A stretch of DNA of 64,000 nucleotides, taken from assembly GCA_001247695.2 (NCBI GenBank), contig LGRX02003570.1:1-64000 (forward strand), written 5' to 3'. Each line of letters opens with the position of its first letter. Within the stretch, counting starts at the first letter, position 1. A program made the position numbers and the translations under genes. Of this stretch, positions 1-64,000 are shown one piece after another. The notes under the pieces are model-generated. The model made no database searches and was not told where the DNA came from. It worked only from the letters and a program-made list of their open reading frames with translations. The DNA is from Cymbomonas tetramitiformis. Lineage: Eukaryota; Chlorophyta; Pyramimonadophyceae; Pyramimonadales; Pyramimonadaceae.

Positions 1-368
1 CTACCTGCCTTGCTCTCGGGACGAACCCGGGGCGGGCACTGCCCTACCTGCAATGGGAAGGGGCCAGGTATGGCCATGTTTTGACGTGTTCGTTGTAGGT
101 CGGACCGAAAAGCACGGAAATTCCTGCCACATGCGACCTTGTGCGCCGGAGGCCCTGGCCAAATTTTTGCGTTCCCTACCTCGCCTGTGTGATGTTAAAC
201 TTTCATTGTGGTTCGTCGACTAAGGGGTGCTGCGGCACGATTACGGTACGAGTAGGGCCCTACCTGCCTCGCCCTCGGGACGAACCCGGGGCGAGCATAG
301 ATTGCCCTACCTGCAATGGGAAGGGGTTAGGTATGGCCATGTTTGGCCGTGTTCGCTGTAGGTCGGAC
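1..368. repeat. Direct repeat around the CACTA 5' region
   Basis: Bases 1-110 and about 256-368 are two diverged copies of the same segment. Both run from a CTACCTGCCT-like start through GGGACGAACCCGGGGCG and a TATGGCCATGTTT motif to TTCGYTGTAGGTCGGACC. The second copy ends at a credible splice acceptor (GCTGTAG) at about 360, just before the first exon I can support. The repeat therefore looks like duplicated intron or leader sequence of the element. The left end of the element lies outside the window. Confidence 0.75.
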
Positions 369-3300
369 CCCCATGCCGAAGACATTGCAGCCACAGCTAT
401 TACTTCGCCCCCATGTACCCATACACCCAACTCCGAAGCCAACTCCGACCGCCGCGACATGGACTCAGACGACTCCATGCTGCCAGGTCAGCGGTCAAAC
501 AAGGACTCGGACGACTCCTCGTTGCCAGGCTTGCTTTCAAGCACTGCCTCCGACAACTCCTCCTTGCCACGCCAGCGCTCAGACACGGACTCGGACGACT
601 CATCGTTGCCAGACCTGCATTCAGGCAGTGACTCGGACGATTCCTCGTTGGCAAGCCAACTTTCGGATCCAAGGTGACATTCCGTAAGCTTGATTGCGTG
701 CTGCATTATGCAAGGACATGTTTATACATAAACAAGGGTAAGTAGGGCCTTATCTACCATGTGTCTATACTCAAGTACTGATCAAGCATGGCCATGTGTA
801 TACATTAACAAGGGTAAATAGGGCCCTACCTATCATGTATCTATGCTCAAGTCCTGATCACACATGTCCATTGCTGAAACGATGTGGGCATGGCCCTACT
901 AACACATTTCTGATTCTTTTGCAACAGGCAACGCAATGTCACCATCCATTCCTTCATGCCCCATTCAGGCGAAGAGAAGAAAACGGTGTGCACGCCGCAA
1001 GAGTTTTTCGACATGGTGGCAAATGCGAAGGGCCACCGTTCGAGAATATGGGAGTGCATCGCCGATACACTCTACCTAGAGGACCATCCGGCGAACATCG
1101 AGTATGCCGGCCACCGTTGGGCATTGGAACCTCCTGTCCACCGAAATCTTGCCATGATCAAAGACGCGATTTTGAAAGTGGTGAGGGACGACGACATTTG
1201 TATGGCTCCGCCGGACGAGTTGAATTTGACCAAGTCCGAGCAACCCACTTTGGATGACCACGACTCCATCAAGAGCAAGGATGTCACGAGTTCCGACGAC
1301 GCCAGCCCCGATGCCGATGCCCCCCCCTCCCCACACCCGATGATGCTCTTGGCCTCCGATGCCGACTCTCCGATCTCCGAGGCCGTGGCCCAAGACGATT
1401 CCCGTGCCGATGCCACCACCTCCGCACACCCGATGGTGCTCTTGGCCTCCGATGCCGACTCTCCGATCTCCGAGGCCGTGGCCCAAGACGATTCCCGTGC
1501 CCATGACGCAGACACCGAACCCATCGTCCGCGAGGTAGCCGACGAGGCCATAATGTGTACTCCGCTAAACCCGGCGTTCCCACACCCTATAGCGAGGTAT
1601 GGTTTCAAACCCGGTGTAAACATGGCGCTGTTTGTATAGGTTCTTTGGAATACACAAGGTAAGCATGGCCATGTTTGTACGCGGTTTCGTGCAGACGCCG
1701 CCGCGGAGGTGTGGAGAACGGTCCACGCGCAAGGAACGCCGTAAAGAAGCCATGTGGTTGCAGTCGTTGCGTGGAGAACAACATCACCAAGGAAGTGTCA
1801 ACGAGAACCATCTACACACACAAGAGGCTTTACGGTTGGCATGTACCTCCACAACCGGATCCGGATGCCGTGCTTCCTCTTAGGCCGCCTACCCCACATG
1901 ATTCTACCGAACCTACTTTGGAGACGGATGAAGAGATGGATGAATTCGGAGAGAAGGATTGGGGAGGGGGGTCTATAGGAGATGCCGATGGTCGCGCAGG
2001 TGAGAACCTACTATTGAACATGGCCATACCTGCCTTGTATAGCTTCAGGTAATTGGTGAACATGGCCATGTGTGCCTAATACCTGCCCAAGGTGCTCGTT
2101 GCAGTCGCCTCCCCAACTCGGCAAGAACGTGACGACACCGCCTGTTTTCACGTGAGCGTGACCTCCACACGCACGAACGGGGAGCTCCTCAAAATCGAGT
2201 ATGAGTGGGAGAAGATGATGTATTTCCTCAACCACATCGAAGGCATTGACTTCGACGAGTACGAAGGGTGGATGAAACCCGGCAATTTCGACGATATGTA
2301 TCCGGAGGATGACGTGCACATCTCTCTTCATTGCGGCAACCAGTCATGGGATGTGGCATTTCCTATCGTGGAGTGCCTTGTGGGAGTGCGATCGCACCCA
2401 ATGTTCATCCCCCATCGAGATGATGGCATGAGTGGTACCGCACACGAGGCGAATGACGAGGAGATGGATGTAATCAACGAGATACTAAAGAGCTTGGAGG
2501 AGATGGTAAAGGTGTGACCTGAAAATAACACAACAACCGTGGTGTCGCTTGCTGCTGCTGCACTTTGAGTTAATGTGGTTTCATCAGGTGAGGTTTAAGG
2601 TGAGGATATGCACTGGCTAATAAGGTACTGGGCAGACATGGTCATGTCTTGCCATTTCAAAATGTAAACAAGGCGAACATTGCCATGTTTGCACAGTTAC
2701 GTGGCAATGTCCGTCCCATTTCTAAAGGTGGTGTCAGTTTCGCAGGATGCTTCTGGTAAGGAAAACCATGCCTTCATGCTCATGCTCGATCTCTTGGAAT
2801 GGAACTTGGAGCATGGCCTTAGTCAAGGATCCTTTAACGACTTGTTGGAGATACTTCGTCTAAATTTGCCGAAGATGTTCCCGGAGGGCACTCTACCGAA
2901 GAACTACCAAGAGGCCATAGGACATCTATCCATGTATGGCTTGCCTTCTAAGTCGGTGGACATCTGTGTAAATGGATGTTGCAGATTCGACGGAGAGCAC
3001 GCAATGTGCCGGACATGCTCGACGTGTGGCGCCGATAGATGGGCCCCGGAGATGCTCGAGAAGCCGTTGGCGAGCCGGAGAGGAAAGTCCACGTTTTATT
3101 TTTGGAACCTCCCGGATCTTCTCAAAAGGAATTTTGCGCACCCGGAGCTTTGCGTGGACATGCAAGCGCACGCCCGCCATATTCCATGCGACTTGACCAA
3201 GGAGGCGATGGGAACTATGTTGGGTAAGTGAAAATTTCCAGTTCCCGATTGTGAAAGGAATGCCCTTTGAAAGCCTACTGAACATGGCCATATTTGGGCC

Positions 3301-6180
3301 CTATTCCTCTGGAAACCTACTGAGCATGGCGGTGTTCGGGCCCTGTCCTTCTAGAAACCTACTGAACATGGCCATACTTACCTGTTTATCGCAGACAGTC
3401 CAGCATGGAGGCAACGGCGGGAAAGGTACCCCAAGTTCTTCAGCGATCCCCGCAACGTGGTGATCTTAGGATGTGCGGATGGCGCCACGGTGTGGAAGGA
3501 CCTGCGCGGCGGAGTTTTCCCGGTGACGTTTCAATACCTCAATATGCACCCCACCATCCGCGGCAAGTTCGTGAACATGGAGGTGTTTGGGATATGTAGC
3601 GGCTCGAAGCCAAAAAGCACGCAACCTATCTACGAGCTATTTGTGGACCAGCTGCTGGAGTTATGGGATGGCGTGCCGTGCTACGACATCGTGAAAAAAG
3701 AAACCTTCAACTTGAGGTGCATGTTGTTTAAGATGTTGTTTGACATCAAAGGTTTGATGGATGGCGCTTGTCGCAAGGATGTGGGGGCGTACATGGCTTG
3801 CATTGCATGCAACCTGCAAGGTTGGCGATCTAGCATCTTCAAGGGGATGCGGTATACCTTCCGCACGGAAGCCGAGCCTGGTAAACAACCTTCTCTGGTA
3901 TTCCCTTGATGTACTGCACGCAAGCGACATATATTGGTTAAGTATGGCCATGCTGTGCTAGTTTTTTTCATAGACATGGCCATACCCACGTGTAGACATG
4001 ACCGGATATGGCCATGTTCGGACGGCTTCGATGATGGGTAGGGCAATGTTCACCCTGTTGCATCGCAGGTCCCGCAGAGTTTCAAAAGAGAACGGATGCC
4101 GAGATACGGCACCACGCGGCGCAGCACCAAACGCTTAAGGAAAGCGGACACTTCACGATGAAGGATCTCGAGACGATGATAAAAGCTACCGGTATAAAAT
4201 TTCCTTCGGAATTCTCACGCTTGCCGTATTGGGATGAGGCCAAGGACTACCTCATCGACTTGATGCACTTGATCAAGAATCTTGGAGAGCACGTCCTTGA
4301 CGCCGGGATGGGAACTGACTTTGACAAGAAAACGCGAACGTGGGCGAAATCTCAAGGCATTAAACCCACATGGTGGGCAACTGGTATTTTCCCCTTTCCA
4401 TAGGCCTGACCCGACGTGAACCCATCCAGCGAAACCTATGTAAACATGGCTGTGTCCAGCCGTTTTGGCTTATGAACATGCTTGAACATGGCCATATGTA
4501 GGCAGTTCTGTCCGGTTTGTTCAAAAGTTTAGCATCCATACATGAATTATGGTCGGGTCCGACACTTGAGCAGATGCGAATGGCAACTACACCAAAAGGA
4601 CATCCCCTTGGCAGATTGTCGACGTGCGCACCGCTACGGGAAGGTGCTTGAAGAGAGCCGGGGAATTCGCGAGAGAGGAAGTTGGCTTTCCACGGGAATG
4701 GGGAGCGGGTCAATGGAAATTGTTGAAACTGTCTTCAGACGGAAACGCAAAGAAGCTAAAAGCCCACGAATATTTGGTGATGTTCAGAAATGGACTTTCG
4801 CGATCCTCGCGGCATGGCCAAGGGACGATGACTCACCCAATGCACTCGCACGTTTGGTGGGGCAACTTTCAACGATAGTCCGGGAAATCACGGCCCACGA
4901 GATCGATCTGAAGGTGCGGTTCTCTGGTACCTTGCTCTCATGTTCCCTGTCGCGTCACCAAGAATTTACATTTTGTGTGAAGGCTGAATGCACATGGCGA
5001 TGCCCACCTAGTTTACAAAGTGAACATGGCCATACTTGACCATTATCCCTTAGGAACATGGTTAGACATGGCCATACTTGTTCATGATCTTCTAGGAACA
5101 TGGTTGGACATGGCCCTACCTACCTATTGTTGATGGTGAACATGGGGATTCAGGAGCTGCCGACACTTGACAAGTACATTAGAGAGTGGCTCGTCACCAT
5201 GGAGAGCTCGCGACATGGGACGAGCCCTCACTGGTGGGTCCTCAACACACATCTATTGTGTCACGTGGTAGACCAACTTCGAGACCTCGGGCCGGTTCGC
5301 GAGTATTGGATGTTCGTATTCGAGTCCTTAAATGGCAAAATCGGGAGGTGGGTGAAGAACAACGCCTTCCCGGTGCAGAGCATCATGAACGGAATGGGGC
5401 GGCAGAAGACCATTCAGTATGTACGAGGGTTACTTATGGCACTTCGCAACGAAGTTCCACGGCCACTTGTCGTCCCCGCTCTTGTACGGGACCGCGTTGT
5501 TGTGGCCGATAAAGGAAAGAAGCACACATTGACCGAAGGCGAGCGAGCGTGCATCGATGTTTGGATGCGCACCAATGTGGGGCATTACCGACGGTTGCAA
5601 GACCTGCTTGATGCATATCATGAGGACTTACGAACAAGGTAAGGCCTCATCTAATCAATGCCTGAATGAAACACTAAGTAAACATGGCCATGTTCGTGCA
5701 TGATTTCCATCCACGTTTCCACAAACTAATCACTCAGGTGATTCGCAGGGTCAAGAGAGGCGGTCGTGGCTTGAAGAAAGGACTGCAAAGGAGGATGACA
5801 TGCCGTCTAGCCGCCGACGAAGATCCGACTCCTTGGCTCGGACGACCATTCACTCCCGACGAAATCGAGTTGTTGCGTGGTTGCCCCACAAAGTGCCGCA
5901 GGTTTAACAAGGTACAAGTGGGTAACATGCGATTCCGCATCGCTGCTGTGGACAAGAAGTTCAAAACTGTCCAGTGTTATTTCCGCTCTTTTTCATCGAA
6001 CGCGTGCGTGGAACAAGTGAAGAGGAAGAGACTGATAGGTGCGTGCCTTTCTGCTTATGATTAATGAGTAAACATGGCCATGTTCTAGCCCTACCTAGTA
6101 ATGTATTGTGATAACAGGGCCATGTTCACCTAGTTTCTTTAGATACCCTGGGTAAACATGGCCATGTTCAGACGATTCCA
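60..6180. repeat. Intron-resident palindromes (AACATGGCCATGTT family)
   Basis: A 14-bp perfect palindrome AACATGGCCATGTT, with one-base variants and a companion TAGGGCCCTA palindrome, recurs in every intron of the CACTA gene. Examples are near 69, 331, 787, 1664, 2017, 2060, 3277, 3367, 3944, 3974, 4005, 4485, 5023, 5065, 5682, 6073 and 6153. Introns hold one to four copies. I saw no complete copy in the exons. Palindromic subterminal motifs are typical transposase-binding sites in CACTA elements, so internal copies could be binding sites, but that is inference. Confidence 0.8.
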
Positions 6181-6575
6181 GTAGTTTTTGCAAACTAATT
6201 CCTCAATTATACATGCGTGCCAGGCTCGCCCGTCTTGAAGACGTCTATGCCATCAAGCTTGGTGGGGTCGAGTACATATTTGTCAAGGCGGCTTGGCTGC
6301 AGAAGCCGACAAAAGCGAAGATCGCCATGTATAACCGGATGAACTCCATAGTTGGCCCGGACAGCGTCACTGGCTGTTTCTTTTGCGATGACCCCGAGAA
6401 CCCTGACACCGTCTTCGATACCACAGAGCCATTCATGCTCGCAGATCAGATCGCGTCGCAAGTAGTAATTGTGAAGCATCCTTGCATGCAAACTGCGGTG
6501 GTTCTTGACCCTCGAGCAGATTTCTTCGAGCAGAATGTCGAGGATGAAAATCCTAGCGAGGACGAGCTTGCTTAG
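361..6575 (+). CDS. CACTA (En/Spm) transposase, multi-exon
   Basis: Transposase of a CACTA-type DNA transposon, expected to bind terminal and subterminal repeats and cut and paste the element in the nucleus. Exons whose phases join correctly are about 361-673, 928-1596, 1695-1999, 2105-2505, 2746-3223, 3395-3880, 4069-4383, 4574-4913, 5154-5638, 5749-6038 and 6241-6575. The 5' start is uncertain. Exon 1 is an acidic repeat region (DSDDSSLP units); exon 2 holds a tandem duplication (HPMMLLASDADSPISEA-like). Exon 3 has a CGCSRC motif. Exons 5-7 resemble Transposase_21 (TNP2), with FPEGTLPKNYQEA, CSTCGADRW, PYWDEAKDYLIDLMHLIKN. Exon 9 (HLLCHVVDQLRDLGPVREYWMFVFE) resembles DUF4218, and the last two exons resemble DUF4216 (VYAIKLGGVEYIFVKAAW). 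A reading-frame change near 4785 inside exon 8 suggests a small indel, so this copy may be inactive. Family assignment is from motif resemblance only. Confidence 0.82.
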
Positions 6576-6589
6576 TACTTAGGCCTGCA

Positions 6590-6900
6590 GTACGACATGG
6601 CATTTGTGTAGTGTAAATAGATAGCATCAGTTTGTGTATATACATAAAAAAGGGTAAGTATGGCCCTACCTAGCATGTATCTATATACAAGTACAGTGTA
6701 GGTATGGCCATGTCTATACATAAACAAGGGTAGGTAGGGCCCTACCTATCATGTATCTATACTCGAGTACTAGTCCGGTAAGGCCATGTTTATACATAAA
6801 CAAGGGTGGGTAGGGCCCTACCTATCATGTATCTATACTCAAGTACAAGGTAAATATGGTCATGTCTATACATAAACAAGGGTAAGTAGGGCCTTAATTT
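6590..6900. repeat. Subterminal repeat units of the CACTA element
   Basis: This stretch after the last exon is a series of units of about 65-75 bp. Each contains TATACATAAACAAGGGTA, then GTAGGGCCCTACCTA, then CATGTATCTATACTCAAGTAC. The same unit occurs in the first intron (about 718-860). No gene is visible. Short subterminal repeats near an element end are usual for CACTA elements. Confidence 0.65.
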
Positions 6901-6923
6901 AGTAAGGACTATTTTACTCATTT

Positions 6924-7480
6924 AGTAAGGACTAAATAAGCGTAATAGCCCCAAAAAAACAGATTCTAAAAATATTTTTTTCCAATGTTTTCAAGTACAG
7001 CCCAGGTACAGCCCAGGTACAGGGTAGGTATTGCCCCCTACTTACCCCTTACCTACCCAATGCCCATACTGACCTAACTTTGAGGTGCTGTAACAGGAAG
7101 CGTAAAATGTTTTTTCAGTTAAATCTTTGGAGACTGTCCATAGTAAGGACTAAATAAGCGTAATAGCCCAAAAAAACAGATTCCAAAAATATTTTTTTCC
7201 AATGTTTTCAAGTACAGCCCAGGTACAGCCCAGGTACAGGGTAGGTATTGCCCCCTACTTACCCCTTACCTACCCAATGCCCATACTGACCTAACTTTGA
7301 GGTGCTGTAACAGGAAGTGTAAAATGTTTTTTCCGTTAAATCTTTGGAGACTGTCCATAGTAAGGACTAAATAAGCGTAATAGCCCAAAAAAAAACAGAT
7401 TCCAAAAATATTCTTTTCCAATGTTTTCAAGTACAGCCCAGGTACAGCCCCAAGTACAGGGCAGGTACCGAGTAGCACAA
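6924..7480. repeat. 218-bp tandem repeat, about 2.5 copies
   Basis: Units start at 6924, 7142 and 7359 with AGTAAGGACTAAATAAGCG. They include an A-rich block, two or three copies of CAAGTACAGCCCAGGTACAG, and CCCCTACTTACCCCTTACC. The third unit is partial. The period is 217-218 bp. No coding sequence is seen. It is probably part of the 3' subterminal region of the CACTA element, but I could not identify its terminal inverted repeat. Confidence 0.8.
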
Positions 7481-7992
7481 CTTTGAGGCCTCAAAAAGTG
7501 AGGTTACCAAAGCCATTCCACCCAAAACTTCGCTCCATATGTCTTACATCGACCCAAACCATCGATATCAACAATAAAAAACAAACTATCGGAAACTTCA
7601 TTTCACCCGATTTTGGCTGGTTTTGCCATTTTACTGCCGACATTGCCCAAGTAGGGCCCTACTTGGCTCGAAACACAAGGTAAACACAAGGTAGACACAA
7701 GGTTCTAAATTTGTAGGGCGCATGCATGCAGTTCTTACATACTGAATGAGGACACATGCGATCAAACATATATATGCGTTATTTCGCATCATCGTTCATC
7801 TGCGTTATCAATGCGTTCCGTCGACTGCAAGATTGTCCATTTATACGCGATGGCGCTAGCGCTCACGCTCTGCGATGACGCTTGCGCTGGTGATGGCGTT
7901 GGCGCTTGGGGTCGCTGCGGCGTTTTCGTTTGGCGATCGTCGGATCAGGCTGTCGGTCTTCGTCGCCCGTTGGGATTTGAGCTTTGCTGCTG
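7481..7992. other. No supported gene; probable junction region
   Basis: A GTAGGGCCCTAC palindrome near 7651 and short ACACAAGGT repeats at 7672-7702 suggest the CACTA element continues to about 7700. From 7700 to 7990 I see only low-information sequence, with a GCGCTAGCGC-like stretch near 7850. No open frame there has recognisable protein features. Confidence 0.4.
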
Positions 7993-8066
7993 CTGAATGA
8001 CCATCTCCGTTCGCTTTCCTCATACATAGCAAATAAAGGAAAAGGCGAACGGAGATGGTCATTCAG
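7993..8066. repeat. Long hairpin at the broken 3' end of Gag1
   Basis: CTGAATGACCATCTCCGTTCGC and its reverse complement flank a loop of roughly 18 bases, giving a nearly perfect 28-bp stem. The stop codon of the Gag1 reading frame lies inside the right arm. The hairpin could be a small foldback element or a transposon end that truncated the Gag1 element. The rest of that element (pol) is not found to the left. Confidence 0.7.
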
Positions 8067-8420
8067 ATAGACCCAAGTGGGTCAGGCGGATCCCAAGGTG
8101 GAGTGGCAAGACTCTCGAATTGCAGAGCCGCTGAGGTCGATTGAGAAAAGAACGGTTCCACATCCCGCGGCGGCATTGACGAACCAGTAGTAATCACGGA
8201 CGGGCAAAAGGAATCCAGTAATGCACCACCGGGATGGACCGCACCGTAGCCGTAGGTGGCTCCGGGCTCAACCAGGCCCCTGACACCACCGCCGACCACG
8301 AGTGTCGGCATCGCCGTAGCACTGAACAGAAATGTAGCCACCATGAAGAGAGTGAGCGCAAATTCTCCGATGCCAAATGGCCTGGAGCCTCTGGGGACTC
8401 CGAACCGCCGAAATGCCGCA
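8063..8420 (-). pseudogene. Gag1 fragment, C-terminal part
   Basis: This is the third piece of a retroelement gag on the minus strand, continuing the piece at 17269-18181 once the 8.8-kb transposon (8421-17268) is removed. Across the CGCA target site the frame reads on without interruption (Ala-rich then FRRFGVPRG). It encodes a hydrophobic segment (FALTLFMVATFLFSATAMP), a glycine-rich stretch and a Pro/Asp tail. The intact Gag2 protein at 41169-43490 has a similar hydrophobic segment near its C-terminus, so the two are probably related. The stop codon lies in the hairpin at 7993-8066. Confidence 0.7.
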
Positions 8421-8455
8421 AACACACTATTCGATGAAAATGATATTATCATATG
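8421..8455. repeat. Left terminal inverted repeat of the 8.8-kb transposon
   Basis: Begins AACACACTATTCGATGAAAA. The first 27 bases are identical to the inverse of 17242-17268, followed by a mismatch, TCAT, a mismatch and TG. The target duplication CGCA sits immediately outside at 8417-8420. Confidence 0.9.
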
Positions 8456-8693
8456 TCATTTTTGGATTTATATATATTTCAAAAAAATCAGGGTTTAGTG
8501 ATATTTATGCGCGAAATAGGGATACATAAAGGCAACACGGTAGAAAAGTGCAGTATGCGTACAATGAAAACACCGAAATATGCATACATGTATCATTCTT
8601 TATTCAAATGTTTACGAGTAGAGTACTTTTCACCCTATACCGTCGAGGCATGACTGATACTATCAGTCAGGGCGGTCGACAAATCCTACTATT

Positions 8694-10201
8694 TTATTCA
8701 TCATTCTCATCTTCCTCATCTGCATCATTCTCTTCTTCCTCAGATTCGGCAGTGGCCGCTTCCTTGCCCTTCGCCGTCGGTTCGCTCTTCTGTTTTGGCT
8801 TCGTCTCGGCGTCCTGATCGGGCTCGTTGTCGAAATTGATCAGCCGTTGCTGCGCAGAGCTGACCATGAACTGGTCGTGGTCGAAGCCGATCGCGTTCAT
8901 ACCACACCTCATGGCGGCCATGGACGTCGAGCCGACGCCGCAGCAAGCGTCGAGAATCCAGTTGAGTGGATGGCCGTTCTCATCCATCTTGCCCGGATTG
9001 TCACCGAGCATGTGGCACTGGATCAGCTCCATCAACAGAGCTTGGGGTTTCTGATGGTTATTCACGGCTTTGTTGTCGCGTTTGAACATCTGGTGCACAA
9101 CCGGGAAGCCGCGCAAAAGTGACGCGCGGCTCACACGTTCACCTTCTCCAGTATCAAAGTTGAACATCCACTCCGGCTTTTTAGTAGACTCCCCCTGGGC
9201 ATCGCTCTTTACATGGTACCCCAGGACGCCACATTCAACGTCATTGTAGCGCACGGTCCTGTTGGGGTTCATGTTCACGTTCTGCTTGTGCCAGAAGAAC
9301 CGCTCCGCGCGGCCGGAGCAGTAATTGTCAATCACCTCCAGGAAATCGCTTTGTTGGACGAAACCGCAAAAGATAGCGATAGTCCATGCCGGGGCGGTGG
9401 TCTTGGCGTTGAAAGACTCCAGGAACGGTTGCACCTCCTCCTTGGTCATCGCGTCGGGAGTCTTCTCCTTGTCAAGGGCGTAATTGCAGTCGATGATCGT
9501 CCCCGTGAAGGGCAGCCTCGGGACGTCCTTCATATCGCTCATGCTGCCCTTGACGATCTTCCAACGAGGGAACATCGGCACGTTCGTCTCATGTGTGGGC
9601 TCGTCCTCCTCAAGGCCTGCCTCTCCTGGAACCTTAAGCTCCGGCCCCTCGGTCCGCGCCTCCCGATAGAGTTTGATGTCGACTTTCACCTCGACCTGTT
9701 GCAAGCCTAGGATGTGCCCCGCGCGTGGCGCCTGCGCTTCTTGGAGATTCGCCCGCGCGTTCTCGACGTAATTCAAGATCGCGTGCGGAACTTCCCCAGA
9801 CCCCCCCGGCGCGCTCCCCCCTGAGTTGAAGGTAAGCAGCCGATCAACGACTCGATTTTCTCTTGGGAGCTCCAGTAGGGGGTGAACTCGGCCTTGAATG
9901 CGTCCCAGGTTTGCAATCCCGCCGCGGACACCAAGTGCTTCTGCACCATGCGTTCCTTCTTGAACTGGCTTATCATCAGGCCCCCCTCTTTTACTGACAA
10001 CTCCTTCTTGATAATCAGGCGCAGATACGTGTCCACCTTGTCGAACTCCGCCTCCCCCGCCAAGCCGCCCAAGTTAATCCAGAACGTCATACCCATGGAT
10101 TTGGCATTGTGGAGAAACTGAGCTTCTTCCACCAAAATGCCTGCCCCTTTAGACGAGCCCGCTCCGTGGTCCCCGCCTCCTCGTTGCACCTCGTCTTCCA
10201 T
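8694..10201 (-). CDS. Beta-class amino-methyltransferase-like protein (frameshifted)
   Basis: A two-part coding region on the minus strand. The N-terminal part starts at ATG 10201. It encodes about 130 residues of unknown function with a W-I-N-L-G-G stretch. The C-terminal part (about 9840-8694) resembles N6-adenine/N4-cytosine DNA methyltransferases of the beta arrangement (PF01555). The motif IV position comes first (IIDCNYALDKE) with MTKEEVQPFL, AIFCGF and FFWHKQN following. Later come PQALLMELIQCH and the SAM-binding motif I (WILDACCGVGSTSMAA). The usual catalytic (D/N/S)PP(Y/W) is replaced by DCNY, so activity is doubtful. It ends in an acidic tail. The frames are joined by a shift in a G-rich run near 9800, so this copy is broken or contains a sequencing indel. 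ATG 10201 sits at a perfect acceptor sequence, so splicing from the upstream gene is also possible, but the phases do not match. Confidence 0.68.
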
Positions 10202-10296
10202 CTGCAAGTAAAAAAAACATTTTTAGAATGTCTTAAAATATAGAAAAGGATGCTTTGGGGGGGTAAACACTGTTTGAAGCAAAAGTAAAAAGTAAT

Positions 10297-12743
10297 TTAC
10301 CTGTCGGTTGGAGGTGCCTTTTTGCCAGCTTTCTTGGCGGGTCCCTTAGCGGGCGAAGATGAGGCCTTGCGCTTTTTGGTCTTCGAAGCCAAAGGGTTTT
10401 TCATGCCCTTCAGGTCAAACCTTCTGTAAGCCTCCATGATCTTAACGCAGAGGTCCCACGTCTGCGGCCGGAAATTGGCAATTGTCCAGTGCATGAAGTA
10501 GTGGTTGATTTGCACGCCGCCGAACACAGAATGCTTGGACATCGCTACTTCCTTCACATGCGTCTCCATCGACTGGTTCAAGTGAGACATTACGGGGTAC
10601 CAACTTGTGACCCGATCGAGGTGAGCGTTGATGTCATCCTCCAGCGTCTTCACCGTCACGTCTGCCTCAGGGAGGGTCTCAAGGTCTCCCTCGCGCTCAG
10701 ACGTCTCCACATCCTCGATGTACTGGAATCCCTTGGGATATTTCTCGATATCCGGGACTGCAAATCCATGCTCTGATTCGAACTCCGCCATTTTTTGCAC
10801 CAGCCCTCCGACCTCGTAATACCCAGGTTGATAAGAGGTACCCTCTTCGGTGTCCTCGGGGACACCGGCGACGAACTCGGAGATCAACGCATCTCGGTAA
10901 ACCTTGTACACGACCCCATTCTTTTCGAAAAGGGTCGAACGAAGCCCTTGCATGAACTGAGTGTGGTCTTTGCCTTTCGTCTTCTGGTCGATTTGGTTCT
11001 GCATCTCGCCTAAGAACCGAATCATGTCAGGCGTGAGACCGATGTAGATCTTGCTCTCGAAGAACTGGAAAGCTATCTCCAACGGGATTTCCTCGTGACA
11101 CTCGTCGGTGGCTTGATAACAGTGCTGGTGCCCAAAAACCTTGCCTCTGTATTTTCCCGCGAGAGCTTTTTTTATGGAGAATTCGGCACGGGTTTTGACA
11201 TCGTCGATCGCAACAAGACCCGCATTGAAAGGGGCCCACGGGTTCTCCTTCCTGCTGTTCTTGATCTCGTTCACCCAGCCCCTCTCTTGATCCCGGCAGG
11301 CCTCGTACCCCGTCGCGTGGTACAGGCATCCAATGGGGAGACGAAACACACTCCCTTGCTCCGCCGCCTCGTCGGTCGACATCGGGTTCGGCCACCGGTG
11401 CTCCATCTCGATTTGCCTGCACAGCTTTGCTTTCTCCTCAAAATCCATCTTTGCTGCATGCTCCACTGTTAGCTTAGCGTGCCACCCATGTGCAGCCACC
11501 TCGGCTGCCTTCCTTGCCTCAGATGGGGTGGCCACTTGAGACATATCCACATTGGCGCCCGCTCCAGTAAAAGCTCTGGAGCCACTAGGTCCTTGAAGGG
11601 CGCGTTCGGCAGCACGCTGCACATCCGTTCTCCTGGCAGCCTGGGACAAGACGAAACTGTTCATTAGCTAATGAAAGCCTTCCGCCCCGGTCAGGGCTCA
11701 GGGCGCGCGGTTCGAGGCGGAAGGCGTTCATTAGCTAATGAACGCCTTCCGCCCCGGTCAGGGCTCAGGGCGCGCGGTTCGAGGCGGAAGGCGTTCATTA
11801 GCTAATGAACGCTTTCCGCCCCGGTCCAGGCGCAGGGCGCGCGTTTCGGGGCCGAAAGCGTTCATTAGCTAATGAACACTTTCCGCCCCGGTCCAGGCGC
11901 AGGGCGCGCGTTTCGGGGCCGAAAGCGTTCATTAGCTAATGAACGCTTTCCGCCCCGGTCAGGGCTCAGGGCGCGCGTTTCGAGGCCGAAAGCGTTCATT
12001 AGCTAATGAACGCTTTCCGCCCCGGTCAGGGCTCAGGGCGCGCGTTTCGGGGCCGAAAGCGTTCATTAGCTAATGAACGCTTTCCGCCCCAGTTTAGGCT
12101 CAGGGCGCGCGTTTCGAGGCCGAAAGCGTTCATTAGCTAATGAACGCTTTCCGCCCCAGTCCAGGCGCAGGGCATGAAAGGGACGTACCGAAGCCTCTAC
12201 AAATGGTACCTCGCCAGCAAGTCCGAGGTCATCGATCACTGGCGCTGGTCGTCTGCTTTGCCAGAAAGGAGCTGTAATCGACGCTTTCCACGCCTGGTTT
12301 ACATAGCTCGCTAGATAGAATTCTTTGCTTTTATTTTCGTCTGCTGCTCTAGTTTTCAAACTTTGAAAAGCCAAAAGCCGATTTGTGTGCTTTGGAAGGC
12401 TCAAGGCTTCCTCAAAGTTTGCGCTGTCTAATTCGATCACAGTAAGCTTTCTGTTTTTGTACGCGACGAAATACAGAATTGGAGTCTCGTTCTCAATGAT
12501 ACTGTACGCTACGCGTTTCTCAGGAACGAGGCTACCCCCGGTTACAGTCGAAGAGGTAAATTTAGGAAAACTAAAAATTATTTCTTCATTTTGCTCGGAA
12601 GGGTCCTCAGAGTGAATCAGTAATTGCAGACTGTCCGAAGGATCGTCGGCTTCAAGGGTTCTAACAATGCTCCACTTGTTACCAAGATAGAGCTGGAAAA
12701 TATGTTGAGCCCTCAGTGCTTGAAATGTTTCGAGTGTCGCCAT
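10297..12743 (-). CDS. Unknown transposon protein, two exons
   Basis: I do not recognise this protein. Exon 1 runs from ATG 12743 to 12189 (donor CTTCG|GTACGT). Exon 2 runs from 11640 (acceptor GTCCCAG) to the stop at 10297. Both exons are in phase 0, giving about 633 residues. Exon 1 reads as a compact domain (SIVRTLEADDPSDSLQLLI; KLTVIELDSANFEEAL). Exon 2 includes FQFFESKIYIGLTPDMIRFL and HYFMHWTIANFRPQTWDLC. It ends in a lysine-rich tail (KTKKRKASSSPAKGPAKKAG) that looks like a nuclear localisation signal. The 548-bp intron consists almost entirely of the palindrome array at 11659-12180. The gene is divergent from the DDE-like gene, so the 325 bp between the two ATGs probably hold a shared promoter. 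The nuclear signal fits a DNA-binding partner of the transposase, but that is inference. Confidence 0.6.
11659..12180. repeat. Palindrome array 1, 67-bp period, 8 copies
   Basis: The 18-bp palindrome GTTCATTAGCTAATGAAC (first copy ends in A) starts at 11659, 11726, 11793, 11860, 11927, 11994, 12061 and 12128, a strict 67-bp period. The spacers can extend the palindrome into a long imperfect hairpin: AACGCTTTCCGCCCCGG on one side and CGGGGCCGAAAGCGTT on the other. Spacers vary between GGTTCGAGGCGG and TTTCGGGGCCG types. The array fills the intron of the minus-strand gene and reaches its acceptor. Confidence 0.95.
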
Positions 12744-13067
12744 TGCGAAATGAGAGAAATTGGCTGTCAACTGTGAAAGGGGTGTGTGTGAAAGAACTTT
12801 GAAAAAGTGATGTAACTTTAGCACAATAATAAAAGTCATTTCTGGCGGCTAAAAATGACATGTCGAATATCGATGTCAATTTTAATCAAAAATGACATGC
12901 GCTGTCGCTTTTTGATTCGGTCTGTTCAGATCAAGGATATGATTTTAAGATATCCTGGTGTCATTTGCGCTGAAATCGAGGATCGATCGATTCAGTAAGA
13001 TAGAAATTCTTGGTTGACTCGCAAGTCTATATCATTTTTAGAACGTAAAAAACGGCTTCATAAGCTA
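12744..13067. promoter_or_regulatory. Probable bidirectional promoter region
   Basis: These 324 bp separate two divergent start codons. They contain repeated AAATGACATG and a pair of GATATCGAT-like sites (near 12865 and 12945), CGATCGATCGATT near 12981, and AT-rich stretches. No reading frame of interest is present. A shared promoter is inferred from the gene arrangement, not from a recognised motif. Confidence 0.45.
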
Positions 13068-16000
13068 ATGACGGCTAATTTGGACGAAAATATGTTTTCT
13101 ATTCCTTTCGATGAAGGTTGCGAGATTATCTGCAAACCGTGCCCGGGAATAGTTATTGAAGATTCCATGGAAATAGGGGCTGACTTTTTCAATCATGAGC
13201 CAATTCCAAGCACAGCCCCAAGCGCGAATACGCAATTGGTTCTTTGGAACGCGCCTTTGACGTGTAGATCGGAAGTTAGCTCTAATTCTTCACGCGTTTC
13301 CGGGTCACGCGCTTTGCGCGAAATTGACTTACAAGAGATAAAAAGCAGACTTGATACTGAATTTTCAGAGACAAGTTTGGACTTGAGGAATGAAGACCCT
13401 CTTGTTTGTTTAAATGGTGAAGTAAACAAGCAGATTGTCGTGCGCAAACCGTACGAATCCGACATACGCAAGAAACAATATACGGGCGTAATTAGTATTA
13501 AGCAGCGACGTTTGCAGGCTGACAGTATATCAATGGCAGAAACCATTAAGTGCAATTGCAAGTCGTACTGCTGTCTATCTTTCTCATCGGCAGATATTAA
13601 GTCCTTTCGCGAAAATATTTTCAGTATGTCGCAAAAAGATAGGAAGGAATACTTCATCAAAGACTTGCTAAAAAACAGCTCACGATGTGAAGACAAATTC
13701 GACTTCAAATACTTTTTGGCCAAGAAGCAGGTATGTTTATTTTTGAACTCGTTCATTAGCTAATGAACGGTCTCTGGCCAAAGCGCGACTCAACACTTAG
13801 ACACTTTGGCTGCGGGAACCGTTCATTAGCTAATGAACGGTCTCTGGCCAAAGCGCGACTCACAATTAGACACTTTGGCTGCGGGAACCGTTCATTAGCT
13901 AATGAACGGCCTCTGGCCAAAGCGCGACTCACAATTAGACACTTTGGCTGCGGGAACCGTTCATTAGCTAATGAACGGCCTCTGGCCAAAGCCCGACTCA
14001 CAATTAGACACTTTGGCTGCGGGAACCGTTCATTAGCTAATGAACGGCCTCTGGCCAAAGCGCGACTCACAATTAGACACTTTGGCTGCGGGAACCGTTC
14101 ATTAGCTAATGAACGGCCTCTGGCCAAAGCGCGACTCACAATTAGACACTTTGGCTACGGGAACCGTTCATTAGCTAATGAACGGTCTCTGGCCAAAGCG
14201 CGACTCACAATTAGACACTTTGGCTACGGGAACCGTTCATTAGCTAATGAACGGCCTCTGGCCAAAGCGCGACTCACAATTAGACACTTTGGCTACGGGA
14301 ACCGTTCATTAGCTAATGAACGGACTCTGGCCAAAGCGAAATTTTTCTTGGACCTTGTGATAGATTGTGTAATGTCATCACAGGAATGTGGAATATTGTA
14401 TCATAAATTTCTAAATAAATTTCTTAAAGTACATTCGCGACGCGTTGGTCGAGTTGGTACGGCGCTAGGCTATGAACCTTGCACTCGTGGGTTCGATTCC
14501 CACTGAGGGTCTAGGTTGCGCAGATTTAAGGCGTGGTTTGGAGAGTGCTGACGAGCATGCGACGGCCGTCCCGCCTGCAGACGTGCAGTGTTGGGGGTGT
14601 CTCCCAAGCGTCTTAAATTGGCATGACCTACCAAAACCCTTATGCATTTTCTAGATAATGTGTTATTAATTTTTGAGTGACGGTTTTTTTTTGTAACAGG
14701 TGTGCTTTAAGTTCTACTATATGGCTTACGGCATCAGCTACGGGTATCTTCACGACTGTCGGACACGCGTGCTCGAGGGCCGACACACGTTTGTTCATGG
14801 ATTGACGTACGAGGAGGACAACCGCAAGATTTCTCTGAAACGCGAGTCGGTCGTCGCCTGGCTCAAGAAATACGCCGACGAATACGGACAACACCAACCT
14901 GACAAAGAACCGATTCATCTTTCGGATGGATTGACCATCGAAGAGCTGTGGGACGAGTACAACGAGGGCTTGCAAGAGAATGAGGAGAGGAAAAAATGCT
15001 CTCTCAGTTACTTCTACAAAATATTTGACGAAGATTGCAGGAAGTGGCTCAAGATTCCATCGACGAACCGATTTTCTCAGTGCGATGTTTGCGCGTCCTT
15101 CAAGTTATTGAAGGAAGGCTTAACCAAATCTCAAAAAGGTGAATATTCATGAATAGCTTTGTGATGTGTTTATATGCTTATGTAATTTGTTCACTGACCC
15201 AAATTTGTGTATCTTGCACAGCGCAATACAACGGGCCTCTCAACAAACATCATGCAATCGCACGAGCGGAGCGCGAGAAGTTCTACAAACATGGTCGTAA
15301 AGCGAATATGACCAAGAGCATTACCATGAACAAAACTTGGCATAAGTATGCCTCGGTGATCATCGATGGCATGACGCAGTGGACCACCCGACTGCCACAC
15401 TTTCGACGTATCCCTAAACATCTGGACTCTAAGGACTTCCTTGACGTGCACAACATGGGGAGCATGATCGAGAACGTGGGCCGCTTTATGGATTTCAACT
15501 ACGCCAACTTCAAGGACGATGCGAACTTCCTTGTCAACGTTTTGCACCGGGATATCCTCCGCATTCAAGAGCATCGACGCAACGGGGACGGGGAAAATTC
15601 ATACCCGATGCCGGAAGTATTGTATGTACAGCTTGACAATGTGAGCACCAACAAGAGCAAGTTGATGTTGGCATACGCAGCTTGGCTGGTGCACACGGAC
15701 GTCTTTCGCAAGGTGAAACTCAACTTTCTGTTGGTGGGACATACGCACGAGAACATTGACCAGATGTTTTCACGCTTCTCCGTGCGTCTACGACGCAAGC
15801 AAGCTTGGACGCTCGACGAGATGATAGAGGTCGCACAAGAATGCTTTACGGATGGTGTAACGTGCGAGCACACCGAGAAGATCTTCGACTTCAGCTCTTG
15901 GTTTGATGGTCACGTCTTCGATTGCCACAATATTTTGGCACAGCAGGCTTTCAAGTTCAAGAAGAACGAGCACGGCGAAGTGGGCATGCAGTACAAACAG

Positions 16001-17002
16001 TATTCCATTTCACCCAAATGGTTACCCGAGACTCCATTGCCAAAGCTTGTTTCTACACCCCCTGTCACGGGGCCTGGATACATCAAGCCGATTCCTTTTA
16101 CCGAAGAAGGCATCGAAAAGCTTGAGCATACCTTACAGGCGTTGAAGGACATTTTGGGCACAAAGCTCACGGAGGTGCACGAAAAGTTTTGGCGCGAGGA
16201 TGTCATCGAGAAACAGCGCCACCTAACTGCTGGTGGAGAATGTCAAGCGCCCGCGATACCCTTCCAGCATCCCGAGAAAATCGCCATCGAGCGCAATACC
16301 ACCTTGGTTCGACTGATAGAGGCGCCCGCGTTGGCGATAGAAGCTGCCGAGGCTGCCGCCGTCCCCGCTATACCGGTGCGCATCCAACGCCGAATTGATC
16401 GAGCGCCGATAGAAGTGTACAACGGTAAACGGAAACACCAAGGTCGAGCCCAAAAGCGAGCAGAGCAGTACGTGGACAACGCCCAGTGGGAGGTCACCTA
16501 CGGCCAGATGACAGTCGGCAGCTTTGCGGTGGCTCTCGCGGTGGAATCTGAAAACGACAAGTTCGCGTTCCGCGTACAACTGAAGCGAAGCGAATGGTCG
16601 GATCCGTTGTACTTGGTGAAGGTGGAGGCGCGCTATCCGTCAACTCAACAGCTGCTATATCGCTATTTCCAACCCAAAAAGCACACCGACACCAAGAAGA
16701 AGCACCTCGGCAAGCAGCTTGCGAGTCACCCAGGAGCTTTCGCAGCGCCACCGGGGCACCGACCGTCTACCGAGACTTTCGATAAGAATGAAATAGTGCT
16801 GGCATGGAATGTGGATGCGAATGACCCCGAACGGAGTATACCGAACGAGCAATACGCGCAGATAGTCGTCGCTTTGCTTGCACAACAATCCAAACGCACG
16901 CGCAAGGACCTAGGTGACTTGAATGAATCGGATGATTCCGATGAAGACGAAGCTTTTGATAATTGCGTAGCGGTAGCGGTAGCACCTGAAGTGGACGCGT
17001 AA
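13068..17002 (+). CDS. DDE-like transposase (DUF7869-like), three exons
   Basis: Exons 13068-13730, 14700-15138 and 15222-17002 join in phase (0, then 1) across GT-AG introns, giving about 960 residues. Exon 1 ends with a cysteine motif (CNCKSYCC) followed by an FRENIFSMSQKDRKEYFIKDL-type helix. Exon 2 has another cysteine pair (QCDVCASF). Exon 3 carries the conserved core: VIIDGMTQ (Asp about 15365), YVQLDN (Asp about 15635), and LLVGHTHENIDQMFSRF (about 15733-15783). That order is what an RNase H-fold DDE nuclease would show. The LLVGHTHEDID signature is known from DUF7869 proteins in algae, fungi and animals. The C-terminal third (about 16400-17002) is of unknown function and ends acidic. 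Its position in a TIR-bounded element with a target duplication supports a transposase role. That role is inferred; no biochemical function is established here. Confidence 0.75.
13751..14340. repeat. Palindrome array 2, 69-bp period, 9 copies
   Basis: The same GTTCATTAGCTAATGAAC palindrome starts at 13751, 13821, 13890, 13959, 14028, 14097, 14166, 14235 and 14304. The period is 69 bp (the first interval is 70). The spacers differ from array 1: CTCTGGCCAAAGCGCGACT ... ACACTTTGGCTGCGGGAAC, which can itself form a short GGCCAAAG/CTTTGGC stem. Because 69 is 23 codons, the array is open in several frames, and these repeat-derived frames should not be called genes. It lies in the first intron of the DDE-like gene. 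Confidence 0.95.
14439..14511 (+). repeat. tRNA-derived sequence, probable SINE head
   Basis: Contains a perfect box A (TGGTCGAGTTGG, 14446-14457) and box B (GGTTCGATTCC, 14490-14500). The T-arm (GTGGG/CCCAC) and D-arm (GTCG/CGGC) pair. The anticodon stem pairs at four of five positions around a CTATGAA loop (anticodon ATG). The acceptor stem does not pair, so this is not a functional tRNA. It sits inside the intron next to palindrome array 2. A tRNA-derived SINE running to about 14650 is likely, but I could not find its target duplication. Confidence 0.5.
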
Positions 17003-17233
17003 AGCAAGACGAAAAAAAAACATGTAAATAATATGTGTATAACGTGTATATAGATTCTGAGTCAAAAGTTCTGTGTGTTTTCACTCCTCCTAGATTTCGA
17101 AAAAGTGCATTTGACCTCAATTTTGTACCATAAAAACCATTAAATCTAATGCACAACCTGCACTTGCATGTTCTTGACTGTTAAAATGCGGCTTTTTAAG
17201 CCTATCATGAGGTAAATAAGGCAATATCATTTT

Positions 17234-17268
17234 CACATGAGAATATCATTTTCATCGAATAGTGTGTT
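17234..17268. repeat. Right terminal inverted repeat of the 8.8-kb transposon
   Basis: Ends ATCGAATAGTGTGTT, the inverse of the left end, and is followed directly by the second CGCA copy at 17269-17272. Confidence 0.9.
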
Positions 17269-18181
17269 CGCAGCCGCCGGCGGTGCACCCCCTTCAACTT
17301 CAGTCAGGCAGACATCAGGAGGGTAGTTGGAGCCCTCTCCATCGTCATCGGAGTCACACACTTCAACAGGCTCAGGGTCAATGTCAAGCCAGTCAGGGTG
17401 GACAGTGTTGAATGTTTTGAATGAGTTGTCAGCAGAAGCCATCGGGCCGAGAGCCAGAGAGGCAGACGGCGGCACGAAGGCGGCACTGCTGACCCCGTGC
17501 AAGTCAATCGGCTTACCATGCACGGGTGCAGAGGCCTTCGGCAGCAGCTGCTTGCTGGCGGTCGGCTCAGCGACACCACCAGCAAGCGGACCGCTGACCT
17601 CAGCAAATGCAACACGGCCAATGGAAAGATGCTCAGCAGGTGCAGTCTCAGCAGAGGCAGCAGCATCCTTGAACTGCTGCAGAGCCGTAGGCTCTGGAGC
17701 AAAGGAATGCGCAGACAGCTCACAGATTTCAGGTTGCCCCACAAGAGCACACAAGTGCTCCATGGACCCCTCATCCCCAGCGTCATAGTACCGCTGAAAA
17801 CGAAGGGCAAGCACGTCGGAGTCATAAGACTCGACGGCTTGGCAGTAGGACGCCGAAATGGACATCGGGTGAGTGTCCTTGTGAGGACACTCACTCAGCC
17901 AATGCTTTGACCCAACGGCGCGGCACTTCTCGTGCCTGCACGTTGGGACAAAGGTGCCAGACCGCTTGTCAAAAGCCACCTCCGAAGAGGCGGAATGAGC
18001 AAGCGGTTGCACTCCAGGTCGGTGGAAGCCGCGCGGAGTGTGTTTCCCATGAGGTGGCTTGGAGCCACCCTTCTTAAGGGAATCCACATCCCGCTGCAAC
18101 TTGACCAACTGAGAACTGAGCCGCTCGATGGCCGAAGCCAGGCCAGTGTCAGTGGTGCAAGATGCTACGGACATGGGGCGC
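17269..18181 (-). pseudogene. Gag1 fragment, middle part with zinc knuckle
   Basis: The second piece of the Gag1 reading frame, between the two large insertions. From the GCGC target site (18178-18181) the frame reads RPMSVASCTTDTG, then a coiled-coil-like stretch (ASAIERLSSQLVKLQRDVDSL). A basic Gly/His-rich linker and a zinc-knuckle-like CRHEKCRAVGSKHWLSECPH follow. After that comes a long Ala/Pro/Ser-rich acidic region that stops at the CGCA site of the 8.8-kb transposon. It is continuous in frame with 39644-40456 upstream and 8063-8420 downstream once both insertions and one copy of each target duplication are removed. Confidence 0.78.
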
Positions 18182-18924
18182 TGTCGCAAACGTGTGCATA
18201 TGGTGGTACAAATATCCTTGGGATCGGACAGTCTCAACACTCGCGGATGATCGTAAGTTTGTCATTAACATTCACTGGTGCCGGCAACTGAACACGCAAT
18301 TCTCAACGCAGCACGAGACCATAAGACTACAAATTTTTTGAAATTCTGATATCCTGAGATCAAACGCTAAGCTCTTCCATGCAAGCCCAGATTTCCAACA
18401 TGAAAAAGTATGAAAACAGCAATAAAATATATTCATCAAAGTTGTACAATAACCATAAAACACGAATTATTGTCTCCAAAAGCTGTGAGCAGAACTGTCT
18501 TAGCAATCTAGCACTGGCACGCGAACAGCCACCTAGCACTTGCGAAGGCAAAACAATAATGAGTCCACTGATCTGACCTTCGGTCAGAGGTTACTTATCT
18601 CTCTATGCCCTGTCACATTTCCCAAAACTGTAACGGGTCCTAGCCCTCAAATCTTCATCTGGCCAATGGAAAGTCATTATTCCATGCCAGCTTTAACACT
18701 GTTGTCGCTTAACTTATTCTGACTGACACGTCAGTGGCAAAGGAGTCATCGCCGTCGTCACCGTATCATTTCTTGGTGACCTGATACTGCGTATATCTTC
18801 CCTAGCAGGTCTGTCTCTCTCAGGAGGTCATCTTGGCGAAGCCTGTCATACTGTCACTCCTGTCACGCGTGTCACCAGCTGGACAAACCCGGCTCGATAC
18901 CACGAGAAGCCGGCGTTTGTTACA
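18182..18924 (-). repeat. Complete terminal repeat (segments A1 and B1)
   Basis: A 743-bp unit with TG...CA-type ends (TGTCGCAAACG ... GTTTGTTACA as read on the plus strand). Segment A1 is 18182-18401 and segment B1 is 18402-18924. A1 is repeated at 18927-19146 and B1 at 39112-39643. It is the only place where A and B are joined as one LTR-like unit. Confidence 0.85.
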
Positions 18925-18926
18925 GC

Positions 18927-19146
18927 TGTCGCAAACGTGTGCATATGGTGGTACAAATATCCTTGGGATCGGACAGTCTCAACACTCGCGGATGATCGTA
19001 AGTTTGTCATTAACATTCACTGGTGCCGGCAACTGAACAAGCAATTCTCAACGCAGCACGAGACCATAAGACTACAAAATTTTTGAAATTCTGATATCCT
19101 GAGATCAAACGCTAAGCTCTTCCATGCAAGCCCAGATTTCCAACAT
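18927..19146 (-). repeat. Segment A2 of the split terminal repeat
   Basis: A 220-bp near-identical copy of 18182-18401, separated from B1 by only the two bases GC. In sense orientation it is directly preceded by a purine run (GATGGGGG), which looks like a polypurine tract. That makes A2 the expected start of a U3-like region. Confidence 0.85.
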
Positions 19147-19182
19147 CCCCCATCTGTAGCTGCTGCGCGCAGTAGCACAGAC

Positions 19183-19338
19183 TCAAATATGGGCTTGTTC
19201 AGCATACTGTGTCGTTTCACCATCTGCCATGAACTTGCCCAAGCTGAAAGTGAACATACCAATGCCTTCACCTTCTCCACCCTGTAACATCCTCGCTCTG
19301 ACCAGCGGATTCTTGAATACCAAGACCCACATACACCT
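19183..19338 (-). pseudogene. C-terminal tail of pol, separated by a MULE-like insertion
   Basis: About 50 codons on the minus strand, from RCMWVLVFKNPLVRARM to GETTQYAEQAHI and a TGA at 19183-19185. The RCM at its start matches the RCM at the broken end of the pol ORF near 22735. It is the 9-bp target duplication (CATACACCT on the plus strand), present on both sides of the insertion at 19339-22731. It completes the methyltransferase-like domain at the end of pol. Confidence 0.72.
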
Positions 19339-22300
19339 GGTAGCATAATGATTCGGGAATAGATTACTCCAAAATGGGGAATAGAAATTTCAATCTGTTT
19401 TTGGGGAATAGGTGTGTGACACATGCATATGCGTCTAAAGTTTTGCGTTTAAATTTTTAATAAATCGTTAAAATTTTCCCCCCACCCATCTGTTCACTTT
19501 CGTTTTGCAAACATGAGGAAGCCTCCGAAAAAGTACACTAGGGTGTGCCTTTCTTGCGATAATGGCGGGTATCGATGTACTGTTGAACACACTGATGGTA
19601 TGCATTTTATTGTCCTCTATTCAAGAAAAAGGACAGGGTAAAAGATTCTCCATCAAAAATGAAAGGTGCGTTGCCCTTGCTTTCCACGGTTCCCTTGTAC
19701 AGTTGACTACATATATAATAAGTGTTAGGAACAACTTTTTTTGCGCAAGCAAGATTACGGGGCTTTCATTGAACCAGATACGGGGCTTTCATTGAACTAG
19801 ATACGTGGCTTTCGTTGAACCAGATACGTGGCTTTCGTTGAACCAGGTACCGTACGTGGCTTTCATCGAACGAGATACGTAATGCTACGCGAGTTCCTGA
19901 CCACGATACCCAGTGTGCAGGCAATTCTGCTTAAATTAGAAAGGGTTGGAAGCAAGATCCGTTCGGAATCTAGGATGCTGGACGGGTCTTGAGAGGGGGG
20001 TAATGGGCGTGATTCGAGCCAGCCAACTCGACTCACGCCCAACAGGGACGCATCCTGCACAGCATGAACATATCACGCATATCATATAAGCATAATAAAC
20101 ACATACTGACCGTTTGGCAGTGCAATTTCACCTCTAGCGGAAACGCGGATGTCAACCGCGTCCACGTTTCCGCTAGGCGTTTCTTCCCTCATTCGCGCGC
20201 TCGTTTGCAAGAGAGCCTGGGCAACGGATGAGGGAAGCGTTAGCAAAAATAGTATTTCGTATGCGTTGTTTTCCCTAAACAAATTGCACAAACTGAACGG
20301 TCAACCACACATCTCGTTGTGGGATGACGCGTTCATTTGGCGGAAGCGGGTGGAATTTAAGGAATTTGAAACCCGCAATAGTTGCGCTACATGGGGTTTC
20401 ATCTTCTTTGCGAAACGGGTACCCACATCATACTAAGTAGGAATATGTGATAATATTTTGAAGCAAAAGATTACTCAGATTAGTATACAATCTTTATTTC
20501 GCTGGACAGGGGCACACTCCCGGAGAGAAAGCCTTCCGCCTTTAGTTAAAATTGCATATTTAACAAATCAAACAGTGAGTATTTTCTTCAAGTATTTTCA
20601 GACGGTAATACTTAAACACTGGTAATACTTAAACACTGAGTGTTGTCTCGCGTGTTGTCACCAAGCCTTAGAAACTCACGATCTCACTCCCAAAGTGACC
20701 AAAAACCGTTCGATCGGCGATCGAACGGTTTTTGGTCACTTTGGGAACGCGTCTGAAAATACTCAGTGTTGTCACCAAGCCTAAACTCGCGATCTTACTC
20801 CCGAAGTGACCAAAAACCGTTCGATCGCCAATCGTTCGGTTTTTGGTCACTTTGGGAACGCGTCTGAAAATACTCAGTGTTGTTTCGCGTGTTGTCACCA
20901 AGCCTAAACTCACGATCTCACTCCCAAAGTGACCAAAAACCGTTCGATCGCCGATCGTTCGGTTTTTGGTCACTTTGGGAACGTCTGAAAATACTTAGAG
21001 AAAATACCAGACAGGTCTTTGCAACCAAGCCGACTTCAGTTCTCACATACTGTAGAGCCCTAAACGTACGGTTTACGCCCTCCCGAATCTGGAATTCACG
21101 GCCGTGAATATTAAATTCACGGCCGTGAATATTTCACTGCACGTATGATTGCCCACACTGTTTGCGAGTAAATTAGATTGGGAAAACATTTTCCAACGTT
21201 CGTAATGCACAAAGATATATCATTTAGACTCTTAGGTAGGAGTTTTTTTAGCTCTTGACTGAGCCGTGGCCGCATCAGCTCAGTTTGCAGTCGCGACTGC
21301 GAGCTAAGCTGAGAGGCCCTTATAACTTTCATGCACATCGCATCAAAACTCAAACAGCGGAGGGGTTCTCGTGCGTTCTAGCGCACGATACTTGGCACCA
21401 ATATTGCTAACAGCAATATTGGTGCACCCTCAAACGCACAACCTCTGATGTCAGCTATGCGCAAAACGCGTGCTACACATCATGGGTTTCGGTACATGCA
21501 AATCCAAACCCAAACATGCCAAACAGCAAAGGGCTTCCCGTGAGTTCCAGCGCCCGTAACTTTGCAAAAGTATTACTAAGATATATATCTTTTAGTTGCC
21601 AAAGGCCCAAGGCCTCAAAAGCCTTGTGCACGAAGCCATCAATTTATTTCTTTGGAGATTTATTGGGTTTGTGTTCGAGTTTACCCAAACCCAATACATG
21701 CCAAACTGAAAAGCAATTCCCGTGCGTTATAGCGCGCGAAACTATGCACAAATATTTACAAGACACATATCTTTCAGTTCTCAGAAGCACAAGGTTTGAG
21801 ATAACTTGTTGGCAAAACCATCAATTTATTTCTTTGGCAGATCTATTGGGCTTGGGTTCGAATGTTTCCAAACCCAATACATGCTAAACAGCGAAGGGCT
21901 TCCCGTGCGTTCTAGCGCACGTAACTGCGTAGAAATATTGCCAAGATATTTATCTTTGATATATTCGAAGCACAAGGTCTAAGAAAGTCTGTGCACAAAA
22001 TGGTATTACTATTTCTTTGACACAGATTTTAGCGTGATATACAAACTCATAAATCTGGGTCAAAGAAATGATATGTTAACTTCGCGCACAAGCTATCGCA
22101 AACCTTGCACTTCAGAAAAGTGAAATATATGCATCTTATCAATATATTTTGCAAAGTTACGTGCGCTGGAACTCACGGGAAGCCCTTCGCTGTTTGGCAT
22201 GCTTGGGTTTGGGTTTCAAACCCAAAAGGCATCATGCCAGCACGCGGCCGTCTTTAATATACTCAACGGCTTGCCATATGCTCTTGAGGGTGCACTGATA

Positions 22301-22731
22301 TTGATATGAACAATATCACTGCCAAGTTTCGTGAGAAGATTCTCACGAAAACCCCTATTATGCAAAGCCGCAAGTGGTTGAAACCATCTCACACCGCACC
22401 AACTTAGCTTGCAGTCGCGAAGGCTAAGCTGATGCGGTTGCGGATGGGGCCAATCGATAGTTCAAACGAAAGGTATTCACCTAATGAATACAAACGCTTT
22501 AGAATCGAATGGTGGAAAAAATTATGCTTCATGCTACATTTTTCTCCTCCTGGTCCTCGGACCATGGCTGTGAAGTGTTGGGGAGTGTGCTAGTCAAACT
22601 GCTTGTAAATTTTTTTGGCGCTCGATTGAATTAAGCATGGTTACATGTGACATATAATCTATTCCCCAAAAACAGATCGAAAATTCTATTCCCCATTTTG
22701 GAGCAATCTATTCCTCGATAACCTTTTTTCC
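19339..22731. mobile_element. 3.4-kb non-autonomous MULE-like element
   Basis: Flanked by the 9-bp direct duplication CATACACCT (19330-19338 and 22732-22740), the size typical of Mutator-like elements. Near both ends are inverted copies of a 57-bp block (19355-19411 and 22659-22715) containing GGGAATAG, CTCCAAAATGGGGAATAG and CTGTTTTTGGGGAATAG. The outermost 16 bases match poorly. No transposase is visible. The interior is made of hairpins, palindromes (ATTCACGGCCGTGAAT at about 21093 and 21114) and diverged satellite units with AACCCAAACCCAA-type sequence. It interrupts the pol ORF of the 21.5-kb retrotransposon. Confidence 0.75.
20689..20985. repeat. Three 55-bp near-perfect hairpins
   Basis: CCCAAAGTGACCAAAAACCG ... 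CGGTTTTTGGTCACTTTGGG occurs at about 20689-20745, 20800-20855 and 20924-20980, around CGATCGGCGATCG-type centres. A related hairpin with GAATGGAACCAAAAACCGT arms lies at 36188-36241 in the second MULE-like element. This links the two elements. Confidence 0.85.
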
Positions 22732-25700
22732 CATACACCTGCGGCCAATAGGTCCATGTTCCAGATGCCCAATCACATGCAAGCGTCCCGTCTGACTCAA
22801 TCGTCTGAAGTACGCAGCCCTGCTCTCGGTCATGTCTGTCAAGTAATAAGATGGAACGTGGACACATGCCACCACACGACTGGCCATCACTGCCAATGGA
22901 AACGCAATGTCCAGCGCTGCAAACCACGGTGAAGTCACCACCGCGTCACAAACACCATATTTCTCCTTCCATAAGCGATAATTACCTGGTTGAAGTGCGT
23001 CACGCGCCTCAGGCCAACCCAACTGAGAATTCCAGTCATTATTCATGAACCTCAACTGCGGCCACTGTTCCATCATCACCTCACTGATGACCCCAGTACC
23101 TGCCCACGGGTCCCAGACGCCATCGATGGACTTCCAATCCACCTCTGTCGCCAGTCGCCTCACCTCAGAGGGCACCGTGATGATCAGCTCAAGCCCCCAC
23201 TGCAGCGCGCTAGCTTCTCGCACCTGAGCCTTGGTCATATGTCTCAATTCCCCTCGTCTTTCGACTTCTTCTTCAGTCAATGCAGGCACACGAGGTGCAT
23301 CCCTCAGCTGCCTTGCCATTGCTTTCTGTTCCCGGTATTTCTTGCTTAGCACCGTGCGATGCCCTTCATTCCAACGTCCTGGCATAAAGACCTGCACAGC
23401 CTCGGACAGCTTATCCTGCCTGCCCCAATCAATCTGATCTGGCATGTCCAGGAACATGTCCTCCCCTTCCAATAGCACCTCCCTCGATGAAATCGCATGC
23501 CATGGCTGAGATTTGTCCCCCTTCACCACGCGGCGAGGACCCACGTCTGCTGGCAACAGGCGCATCTCCGAGGACAGCTTCTCACTAAGCTGCTGCTCCT
23601 TTATGCCCAGTCTGTCCTCCAGGACTCCAGAGCTCTCATCTTCTTGGGTCTGCACCTCGGCGCTGGCAGCTTGAATTCCCGTGCCTGAGCACCTGGGACA
23701 CAGCCACTCGCCTTCTGGTACTCCATCCAATGCTGGGTTAAGACACCACAAGTGGTAACCCCTGTTGCATGCGTCACATAACAACATCTCTGCCTCCCCA
23801 TCAGTCCTCCTGCACACTTCGCATGCCAGGTGCTTGCTGGGAATCGCTGCACTGCAATCATACTGGTCCTTCACCTGTAGGTGACATGGCGCGATGCTCT
23901 GCACAGTGCTTTTCTCTCTTAACTTGGTGGCGTCCTCAAGCACCACCACGCCATCTCGCTGTATTTTGACCAGCTTCAGGATGGCGGACTTGGTCGCGAC
24001 TTCCATGCCGCTGCGAGGCTTCTGTCTAATGTAGACAAAGTCACCCACCTTGAACTGGTGTGGTTTGGGCTCGATCCCACCACCCCTTCTTCCTTCGTAA
24101 TGTAAAGTGTCACGATGTTGTGCCACCTCCAGACTGCAACCAGCGTGCACCATCAGTCGCTTCACCACCTCCGCCCTTAGCAGTAGCTCCTTGACCCGTG
24201 CGTCCTTGTCATCCTCGATCTCGGGACTGAAATCTATGCTGGGCGCTCGCTTCAAGTCCGGTGGCACCACTGCCTCTTGAGCAAATAACAAAGTGAACGG
24301 TGCCACTCCTGTGGACTCTTGGCGCGCGGCATTATAGCTGAGCACGAGTGCCCAGAGCTGCTCGTCCCACTCATAGTCGAGGCCCTTCTCCAAGGCGATC
24401 TTCTTGAAACAGAACTTCATCGTACGCACCACCCGCTCCGTGAGGCCATTGCCTTCCGGTGAGTCTGGCGACGTGACTCGACGGTCTATCAGGCAGTCTC
24501 TGCATAACTGCTTGAATTCGCCCTCGAACTCCTTGCCTCCATCCACCAGGCACTCTGCTGGCGCCCCGAATACCGCCAGGACATGACTGCGAAATGCCGC
24601 TGCAATGGTCCTTGCCTCCTTGTCGGGAATGGGCACGCAGACTACGAACCTGGTGTAGTGCTCGGTCATGATGAGCACCCTGTTGTTGCCCGCCTTGGTC
24701 TCTCTCCTTGAAGGCCACGCTAAGTCCAATGACCACCGGTACATAAATGACACGATCTCAAGGGGCGACAGGCATGCCTCTTCTCTCGCGTAATGAGTCT
24801 TCACACGCTGGCAGGTCTCACATTGGGTCACCACGGCCTCAACATCCTTCCTTAGATCGGCCCACCAATGACGCTGCCACAGAAGATGCTGCGTGCGCCT
24901 TATACCCCAATGGCCCGTTCTGGAATGATATTCCTTGACCAGCGCAAGACGGTCAGCAGGCTTGGGTATCCTCACTTCCTTGCCTGACAACGTGATCATG
25001 TAGATCTCGTCCGTAGCTTCATCCCACCGATGTCGTGCTGCGCGCCTCCTCACGCGACGGATTTCGTCTTCTGGTAACTTCACGCCACCTTTGGACCTCA
25101 ACCATCTGAGGCACCATGCGTCATCATGAACATCCCGATACTTCTCGCGATCAGCCTGCTGCTCGGCCACGTTGGCCATCAAGTCCGCGAGCCTGGTGGT
25201 GCACGCTAATCTGGGCAGTCTCATCTCTGCATCTTTGGCAGGCGGACTCCAAGCAGGCACGTTGACACGCACTGCTGGAGATGCGCCCTCCTTCACGAAG
25301 TGGCTCTCGTGCCTCCGGCGATACTGCTCGATGGTGTGGAGCTGCCACTCGTTCTTCTTCTTCTTCTTGGTCTCCGCCTTCTGTCGCTGAGTCCCAATTC
25401 CTTCTGCACCCTTTTGCCCTTGTGAGCACATTATCTGCAGCCTCTCCTCCCAGTCACGGTGACTCATGGTCTTCGCCACCTGCTGGGTATATGCGTTTGA
25501 ATTCTCAACCCATTCCGCCAGCAAAGCTTGCCTCTGCTGAGGGTCCGACCTCGCGTGGTCCGCCCAGTTGTTGTCTACAGCTATAGGCTGTCCTGGGGAA
25601 TTCTCCGCCTCCAAGGACTCCTCGCTGTGAGGAAGCCCCTTCCTGCTTGCTTCTGCGACCGCCATCAACAGTTCCATAGCCCTGCGATCCATGGCTAGGC

Positions 25701-27400
25701 CCAGAATGCTCGCCAATTCTGTGTCGTTCAGGCCATCGGCCATGCGTAGTTCGCTTGCGCTGTAGCCCATGGCTAGCGCCTTCTCGTCGAGGTTCACCTC
25801 TCTGGACTCCTCCTCGATGTCTTCATCATTCTGGTTGCGCACCACAGTGCCCATCCTTGCTTTCCTGAATGCTCTTGACCCTTGCGTCGCCATGATGGTG
25901 GGAAAAGCCCTCAATGGTTCTCCCACCACGTTCACCACGTAGTGAGGCGCACGGTCTGTTCTTATCACTGGCCTGGGCTGCCAGCCCTTGGACAGGATGG
26001 ACGACACAACTCGTCCTTCTGGTCTTGCCACCTTACTCATAACGGAGCGGAACTGGTGGCCCTGGAACAAGTTGCTCCAATACGCTCGCAGTCGATGTGC
26101 GTAAGCGCCTGCTTGTGCTGCATCAAAGGACACTGGTCGGCCAATGACGCTGGCAATGTACGGGAACACCTCGTCCCTGATCTTGGTCCCGGGCCTGTGC
26201 GACAACGGGGACACGTTCTCCAGGATATATCCTGGGGGCTTCTGCTGCTGTAGCTGCTGCAGCGTGGATAGAAGCCGAACCACTTCGTAAAATAACTTGC
26301 TATGCCTGCCGTCCAGGCCTGTAAGCGTCCCGGCAGGGGAAAGGTCCTGGCATGGAAACCCACACACCATGACCCACTGACGTCCTCGAAGAGCTCCTGC
26401 CCGTATGAAGTCAGCGCTCGTCGTGTCGCGCAGATCTTGGGGTAGCGCCCCAAATTCTACCGCGCTGGGAGAGATGAGGTCAGGGTATCGTCGTAGCAGC
26501 GCCGTGCATCTGGCTCTGGCCACTGCCTGGCTGCTTGGTGATATGTCTTGATATAGGTATTGATCCACCTTCATGCCACTGCGAAGCAGCATCTCCAGAC
26601 CAGCACAAAGACCTCCACATGGCTCGTAGCATACTACACCCTCCTCCCGAGCTCGCGAGAAGAACTGCTTGCTCAACACCCTGGTGTCCACCTTCTCGGG
26701 CTTCAGGATACGTTCGCCTTCGAAGTACTCGTTGCTGTACACCGCGGGACTCCCTTCACCATGCGTGCCTCGCGTAGGTCGTGTTAGGCTCAGCGCTTTC
26801 CACGCTGCCCTCGCCAACCTTCCAGAGTCGATCACCAATTCGGGAAGATCAGTGTCGAACATCGACACCTGGTTGCACTCCAACTCTTCCTGGTGGTGCA
26901 AATCGAACAAGCGATGCACTGGCCCTGTGCCCAACTGCTCCACAGCAGCCTTCTTGCAATAGTTGGCAACTTGGACCTCTGGAGTGACCTCGTCCCCTGG
27001 GGAAACCTCCCCAGCCAACATGAAGCACAGGTGATCACGGAGATCCTTATCGTGCACTTCCCCCACGCCTGCGTGAAGCGCAGTCACCTTTTCTCTCTCG
27101 TGCCTTGCCCCAGTCTCGTCTGTCGTGGTTGGCAACGGGTAGCGAGAGGGCACGTCAGCGTTGCTGTTCTTGGCTCCTGGGCGGTACTGCACCGTGAAGT
27201 CGAACTCCTGCAAGCTGATTGCCCAACGTAAGTGCTGACCTTGAAGATCAGCCTTCTCCATCAAAGTGGTGAGCGGTGAGTGGTCAGTCACCAGCGTGAA
27301 GTGTACTCCATGCAGGTGCTGCCTCAATGTGCGCACTGCCCACACCACTGCAAGCATCTCCCCCTTGAAGCTGGCGTACTGCCTCGCTCTCTGTCTTACT
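22732..27400 (-). CDS. Pol C-terminal part: RNase H, C5 MTase, integrase, PHD, MTase-like
   Basis: A 1549-residue open frame on the minus strand from 27357; positions are relative to it. Residues 1-75 finish RNase H (EMLAVVWAVR, LVTDHSPL). Residues 241-570 form a C5-cytosine methyltransferase: motif I (EPCGGLCAGLEM), motif IV (CGFPCQDLSPAG, catalytic Cys 336), motif VI (ILENVSP) and an HRLRAYW motif VIII. Residues 811-849 are an HHCC zinc finger (H-X4-H ... CETC). The integrase core has D878, D939 and E974, with 34 residues between the last two. An SH3-like FKVGDFVYI follows near 1102, then a C4HC3 PHD finger at 1179-1223. The end (1410-1549) has DPWAGTG and VVTSPWF, resembling an amino-methyltransferase, and continues past the MULE-like insertion. 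The C5 domain sits between RNase H and integrase, so it would be made as part of Pol. It may methylate element DNA or target sites. PHD fingers often bind histone H3 tails, which suggests chromatin-guided integration. Both roles are inferences. Confidence 0.87.
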
Positions 27401-28780
27401 CAGAGATCGACTGATCGCCATGCAGATGTACTCCTTGCCATCGTCATCCTTCTGGCCCAGCACCGCGCCGATGCCGTAGGTGCTCCAATCAGTGTACAAT
27501 ATGAGTGGTCTATTGTAGTCGATGGGCCTCAGACATCTCCCAGAGCAGAGCGCGTCCTTCAGCTCCTGGAGTGCTCGGTCTTGATCCTTCCCCCAAGCTC
27601 CCTTGATGTCAGTGATCTCTTTCTTGAGCAAGTCGTTGAGAGGGCGGGCCATCTCTGAGTAGTTTGGCCCTCCTGGCTCACCCACTAAGCCCTTGTAGTA
27701 GTTCATCATGCCCAGGATGGAGCGAAGCCCCGTCTTGTCTTGCGGCCTCGGAAGCTCCTGGATAGCCTTGCATTTTGCCTCCTGCGCGCCAATGGAATTG
27801 TGCCCAATGCGGTAACCCAGAAAATCCACCGTGGCTGCACCGAAAGTGCTCTTGCCTGCGTGCAATCTTATGCCTGCGTCCCCCAAGGTACGTAACACGT
27901 CCTCAACGTCCTTCAGATGCTGCTCGGGCGTGGAGTCCGTGTAGACCACCACGTCATCTACGTACGCCACAGTACAGTGCTGCAAATGGCGCAACTCATA
28001 ATCCATGATCCTCACGAACGCAGATGTTGCCCCAGCTGCCCCAAACGGCATCGAGGTGTACTGGTAGAGCTGATTCTTCCACCAGAAGGCCACGGTCTTG
28101 CTTCTGTCCTCTTCCGTGGCCATGGGAATCTGGTGGAAGGCTTTGGTGGCGTCCAGAGTAGTCTTGAACTTGGCCTTCGCGACCTTCTGGTAGAGCTCTT
28201 CTGGTCGGTGTGGGAGCGTGTTGTCCCTCAGGGAATGTCGATTGACAGACCTGAGGTCCACCCACGCACGCAGAACCTCGTCTGGGTCCAAAGGCCGGTC
28301 TCATGATCCTTCTTGCCAGCCACGACGACGTTGCTCGCATGCCTGCAGTGCTTGGCTGCTGGCTCTATGAAGCCATACTCCAGGAGTTCCTTGCAGTGGA
28401 TATCGATGATTTCCTGTTCGCCCGGGCTGTACTTCCTGGGCCTCTGGTAGGCGGCCTTGGATTCGTCTGTAAAAGGGATAGAGAACGTGTTGTGCTCTGC
28501 CTTGCCCTTATAGCCTGTAAGATCATGAGGACTGTTGGCAAACGTGGCCTTGCACCTGCGAAGAACATTTCGCATCTCCTCCCAGTGTTCCTCCTTGAAG
28601 TCAGGATGTCCTCCAAACGTGGCATTGAGCTCAGTGTCGAGCCACGCTGCCTCGTCCTTGGTCACTGTCGTGTCACCTAGGGGTTGGAGCTCGTCCAGCA
28701 CGGTGTACGGCAAGACCTCATCCTGCTCCGCGATGTTGGCTTCCCAGCCCGGCTCCCATTGCCTCGAGGACTGCTGGGCC
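27366..28780 (-). pseudogene. Pol N-terminal part: reverse transcriptase
   Basis: Ty3-type reverse transcriptase and the start of RNase H on the minus strand, in two frames. From about 28780 to 28290 the frame encodes the fingers region (FSIPFTDESKAAYQRPRKYS, LLEYGFIEPA, VVVAGKKD). It then shifts near 28290 to the frame with VDLRSVNRHSL, TLDATKAFHQIPM, QYTSMPFGAAGA, the catalytic YVDDVVVY, and FLGYRIG. RNase H begins with LILYTDWSTYGIGAVLG and shifts frame again near 27375 into the downstream ORF. Each shift looks like a single-base-scale indel. They could be decay, programmed frameshifting or sequencing errors; two shifts in one gene favour decay. Confidence 0.85.
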
Positions 28781-29791
28781 TCCCATGAAGTGCAGGCTGC
28801 AGGGGGATGCACCCCAGGCACTGCGCGCGGGCGACATGACATTGTGCATGGGCACGCTCTCAGCCAGCTTGCCAGCAACCCACAAAACCCCGCACAAAAG
28901 CAGAAAAAATCGCAAAATTCTGTTGAAGCGCACTGCGGCTGCTGGTGAGTTCGAAGCGAGGAAGCACGCCCATACTCTCCACCCCCCGTGCGCCAAGCGA
29001 GTACTCCCACCAGCGGCGGTGAAGACCACGATAGCAAGGACCAACGCGACATAGGCGGCCTGCGCGATGCAATGAAGCCGAAGGTTGCGCCGAAGCTGCG
29101 CCCAGCGCGCTGCAAAGCGAGGTTTGTCCAACCTGGCCGGCAAAGCGGGCAGGCGCACGCGGCCCAACAGGAAAACCTGAGACCAACGCAAAGGCGGAAC
29201 GCCCCATCCACGGCCACGTTGAACGTGATGTGCGTCCAAGGGGTCGTCCGGGACATGAAGGGCGTGGCACGCCACATCCCCCGCGAAGACGCCGGCACAG
29301 ACCCACAGCCAAGCAAGGACTGCGATCAGGAGGGCGGCCGCACACCGTGACCAGCACGTCAAGAAAATGACCACAGCGCGCAGGGGCACGACCGTCCACC
29401 CAGGGTCGGCATGAACGAGGTGCACGCCAGCATAGATGCCTGTGGTGCGCAGGACAAGCAACCCAATGTACCAAACGCAGGCGAGGGCCCATAAGACCCA
29501 AACGTCATAGTATGCACGACGAGGATAACGTCGAGCAGTCGACCACCACACCGGCAGCCAGTTCAAAAACGAGGCTACAAAGTGCCCCCACCAAATGCGA
29601 GGAGGGCACCATGTCAAGTGCCACGATATCGCTTCCCACACCGCCCAGACGGCGACCATGGGCACGGTACCTCGTACCAACCACCACCAAATCACTGCAC
29701 TGCCTGCAAGCGAAAAACACGCCCGCAGGACTCCTGGCCGTAAGTGGACCGCCCGTGCAGGCAGCCCACGGCCACAGCGTCGGTTGTGCAT
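28718..29791 (-). CDS. Multi-pass membrane ORF between protease and RT
   Basis: A 357-residue frame rich in Trp, Leu, Val and Ala, with five or six likely membrane segments, for example VLRACFSLAGSAVIWWWLV, VWVLWALACVWYIGLLVL, LLIAVLAWLWVCAGVFAG, AAYVALVLAIVVFTAAGG and ILRFFLLLCGVLWVAGKL. Its ATG overlaps the stop of the Gag-protease ORF as TGATG at about 29789-29793, the pattern used for termination-reinitiation. It also overlaps the pol frame at its end. I recognise no family. The position between protease and RT is unusual; envelope-like ORFs of plant Ty3 elements normally follow pol. It could be part of a longer polyprotein reached by frameshifting. Confidence 0.55.
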   Translation of the reverse strand: MHNRRCGRGLPARAVHLRPGVLRACFSLAGSAVIWWWLVRGTVPMVAVWAVWEAISWHLTWCPPRIWWGHFVASFLNWLPVWWSTARRYPRRAYYDVWVLWALACVWYIGLLVLRTTGIYAGVHLVHADPGWTVVPLRAVVIFLTCWSRCAAALLIAVLAWLWVCAGVFAGDVACHALHVPDDPLDAHHVQRGRGWGVPPLRWSQVFLLGRVRLPALPARLDKPRFAARWAQLRRNLRLHCIAQAAYVALVLAIVVFTAAGGSTRLAHGGWRVWACFLASNSPAAAVRFNRILRFFLLLCGVLWVAGKLAESVPMHNVMSPARSAWGASPCSLHFMGGPAVLEAMGAGLGSQHRGAG

Positions 29792-32700
29792 CAGGGCTGC
29801 CCGCCCGCTGTGCCCGGGGAGCCCTCTTGAAAATGCGCCTGCTCACGCTGCGCCTCGCGCCTTTCGTCCGTATAATGCTGGAACGCTTCCGTAGCCTCAC
29901 TCCAGTTTGAGAGTGCTGGAGAAGGAGGACGGCGTGAGCCGTGGCCGGCTGGGATCCTGGATGTCCGCGGCGCGTGGACGACATGGGTAGCAGCCCCATG
30001 ACGGTCAACGGAAGGGGCAGGCGCATGTGCAGCACCACCTGCGGTCGGCTGATGCGCGAACGCCATGGGAGGAGGCGGCCATTGATGACGCGCAGGGGGG
30101 TCGCGAACCTCGTCCACATTCCTTGACCAGCGCGTATCCACGTGCTCTGACCTCATGGCCAGACGAGCCTCACGGGCGGGTGGCTGCGGCGAGAGAAGGC
30201 GCGCCTCCAAGTGGCTCAGGGCCGTCTGCAACCAGGGCACGGCTGTTTCCGAGTAACCCCACTGTATGTGAGTGAACTTCCGGTCGTCCCGCCCAAGATA
30301 CTCGTTTGTGAACTCCGTCCGCCAAGGCAGACACCGTTGATCATCCATGAAAATATAATGCACTGGAATGGCGTTCGGGTGCGCCTTGCAGCGCAGCACG
30401 TGCGCCGACTCAAGCTCTACGTACTTGCACAGCAAGGACTCGATGTTCCTTGCATAACCCCCGTCGAGCCTGTGTCCTGAGGCACGATGCGACAGATCAG
30501 CATAAGCGGACATGATAGCCCCCAACAGGTTGGCAGACACCGTCTGTCCCCCAAGGGGGAGGCGCCAGCCCATCTGCCCGCAAGAGATCGTCTTGTCGTG
30601 CTTCTTGGCGACTGCGCTGGTGATGCCCGGATGTTTCCGCATATTAAGACCCCGCTCCTGGTTGCACACGCCCAGCTCATACACAATCCGCTGGTCCTGG
30701 CAGCGGTTCGTGTGTGCCACGGCAAACTTCACCATGAAGACGGTGAGGTTGCGGTGTTCCCTCAAGCTGCGCACCTCTGCCACGGTCAGAAACCTGCCTA
30801 CTGCACTGACGGATGAGGTGGCCATCCGCACGGTGTCCCAATCCGATCCCGCCGGAGATGAAGGCCTCGTAGGAGACCGAGACAGGTGACGTGCCTGCGG
30901 CGAACTCGGAGGTGAAGAAGGTGCGCCTCCCGAGGAGCGGGGCCGGGCATCACGTGGATCCGCCCGCGTGCCAGCGTCGCTCGCAGCAGGTGATGCAGGG
31001 CGCAATTCCTGTTGAGAAGGACGAGCGGCAGCGGCGCCAACGATCTGAGATGATGGCGCATGAGAATCCTCCACGGGCCCACCGTCGCTGGATGCTGGCG
31101 ATGGAGTAGGCCCATGCATGAGGGCGAGGAAGGCGCTGATGCGTGGCGAGCCCGGTGGCGAGCCACTGGCGGACCTGGCACGAGAAGGGCCAGCGGCAGC
31201 CTGAGGTGGCACAGCGGCAGCTCGAGATGGGCCTGCCATGGCCTGGGGTGGCACTTCCACAGCCCGAGACGGTCCTGCCCCAGCGGCGGAGACAGGTGGC
31301 TGCGCAGGGGTACGCTTGGTGAGTCGTAAACGAGCCATGTCATCGGGCGGTGGTGGCCTACGCTTCGCGTCCGCATTGAGCGCCTCATGGCCCTGCCGCC
31401 TGGTGTTGACTGACTTGAGCATCTTCCGCATCTCCCCCAGGCGCACGTACTCCTGGGCGGCAGCATTCTCGGAGAACACCCTGCCATGTCCCCCAAGCCC
31501 ATCCCCCACTGGGTAGTACTTGGTGCTGGAATCCGAGAAGACAAGCTCCAGAGGAGGTGTCTCGCCGCCATGTCGAGTATACTGGCGGAGTATGCCGCCA
31601 GAGAGAGCCTCAATATCCACTGGGCAGAGGTATCGGAGCAGCTGGTACGTCCAGACGCCCGTGCTCTCGTACCAGTGAGGGAGCTGGAGCTCACCCAGGA
31701 CCTCCTCGCGATTGGACACGCGCACGTGAGACAGCGTGCAGTGCAGCAGGTCAAGCTGCTGCGTGGCTGCGCTCGGTTGAACACAGAAGACACGCTTCCT
31801 CAGATCCCACATAAGGGTACCAGTGACTTCACCACTGGGGTACTTGAGCAGTGACTGGAGCGTGTTCTGCAGCTTCTGGATTGGGTTGTAGTCGCACCGC
31901 ACCCTACTCTCCCGGGGCCTGATGACGTCCTGCTTGCTGGCCGAGGACGGCACCTGCGTCATGTAGTCGCCATCGAGCACCCAGCAGTCCTTCTGATCGT
32001 CGTGTGTCAGCTTTTGGTCCACGTATAGCCAGTTCGGGGCCATCAGCTGGTGCATGCTCACCCACTTCTGTTCGAGGCAGCGGGCGAACTCCACGCAGAC
32101 ATGCTCACAAGAGGGTCTGTCCGGCAAGTCCTGGGCGGGGTTCTGGAGGATGCGGCAGAGGCGCGCGATGTGATGCCGGTCCAGATACAACCTCTGGTCC
32201 GACCAGTGATAATCGAGAGGGGTGTCCAACGACGGATGGTCCCCAGCATTTACCCGTGAAGGACTCCGTGTCCAGTCGGTGACCCACTTCGCGTGCCCAC
32301 CCTTCCAGGGATCCGGCTCCTTGTAGAACTGCTCGAGCAGGTGCTCCGACTCTTCCTGCACGGCGGGCGTCAACAACGGCAGGCTACTACGTCGGCCGCC
32401 CTCGAGAGAGCACTCCTGACTGCGACGTTGCGCCTCAATCTCTGCTGGCGTGGGAGTTCGATGTCGTGGGAGATCAGCAGGTGGTCTCGGCGAAGGAGGT
32501 TGTGACCTCACTGGAGACTCGTCATTGTCGTAGATGTGCTCATGCCGAATCCCAGAAGCCGCGAATCTCTCTTCGCTCGTGCTCAGAGGCGTGTGTCTCA
32601 GCCAATCACACTCTAGTCCCGGTCCGAAAATCTCTGACTGCAGACACACCACCGGGTCCACACGCCTGGGCAGGTCAGGACGCTTGGGTGGCGTCATGTC

Positions 32701-34509
32701 CACCAGCGGAAGTACCACCTGAGCGTTCATGCCCAGGATCGTTGGCGCATGCGATATAGCCACTCCACTCCCAAGCTTGATATCAATCATCAGGGAGTTC
32801 TTCAATGGCCCAGTACCTATCAGCAGGTCCCACGAGTTTTCTGGCTCGAAGGTCACGAAGGCGTACAGTCGGTGCAGCGTCATGTGCGGCGTGCCCGCAG
32901 CGAGGATGACGTCCACATAGCAGTAATGCGTGAACTTCGTTGGGCTGTTGTCACACCTGGTGACCTTTGCACCAGTGCGGGCCTCGTACACCGTGAGGCC
33001 CAGTCGCCTCACAACCGCAATAGAGATGATGTTGCAGTTTGCGCCGGTGTCCATGAGGATCGCCCGATACAACATGAGCTCTCCACCCGACGACACCAAC
33101 GCCAGACCCTCGTATAACGTGGCGTTCTGCAGTTTGCAGATGGGCTGGACCTGAGCCATGAGCAACACCTGTTCGTCGGTCAAATGCTGCTTCATCTTTG
33201 CCCTCAGCGTGTCGTAGGCACGGGTCTTGATGGTGCCAGCCCGCACATGTCCATGGTCACTGAAGTCTACCACCCCCAGGTCGTCCACGCAAGCAGCGGC
33301 TGCACACCGGGCGGCGGCGCTGTCGACCACGCCGTTAGGCATCTCGTCCAACGGCACCTCCTCGACTGCACAGTGTTCTGCACCATCTGCCTGGCGTCTC
33401 ACCTGTTGCACCATCGTGTCGAGTGAATGCTCCAGTTCATGCTCGTTGACCTCAGTGGGCTGCTCTGGCTCCTGCTCGTTGGCCTCGATGGGCTGCTCTG
33501 TGGCATCACGTGGCTCGTTGCCCATGAGCTCCTCCAACGCCAGGAGGTTCTCGAAGTCCTTAGGCAGATCGATGGCGTGCTGAGATATCAGGATGGCCGC
33601 GATTTGTGAGCAAGAGCGCACGGCACTACGCAAGTTGGACGCCAGCAGATGGAATTTTCTGCTGAGGACGTTGGGAGGAACGGCCCTGGGTATCTGAGCA
33701 GCCTTGTCAAACTCTTCCGGCGTCTTGGCCTGGAAGCTCTGCATCCTCTGAGTGCTGCCCAGGGCGACTGCTGCCCTGGCCTGGAGATCTGGTACGGGAA
33801 TGATGCCTGCATCATAGCTACCCCCAAGCCTATCACCAGTAAGGCGGTCCTCCTCATTCTCCTCGTGCTCGGCCTGCTGGTTGAAGTTGGAGTTGTACTC
33901 AGACTCGGCATCGCTGTCTTCAGACTGGGCCTGTGCCTCAACGCCCTTGCCACCATTGGCTGGAGCTCCTGGCTGCAGACCTGCCAATTCCGCGGCGAGC
34001 TTCTCCTTCATCTCAGCGCTGGCTGCCACCTGCTGCGGCTGCTGCGGCTTCTGCTTGGCCTCCGGCAGCTTGAGCCACTCCTTCGTGGTGATCCCCATCT
34101 TGTGGTCGTTGAAGCGGTGCGCGATGTTGTAGGCGCGCATCTGTGCGTTCTTGACCTCATCCGGCCACTTGGAGTTCTGCCTGTCCTTGAAAAAGTTCGG
34201 CGGCACTCGGGCCTCGCGACACCCCGTGTAGCAGCGCTCTGGAGAGTGGGGCAGCTTCGTGAAGCAATACTCGCACTGGAACTTCTTCGCAGCATCAGGT
34301 GGTGGCACCCTGCTGTAGGTGGACTTCTGACGCTCGGCGTTGTTCACCTCCCTCGAAGGCTTCTTGGAGTCGCTGCCAGCATGCTGCGCTAGCTCTCGTT
34401 TCTTGGGGTCTCTGCGCCTGTCCCCAGTCTTGGCGGCAAAACTCGAGCGCCTCATGCTTGAGACCAGTGCGGCCAGATCAAGCCCCAGCTGTCTGGCCTC
34501 ATAACAGGA
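29791..34509 (-). CDS. Gag C-terminal part and aspartic protease
   Basis: A 1554-residue frame from 34455, continuous upstream to the insertion at 34509. It begins with a basic stretch and a Cys cluster (FQCEYCFTKLPHSPERCYTG) that could be a zinc-binding nucleocapsid motif. An acidic, Gln-rich region follows. The retropepsin active site is LMDTGANCNIIS (about 33020-33055), with a downstream WDLLIGTGPL. After that come about 1000 residues of Pro/Arg/Ser-rich sequence. A conserved-looking C-terminal domain is also present (LTVAEVRSLREHRNLTVFMV ... HYIFMDDQRCLPWRTEF), which I do not recognise. The frame joins 36442-37576 across the 13-bp duplication flanking the MULE-like insertion (Cys-Tyr-Glu in both copies). 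The length is far above normal Gag-protease sizes. Confidence 0.82.
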   Translation of the reverse strand, partial: SCYEARQLGLDLAALVSSMRRSSFAAKTGDRRRDPKKRELAQHAGSDSKKPSREVNNAERQKSTYSRVPPPDAAKKFQCEYCFTKLPHSPERCYTGCREARVPPNFFKDRQNSKWPDEVKNAQMRAYNIAHRFNDHKMGITTKEWLKLPEAKQKPQQPQQVAASAEMKEKLAAELAGLQPGAPANGGKGVEAQAQSEDSDAESEYNSNFNQQAEHEENEEDRLTGDRLGGSYDAGIIPVPDLQARAAVALGSTQRMQSFQAKTPEEFDKAAQIPRAVPPNVLSRKFHLLASNLRSAVRSCSQIAAILISQHAIDLPKDFENLLALEELMGNEPRDATEQPIEANEQEPEQPTEVNEHELEHSLDTMVQQVRRQADGAEHCAVEEVPLDEMPNGVVDSAAARCAAAACVDDLGVVDFSDHGHVRAGTIKTRAYDTLRAKMKQHLTDEQVLLMAQVQPICKLQNATLYEGLALVSSGGELMLYRAILMDTGANCNIISIAVVRRLGLTVYEARTGAKVTRCDNSPTKFTHYCYVDVILAAGTPHMTLHRLYAFVTFEPENSWDLLIGTGPLKNSLMIDIKLGSGVAISHAPTILGMNAQVVLPLVDMTPPKRPDLPRRVDPVVCLQSEIFGPGLECDWLRHTPLSTSEERFAASGIRHEHIYDNDESPVRSQPPSPRPPADLPRHRTPTPAEIEAQRRSQECSLEGGRRSSLPLLTPAVQEESEHLLEQFYKEPDPWKGGHAKWVTDWTRSPSRVNAGDHPSLDTPLDYHWSDQRLYLDRHHIARLCRILQNPAQDLPDRPSCEHVCVEFARCLEQKWVSMHQLMAPNWLYVDQKLTHDDQKDCWVLDGDYMTQVPSSASKQDVIRPRESRVRCDYNPIQKLQNTLQSLLKYPSGEVTGTLMWDLRKRVFCVQPSAATQQLDLLHCTLSHVRVSNREEVLGELQLPHWYESTGVWTYQLLRYLCPVDIEALSGGILRQYTRHGGETPPLELVFSDSSTKYYPVGDGLGGHGRVFSENAAAQEYVRLGEMRKMLKSVNTRRQGHEALNADAKRRPPPPDDMARLRLTKRTPAQPPVSAAGAGPSRAVEVPPQAMAGPSRAAAVPPQAAAGPSRARSASGSPPGSPRISAFLALMHGPTPSPASSDGGPVEDSHAPSSQIVGAAAARPSQQELRPASPAASDAGTRADPRDARPRSSGGAPSSPPSSPQARHLSRSPTRPSSPAGSDWDTVRMATSSVSAVGRFLTVAEVRSLREHRNLTVFMVKFAVAHTNRCQDQRIVYELGVCNQERGLNMRKHPGITSAVAKKHDKTISCGQMGWRLPLGGQTVSANLLGAIMSAYADLSHRASGHRLDGGYARNIESLLCKYVELESAHVLRCKAHPNAIPVHYIFMDDQRCLPWRTEFTNEYLGRDDRKFTHIQWGYSETAVPWLQTALSHLEARLLSPQPPAREARLAMRSEHVDTRWSRNVDEVRDPPARHQWPPPPMAFAHQPTAGGAAHAPAPSVDRHGAATHVVHAPRTSRIPAGHGSRRPPSPALSNWSEATEAFQHYTDERREAQREQAHFQEGSPGTAGGQP

Positions 34510-36441
34510 AAAATATTTAATTTAGATTATTTATTGCTGATTTTAGATTAACTCTTTTTCATGTTGATTTTAGATTAAGTTTTCTTTATGTCATCCGGCT
34601 ATGCCCATGCCCGGTGGTCCTTTTCACGACTCCTGTTCAAATCATGTGCACACAGGTCAAACGCACTAGTTCCCGCTAGCCATCATGAGGAAGCCTCCAA
34701 AAAGCTTTGTTCGCTGGCGTGTTCTGCTTTTAAAAAAGGCCCCTGTACTTCTTCTATATCCTAAACCCTTTGACTTGCCTTTTACCGCTGCACGCGACCG
34801 GCAAGCATCTTTGAAACTTCCGAGTTTCAAAGATGCGTTTTGTATTTTGGGTGCACCCTAATTTTACAAAACGGCCGAGCGCTTCCCGTTTGTGCGGGAT
34901 ATTCACATTTATTCCATGGAATATTTCATATGGATTAACACACATAAGCACGAAGGCATCGGCCACGCATCTTTGAAACTAACGAGTTTCAAAGATGCGT
35001 TTTTTGTCATTTGGGTGCGCATACCCAAATAACAAATCAGCCGAGCGCTTCCCGTTGGCGTGGGGTATCCAACGCTTGAATGTTGAATATTCATTGTAAT
35101 ATGAGTTAGCAAGCGAGGTTGCAAAGGCATCGGGACAGAATCTACGAAACTGTCCTATGCCTTTGCCTTTGGGTTTGGGTTCGAACGTGACACCCAAACC
35201 CAAAGATGCCAAACAGCCGAGGGCTTCCCGTGCGTCCTAACGCACGAAACTTGGCACGAATACTACCATGGTACATATATTTAAGTTACCAGAAGCTCAA
35301 GGCTTCAAGTTACTTGTGCGCGAAACGCGCAATCTATTTCTAAGGCAGATGTTTTGGGTTTGGGTTCGAACGTGACACCCAAACCCAAAGATGCCAAACA
35401 GCCGAGGGCTTCCCGTGCGTCCTAGAGCACGAAACTTGGCACGAATACTGCCAAGATACATATATTTAAGTTACCAGAAGCTCAAGGCTTCAAGTTACTT
35501 GTGCGCGAAACGCGCAATGTATTTCTAAGGCAGATGTTTTGGGTTTGGGTTCGAACGTGACACCCAAACCCAAAGATGCCAAACAGCCGAGGGCTTCCCG
35601 TGCGTCCTAACGCACGAAACTTGGCACGAATACTACCATGGTACATATATTTAAGTTACCAGAAGCTCAAGGCTTCAAGTTACTTGTGCGCGAAACGCGC
35701 AATGTATTTCTAAGGCAGATGTTTTGGGTTTGGGTTCGAACGTGACACCCAAACCCAAAGATGCCAAACAGCCGAGGGCTTCCCGTGCGTCCTAGAGCAC
35801 GAAACTTGGCACGAATACTGCCAAGATACATATCATATTTTTGAGTAACTTGAAGCTCAAGGCTTCAAGTTACTTGTGCGCGAAACGCGCAATGTATTTC
35901 TAAGGCAGATGTTTTGGGTTTGGGTTCGAACGTGACACCCAAACCCAAAGATGCCAAACAGCCGAGGGCTTCCCGTGCGTCCTAGAGCACGAAACTTGGC
36001 ACACATACTGCCAAGATACATATCTTTCAGTAACTTGAAGCTCAAGGCTTCAAGTTACTTACTTTTTTTCAAGCAGAACACGCCGTGAGTGTCTATTGTG
36101 GCAAAGATGGCAAATAATAAAAGTCATTATGCGTAAAGAGTCGTTATTCACGGCCGTGACTTTTAGATTCACGGCCGTGAATCTTTCCGAATGGAACCAA
36201 AAACCGTTCGATTAAAATCGGACGGTTTTTGGTTCCATTCGGACATATGGACATCACGGCAAGACAACTCTTCAGTGTAATATTTCGCATGGCATGGCGA
36301 TAGCTCAACAGGTACAGTGCAGCGTCATGGATGCATGCACCGGTAATAGCCGGATGAGATAAAAAAAACTTAATCTAAAATCAACATGAAAAATGGGTTA
36401 ATCTAAAATCAGAGAGAAATAATCTAAATTAAATTGCCTAC
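34510..36441. mobile_element. 1.9-kb non-autonomous MULE-like element
   Basis: Flanked by the direct repeat CCTCATAACAGGA (34497-34509 and 36442-36454), 13 bp or 9-11 bp plus chance matches. Terminal inverted repeats of about 70 bp start TTAATTTAGATTATTT and include two copies of GATTTTAGATTAA and CATGTTGATTTTAGATTAAG. There is no transposase. The interior carries a satellite at 35171-36060 and ATTCACGGCCGTGAATC and AACCAAAAACCG hairpins shared with the element at 19339-22731. It splits the gag gene of the 21.5-kb retrotransposon. Confidence 0.8.
35171..36060. repeat. Satellite of about 186-bp units, 5 copies
   Basis: Units start near 35171, 35355, 35541, 35725 and 35915 with GGGTTTGGGTTCGAACGTGA. 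Each contains inverted TTTGGGTTTGGGT/ACCCAAACCCAAA arms, then GAGGGCTTCCCGTGCGTCCTA and GAAACTTGGCACGAATACT, and an AACTTGAAGCTCAAGGCTTC inverted block. Diverged relatives (GGGCTTCCCGTG, CCAAACCCAA) occur at about 21500-22220 in the other MULE-like element. No coding function is seen. Confidence 0.88.
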
Positions 36442-37576
36442 CCTCATAACAGGAGTATACGCAATTGAGCCTGCGAGTCAGCTCCTGCTGCAGTGTGAGG
36501 GCCCAAGCCTCCGCATCGTTTTTCAGCTTGTCCTGCACCTCAACGATGATCTCCAAGTCCTCCCACGTGACCTTGTTGGGGGCGGGATGACTGACCCGCA
36601 GCTGTTCGGATACGCGATCCCGGTATTCTCTGATGCGCAAGCCCTTGACGCACTCCTCGATGTCCTGCCTGACAATGGGGTCCTCCACCTTCTTGCCGGT
36701 GTTGAGCGCCGCCTCCCTGCGACGACAGCTCTTCACGTAGGCGAGACCGTCCTCCTCGGTGGTCTGCGGCTTGGCCACCAATAGATCCTCCTTCTCCTTG
36801 GTGCCCTTCATGAGGAACTTGGCTTCGAGCTCTGCAACGAAAGCCCTCAATGCCCAGAAGTAGTGAGAATCTTCCGTGCCATCTGGCCCCGTGAGACCCT
36901 TAGTAGAGGTTCCATCGCCTGCCCACTCGTCAGAATCTTCTCCATCCACATCACCTTCCTCAAACACCTTGCAAACTGCCCAGGTTGACCCTGGCGCCAA
37001 CTCATGGAAAGGAGGCTGTGCGCAACGCACTGATCCTTCATATGCGTCTCTCAAGGTGAGATCCTTCAGGACATGGCAAGCGTGTGAGGCCATGACGCCA
37101 TTCTTCAGGTACGCAGCACACCACCAGTCATATGCGACTGAGGTCGAATGATCGTCTCCTGCTAGAAACGAGGGCAGGCTGTCCCACAGCGATCTGAAAT
37201 CTGGCCTGGAGTCAGCGAAAGCCTTCTTCTGCTGCTGACTGAGCGCCCAGAAAGATGCTGACTTCATGTGCCTACGCTTCTTAGCCTCGAAAGCGCGCTG
37301 TACTTTTGCTACCATGTCAACAAAGCGCCTGATGAAGAGCGCTCTGTCCTCATTCTTGCCACCGGTGTACTGAAGTTTGACCTCTTCCTTGTCAAGCGCA
37401 TGACTGTCTCTGTCATAATAGTCCATCTCGTCTACGTCGTCTAACGCAAAGAGAAACTGATTTGTGGGCGCTGAGGCTGCTACTGCTGCTGCAAGTGCTG
37501 AAGCTGCGAACGCTGTTGCTGCTGGTGATGCTGGTGCGGAAGGAGTGGATTCTGGACCCGACCCCTCTGCGCTCAT
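36442..37576 (-). CDS. Gag N-terminal part of the 21.5-kb retrotransposon
   Basis: The frame starts at ATG 37576 and reads to the MULE-like insertion, where it continues at 34509. The first 45 residues are Ala/Pro/Ser-rich. They are followed by a largely helical, charged region (YDRDSHALDKEEVKLQYTGG; RRFVDMVAKVQRAFEAKKRR; WALSQQQKKAFADSRPDF; EYRDRVSEQLRVSHP) typical in composition of Ty3 Gag capsid regions. No specific Gag family is recognised. The upstream leader (37577-39111) has no long open frame but contains repeated hairpins. Confidence 0.7.
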
Positions 37577-37790
37577 ATACCCCGTATCAAGGTCCTGACT
37601 GACTCGCTGTCGTGCCAGTCGCCGTGCCTCCCGTTCTCTGGCCCGGACAGAGGCAGCGCTTGGCTCTGTCTCGCCCTCCGTGGTAACGTATTGCGTTAAT
37701 GCTCAGCTAATGGGCTCAAAGAAGAGTCCCTGCTCCCAGCGCAAAGCTCGTCCACCAGCAGACTGGAAGTTTGACTCAAACGAGCTTAGG

Positions 37791-38994
37791 CCAGTGCACT
37801 GAGTGCCCCTGGATTCACCTCGCTGGACAAACGGAAGAACAAAACGCGTGTGACCAGCGAACGCCTAGAGGTCCAACACTGTGCTTCAGCGCTCTGAATG
37901 TGCGGCAGATGCAGAGTGTCCGCGCAAGGAGGACTCAAAGCTGGGCCAGAGTGCTGGGCACTTCTGTATAAGCTGGGCCAGAGTCCATCAGGAGCAAAGT
38001 GAACACGAGGGCAACTCCACAACACCAAGAATAGCACTGATACGCAGGGGTGTAAGCTAGGCCAGTGTGCTGAGCACCCCTGGATTCGCGACACCACTGT
38101 TAACTAAGGACGCCGTAGGTGGGATGGAAGTTCAGCCCCAGTCTAATGAGCAAGAGCTAGGTCGCTGTGCAGAGTTGGAAGCTAAGCCAGTGTGCTGAGC
38201 ACCCCTGGATTCGCAACACTACTGCTGATTCAGAAGGTGACCGGTGACATAAGGGTCTCACCAGCCAACCAGTAACGTAGAAAAGACAGCAGAATTCTCC
38301 CACACATTATGATAAAATACTAGGAAATCGCTCCAGTGGTAAGCAGCACTCCAAGCTGGCCAGGCAATTAACTTTCTTTGCTGGCAAGTTCAAGCAGATG
38401 CCGCCGCCAATTAGCTCCCAGGTCAAGCACACCTGCCTTTCAGTTAGGCCAGTACACCGGGGGTGTCCCTGGATTCACTTCAGACAAGGTGGCCAGTAGA
38501 GGGCTCACTGAAGGATAACTCATCAAGGTGCAAATTAACTGCTGATCCACTTCCCGTTGGTAAGCCCAGACAGATGCCGCCGCTGATTAGCTCCCAGGTG
38601 ACACACACTTATTTTTCAGTTAAGCCAGTGCACCGGGGGTGCCCCTGGATTCACTTCAAACAAGGTGGACAACTGAAGGAACCACTGAGAAGTGTTCATC
38701 AAGGTCTGCATTTGCTGCTGATTGACTGTGTTGTCGCCGCCGCCCAAGCTCTTGCCGTGCTGATTAGCCCAGAAATAAAGAACACCTGCCAGCAGTTAGG
38801 CCAGTGCACCATGGGTGCCCCTGGATTCACTGAAGGACAAGGTGCTGAGCATATCACTGAGTGGAGGAAGGCTGCACATGACTAGTGAATTAAAGGTTGA
38901 TCCGTTGTCGCCGTCGCTGGTAGCTCTTTCAGTGAAAATACCACCAAGTTCAGGGAAGAAGAAGGGTCCGCCAGTGCACCGTGGGTGCCCCTGG
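37791..38994. repeat. Seven repeated 24-bp hairpins in the retrotransposon leader
   Basis: Imperfect palindromes with CCAGNGCACC and GGTGCNCTGG-type arms start at 37791, 38062, 38187, 38449, 38625, 38801 and 38971, each followed by GATTCRC or similar. The last four are spaced 170-176 bp apart within larger repeat units that share CTGATTAGCTCCCAGGT. They lie in the sense 5' leader between B2 and gag. Possible roles as RNA structures (packaging, dimerisation or translation) are inference. Confidence 0.8.
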
Positions 38995-39111
38995 AGTCGC
39001 CTGACTTCCGAATCCGCTCTTGTAAACTGCTGTTGACTTCTCGCCAAAGGGCTTCTACTTCTGGATTAGCACTGAAATAAAAAGCCGCTCCGCGCAGGAC
39101 ATTATTGTTTT

Positions 39112-39643
39112 GAAAAAGTATGAAAACAGCAATAAAATATATTCATCAAAGTTGTACAATAACCATAAAACACGAATTATTGTCTCCAAAAGCTGTGAGC
39201 AGAACTGTCTTAGCAATCTAGCACTGGCACGCGAACAGCCACCTAGCACTTGCGAAGGCAAAACAATAATGAGTCCACTGATCTGACCTTCGGTCAGAGG
39301 TTATTTATCTCTCTATGCTCTGTCACATTTCCCAAAACTGTAACGGGTCCTAGCCCTCAAATCTTCATCTGGCCAATGGAAAGTCATTATTCCATGCCAG
39401 CTTTAACACTGTTGTCGCTTAACTTATTCTGACTGACACGTCAGTGGCAAAGGAGTCATCGCCGTCGTCACCGTATCATTTCTTGGTGACCTGATACTGC
39501 GAATATCTTCCCTAGCAGGTCTGTCTCTCTCAGGAGGTCATCTTGGCGAAGCCTGTCATACTGTCACTCCTGTCACTCATGTCACGCGTGTCACCAGCTG
39601 GACAAACCCGGCTCGATACCACGAGAAGCCGGCGTTTGTTACA
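39112..39643 (-). repeat. Segment B2 of the split terminal repeat
   Basis: A 532-bp copy of 18402-18924 with a 9-bp internal duplication (an extra TCACTCATG-like unit near 39577). It forms the sense 5' end of the retrotransposon without any A segment beside it. Downstream in sense the sequence goes straight into the leader. Confidence 0.88.
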
Positions 39644-40456
39644 GCGCCCCGCAGTGCGCTTGCCCGAGAGCCGCCCGCAGCGGTACTGCTCGCGCACGCG
39701 CGCCTGCAGGGTGAGCAGACTTACAGCCGCACGCTGGTCAGCTCGAGCAAACGAGTCAACCAGCGTGGCGTAAGCCGGTCCAGACAGGGCAGAGAGGAAT
39801 TGCCTTTTAACAGCGTCTTCGGGCAGCGTCTGCAGACGCTGCGCATCCCGAAGACAACTGTTAAAAAGACGAATGCCAGAGTCAGGGTCACTTTCATCTG
39901 AAATCCTCACGTCAAGCAGCTCAGTCAGAGACTCGAACGGAGTCGAATCATCAGCGAGCATACGCACCACCTCGAGGGTGGCACGTTTGCCGTCAGCAGG
40001 AACATCGGCCCCAGAAGCCTCCACCCAATTACGGGCAGGAGACCCTGGCGCAGTCAGCAGCAACAGCACAGAATACAACAGCTCATTTGCAGCAGTCATG
40101 ACAGGGACATTGGCAGCAGACAGCTCAAACAGGGGTGCAAGTGCCTGCGACTGCAGCGTGAAAAGCTGCTGAATCTCGGAAACCAGCTGCGAAAAAATGT
40201 CCGAAGCCGACGATTCATTGCCATGAAATTTTGCTGTTTTGTCTCCCAGAACTTTAGTGGCTGCTGTCTTCGCACATTGAACATCGAAAGAATCCTTCCG
40301 TAATCGCTGAACGAGCGTTGCAGCCGCAGCCGACTCGTCAGCCGAAGCCAAATGCGGCGTCGTGGGGGTAGCCGAATTCAATGCCCCAACATCATCGAAA
40401 ATAGTCGCTAATTTACGCGCTCTAGCGCGTGTACGTGGTCTTGGCGTTGTGTCCAT
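39644..40456 (-). pseudogene. Gag1 fragment, N-terminal part
   Basis: The first piece of Gag1, starting at ATG 40456 (MDTTPRPRTRARARK) and reading to the GCGC target site of the 21.5-kb retrotransposon, where the frame continues at 18181. The Gag core (KVLGDKTAKFHGNESSASDI ... VPVMTAANELLYSVLLLLT ... RNWVEASGADVPADGKRATL) aligns by eye with Gag2 at 41169-43490 (DVLGDKKHHFRGTHDAGLLS ... WLTGTDASSDRDGRRALVDI). The two are members of one retroelement gag family. The full Gag1 would be about 690 residues. An open frame extends upstream to 40687, but that part looks like leader. Confidence 0.8.
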
Positions 40457-41168
40457 TTTTAAAATGACGGTGAGATGGGATTGCGGGCTAGCGGTGCGAC
40501 AGTAATGGACAATGATCTCGCAGCGGCCATTTCCTGCAGGAGCCTCAGTAAGCAATAGCACAATCAAGCAGGTCATGAGCCAAGTGGCTAACCGTGGGAG
40601 CGACCCACGAAACGCGGAGTGTCCTGCCCGCTGATCAAACGGAACGTAAAATATAACCATACTCAGCGACGATACTCTGCCGAACAAATGCCGAAAAACT
40701 GATCTCCATCCACTTCAAAAAGAGGCCATACTGCGGAGAGAAAGCTACTGTCTAAGGGGGCGCCCACCCCATCTCTCTGTCAAAACTTAGCCAATCATGG
40801 CAACAGCTCGGCGCTGTGCCATCAGAATTACTAGGGAAGTGGTGACGCGCATAACCTGCGAGAACAGGTGTTCCGCTCGGGTAAAACAAACTGGCTAAGC
40901 TCCCATAATCAGTCCGGCCGAGTGCTTTTATCATGCATCTCGGAAACCCGGATAATACGAAGTGATGACTGACAGTACAGTACTACTGTACTGTCATCCT
41001 AGCTACTAGCGGAGTCACGGTTCCGATCAGATACGGGTCAGGCTAGGGGCTATCAGAGCCCATAATAATAACCCTGAACCTAAAGTCCAGCATAAACCAT
41101 AAAAGTTGTTGAAGTCACCGGAGTTCCGCACACCACCATGTTGGTGTGCATCCAGAGTGAACAAGAAG
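40457..41168. other. Leader region between two gag genes, with a perfect hairpin
   Basis: No gene is recognised. A perfect palindromic hairpin lies at 40970-40996 (TGACAGTACAGTA, one central base, then its inverse). TAGCCAATCATGGC near 40790 also occurs upstream of Gag2 near 43835, which suggests both gag genes have related leaders. The region probably contains the 5' end of the Gag1 element inserted just downstream of Gag2. Confidence 0.5.
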
Positions 41169-43490
41169 TCAATCGGCAGCACCAAAGTAGCCAGCTGTGG
41201 TCTCAATCAAGTCGGACCCGAAGGGAGGGTTCCCGAAAGGACCTCTCTCATGTAGAGCCACACCGTAGAAGAAGGCCATGTCGAAGCTCAAATCTGCCTG
41301 AGCAAGATCCTGAAAGATGTCAGGGGGCTCAGGCGGCTCAAGCGGTGGCACATTGTCAGCCACAAAGAAACCCTGAGCCGGGATCACGGATTCAACAAAT
41401 TCATTCGTGGAGAAAATTGACGGAGTCTCCCAATCGAGATCACCACCAGGCGAAGGCAATCCCGCAGCCGACTGAGCATCGGGCACAGCTGCCACCCCCA
41501 TGATCGAGATGCAAAGAACGAGGGAAAGGAGGAAAGGAATTCCCCACGGTCCAACCGTGGCAGGAAAGCCCCAGGGCGGCTTCCCACAACCGTAGGTCCT
41601 CTGCTCGTCCACGGGCGGCCCGGAAGCATGATTGACCGACGGAGGCGAACCCCGCGGCTTCAGCCGGAAGCTGCCGTCGGCAAAGTCCTCGTAGTCGTCG
41701 GTGTCGTAGCCGGTGAGGTCAACCGGCGCGATGGCGGCGTGGTTGACAGTCTGAACGAACCCAGGGAACTCACCGTCCGTCGTGGCAGTCACCCGCGCCG
41801 ATTGAAGCGGCACGGGCTTCACATCCTCCTCCTGCGAGACAGGTATAGCAGGGGCCGGCACGGCGGATGCCGATGCCGCCGCACCACCTGCCGGAACCTG
41901 CTCCTCCGGCATGTTCCCCGCTGCCGCGGGGCCGCACACCAGAGCCGATGCATGCGGCTCGAGAACCGCCGGTGGTGGGAAGGATGCGTGGGTGTAGTGC
42001 ACCTTGCAGTTTGCCGCGGCATGGACCTCCGCGGCGAGATCGTCCAGCCGCTGATGAATGTCGTCACCTGCGGGCTCGTCAGCAGGCTGCCGCGGCTCTA
42101 CCGTGAAGCCGTAGGCGGACACGTCGATCCCGCCCACCGCACCCGCACAGAGTACCGCAGGCGGCCCGTACGTAGATGCCGCAGTGGCAAAAGCCTCGGC
42201 CCCATCATCCGCCGCCTGCTGGAACAGGGCACACATGGCCAATGCACGCACCCCGTCCGCGTCCTCCTCGTCGATGGGAATGCAGAATGCCGCTGCCGAG
42301 TGCGGGGGATGCTGACGCCCGCTCAACGGACAGTCGCGGTAGAAGTGGTACTGCTCACCTTTCCCCGCCTTCTTGCACCTCCCGCAAAAGGGCTTCGCCT
42401 TCTGGTCGTCACGGTCGAAACCGACCGCAGGCAACGGGTGCGTGCCGACACGGAACCCCCGCTGCGTACCGCGCTGCTGCTGCTGCCGCTGCTGACGCTG
42501 CGGCTGCTGCCGTTGCTGCTGCGCCGGCAGCGCGTCCGTCCCGCGCCGTTGTCGCAGCAAATCCTGAAGCTCGTTGATCTTGTTGAGGAGGGCGCCGTAC
42601 TCGGTGCTGGAGAGCTGCGCGGAGATGCCGCTCTTACCCGAGACTGCCTTCCCCGCCCCCGTCTGCGCCCAAGCCTGATAAATCTCCACCACAAGGGAGC
42701 GGAGAGACGCCAAGGAGACATGCGCGAGATCGGCCGCGAGAGGATACCGCACCTTGACCGCGGTGTAAAACACCGGGTCTAGCCGGTTGTACAGGGAGAG
42801 CTTCCTGGTCTCCTCGGTGGGCGTCCAGTCCATAGCTTTGTTATCCCGCACCAGACGCTGTTCCCGAGCCAAGATGGGCTGCGGGTCAGTGTCTGCGGGA
42901 TAACGCAACGCGGCGTGCTCCTCCTGGTGCGACTCACATAGCGCCACCGGTATACAGCCCTTGATGATGTCCACCAGGGCTCGCCGTCCATCACGGTCAG
43001 ACGAGGCGTCGGTGCCAGTCAGCCAGACGTAGGCGTTGCGGTGCTTCTCGACAACCAGAGCCAGAACGTCGAAGAGCAAGCCGTTGACCTTGGTCACCAC
43101 ACGAGCCAGAGGGTCGTCGAGGTCAAAGGACGCTAGCTCCAGTCCAGCCGAATGAAACTCCGTACGCAGCTGCACCACCAGCTCGGAGAGGAGGCCAGCG
43201 TCGTGCGTACCGCGGAAATGGTGCTTTTTGTCACCAAGGACATCCTCGCGGATACCCTTGGCCCACTGGCGGTGTAGACGCGCCTTGTAGACTTCGTCAA
43301 CCAGCTTGCTCTGCTCCTGCAAGTACTTCCTGGTCGCCACGTCTGCATCCTCGTTGGAATTCGGAGCGGGGGTCGGAACAGTTGGCGTACGCACCGTCGG
43401 ACTGTTCCGAACCCCGTCTAAAAGCCTCAGTGAGGCGTCAATGTCACTGTCCCTGTCCAGGGACTTCTTCGCTCGGGTCAGCATACCCAT
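41169..43490 (-). CDS. Intact retroelement Gag (Gag2)
   Basis: A 773-residue uninterrupted frame from ATG 43490 (MGMLTRAKKSLDRDSDID). The N-terminal 280 residues are a helical Gag-like region (DVLGDKKHHFRGTHDAGLLS, LFDVLALVVEKHRNAYVWLTG, SLYNRLDPVFYTAVKVRYPL). A Gln/Arg-rich nucleic-acid-binding stretch precedes a zinc-knuckle-like FCGRCKKAGKGEQYHFYRDC. The second half is Ala/Pro-rich and acidic. A single hydrophobic segment (GIPFLLSLVLCISIMGVAAV) sits about 110 residues from the end, and the tail is Pro-rich. No protease or RT follows; downstream sequence belongs to the Gag1 leader. It is related to Gag1 by eye. The membrane-like segment is unusual for a Gag. Confidence 0.75.
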   Translation of the reverse strand: MGMLTRAKKSLDRDSDIDASLRLLDGVRNSPTVRTPTVPTPAPNSNEDADVATRKYLQEQSKLVDEVYKARLHRQWAKGIREDVLGDKKHHFRGTHDAGLLSELVVQLRTEFHSAGLELASFDLDDPLARVVTKVNGLLFDVLALVVEKHRNAYVWLTGTDASSDRDGRRALVDIIKGCIPVALCESHQEEHAALRYPADTDPQPILAREQRLVRDNKAMDWTPTEETRKLSLYNRLDPVFYTAVKVRYPLAADLAHVSLASLRSLVVEIYQAWAQTGAGKAVSGKSGISAQLSSTEYGALLNKINELQDLLRQRRGTDALPAQQQRQQPQRQQRQQQQRGTQRGFRVGTHPLPAVGFDRDDQKAKPFCGRCKKAGKGEQYHFYRDCPLSGRQHPPHSAAAFCIPIDEEDADGVRALAMCALFQQAADDGAEAFATAASTYGPPAVLCAGAVGGIDVSAYGFTVEPRQPADEPAGDDIHQRLDDLAAEVHAAANCKVHYTHASFPPPAVLEPHASALVCGPAAAGNMPEEQVPAGGAAASASAVPAPAIPVSQEEDVKPVPLQSARVTATTDGEFPGFVQTVNHAAIAPVDLTGYDTDDYEDFADGSFRLKPRGSPPSVNHASGPPVDEQRTYGCGKPPWGFPATVGPWGIPFLLSLVLCISIMGVAAVPDAQSAAGLPSPGGDLDWETPSIFSTNEFVESVIPAQGFFVADNVPPLEPPEPPDIFQDLAQADLSFDMAFFYGVALHERGPFGNPPFGSDLIETTAGYFGAAD

Positions 43491-45122
43491 ACTCTGAAAA
43501 GCCAGAGGGGAGGTGGTACGCAGTCGCGCGGTTGGGTGTGGTAGCGGAAAATGGTAATGGTCAGCAGCGGAGAGGAGCTAAGAGAGTGGAGCGGCGAGGG
43601 GCACTCGAAGATGTCGTCGAAGTCGAAGGTGTCGCGAACACCAGCCCAGAAAACAGTAACCAGCAGGGCCAGTGCCGGTGCAAAACTGGATCCGAACATT
43701 GCTAAGACTAGTCCGTAACGAGGCGCGGTCCCCATTGCCGCCACTCCCAGTTGCTTACCGCAAACAATTCATACCATAATTCCTAGTCGCACCCAAACGC
43801 GCATGCGCGCACCACCTCTCCAAGCGGCCGTTTAGCCAATCATGGCCAAATCAGCAAGTGGAATAAAAGCGTGGATGGGGCCACGACCTACCGGAATATC
43901 AGTGTTGGTCCTAGGAGTCTGTCATAGGGGCCTGACCGGGACTCCCGGTCAGGGCTGCCTATACAGATTTCAGCAGTCGCTTTTCGGAACTCAAAGATGA
44001 CAACACGTTTTTGTGACCAATCAGGAAGGCCCTTACGGTCGTGTTATATGGGAGCAGCGCGTTCAGAGATGGCTTTCTCTGGCGGGACTTCGATTCCTCG
44101 GGTTTAATCACCGCTGCTCCTCCCTCTAACCCTTTGGATTCTTTCCTGTTCGCAAACTGGGCTGGAGAGCTAGTGTTAGCTCTCTCCACTATTCGGACCT
44201 GCCTGAGCTGTGTTTTCAGCGGTCCCTTTCGTTTCCTTTGCTGTGCCTTTTTTCAAAGGATGGACGTGACTTTTTCGGCGCCGAGGGATCCTTCGATGGG
44301 TCCAAACAGCTTGCTCCACTCCGTGGATTGGCCTGCTTCTATTGAACACTTGCGCGCTGTTTCAGTTTTTTACCTAGGTCCGGTGTAGCACCACGCGGGT
44401 TTCTGTGAGTCCGGAATCGTAAGTATTGGGCTCATCCGGCTCAGCATGCGTTTAATTCCCGATTGTTTCTGAGGGGATAAGCGGGATTCTGTGGTGACGA
44501 CTGCCACAGGTGAGGTGTGAGGTGCTCTTGTGATGAGCACAAGCAACCGGGTGAGAAAGCAACATTGTGGGAGAGAATGAATATGCCGTCTCGCCCTACT
44601 GCGCAACGGGCAGGCAAATGATTCAGATCCCACTGACTGATGCGAACGCAGCACGCATTCAGGGAACGCTGCGCTCAAGAAGGAGTGCAGAGCCATATCG
44701 GCAGTTTGAGGGACTGTAGTCTGAGGAACGGGGCTCTTCCCTCTCAGCTTGGGTTCAACTCCCAACAGCCGGGAGAGTATTATTGACAGGTGGGGCGAGA
44801 GGCCTGCTTATTGACAGTGGGGCGGGGAGCCTCAATCACTGACAAGTGGGGCAGGACCCAACATGTAAGTAGGCATATTCTGCTTGGGATGGAGGGCTGT
44901 TTTGTTTCGTGCTCACTAACCTCGATTTGCGTGGGTGACATTTGGTGCAAATGTTGTCCAACATTCGAGGTCCCAAATGTTGGACGATTATTTGCTTTTT
45001 GGCATTTCACAAATAATGACTTCGCATGACCTCGCATGACATCGCCGGATGACAGTCGCGACAGGAGCCAATGAAATCGCTGCGATCAACACATTTGCTT
45101 TCCCAAGTTTCGGTGTAGCACA
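43491..45122. other. No supported gene; probable Gag2 leader and repeat debris
   Basis: Directly upstream of Gag2 on the minus strand is a GC-rich leader with TTTAGCCAATCATGGCC near 43832 and a nearby AATAAAAGC. From 44000 to 45100 I see only short frames without recognisable features. There are three GACAGTGGGGC-type repeats near 44785-44855, and an inverted pair (CCAACATTCG and CAAATGTTGG) near 44957-44983. Confidence 0.4.
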
Positions 45123-45472
45123 GGCCTCATCAGGCGACAGGACTGGCCGCGGAGAAACTTGCGAAGGCCGAAGCTGTCGCCAAGCGCTTCAAATTGGCTA
45201 ACGTACTCACAAACGTTACGGCAATTCCATCGGTTATAGAAGTATTACAGATGGAAATTGCTTCGTCAGCAGTATCGCTGCGATGTAGAGTGCACAACGA
45301 CTTGCCAAAAAGATGCGCTGTAAATGCAAGGGCATCTTGCAAGCGTTTTCCAACAGTAAAATTGGCGCACCGTTGTGGGGAGGGGTTATGTCGCACCCCA
45401 GGTCAGTGCCCAAAGCCTCGGCTTCTAATACAAGGATTCGGCACCTTCAAGTTTCAGAGTACCTGGACGTGA
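45123..45472 (+). CDS. Hypothetical exon, helical Ala/Lys-rich start
   Basis: After a plausible acceptor (TGTAGCACAG, ending 45122) one frame reads ATGLAAEKLAKAEAVAKRFK then LANVLTNVTAIPSVIEVLQM and a Cys/Arg-containing end. The composition is protein-like, but no family is recognised and no partner exon is identified. The opposite strand is also open here, which lowers confidence. Confidence 0.25.
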
Positions 45473-46047
45473 AATTCTAATATCTATCTCGCTGCCACGA
45501 CGATATCTGCTGCCGTGTGGATCATGTCTTGCTGCAAGACGATGTCGCCCTAGCTGTGCTTTTATTCGAGTCACTTTCTTTCTGCTCAACCTATATTTGG
45601 CGCGACAGGGTCTTTTCGAAGTGGCCGTTCTCCCAGCCACAGAAGCCCCATCGGGGTGTCCGCTATACAACTGACAGAAGCTGTCGTTGACATCAGCGCC
45701 ATATTTGTGGTGGTAGCAGCATGGGTAGGTAAGTTAAAGGCGTCCAATTAAATATTGGCTTATTGTCTCCCTCACAGACGTTTGGTGTCAAGAAGACTGT
45801 ACAGATGGTTTCGTGACTGCTCTCCACATACTCTGGGGTTTCGACCGCGACAACGTGTGATCCGAAAGCGGAAGGATAGGTTGATGCCAGCACCTGTGAT
45901 TTCACTTTATATTGCGTTCTCCGATACTTAAGCGGAGGGTGTAACCCTGCGTCCGAGCCGGATAGCCCTTGCTTCTACTCGCGTCCCTGAGCTTACTAGA
46001 AAGATGATGGGCGGGGGCTTTGTGCTTTCTGGGCAGGGACGACTGAG

Positions 46048-46365
46048 TTGGTGACATCACGTGTGGCGAGGACGATAGATGAAAGGAACTTGCGGGTGAG
46101 GCTCCAGTCGCGTCTGCAGGAAGCGCAGTTGCGACTTCTGAACGAAGATTTAGAAGAATCGCAAGCAGAGGAAGTGCGCCGAGAGGTTACAAAGTTGCGT
46201 GTGGTGCTAAGAGACATGGAGGTTGAGGCCACGAAGGGTCGCGCCATACAGGGGATGCCCCGTAAGCAGGTGAGGCGCGCCGCAACCCAGCACTCTTGGA
46301 GTAGGCGCAGGTATGAGTGGTGCGGCGATCCTGTATGCCGTCTTGTCGAGCAGGTTCCCGAATAG
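46048..46365 (+). CDS. Hypothetical coiled-coil fragment
   Basis: About 105 residues, mostly a charged helix (RLQSRLQEAQLRLLNEDLEE, VRREVTKLRVVLRDMEVEAT) with a basic C-terminus. The heptad-like spacing suggests a coiled coil. It may be the remains of a LINE or Gag-type protein, but no diagnostic motif is present. The frame could extend upstream to about 45990 (MMGGGFVLSGQG). Confidence 0.3.
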   Translation: MVTSRVARTIDERNLRVRLQSRLQEAQLRLLNEDLEESQAEEVRREVTKLRVVLRDMEVEATKGRAIQGMPRKQVRRAATQHSWSRRRYEWCGDPVCRLVEQVPE

Positions 46366-46514
46366 ACTTTGAGAGCGCAATGGCAATTTCACTGCTGACC
46401 GGGCAGTTTTATGATTTTCCGATTGAATTATTCTCGAAATCATAACAAACGACCTTTGATATTACTACGTTTAGTACTGCATTCAAGACTAAAGTTTGTG
46501 CAAGTTCCTTGTAT

Positions 46515-46798
46515 ACACTCTTTCGATGACATATGCCGACTGAGATCACACGATCGATGTCTTCCATGTGTTCCACTTATATGTACACTCTTTCGATGAC
46601 ATATGGCACTAGAGGTCACCCGATCGATGTCTTCCATGTGTTCCACTGATATAAACACTCTTTTGACGACATATGCCGATTGAGGTCATACGGTCAGTGT
46701 CTTCCATGTTTTCCACTAATATAACATATACACTCTTTCGACGACATGGCGATGAAGAAATTATCTTTCTTCGTCGTCCATGTGTTCCACTGATGTAG
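46515..46798. repeat. Minisatellite, 70-75 bp unit, 4 copies
   Basis: Units start with ACACTCTTTCGATGACATATG at 46515, 46585, 46655 and 46730 and end with CTTCCATGTGTTCCACT. Periods are 70, 70 and 75 bp, and the fourth unit is diverged in its middle. Confidence 0.88.
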
Positions 46799-48527
46799 TT
46801 AATTTTGACAGTCGCCTTGCTCTCTGCACACACCTAGATAAGTGTAAACAAACTGTAATTAGCACGCTTCTGCCTTCGCGAATTCTTCTCCCTGGTATAG
46901 TATTCATATTAAGGTCCTTACCTCGAAGCGACCCACACTGTATGCTTTGCGTTCGTAGTAAAAAAAGCATGCTGCCTTTTGACTCAACTTAAAGTTGCAT
47001 GCAGATGCCACCTTTGACGCCGTGGACATATATCTCCAAGTCGTTCACCTCCACTATGAAGAATGCAAGGAAAAACCAAGTGGTTGATGATGGTGAAAGC
47101 TCAGGCGTGTTTGCATCTGCGGTAACTGTAGGTGTCCTCATTTTGTTGTGTGTTCAGATGAGCTTTCTAATGCAAATACCATGATGTATACCCTTTGATT
47201 TACAACTTGGTGCACACTGCTCTCTTGCCCCTCAGAGTGTGGGGCAGTCGTTTGCCATCTATTGCACATACATTCAGGCTTCGTCCAAGGCTTGTGTGGA
47301 ATTGCATGAGTGGATTCGGAAGTGACAATGAGATGTATGTGGAAAAGGTTAATCGCCGAGTTAGCAGATGCGTGTGTACTCATACTCAACACACCACGTG
47401 TAACAAAAACGTCCAATTGGATCGTTTGGCCATCGACATATTTTGGTAGTTGTATCAACACCAAATGGTGGATATGAGAGGGGCGGGTGTATGGCTTTTT
47501 TACTTGTTGATGAATTGATCTGCGCGAGTTTGTCACTAACAGATGTGATAGTGGATTGTATCTCTGTATGTGGCATCTACACATATTAAAGCCCTCTCTG
47601 ATCCAAAGCATTAATTCCTCTCGTGGGGCGAGGGTCTCGCCGAATGTTGGAATTAAGCCACCTAGCACCCCCTTGGTTACCCCCCCGCCCTAAGAGATCC
47701 TTTGAATATTTATTTTTTTCCTTGGCGGGGCGCTGCTAGAGCCCCGCCCCCCGCCCCCAAGCAAGCCGATTCAACATCTAGGGGTGAACCCCCACCTACC
47801 AAGACGGTGTCCGGAATTGGGGCCTCCGCCCCCGGAATAACGTTCGCCCCCCATGTTCAAATCAGAGGCTATTGATGCAACGACCAACGCCTATCGCGAC
47901 CAATTGGTCGAAGACTTGAGTCATCAGAATCCATCATCGAAAACATGGAAACATAATCAATTGATCCAGAACATGGAAACAGAATCAGGCGTTGGCCTCT
48001 CTTGCAAGCAACGATGAATCACGATTAATAACAACTGTTCAAGCGCGCGTTGCTACAATAAATTGTTGCACTGCTGCACATATCAATACGAATGAACACG
48101 TCCTCAAAGGGGTGATGAAGCTGCTATACGTAATTCCAGAGATGCTCCGAGTGGGGAAGCGCTTTCGGTGGGATGCCGTTGGCTTTGCTTGATGAGTTCA
48201 ATGCGCAGATTATCATAGGATGAAGAGAGTGCACAGCTTATAGCTCGTGGCCCGGAAGGCCAACCTTGAACCATAAATCGATGGGAAGCAGTAGAGGTTT
48301 AAGTCATGACACTTACAAGTGTTAGCCTCAAATCTCGTCGTTCCGTGAAAAAGCTCATTTGGGGAGGGAAAGCTACTGGGCGGGCAGTGTGTGCTTATTC
48401 ATGAATAGCCACAATCATACGAGGCGTGCTTGGCCATAGAAATTGTTTGTGGTAACACTGGTGGCAAAACTGAATAATGGAGCGCTCTGTGTCACAAGCG
48501 GACAACTGTGACAACATAAAATATAGT
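46799..48527. other. No well-supported gene
   Basis: A short frame at 46999-47181 could encode about 60 residues ending in a hydrophobic segment (SAVTVGVLILLCVQMSFLM). Alternatively, after the acceptor-like GCATGCAG at 47004, another frame reads DATFDAVDIYLQVVHLHYEE before a stop. I cannot decide between them. The stretch at 47680-47850 is unusually C-rich (GCCCCGCCCCCCGCCCCC). The rest is unremarkable. Confidence 0.25.
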
Positions 48528-48806
48528 CTAGTTATTGGCATGAAGTGCATGTATGTCAACTGGCTTGGTGATGAGTGCAGCGCCTCCATCGACAGTGGGG
48601 ACGTCAGAGTAAGCTGCACAAAATTCCTTGGCAGCTTCATCTTCCACAATGTCGACCTTCGCCATATTCTCCACCAGGACCTCCACTTGTGCAGCACTTG
48701 GCAAGTGAGTCACGTTCACTTCTGCACTCAATGTGTTGGAACTTGTCCCAGCATCAGTGACTCCATTGAGAGAAGGTGGAGGTAACATGTCAAGGTTGAT
48801 ATTCAA
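48528..48806 (-). CDS. Hypothetical small protein or exon
   Basis: Ninety-two residues starting MNINLDMLPPPSLNGVTDAG, with a mixed hydrophilic composition (VEVLVENMAKVDIVEDEAAK). No family is recognised. It ends just upstream (plus-strand sense) of the LTR-like repeat at 48870. Confidence 0.25.
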   Translation of the reverse strand: MNINLDMLPPPSLNGVTDAGTSSNTLSAEVNVTHLPSAAQVEVLVENMAKVDIVEDEAAKEFCAAYSDVPTVDGGAALITKPVDIHALHANN

Positions 48807-49169
48807 CCTTTCAGACTATGCGGCTGCTATTGAACTGTAGCAACTCGCAAATAGTATTTGGTGGGTTCATGGGGAGACAAACTTTCGCCCCCCCATAAAA
48901 TGGGGGTGACTGTATCTTCCTGTGTCACCCCTCGCCGTGCAGTGTCACTTGCATCTTGCCTGCCGTCAGTTCCGACCGATAATAAAACACCTAAGTTATT
49001 TTATTATTTCATCTTAGTCTCCGTATGTCTCTGCGAGTGCCCGACAGTTCTTGGAGTACAACCTGCGTATGTATATATGATATATATATTGCAGGTTCTC
49101 CATAAGGTTATGGTGCCCTTACACGCTTATTTTTACGTACCTCGTTGACTCGTTGACAAGATCGCTTCA

Positions 49170-49560
49170 CGCCCTGTGATTCTACCCGACATCTTTTTAG
49201 TACCGACATCAGCCGTGACGCGCTTTCGGCGCTAAGCAACCGACATCTTCCGACATCTAATTCCGACATCTGCTTCCGGCGTGATTTTCCGACGGTTGCT
49301 TCCGACATCTACGCCTTCGCTTTTAGCACAGTCATCAGCTTTCAGCAACGCAGGCGTTCCGACATCAGCCGTATTGCACTACGCACAACAGCGGCAGCAC
49401 CGACGTCACGGCATCTTTTATTTCCGACATCTTCAGCCGTTTTCCTATTGCACACCTTCTGGCTTCGTGCTCTGGAAACGACCGTTTTTTTTTCGACCTC
49501 TTATACCGACATCTACGCCTTCAACACTCTGGCCAGCAGCGCCTCTGCTGCCGGAAAATT
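49170..49560. repeat. Interspersed CCGACATC motif, nine exact copies
   Basis: CCGACATC appears nine times within roughly 350 bp of the interior of the TRIM-like element. It is often followed by TACGCC, AGCCGT or TTC, and there are variants such as CCGACGTC. The spacing is irregular (10-80 bp), so this is not a simple tandem repeat. Confidence 0.75.
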
Positions 49561-49721
49561 GGCTTACCGCACGACGTTTTTAACCTCACCGCCGTGTTCC
49601 TCGTCGAAATCTACCCCAGATTGACTTTTTCATCACTCGATTTGGTTATTTTTGGCGAAAGTTACGTTTTCGTTTGGGAACCCTAAGTATTGGGCTCCAG
49701 ATTTTCCAGCTTACAGCGGCC

Positions 49722-50141
49722 ATGGCTTCGTATCGTCAGCGTTCGCGCATTTCTGCAGTTGCCTCCGCGCTGCAGGTGATTCGACTACGAGAACTTACCC
49801 CTGGCTACGATCTGGTGGTGTCTGGTGGTGCTTATGCACCAGACACCAAAATCGAGTCCATCAACCCCATCGTCGACATGAGCTGTGACCACTACGAGCT
49901 CACCCCGCAGCATCCTCCACTCTTCCCTCCACCCTGCGTGCCCCTTGGCCACTGCCTGGTGGTGTTTGGTGGTGTTGCAGCCCTCATCCCGCCGCTTTTC
50001 GTCTCTGCTTTCGCACTTGTGTGCGGCAGAGTGGAGCCACACCGCATTTTCCACCTTCGCCCCCCCCGGGGTGTCCACGTCCCCGCACTCGCTCTGTTGG
50101 TGCCACGCATCGTCGCACCGCATCGCGTGGACGTTGGATGA
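49722..50141 (+). CDS. Hypothetical protein inside the TRIM-like element
   Basis: ATG 49722 lies in a good context (GCGGCCATGG). The first 50 residues (MASYRQRSRISAVASALQVI, then RELTPGYDLVVSGGAY) look like a protein start. The rest is Pro/His/Val-rich and may be out of frame. It might be a remnant of a gag. No family is recognised. Confidence 0.35.
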   Translation: MASYRQRSRISAVASALQVIRLRELTPGYDLVVSGGAYAPDTKIESINPIVDMSCDHYELTPQHPPLFPPPCVPLGHCLVVFGGVAALIPPLFVSAFALVCGRVEPHRIFHLRPPRGVHVPALALLVPRIVAPHRVDVG

Positions 50142-50693
50142 CAACGTCTTGGCGGCGCTCGACTTCGTTCACCATCGAGAGCTACGCCGCCGTCCACCCT
50201 CGATTGATGGGGCTAGATTCGCCCGGCTGGCCTGTGGGAGTAGTCATCCCCACAACACATGCATGGGCGTAAGCCCCTAGAGCACGCATCTAGAGACCAA
50301 CGCAGGCTGAGCCACACTAGTTGGGTTGAAAAAGACCCCTTTGGGTCTCACAAGATGTATGTTTCCTAAGGGTTTCGCCTTTGTGCTTGCCGTAGGATCT
50401 TAGGCCTGGCCTAGCAAGTTGGCATCGTGGCACCTCACACCTTCAGGGTGAGGTGGTGTCATGGGGAGACAGACTTTCGCCCCCCATAAAATGGGGGTGA
50501 CTGTCTCTTCCTGTGTCACCCCTCGCCGTGCAGTGTCACTTGCATCTTGCCTGCCGTCAGTTCCGACCGATAATAAAACACCTAAGTTATTTTATTATCT
50601 CATCTTAGTCTCCGTATGTCTCTGCGAGTGCCCGACAGTTCTTGGAGTACAACCTGCGTATATATATATGATATATATATTTCAGGTTCTCCA

Positions 50694-51989
50694 TAATGGG
50701 TATGAGTGCAGTCTCTGGTGTCCAGAATCCTCTGCTTGCTTGAGCACAATGCTCCTCATATACCTCAATGTCCTCACGCCTCATAGGCGTTACCACCATC
50801 GGGTTGTGAACCCGAGAACATTGGGTGAACTAACAGTATCGGCTGATCGAATTAGCCTGTGTCCATTACCCTTTCTTGGGTACACATCGATGTACCCAAG
50901 GTCACCTACGCACACACGTGATGTGGGTGCTCGATACGGATCCGGTGACCATATTACTAAAATATGTTGTCCATAAGACCTCCCTTGAGGTACCCAAACA
51001 CTCACTTTAGGTATTTTGGGTGATTATCATGGTTAGGTGGAGCCTTTCGGGACGCCCATTTTCAGATTTATTGTGTTTTTCGAGAGGCCAAAATCTTGGG
51101 TACATCGCTTGGGTACATCGACTTTGCTGACCTGTATGGACCCTGCGATGGCCGATCTCGACCAAACTACCGTGTTTTATAGTTTAAGTATACATCGAAG
51201 TCGATATATTATGAATGGTAGACACCACAACTTTCAAATGTATTGCCTACTCTCATGTGAGCGCGTATGCCTACATCAGGATCGCATGTCATAAATATTG
51301 ATGCTCGCAGTGATTTTCATAGGGTTTCTTATTACACATCATTCGAGATATATCCGAGTGCACAGGGTGTGTACAGTATCGTCGTGCTTTTGCAACCTTT
51401 TTAAATAAGTTCGATCGAATTATTTGCATGTATTACGCCACGAGCAAGGTAAACCCGCGAGCAAGGCGCCCACTTCTTTGCGAGTTGTCGACTGTGACAT
51501 GGCGTGAAACCCGCGAGGTCAATATGAACTTCGGATAGACGGGCAGGGCAGGGACGAAATGGGGGGGCGCTCCCGCCAAAACTGGCCAAAGATATCGGTA
51601 GTATGCCTAGAATATAATAAAATATGTACTTCAGACGCGAAGGAGACTGCCAATTGCACTTTGAAAACAGCTTGGAAACGAAGAGGGGAAACTGTTTAAA
51701 AATCAAATGTTTTTTTTGAAAATTTGGCTTTTAGGGCGTATTGTGGTGCTTATAGCGATATATTGGCCAATCCTCGAGACCCATGTCGCATATCAGCGGG
51801 TTGACCACCGAGTCGGGGTCCATATATGTCGTTCCCAGCTCAAATGCGAATATTCTCATCCCTTAAATATGAAGAAAAGCTTGGGTACATATCGATGTAC
51901 CCAAGAGCCTTGGGTACATCGTTGTGTACCGGGGGGTAATGGACACCTGTTGATACCCGCATGTTGTTCAATTCATGCTTGAAGCGAAG
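50694..51989. other. No supported gene; repeat-like sequence
   Basis: The stretch at 50705-50850 resembles 58885-59010: CTCTGCTTGCTTGAGCACAA-like, then a shared GGGTTGTGAACCCGAGA hairpin. Short GTACACATCGATGTACCC palindromes occur near 50880, 51885 and 51915. No coding features are recognised. Confidence 0.4.
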
Positions 51990-52890
51990 ACGCGTCCTCT
52001 CAGAACAGTTTGTTCTTCAAGAACTTGTCTTGCTTCATCATCGAGATGCCGTACTCGGCCTCTCGATGACAGATGTCACTCATGGTGAGTGAATACCAGA
52101 TATTATGACTGTACATGTCATAGTCGACCGTACTGACAATACTCGACGACTGTATGTCATTATAACATATGACATGACATGACATGACATGACATGACAT
52201 GACATGGTATGACATGGTATGACATGGTATGACATGTATGACAAGTATGACATATGTCATCGGTCATGACACATATATCATCGGTCATATCCCTTACAGA
52301 TCTCCCCTCTTAGAAGAGTTGTGACCTCACAATATAGGGTGCATACCTTTGTATATGTCTTTGATGTCTTTGTTGTTGAGCTGGTACCAGTCTTCTTACA
52401 CGGATGAGGCGTCCCTCAAGGTGTTTTTAGGATATTGGGGGGAACTGAGTCCACTTTAGACCCTCACCTTAGGCATTTAGCCTTACAGTTCTTAGGATGT
52501 AGCCCCCATGAATTGCGTATCGTATTTCAGAGTGACGTTTCAAGGTATCCATGAATTGCGTATCGTATTTCAGAGTGACGTTTCAAGGTTTACAGTTCTT
52601 AGGATGTAGCCCCCATGAATTGCGTATCGTATTTCAGAGTGACGTTTCAAGGTATCTTCCGAGGTTTACGTTACGGATAGATATTGCGCTGCCGTTCGTA
52701 TCGTATTTCAGAGTGACGAATTAAAAACGAATATGTTTTTACGGCTTTATATAATGCATCCACCTCTTCCTCCCTTCAGAGAGCTTACTCCCCCGAAGTT
52801 CACAGAAATACTATGGAGAGCCCGATTTTGGGGCTTGGTTTAATGCAAATGGAGTGGGCCCTGCTTAACGAGATATTGGAGGGTCTCTGA
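51990..52890. repeat. Dispersed repeat, copy 1 (LTR-like)
   Basis: Closely matches 59080-60010 in the same orientation, from GAGATCTCGATGACAG-type sequence through GACAGATCTCCCCTCTTA, GGGGGGAACTGAGTCCACTT and CAGTTCTTAGGATGTAGCCC to CGAGATATYGGAGGGTCT. In this copy the TGAATTGCGTATCGTATTTC block is repeated three times (52512-52645). It contains an (ATGAC)n microsatellite at about 52166-52255. The two copies could be LTRs of one element, but the sequence between them (52.9-59.0 kb) is mixed. Confidence 0.7.
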
Positions 52891-53302
52891 AGGGTTTCAT
52901 GTTAATGATATAGAAATCTTCTGTATCCTTATACTTACCCAGTGTGAATGTAGCATTGGGAAGATAGGATGTACAGGGTAATTGGCTTCCTCCAGCCAAT
53001 CCCACTGAGAATGACGATGAGTCTGTTGGTGATATACCAAGCTGAGAAGCGAACTGTCTGTCGATAAATGACGATGTAGCTCCTGGATCTACTAAAATGT
53101 GAGTACTCTGTCCATATACGTTCCCTTTGTACAACAGCAGCTTCTTCTGTGATTTCAGCTGTGCTGTTTGTGATTGCATCTGTGCGATGTGTTCTGGGGG
53201 AGTATCCATCTGCTGGAATTGTAGTGTCAGGTATGCTATGTGATATATTGATGCAACATCTGGTATGTGTGTAAGATGTGCATATCTGTGACATTGTGAC
53301 AT
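52865..53302 (-). pseudogene. Retropepsin-like fragment
   Basis: A 145-residue frame on the minus strand with an aspartic protease active-site motif HILVDPGATSSFIDRQFASQ, followed by YIINMKPFRDPPISR. It matches the pattern of protease domains in Ty3-type elements (D-x-G-A-T-S-x-F-I). There is no RT nearby, so it is a fragment. It begins where dispersed-repeat copy 1 ends, consistent with an element that has this repeat as its LTR. Confidence 0.6.
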
Positions 53303-53673
53303 AGTTGTATTGCTTGATCAACCCCCGGTTCCATAGGGTACAAACCTATGGTCGGTTAGGCGCGGACAGACAGTCACCAAGTCGATCGACAGAACTATAT
53401 GGCGATTTCAAGATAAGTCCTTACTTTTTAATCTTGCAATACTTCCATGCTACACTGTTAATATATGCCTATGTATGCCAACTGTTATCGTGATCAAGTT
53501 GGATGTATATATGTATGCATATATGTCAAACATTTATGACCAAACTGATAATTATAACAGTGTGAATGGTGCATATGTCGCAGTATAACATGGTGGAATT
53601 GTGCTGCATGGTGTATACTGCATGCTGTATGCTGCATATATGGTGTCGATGCTGCATGGTACAATGCACATAT

Positions 53674-54169
53674 NNNNNNNNNNNNNNNNNNNNNNNNNNN
53701 NNNNNNNNNNNNNNNNNNNNNNNNNNNNNNNNNNNNNNNNNNNNNNNNNNNNNNNNNNNNNNNNNNNNNNNNNNNNNNNNNNNNNNNNNNNNNNNNNNNN
53801 NNNNNNNNNNNNNNNNNNNNNNNNNNNNNNNNNNNNNNNNNNNNNNNNNNNNNNNNNNNNNNNNNNNNNNNNNNNNNNNNNNNNNNNNNNNNNNNNNNNN
53901 NNNNNNNNNNNNNNNNNNNNNNNNNNNNNNNNNNNNNNNNNNNNNNNNNNNNNNNNNNNNNNNNNNNNNNNNNNNNNNNNNNNNNNNNNNNNNNNNNNNN
54001 NNNNNNNNNNNNNNNNNNNNNNNNNNNNNNNNNNNNNNNNNNNNNNNNNNNNNNNNNNNNNNNNNNNNNNNNNNNNNNNNNNNNNNNNNNNNNNNNNNNN
54101 NNNNNNNNNNNNNNNNNNNNNNNNNNNNNNNNNNNNNNNNNNNNNNNNNNNNNNNNNNNNNNNNNNNNN
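53674..54169. other. Assembly gap (496 N)
   Basis: Run of N. It is flanked on the left by low-complexity TGCTGCATGGTGTATACTGC-type sequence and on the right directly by the 27-bp minisatellite, so the true length is unknown. Confidence 1.
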
Positions 54170-54672
54170 CATACGCCTCGGGGCATACCCATGGGGCATA
54201 CGCCTCGGAGCATACCCATGGGGCATACGCCTCGGGGCATACCCATGGGGCATACGCCTCGGGGCATACCCATGGGGCATACGCCTCGGGGCATACCCAT
54301 GGGGCATACGCCTCGGGGCATACCCATGGGGCATACGCCTCGGGGCATACCCATGGGGCATACGCCTCGGGGCATACCCATGGGGCATACGCCTCGGGGC
54401 ATACCCATGGGGCATACGCCTCGGGGCATACCCATGGGGCATACGCCTCGGGGCATACCCATGGGGCATACGCGTCGGGGCATACCCATGGGGCATACGC
54501 CTCGGGGCATACCCATGGGGCATACGCCTCGGGGCATACCCATGGGGCATACGCCTCGGGGCATACCCATGGGGCATACGCCTCGGGGCATACCCATGGG
54601 GCATACGCCTCGGGGCATACCCATGGGGCATACGCCTCGGGGCATACCCATGGGGCATACGCCTTGGGGCAT
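54170..54672. repeat. 27-bp minisatellite, about 18 copies
   Basis: The unit consists of CATACGCCTCGGGG followed by CATACCCATGGGG and is almost invariant. The unit is itself a diverged duplication of a GGGGCATAC half. Because 27 is nine codons, it reads open in several frames on both strands (for example GIPMGHTPR and APRRMPHGY). These frames are not evidence of a gene. The array starts at the edge of the assembly gap, so its full length is not known. Confidence 0.95.
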
Positions 54673-54749
54673 AGCCCTGAGCTGTCCGTGCCTCCCGGTA
54701 CAACTCCTCCCCCCTCAAGAGCGGCCTATCTCCCGATGCCGCTCCCGGT

Positions 54750-55670
54750 GTCGTCAGGTATCAAACTCCCCGAACTGAAGATGGTGGAAGAGATGACGCA
54801 ACAGCGGAGCCGGTACTGGGTACACGGCGTGAGCATCTCGCGCTCCTGGTTGCTGTGAAGACGATGGCCCAAGCTGAGCAGTTTCAGGGTGCCCTCCGGT
54901 GGCCCATTTACATGCGCAAGGTGTCCGCGAGGTGCACTCCAGCAATGGCGTTGGTGGAGGTGAGCTAGTCCAGATACACGTTGGTTTACGATATCGCTCC
55001 CCATACTTACAGTAGGTGCAAAAAGAGGCTGTGGCAGTTCACGAACCACTGACCGCAACCGCAGCGCATTCGGGTATCTTCCTTCAGGATTTTCAAGAAA
55101 CCAGTGCTTGGGCTTCAAGTACTCAATAGCATCCAGGGTGCATTTCACACTCTTGTCTGCTCCTTCCAGATCAGGAGGTCCTCCCGTAGTGCGCGCCTGA
55201 CTGTACTGGGTACATGGAGGGCTGGCCCAGATGACATCAAAGAATCCCGGTGGGTACTGAGTGGGGTCCCAGTCCTCCATTGATGCGAGATGGTCGGGTT
55301 GCCATCGTGGGTCGTTGTCGAGCGTAACCACCGAGGCAGACGGAAAGCACTTTGCAAACTCTCTTTCCACCGATCCGGTTCCGCTGAACAACACCAAGAT
55401 TCTCACTGGCCGGGTCTTTCGCTCTTCAAGGTCGGTGATCACCACTAGCTCTCCGTTCTCCAAGATTTCCACCCGCTCCCACGGCAGACAGAAGTCTTCC
55501 GGTGGAGAATCCACTTCTGGGACGTCACATTGATGTTCCATTAGCTGGGATAAAGTGACACCAAGGTGAACGGGCTGTCGCTGTTGACGTTGACGTCGGC
55601 CATGCTCAACGGACTTCAGCATGTCCGCCTGCATGCCCAACCGCCGTGCCTCGAACTCCTTGACAGCCAA
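54750..55670 (-). pseudogene. C5-cytosine methyltransferase-like gene, frameshifted
   Basis: On the minus strand, numbering from 55670: motif I is ILVLFSGTGSVEREF (about 91-105), VVTLDND is the following acidic strand, and motif IV is IWASPPCTQYS (catalytic Cys 153). Motif VI is FLENPEG (191-197). Near 55020 a one-base shift in a T-run breaks the frame. The other frame continues with YCKYGERYRKPTCIWTS, matching the usual YG-x-x-YRK-x-T-x-I-W continuation of this enzyme type, and ends at 54753 or so. The N-terminal 60 residues may be the end of a preceding retroelement protein, with no clear start. It differs from the C5 domain in the 21.5-kb retrotransposon, so it is an independent acquisition. 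Activity is unlikely in this copy. Confidence 0.75.
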
Positions 55671-56574
55671 AGGCCCTCTGTGCTTATTGCCCGAACATAC
55701 CTACACGTGTATATTGCCGTGGGCAACCAGATACACATACATATCTCTATCAGTTTTATTGCTTGTGCTAAGGGCATACACCTGTCACACACAAAGGGCA
55801 TACTGCATAAAAGAGTAGGGAAGGGGGAATCACTTACAATTTTTAGTGAGTGGTCCGGAGTGTGGGTTGTGAGGTTATGAGAGTGAATACAATTACCTTA
55901 ATGCACGTTCGTTCTTCATATTCCCGCTCCTTTGAAGTTTCCGCCTTACCATGCCCAACACCCCATGCAGTGTGAGAATAGCTTGGTTCCAAAACCTCGA
56001 AGAACATAGTGAAAAAAAAACATGCTTATCTTGATCTTATGCAAGACCAGAAAGTGCGCAGTACCATACCATACTTTTATAGTAATCACACATATCCTAA
56101 AAGATCTAAAACACGGGAGCACATATGTGGAAAATTATTTTTGCATCAAAATATTACACCTCTTTGTGGCGCAACGGGAGACAAGTGGTCACAGACACAA
56201 GAGTGTCAGACCTACTCAAACCCAAGATGCCATACATTATAACAAGGCCAATACCTTGTTGCTCGCGGATCAAGGGCGCTCCAAACAAACCCACAGACCA
56301 AGGGTGCAGGCGCCTTCTTCTACAAGAGTAGAAAGCGTGACCACAATGGTTCCTTCAATGGCGCAGTCACCAATGTGTGGCCAAGGGAGTTCGTTTTTGC
56401 AACGCCACAAAGGAGGTGTAATATTTTGATACCTATGCTAAATAAAATAATTCTCACAGGGTGATCACACATAATAGTGATGTTGTCCGAGGGAAGCTTG
56501 AGCATGGCCCCGCCGAGGGAAGCTCGAGCATGGCCCTGTATCGTGTTGCGTGATAATGGTTGTGCTGTGTTAGG
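55671..56574. other. No firmly supported gene; possible upstream exon
   Basis: Mostly AT-rich. Near 56318-56420 one plus-strand frame reads GAFFYKSRKRDHNGSFNGAV then TNVWPREFVFATPQRR, which could be an exon of the small gene at 56575-56883. A competing frame is also open, so I do not call it. Confidence 0.25.
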
Positions 56575-56883
56575 GAGTTTGAGGAGAAGCTGAAGGGTGG
56601 CAACAAACATTCACAACTTCTTAAAGTGCAGGTGTGTGTCGCTGATGATTTGTTCCGCCCGTTGATGTGGGGCAGTCAGTATTGCATGCTTTTCTAATTT
56701 CGCTCTCCTTAGCCATACGAAAAGTTGCCTTACATGGGGGGTGCTTTCTGGCTGCCACAGGAGTTTGAGAACCGTGCTGCTGTTGCTGAATCCAAAGTTG
56801 AGGAGCTCAGTAAGGTGGTGGAAGCCCAGGGCCTCGAGTTGCAGGCAATTAAGATGCGAATTGAAGAGACAAGCAAGGCTTAA
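56575..56883 (+). CDS. Small two-exon gene fragment with a coiled-coil C-terminus
   Basis: Exon 56575-56631 (acceptor GTGTTAG, donor GTGCAG|GTGTGT) reads EFEEKLKGGNKHSQLLKVQ. Exon 56714-56883 (acceptor TCTCCTTAG) continues in phase 0 with PYEKLPYMGGAFWLPQEFEN, then a heptad-patterned helix (VEELSKVVEAQGLELQAIKM) and a TAA. Both exons are too short to stand out alone, but the joined frame and good splice sites support a real gene end. Upstream exons are not identified. The family is not recognised. It may be a host gene or part of a transposon gene. Confidence 0.42.
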
Positions 56884-59079
56884 AGTGTGTTTTGGCGGTA
56901 TCTAGCAACAAGCTCGTGGAAACAAAAGACCGTGAGCTTCAAGACAGAAACGGGAGTCATAGCAACATGCGACTCAACTCTTGTGGGATCATCTGCCACG
57001 CTCGCACCTCGCAGCAGGAAAAACATACAAACATGCAGAGAAGTAACAGCATATACGGCTTCTCATCATGCAGTCAACGTATCACAGACTGTGCAGGTCG
57101 AATAGCCCTAGTAGTTGCTTGCAGCAAATATGTCAAGATGTTGCTCAGGCATACGTATATCTATTACAAGAAGACTTGGTATTATCACACAGGGAGGGAA
57201 TCCTTAACCCCTAAACTGCGGAGGGAATTTTTTACCAAAAACGACTGGTTTGTAAATTCACTTTTATCATCGTGCATCTCGACGTGTCACGTGTGCACAA
57301 TAGCATTTACCATTCGATACCCATGCACAAACATTTTGGGCCATCACACACACGTAATTTCGGAATATACATCGATATATCGAGAATATACAAGCAAAAA
57401 TATCGGGTTTTTGGAGATCACGTTTCCGGGAAATGCTCTCTCACGACCAAAACTTCGAGTGTTGGATTTGCCCACGTCCATCAAACTACGAGGTTAATGC
57501 ATGGTTTCAGATATACAACGAGTTTGGGGGGTAAATGTCACTTATATATCGAAGTACGTAGCAATATAGGTGAAAGAAACACCAAAAAACAAGAAAAAAC
57601 ATTAGATTTTCAATGTTTTCCATACTTAAGGCCAGATTTGGTGTTTTTTGGGGAAACGCTGTGTAGAAAGTCGGTGTATGCTCCACGTGAGATGCGTTGC
57701 GGTTTGATATGGCAATATACAATAAAACATTTCACACACGTGGCCAATAAAGCATGTAGCACGATTTTACGCGTTTTAAAAGCGATTTATTCGATTTCAC
57801 ATCACACGAGAATGGCAAACTTTGAGGTTTCGCGGACGTGAGAAATGCTCCTAAGTGAGATATATATCATTGATATATGGGTAAAGTAAGTCGATACATT
57901 TTAGGAATACATGTTCAGGTAGACGTATATAACTTAGGTGAGTGATTCCGACCACTGTCCTTGACACAAGTGGCCGAGGAATGAATTTGAAAGTAAGTCC
58001 GTTGATGAGCTAGCTCATCACATAGCAGTTTAGGGGTTAAAGGTAGTTGAAAGGAAATAATCAGAAGGGAATTCGGTGAAATTGGAGTCATTTGATCGAG
58101 AGAAATTGGAGAACTTGTGTATATTGATGTGGAGAGCACAAGATACTGGGGGATCCCTTAAAAGTGTCTTGTTGCCGTATCAGGACTTGCATTCTGTTTT
58201 CCCTGTAAGAACGCTTGAGATTGCTCTCTTGAGATTCCTGTACCCGGCGGTACCACCAGGCAGCAATTAGCAAAACAGTCGCAATGACTGCAAAAGACAT
58301 GCTACTGAAAGCATGGACACATACCTTAGATTCCCAGTGTTTCCACACCACCAGAGCCCAAAAGCAATTGGGGTGGTAACTGGGATCGGCGCGTCGGATA
58401 TTTATATCCCGCCTCCTCGCCAAGAGCCATGGGGCGGTTGTTATGCAATTTTGAGTTGCGACACTGGAACCTAGACTGGGCCTTTTTAGAAGCTAAAAAG
58501 GCCCAGTTTTTCACAATCCAGTAAAAACATGCAAACAGGCACACACACCTGTAAAATTCTATCGAAGAATTCAATTCGAAAGCGCATTTTTCGAACTAGC
58601 TAGCCTAAAGGCAGAGAACGCACACAAAACAAGTACTTAAAAATCACTTAAACATCACGTAACGTGGGAGCTCCTAGCCCCACATCAAATGTCGAGCGTC
58701 CCTATACCAACTCACCTGCCCTTCAGGATATCACTATGCTTCAAGGTGCACCGGTAGATCCAGCTTTCCGATCTTACTAAAAGTGATACGGCGGGATAAA
58801 CAGGCGCCGTGAATATATTATCAATATACAAATAAACACTGCAAAGTTGGACAGCAATGCGAGTGTACGTAATAGCGGGTTGTGAGTGCAGTCTCTGTAA
58901 GAAGATCTGCTGAAGCACAACGCTTCCTCACTTTTGTACCATACGTCTCCCATCATCTTAGATGGTACCGCCATTGGGTTGTGAACCCGAGACGTAGGTT
59001 GAACGACCAGCATGGTAATAACGACTAGTTCGTTCATGCTGCGCATGCGAGTTCCGCGCATGCTGAAAGCCAAGATGGT
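56884..59079. other. No supported gene
   Basis: AT-rich sequence with open frames of 70-200 codons but no recognisable protein features. A tRNA-like GGGTTGTGAACCCGAGA hairpin near 58976 is shared with 50804. Confidence 0.35.
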
Positions 59080-60010
59080 TCTTGTTTGTATTCAAGATGT
59101 ATCTTTGCTTTGCCATCTTCGAGTTCGACATACGAACTCTCGATGACAGGGATGCCAGATGATGTGACATTATCATCTGGCGACATGTACAGTCATCGTC
59201 GACCGTACTGACGACTGTCATAATAATATATGACGCGACTCGACATGTACAGTCATGGTCGACCGTACTGACGACTGTCATAATAATATATGACTTGACT
59301 CGACATGTACAGTCATGGTCGACCATACTGTCGACTGTCATAATAATATATGACGCGACCGACTGTCATAATAATATATGACGCGACCGACTGTCATAAT
59401 AATATATGACATGACCGACATGACATGACATGACATGGTATGCCATGTCTGACAGGTATGACACGTATGACATGTATGATACATATGGCATCGGTCATGA
59501 CCCTGACAGATCTCCCCTCTTAAAAGAGTTGTGACCTCACAACGGGCATACCTTTGTATATGTCTATGATGTCTTTGTTGTTGTCGCTTCTTGCTGGTAC
59601 CCGTCTTCTTACACCGATTTGAGGCGTTTCTCATGGTGTTTTTAGGTTATTGGGGGGAACTGAGTCCACTTTAGTCCCTCACCTTAGGCATTTAGCCCTA
59701 CAGTTCTTAGGATGTAGCCCCCATGAATTGCGTATCGTATTTCAGAGTGACGTTTCAAGGTATCTTCCGAGGTTTACGTTACGGATAGATATTTGCGCTT
59801 GCCGTCGACACTCGATGATCGACGATTTAACGAACGATTCTCGGCTATAATGCATCCACCTCTTCCTCCCTTCAGAGAGCTTACTCCCCCGAAGTTCACA
59901 GGAATACTATGGAGAGCCCCTTCCGAATATTTCGAAATGGCTTCTTTTTAATGCAGCGGAGGAGGCCCTGCTTACGAGATATCGGAGGGTCTTTATAAGT
60001 CCACTTTAAA
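59080..60010. repeat. Dispersed repeat, copy 2, with a 60-bp tandem array
   Basis: Counterpart of 51990-52890. It contains a tandem array with an exact 60-bp period (59181-59360), built from CGACATGTACAGTCATGGTC, GACCGTACTGACGACTGTCA and TAATAATATATGAC. This is followed by shorter GACTGTCATAATAATATATG units to about 59410 and an (ACATG)n tract. The right part matches copy 1 closely, including CTCCCCTCTTA and GATGTAGCCCCCATGAATTG. Confidence 0.78.
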
Positions 60011-60369
60011 TCCTCACCCGCCTGCCAAACTCCTTTTTTTCGGTCCGGTACGCGCGCTTTGACGAACATCTATCGCGATGAGTGAGAATGGATTCGCCAC
60101 GTACTAATGTGAAATTTGTTTAGTTATGTTTGTCAAGCACAACTCAGGATCACAACTCCGTCTACCTCAATCTCCGGTAGCTGCGAATGATTGGCCAAAA
60201 GTCCGATGACAAACCACGGCTGGCAAAGGTAGCATTAGCAGTTTTTCACAGATATTGGTACCCGCATATGCGTATCTGTGTAAGGGTATGATTTATACAA
60301 GGCTCACTACACCTTAGCAAGGAAGGATCAATTCCTGCTCCTGCTGTCATATCAATTTGATGCAGGGTA

Positions 60370-60500
60370 AAAAATGTTAGGGATATAACCCTGCAGTTCT
60401 CGGGTTGTAGCCCATTGCACCGAAGGTGCATTGCAGTCTTTGGGATGCAGCCCTGCAGTTCTTGGGATGCAGCCCTGCAGTTTTTGGGATGCAGCCCTGA
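60370..60500. repeat. CAGTTCTTGGGATGCAGCCC motif cluster
   Basis: Four tandem-like copies of CAGTTYTTGGGATGCAGCCC occur here, the first interrupted by a CATTGCACCGAAGGTGCATTG hairpin. The same combination, hairpin included, occurs at 63790-63850. Single copies occur near 52490, 52585, 59700 and 61885, two of them as CAGTTCTTAGGATGTAGCCC in the dispersed repeat. Confidence 0.75.
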
Positions 60501-63500
60501 TATATATATGTGACCGATGGACGAAAACCTCTTGGGTACATGTTTCCACGGCCTGATTATTATTTGGTCGGCAATTATTGGCAAAAGTCATCGGCTATCA
60601 GCTTTTGACTTAGAAGCCACAATGTTATAGAAGCTGCGACCTACTGTAACCATATGCAGCAGTTATGCCTTCAGCATACGTAGATAATATGATTATGTGG
60701 AACTTATAATCCGACTTAAGTTGCATCATGATAAATTTATCCAGGTGTTAACAAGTGTTCAGGATTTGATAAGGGGTTGACGCCCCACAAGCCAAAGGTC
60801 ACTGTCTCATAAGGCTCGCCTCAAGTGTGCGGCTTTGAGGATTACCGTCCTGGCGAGGCACAGTCATGATGCTTCCTAGTCCATAATGGAACTGGAAATG
60901 AGAATGCTCAAGATATCCGAAGACAGGAAGGCTTTTGGTTGGCCAGTGTTACTGTCAAGATGCTTAACCTTGATGGAATGGCATTCGGATACAAACATAC
61001 TGTGCAACCATGCATGTGACTTATACATTGGTGTATGATATTGATGAATTGTCTCTTGTCATGAACCTGGAAGGAATGACGGGCAAATAGCTAGAGTGGC
61101 GGATTTACTCACTCGGCTTTGCTGTTATGGAATTCGATGCCTGATGGCACAACTGGCAATCCTTTGCTCAGATGCTTTCCTTAAGACATTGGCAACAACT
61201 TGTGTGCCAGCTTCTCTAGATTTGGAGAGAAACCATGGATCAACAATTCATGAATCAAAACACATGTATCAAGGTTGATTCAACGAATCCTTCAACTCTT
61301 GAATTTCGACAATCAGCATCTCAGGCTGTTGACGTCAAAGTGATGGTCGTAAGCTTACAATATAGCTTATTCACATTTGAAAAACCATCGTTCTCCCATG
61401 TCAGTGCCCTTCATATAATATGATAGAGCCAGAGAAATATGCATCTATGATTTCCTCATAATGAACTTCATGTGTTAGTAAGTCAAATAAGACTTCATTT
61501 GATGTTTCAATCGGCATGATGTACCGTGTCATCAACTTCATGGCTGCTATACACAGATGTTGGAACTTTTGATAAGATTTTTAATCTTCCAAGCAAAATC
61601 ACAATGATGTAAATCAATTTGTGGCAGCTGTATGAAAAATGAATGAATCTATACTCTTCCTCCCCCTCGAAAAAAGAGATGTATCAAACCAATCAGATGG
61701 TGATGGAGGATGTTATTCAATCATTATGTTATGTGAAAAATGGTTTGATAGAGAATCAGACTAAGATTACTCATCGAATGCTTTAGAGGTAACAATGTCA
61801 ATCTGAACATTGATTCTCTGTACGTCATATTGGCAATATGCCTGACGATTTTGAATGTGGCAAATGCCAGATGATGTCAAATGCAGTTGTTGGGTTGCAG
61901 CCCACATACATTTGTCAATTCAGGGTCACTATAGTGTACCCAACTTAGACAATGGTTCTGGAAAATGATTGTCATGATGAACAAAGAAATCAGTGATGGT
62001 ACCGAAGTTAACTTTGGTATCGAAGCTAATGGAGAGTCAATCAAGAAGTGTCCGTAATGACAACAACTTACTACGAGTTGTATTTTCGTAGTTGATGGAT
62101 GGCTGAAATGTCATTCATTATGAATAGAACAAGACATTGCCTAGTGATATGTATATATTCTTCAGCACATGATCAAGGGTCGGAATTGATTGTTGGGACA
62201 ATTATGATTAATCGATTAAACACTATTATCACAATTACAATCGATTGCCATTTTCAATAATTACAAACACAATAGGTTATGGACCTTGGAACAATCACAA
62301 TCGAATCGATTTCTGATGGGTCGCAATCAGGAATCGAATCGATTGCAGAACAAAATGAAACACCAATCGAATAGGTTACAATGTTTCATAACACCAAATA
62401 CAATGGGTTTTCACGATTGGCAAATAACACGATTATGAAACCGATCGTCGTTTGTACCACATCCATAACACGATTTCAGATCTTGATTTTGCCGCATCCA
62501 TGACTAGAAACCGGAAATGCATCGCTGGACCAAAGGCATCAAACGGTGAGCCTGTCCGGTATCGATCCGGTGACCTTCTGTCCGCAAGACTATCGCTATA
62601 CCATTGAGCTTCTGATGATCAGATTGGTCAACTTTACAACATAACCACTTCCCCTCGCTGAAGGAGATGACTCCCATCATAGGGCGGTATATTAGCTATT
62701 TTCATATGACACTGAAAAACATGAATAACTCTTGGAGAATTTTGGGATAAACATCCTGGATTGGCTGTGCTTGATTGCTCTACTGTATGCCCAAGAATGA
62801 CCGAAGAGATTGCTTGCCATTTTTCAGCCATATAGTGTGGAGGCTGCTTAACAACGGTTGGGTCATAAGCTAAATAGCTATGCAGCTATGTCGGAGGCTG
62901 AATAGCCATAATAGCACAGACTCTGTCTTTCATGATGAATAGACCTCTGAGGAATGGTGTCTGAAAAACCAATTGACAACAACTCAACCTTTTGGTATGG
63001 TTCAGAGCTGATGATCCTTGTTGCACTACAATTGTTTAATGTGCACTAATGAAATGCCTTGTGATATATAATCTCACAGAATAGGCATTGCTCAATGGCG
63101 AAATGATCAGATATGTAATGATCAATGAAGACAAGATGGTTGGTATGGCTCATTCAGTAGGCATAATTACCTCAAAGAGATGCCAATACACGGATACATA
63201 TCAAGACATAAGGACAATAGGCGTATTGTATAGCCTTCAAGGCAGCTAGCATTCATGCTGCATTGGTCAGCTCAGTGGCTTTGACCTTTCTAGGTGTTGT
63301 ACTCAGGCCGTGGCCTGCATATTGCATTGAGTAATCTTGACACCTTTAATGATCCAATCAATGATATGTATGAAATATCAAGAATGGTTGCCCTTTTCAA
63401 TGATCATCGGTGGCAGAGGCTATAGTGCTTGCACCGTGTCAATATACAATTCTAGTCTGGATACATGCTAGACCAGATGTATACAATGTCTAGGTCTTCA

Positions 63501-64000
63501 AAATCAAGCTCATATGTATGTCATGGCTGATGTATGTGTCAACTTCATGGAGTTCTGCATGGTTTGACTGTATACAGTCAGGCTTACCAAAACAAAAACA
63601 ATGATGCAACTTATTTGTTTTATTATTTGTCTTTATTATTTATTATTTATTTGGTTTTTAGTTGTATTTCTAGCTTATCATCTTCCCCCCTCAAGGAAGT
63701 GTATTGCTAGGCGGTTGTCAAGCGCCGTTCAAATACAACAGAGGTCCGACCTCTATGTGATGACGTGGAAGCTTTCTATGAAGCTGGATAGCAGTTCTCG
63801 GGTTGCAGCCCATTGCACCGAAGGTGCATTGCAGTTATTGGGATGCAGCCCGAATCCACGTCATCAGCGTGGGTCATATAGTGCCCAAGCATGTGCTGTA
63901 TATATACAACACTACCCTCCAGCGGCGAAGTGGCTTGCTATTACCATCATCGTATGCTGTGGGATATCAATATATGATCAGAGAGCATGGATATATATAT
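60501..64000. other. AT-rich repeat debris, no supported gene
   Basis: No open frame over about 65 codons and no recognisable domain. There are short similarities to the dispersed repeat (TCCCCCCTCAAGG near 63684) and many TATATA tracts. A clover-leaf-like remnant near 62540-62615 (minus strand) has GCTCAATGGTATAGC and a CCGG-loop-CCGG arm. It lacks paired acceptor and anticodon stems. Confidence 0.4.

Follow-up and report, generated by a model that had tools for sequence, protein, structure and literature searches.

A Ty3/gypsy-type retroelement of Cymbomonas tetramitiformis with a DNMT3-type methyltransferase, a PHD finger, a second methyltransferase fold and split direct repeats that probably derive from a circle

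Published work already describes retrotransposons of streptophytes and dinoflagellates that carry DNMT3 methyltransferases (PMC5890265; PMC12344493). A review states in general terms that Ty3/Gypsy and DIRS elements encoding DAM or DCM occur in green algae and charophytes, among other groups (PMC6338049). The nearest published kind, compared here by description only, is KnitGypsy-Dnmt3 of Klebsormidium nitens (de Mendoza et al. 2018, PMC5890265); its authors infer that the lineage of this alga acquired the methyltransferase independently. The first-pass annotation of the present locus had cited that study correctly; as far as the available text describes it, its K. nitens element was the closest precedent in kind that we found. 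Split direct repeats are reported to have more than one origin (PMC4157794).

The element studied here occupies the minus strand (39643–18182) of the window, the 64,000-nt stretch of C. tetramitiformis DNA that was analysed, and is one damaged copy of a Ty3/gypsy-type Pol carrier. The methyltransferase-bearing retroelement is present in high copy number in the genome, whose published assembly used Oxford Nanopore reads (PMC10675990). At 21.46 kb the window copy is longer than three further copies of its subfamily (16.1–16.3 kb) because of two nested insertions; it also has frame breaks. The features are as follows (window coordinates).

39644..39647, no strand: target duplication GCGC (4 bp), 5' side of the element
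18182..39643, minus: whole element, A1-coding-B1-A2-B2 (21.46 kb)
39111..39643, minus: repeat A1 (TGTAACAAACG ... CTTTTTCA)
39259..39271, minus: CATTATTGTTTTG within A1, complementary to the primer-binding site (PBS); putative RNA 5' end
39100..39110, minus: putative PBS AAACAATAATG, directly 3' of A1
37130..37702, minus: counterpart of a 192-codon frame in a different copy, where Retrotrans_gag matches weakly (E 0.022, under the cut-off)
36442..37141, minus: N-terminal part of ORF1, severed from the remainder by insertion 2
34510..36441, no strand: nested insertion 2, with near-terminal inverted repeats, 185-bp tandem repeats and a 12–13-bp target duplication
29794..34509, minus: remainder of ORF1 (Gag-protease), with a weak match to retropepsin near 33060
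27806..28234, minus: reverse transcriptase (RT), YVDD
27202..27595, minus: RNase H, split by a frame break
25570..26724, minus: DNMT3-type C5 methyltransferase (MT), pol residues 226–610, catalytic Cys 350
24457..24960, minus: integrase (IN), H2C2 zinc domain and D,D,E core
23689..23823, minus: PHD finger, pol residues 1193–1237
22732..23409, minus: tail, class I methyltransferase fold, DPWAGTG and TSPWF motifs
19340..22731, no strand: nested insertion 1, 10-bp target duplication; severs the last pol residues
19146..19162, minus: polypurine tract (in CAGCTACAGATGGGGGA), directly 5' of B1
18927..19145, minus: repeat B1 (TGTTGG ... CGTTTGCGACA)
18925..18926, minus: GC, 2-nt spacer separating B1 from A2
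18401..18924, minus: repeat A2
18182..18400, minus: repeat B2
18178..18181, no strand: target duplication GCGC (4 bp), 3' side of the element

Pol thus reads RT, RNase H, DNMT3-type C5 methyltransferase, H2C2/DDE integrase, PHD finger and class I methyltransferase-fold tail. The order RT, RNase H, integrase, with the H2C2 and D,D,E signatures, is that of a Ty3/gypsy-type Pol, as the first-pass annotation had proposed. Profile and fold searches agreed with its placement of a C5 methyltransferase between RNase H and integrase, and its reading of a PHD finger and an amino-methyltransferase-like tail domain was upheld. The domain set was not a separate gene in one copy: it was common to other copies and other algae, and the order was repeated in copies of the same genome with unbroken frames. 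No report of this combination of features was found in the open literature searched, a scope outside which most subscription papers fall.

All of the 50 Foldseek matches listed for the MT domain were DNMT3 family entries or complexes, and the domain contained an AHRxRxxWxNL motif. It is of the DNMT3 type, a class assigned from fold and motifs and not from a tree against DNMT1, CMT and DNMT5. The PHD sequence was nearest to the fingers of CHD4, Lid/KDM5, MLL3, WSTF, ATXR5, BAZ2A and PHF21A, to which reading of the unmodified H3 tail (H3K4me0) is attributed. For the tail, small-molecule methyltransferases topped the Foldseek ranking (TM to query 0.41–0.50 in the first ten rows), and a second fold comparison placed METTL5 and M.TaqI closest, favouring adenine methyltransferases, with ties. 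Its motif IV reads SPWF or SPFF, or SPPF in one relative, versus (D/N/S)PP(Y/F), and is lost in several. A protein search with the tail returned 46 proteins, including Cymbomonas ones, none with a name more informative than 'methyltransferase'. Scans of viral contigs with the MT domain and with the tail alignment found no relative; the scan with the MT alignment gave 80 loci with partial MT-domain matches in viral or bacterial contigs (24–51% identity), as did the genome-contig scan (80 loci, viral or bacterial contigs, 24–51% identity).

All 97 scored genomic methyltransferase matches were at least 93% identical, and the domain order recurred in other algae and metagenomes. In a Pol tree, 45 MT-bearing Pols grouped as a single clade (local support 0.88), from which 12 Pols lacking MT were separate; since the relatives came from searches seeded with the MT region, these shares are not a census. 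The window copy was left out of the tree because its RT is not in the same frame as its integrase. MT distances correlated with RT plus IN distances (r 0.77; 0 of 999 permutations). Sequence comparison indicates that the MT-bearing Pols are of common descent, with a fixed domain order. Between one copy of subfamily F1 and four of F2, dN was 0.28–0.31 for MT, 0.11–0.13 for the PHD finger, 0.16–0.17 for the tail core and 0.10–0.18 for RNase H and integrase; the linkers diverged more than MT, PHD and tail core (0.40–0.53). As dS was saturated between the F1 and F2 copies, this is a comparison of dN without a formal dN/dS. The damage to the window copy and its two nested insertions would suit a single copy that had captured unrelated MT, PHD and tail genes, or an assembly error. 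That explanation, to which we assigned almost no probability, is already refuted by the single clade and by the order shared with unbroken-frame genomic copies, other algae and metagenomes. The set is no accident of one copy, because the 97 matches are so similar, the order recurs and the MT/PHD/tail core is constrained. The retroelement DNMT3 is an old, conserved component of a lineage that spans Cymbomonas, further green algae and metagenome sources.

The PHD finger lies where chromoviruses carry their chromodomain and may, as a reader of the H3 tail, guide the integrase. The DNMT3 domain might methylate the newly made DNA or the site where it inserts, and the tail might be a former adenine-type methyltransferase retained for binding or activity. 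Across four copies, transitions in CG and CHG contexts were modestly enriched (CG vs CHH p 0.0008; CHG vs CHH p 0.033). Host enzymes could also cause a modest 5mC-type mutation bias in these copies. Enzymatic activity across the family is uncertain, because 32 of the 65 MT sequences aligned have Glu instead of Pro ahead of the catalytic Cys, and tail motifs I and IV are lost or degenerate in several relatives. The same observations would fit a loss of catalysis in both the C5 domain and the tail, which would then be retained for binding DNA or a cofactor within the integrase complex. We regard this as a serious but minority possibility, against which stand the catalytic Cys in 65/65 MT sequences, the motif VI Glu-Asn in all 64 rows with letters at that place, and, in the window subfamily, both Pro-Cys in MT and the full DPWAGTG in the tail.

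Repeat A (18401/39111) as a plain LTR was ruled out: it left a 222-bp duplication beyond A unexplained, hence the A-B-A-B reading. The majority of integrated copies were arranged as A-coding-B-GC-A-B with outer ends TG..CA. Of 18 independent loci spread over four subfamilies, 17 were flanked by target duplications of 4 bp, C1237 being the sole exception; the 18 leave out the single-end copies C718, C21637, C4297, C16517, C17782 and C24634, as well as C8117, whose flanks are identical to those of C18329. None of 26 A copies had B upstream only, as in a conventional 5' LTR (B-A-coding); the A-copy counts leave out 6 of 40 scored A matches. The integrated copy thus lacks two identical full LTRs at its flanks and has the short target duplication and TG..CA ends of an LTR element; if the LTR is B-A, the PBS also lies at its end and the polypurine tract at its start. 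The split direct repeats are those of DIRS/PAT elements. Among the 13 ORFs of at least 150 codons in one other copy, none matched a tyrosine recombinase in Pfam at E 0.1. We class the element neither as a conventional LTR retrotransposon nor as a DIRS/PAT element.

In the four subfamilies read (F1, F2, F3 and F5), the polypurine tract adjoined B1 and a 13-nt self-complementary primer/PBS pair adjoined A. The pair differed between F1 and the others by one compensatory change, a single event as the pairs of F2, F3 and F5 are identical. A tRNA-type PBS was checked for by eye only, in the region 3' of A1. In all four subfamilies GC separated B from A at the internal junction, and A2|B2 was an exact CA|TG join. 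The joined B-A-B was the main form (16 of 23 informative F2/F3 3' ends), the others being B alone (5/23) or broken off inside A (2/23). Copies with A-coding-B only had 4-bp duplications in both of the two read at both ends. One solo A-B locus was found, matching the expected leftover of A x A recombination.

The replicating LTR is probably B-A, because the polypurine tract adjoins B1 and the primer/PBS pair adjoins A. Transcription would begin in A1 at CATTATTG and terminate in A2. The RNA 5' end would fold onto the site right after A1 and prime cDNA (Tf1-type self-priming), and the polypurine tract 5' of B1 would start the plus strand. A self-primer at A and a plus strand from that tract would together yield LTR(B-A)-coding-LTR(B-A), whose ends could join into a 2-LTR circle with the A|B junction CA|TG. 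The integrase would then target the near-palindrome CGTTTGCGACA-GC-TGTAACAAACG inside one LTR and not the LTR ends, discard GC and insert the opened circle as A-coding-B-A-B. The integrated form is thus probably a 2-LTR circle opened inside the LTR, in which we infer the circle step. One-LTR circles opened at B-GC-A would be expected to give A-coding-B copies with 4-bp duplications. Recombination between B1 and B2 is an equally possible origin of such copies.

We judged evenly balanced the reading in which normal B-A LTR replication is followed by a DDE integrase that opens a circle at the near-palindromic LTR site, with a chromatin-reader polyprotein placing the copy. The repeat order of the element is identical to the A1-B1-A2-B2 of PAT, Ngaro and VIPER (PMC4157794), and it might, though this is unlikely, replicate as they do: the A and B repeats would heal the linear cDNA ends on the internal B1-A2, with the B-GC-A junction as healing template, and a DDE integrase would replace the tyrosine recombinase. 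The product, held to be just as unlikely, would be a circle of A-coding-B-A-B. For that scheme, the polypurine tract and self-primer/PBS exactly at the B-A LTR borders in four subfamilies would be superfluous, and the 13 ORFs searched gave no tyrosine recombinase match. B-A LTR replication might also end with the integrase acting on linear tandem or recombined cDNA, a closed circle being unnecessary, which we hold improbable. Cuts at both LTR-internal sites of plain linear cDNA, improbable to the same degree, would account directly for A-coding-B, seen as B alone at 5/23 F2/F3 3' ends; against them, the joined form predominates (B-A-B at 16/23, with two more broken inside A) and A2|B2 is an exact CA|TG join in every subfamily read. 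Returning to the circle opened inside a B-A LTR, we consider it somewhat favoured when taken jointly with the domain set, self-priming and the roles given to the extra domains.

A DNA circle is ordinarily viewed as an integration dead end; the Cymbomonas integrase may use one. If so, LTR retrotransposons and the tyrosine-recombinase elements that use circles (DIRS/PAT) would be linked by a living intermediate, the Cymbomonas element, which would show a possible origin of split direct repeats; its permuted ends offer a concrete, checkable path from LTRs to such repeats. Its integrase would also share a polyprotein with a chromatin reader and two methyltransferase folds, which would mark and place the new copy. 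With an old and conserved DNMT3 accompanied by a PHD finger and another methyltransferase fold, a role of this DNMT3 in transposition becomes testable.

Among known systems, TOC1 of Chlamydomonas has an unusual LTR order. DNMT3A and DNMT3B with ADD likewise unite a DNMT3-type catalytic fold and a PHD-type finger, an H3 reader, in one protein; in the Cymbomonas element the integrase intervenes and the finger is an ordinary PHD, not an ADD. Tf1 and Tj1 have conventional LTR ends, unlike the Cymbomonas element, and are not known to carry a methyltransferase. Their likeness to it is a PBS complementary to a 5' LTR segment taken as the RNA 5' end (PMC4600332). For the Cymbomonas element, Tf1-type self-priming is suggested by the 13-nt complementarity in four subfamilies with its one compensatory change, the RNA 5' end being putative. 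Chromoviruses place a reader domain at the integrase C-terminal end of Pol. A chromatin reader in Pol is shared with them (PMC2864245), theirs being a chromodomain whereas the Cymbomonas element has a PHD finger followed by a methyltransferase fold.

KnitGypsy-Dnmt3 shares the Gypsy Pol with a Dnmt3-type methyltransferase and, according to its figure legend, DIRS-structured repeats with Gypsy domains; the description available mentions neither a PHD finger nor a second methyltransferase, and it names no target duplication, no self-primer and no mechanism by way of a circle (PMC5890265). No Klebsormidium-named protein appeared in two protein searches (about 8000 scored candidates each, most matches having no species name). 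The available text of the DAM/DCM review names no Cymbomonas-like element, PHD finger or repeat structure (PMC6338049). SymbioDIRS-Dnmt3 of Symbiodinium resembles the Cymbomonas element in its Dnmt3 inside Pol and its A-coding-B-A-B repeats; it has a tyrosine recombinase, whereas the Cymbomonas element has a DDE integrase and 4-bp target duplications (PMC5890265). PAT, Ngaro and VIPER likewise share the split direct repeats and use a tyrosine recombinase, in contrast to the DDE integrase, LTR-type primer, polypurine tract and target duplications of the Cymbomonas element (PMC4157794).

Domain order in the Pol of the window copy (RT, RNase H, methyltransferase, integrase, PHD finger, tail) was identical, so far as the domains were present, in all 78 proteins compared (77 homologs and the window copy). 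The PHD profile was matched by 57 of them and the tail profile, built in this analysis, by 30. Full RT and integrase were present in 57 Pols, 45 of which had the methyltransferase, together with the PHD finger in 41 and the tail in 25; neither domain occurred in the 12 Pols lacking the methyltransferase. These shares are not a census, the searches having been seeded with the methyltransferase region. The 45 Pols formed one clade (local support 0.88), and methyltransferase distances correlated with those of RT plus integrase (r = 0.77; 0 of 999 permutations). One of 23 relatives scanned additionally had a Tudor-like domain (PTM_DIR17).

The element is encoded on the minus strand of the window, which corresponds to contig C2862 in an assembly of 851.7 Mb. 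The best protein matches bear the name of Cymbomonas tetramitiformis, a marine prasinophyte. Other named sources were Monoraphidium neglectum, Haematococcus lacustris (match limited to the methyltransferase and the stretch after it) and a Minisyncoccia bin, probably algal contamination. The public labels of three homologs look wrong: P0011 and P0040 carry the name 'Methyl-CpG-binding domain-containing protein 9', while the entry for P0024 gives a Minisyncoccia bacterium as its source. In 32 of 65 aligned methyltransferase domains of the homologs, Glu replaced Pro before the catalytic Cys, mostly as GWECQ, which is unusual for C5 methyltransferases.

The first-pass annotation had assigned methyltransferase, PHD finger and tail to the element itself. 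Besides the order kept among the relatives, 97 scored methyltransferase matches in the same genome (the best of 3304 first-look candidates) confirmed that the set is not confined to one copy. All 97 spanned 430 or all of the 431 residues with an identity of at least 93%, and 88 contained no stop. Some genomic copies have a pol frame of ~2400 codons that is unbroken. Between one copy of subfamily F1, to which the window copy belongs, and four copies of subfamily F2, synonymous change was saturated; dN was 0.10–0.11 for RNase H, 0.28–0.31 for the methyltransferase, 0.16–0.18 for the integrase, 0.11–0.13 for the PHD finger, 0.16–0.17 for the tail core, 0.44–0.45 for the N-part of the tail and 0.40–0.53 for the linkers. 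These values indicate that PHD finger and tail core are constrained as tightly as the integrase, and the methyltransferase less than these three but more than the linkers.

Chromoviruses carry a chromodomain at the C-terminal side of the integrase, where the Cymbomonas element has its PHD finger. Because the positions match, the simplest reading of the PHD finger would be target choice by histone state; the new DNA might be marked by the DNMT3 domain, which belongs to the same polyprotein. Transitions among four copies affected 34 of 1566 CG sites versus 35 of 3696 CHH sites (p = 0.0008), and 26 of 1551 CHG sites (p = 0.033 versus CHH), a bias that fits 5mC on the copies, whatever its writer.

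Two plain LTRs were not found in the element. Its ends read as A1 (533 bp), coding, B1 (219 bp), GC, A2 (524 bp), B2 (219 bp), where A and B are terminal repeats and GC is a 2-nt spacer. The outer ends, TGTAACAAACG and CGTTTGCGACA, formed an imperfect inverted repeat. The same plan was present in subfamilies F2, F3 and F5, in which A and B have other lengths and sequences. Among 26 further A copies, eight were B-A-B, 16 had no B on either side and two were A-B (one locus twice); none was B-A alone. Twenty F2/F3 3' ends comprised 15 B-A-B, two B-A broken off, two B alone and one cut by a contig end; beyond those, F3 had three ends with B alone and one B-A-B. At 17 of 18 independent loci the element was bordered by 4-bp direct duplications; among the 17 are one solo A-B and the two A-coding-B copies for which both ends were read. 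Such duplications are the trace that DDE-type integration of the whole unit produces. The sole exception, an F2 copy on contig C1237 (loci L191, L169 and L170) with the full A-coding-B-A-B plan, is perhaps a recombinant. An F1 copy at C5000:73306-79461, with A repeats only 5.6 kb apart, both ends and the 4-bp duplication, is an internally deleted form. In another copy, none of the 13 ORFs of at least 150 codons matched a tyrosine recombinase.

The window copy differed between A1 and A2 by three substitutions and nine gap columns, and between B1 and B2 by two substitutions and one gap column; these differences mark it as a young insertion. Compared with three copies 98–99% identical to it, it had two additional stretches, 19340-22731 (10-bp target duplication), which takes away the final residues of pol, and 34510-36441 (12–13 bp), which splits ORF1. 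Both contain related 185-bp tandem repeats, yet their inverted repeats look different. Neighbouring features in the window were:
8697-9776, minus strand, ORF matching N6_N4_Mtase at a borderline level (8e-6, just under the cut-off), a separate DNA-methylase-like gene
13655-14511, 69-bp tandem repeat array, overlapping or adjoining a tRNA-His-like prediction (14433-14511)
15149-16999, plus strand, ORF of 617 residues that matches DUF7869 strongly (2e-48)
54729-55670, minus strand, ORF that matches C5 DNA_methylase weakly (8e-4, under the cut-off)

A polypurine tract immediately preceded B1 in all four subfamilies read (CTACAGATGGGGGA in F1, F2 and F3; CTACAGAGGGGGGA in F5). A terminates in CA, followed directly by AAACAATAATG in F1 and AAACAAAAATG in F2, F3 and F5. 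The 13 nt at the A/coding border of F1, CAAAACAATAATG, had a perfect reverse complement, CATTATTGTTTTG, within A, and both partners differed jointly in F2, F3 and F5. With the F1 11-mer shuffled, such a partner within A occurred in 0.09% of trials. A TATA-like stretch lay ~36 nt upstream in F1 and F2; none was evident in F5. This layout suggests a self-primed LTR element with an LTR running from the start of B to the end of A, its primer arrangement resembling that of Tf1-type elements as described in the available part of PMC4600332.

Such an element, with a B-A LTR, would be expected to integrate as B-A-coding-B-A; the genomic copies are A-coding-B-A-B, with B shifted from front to back. We hypothesize a circular intermediate. 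If the ends of B-A-coding-B-A were joined, the product would be a 2-LTR circle in which CTTTTTCA abuts TGTT, exactly as at the A2/B2 junction found. Opening of this circle at B/GC/A would yield the integrated form, keeping one uncut B-GC-A internally and dropping GC outside, and both features were observed. The A-coding-B copies might derive from a circle with a single LTR, likewise opened at this site, or from recombination between B repeats.

A literature search returned no description of a Gypsy Pol that combines DNMT3, PHD finger and tail, and no account of how a Gypsy element comes to have DIRS-like repeats. The review PMC6338049 mentions in general terms that green algae have Gypsy and DIRS elements encoding DAM and DCM and, in its available part, describes none like the Cymbomonas element. 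Streptophytes and dinoflagellates are named for retrotransposon DNMT3 in the part available of a 2025 survey (PMC12344493). The closest likeness found is KnitGypsy-Dnmt3 of a charophyte (de Mendoza et al., PMC5890265, available in part), which shares Gypsy domains, a DNMT3-type methyltransferase in Pol and DIRS-like repeats with the Cymbomonas element, and for which the authors infer independent acquisition. Judged against these published elements and the outcome of the search, the kind of element, a DNMT3-bearing Gypsy with DIRS-like repeats, is already known, whereas the domain set, the extent to which it is spread and the circle route proposed here seem to be new.
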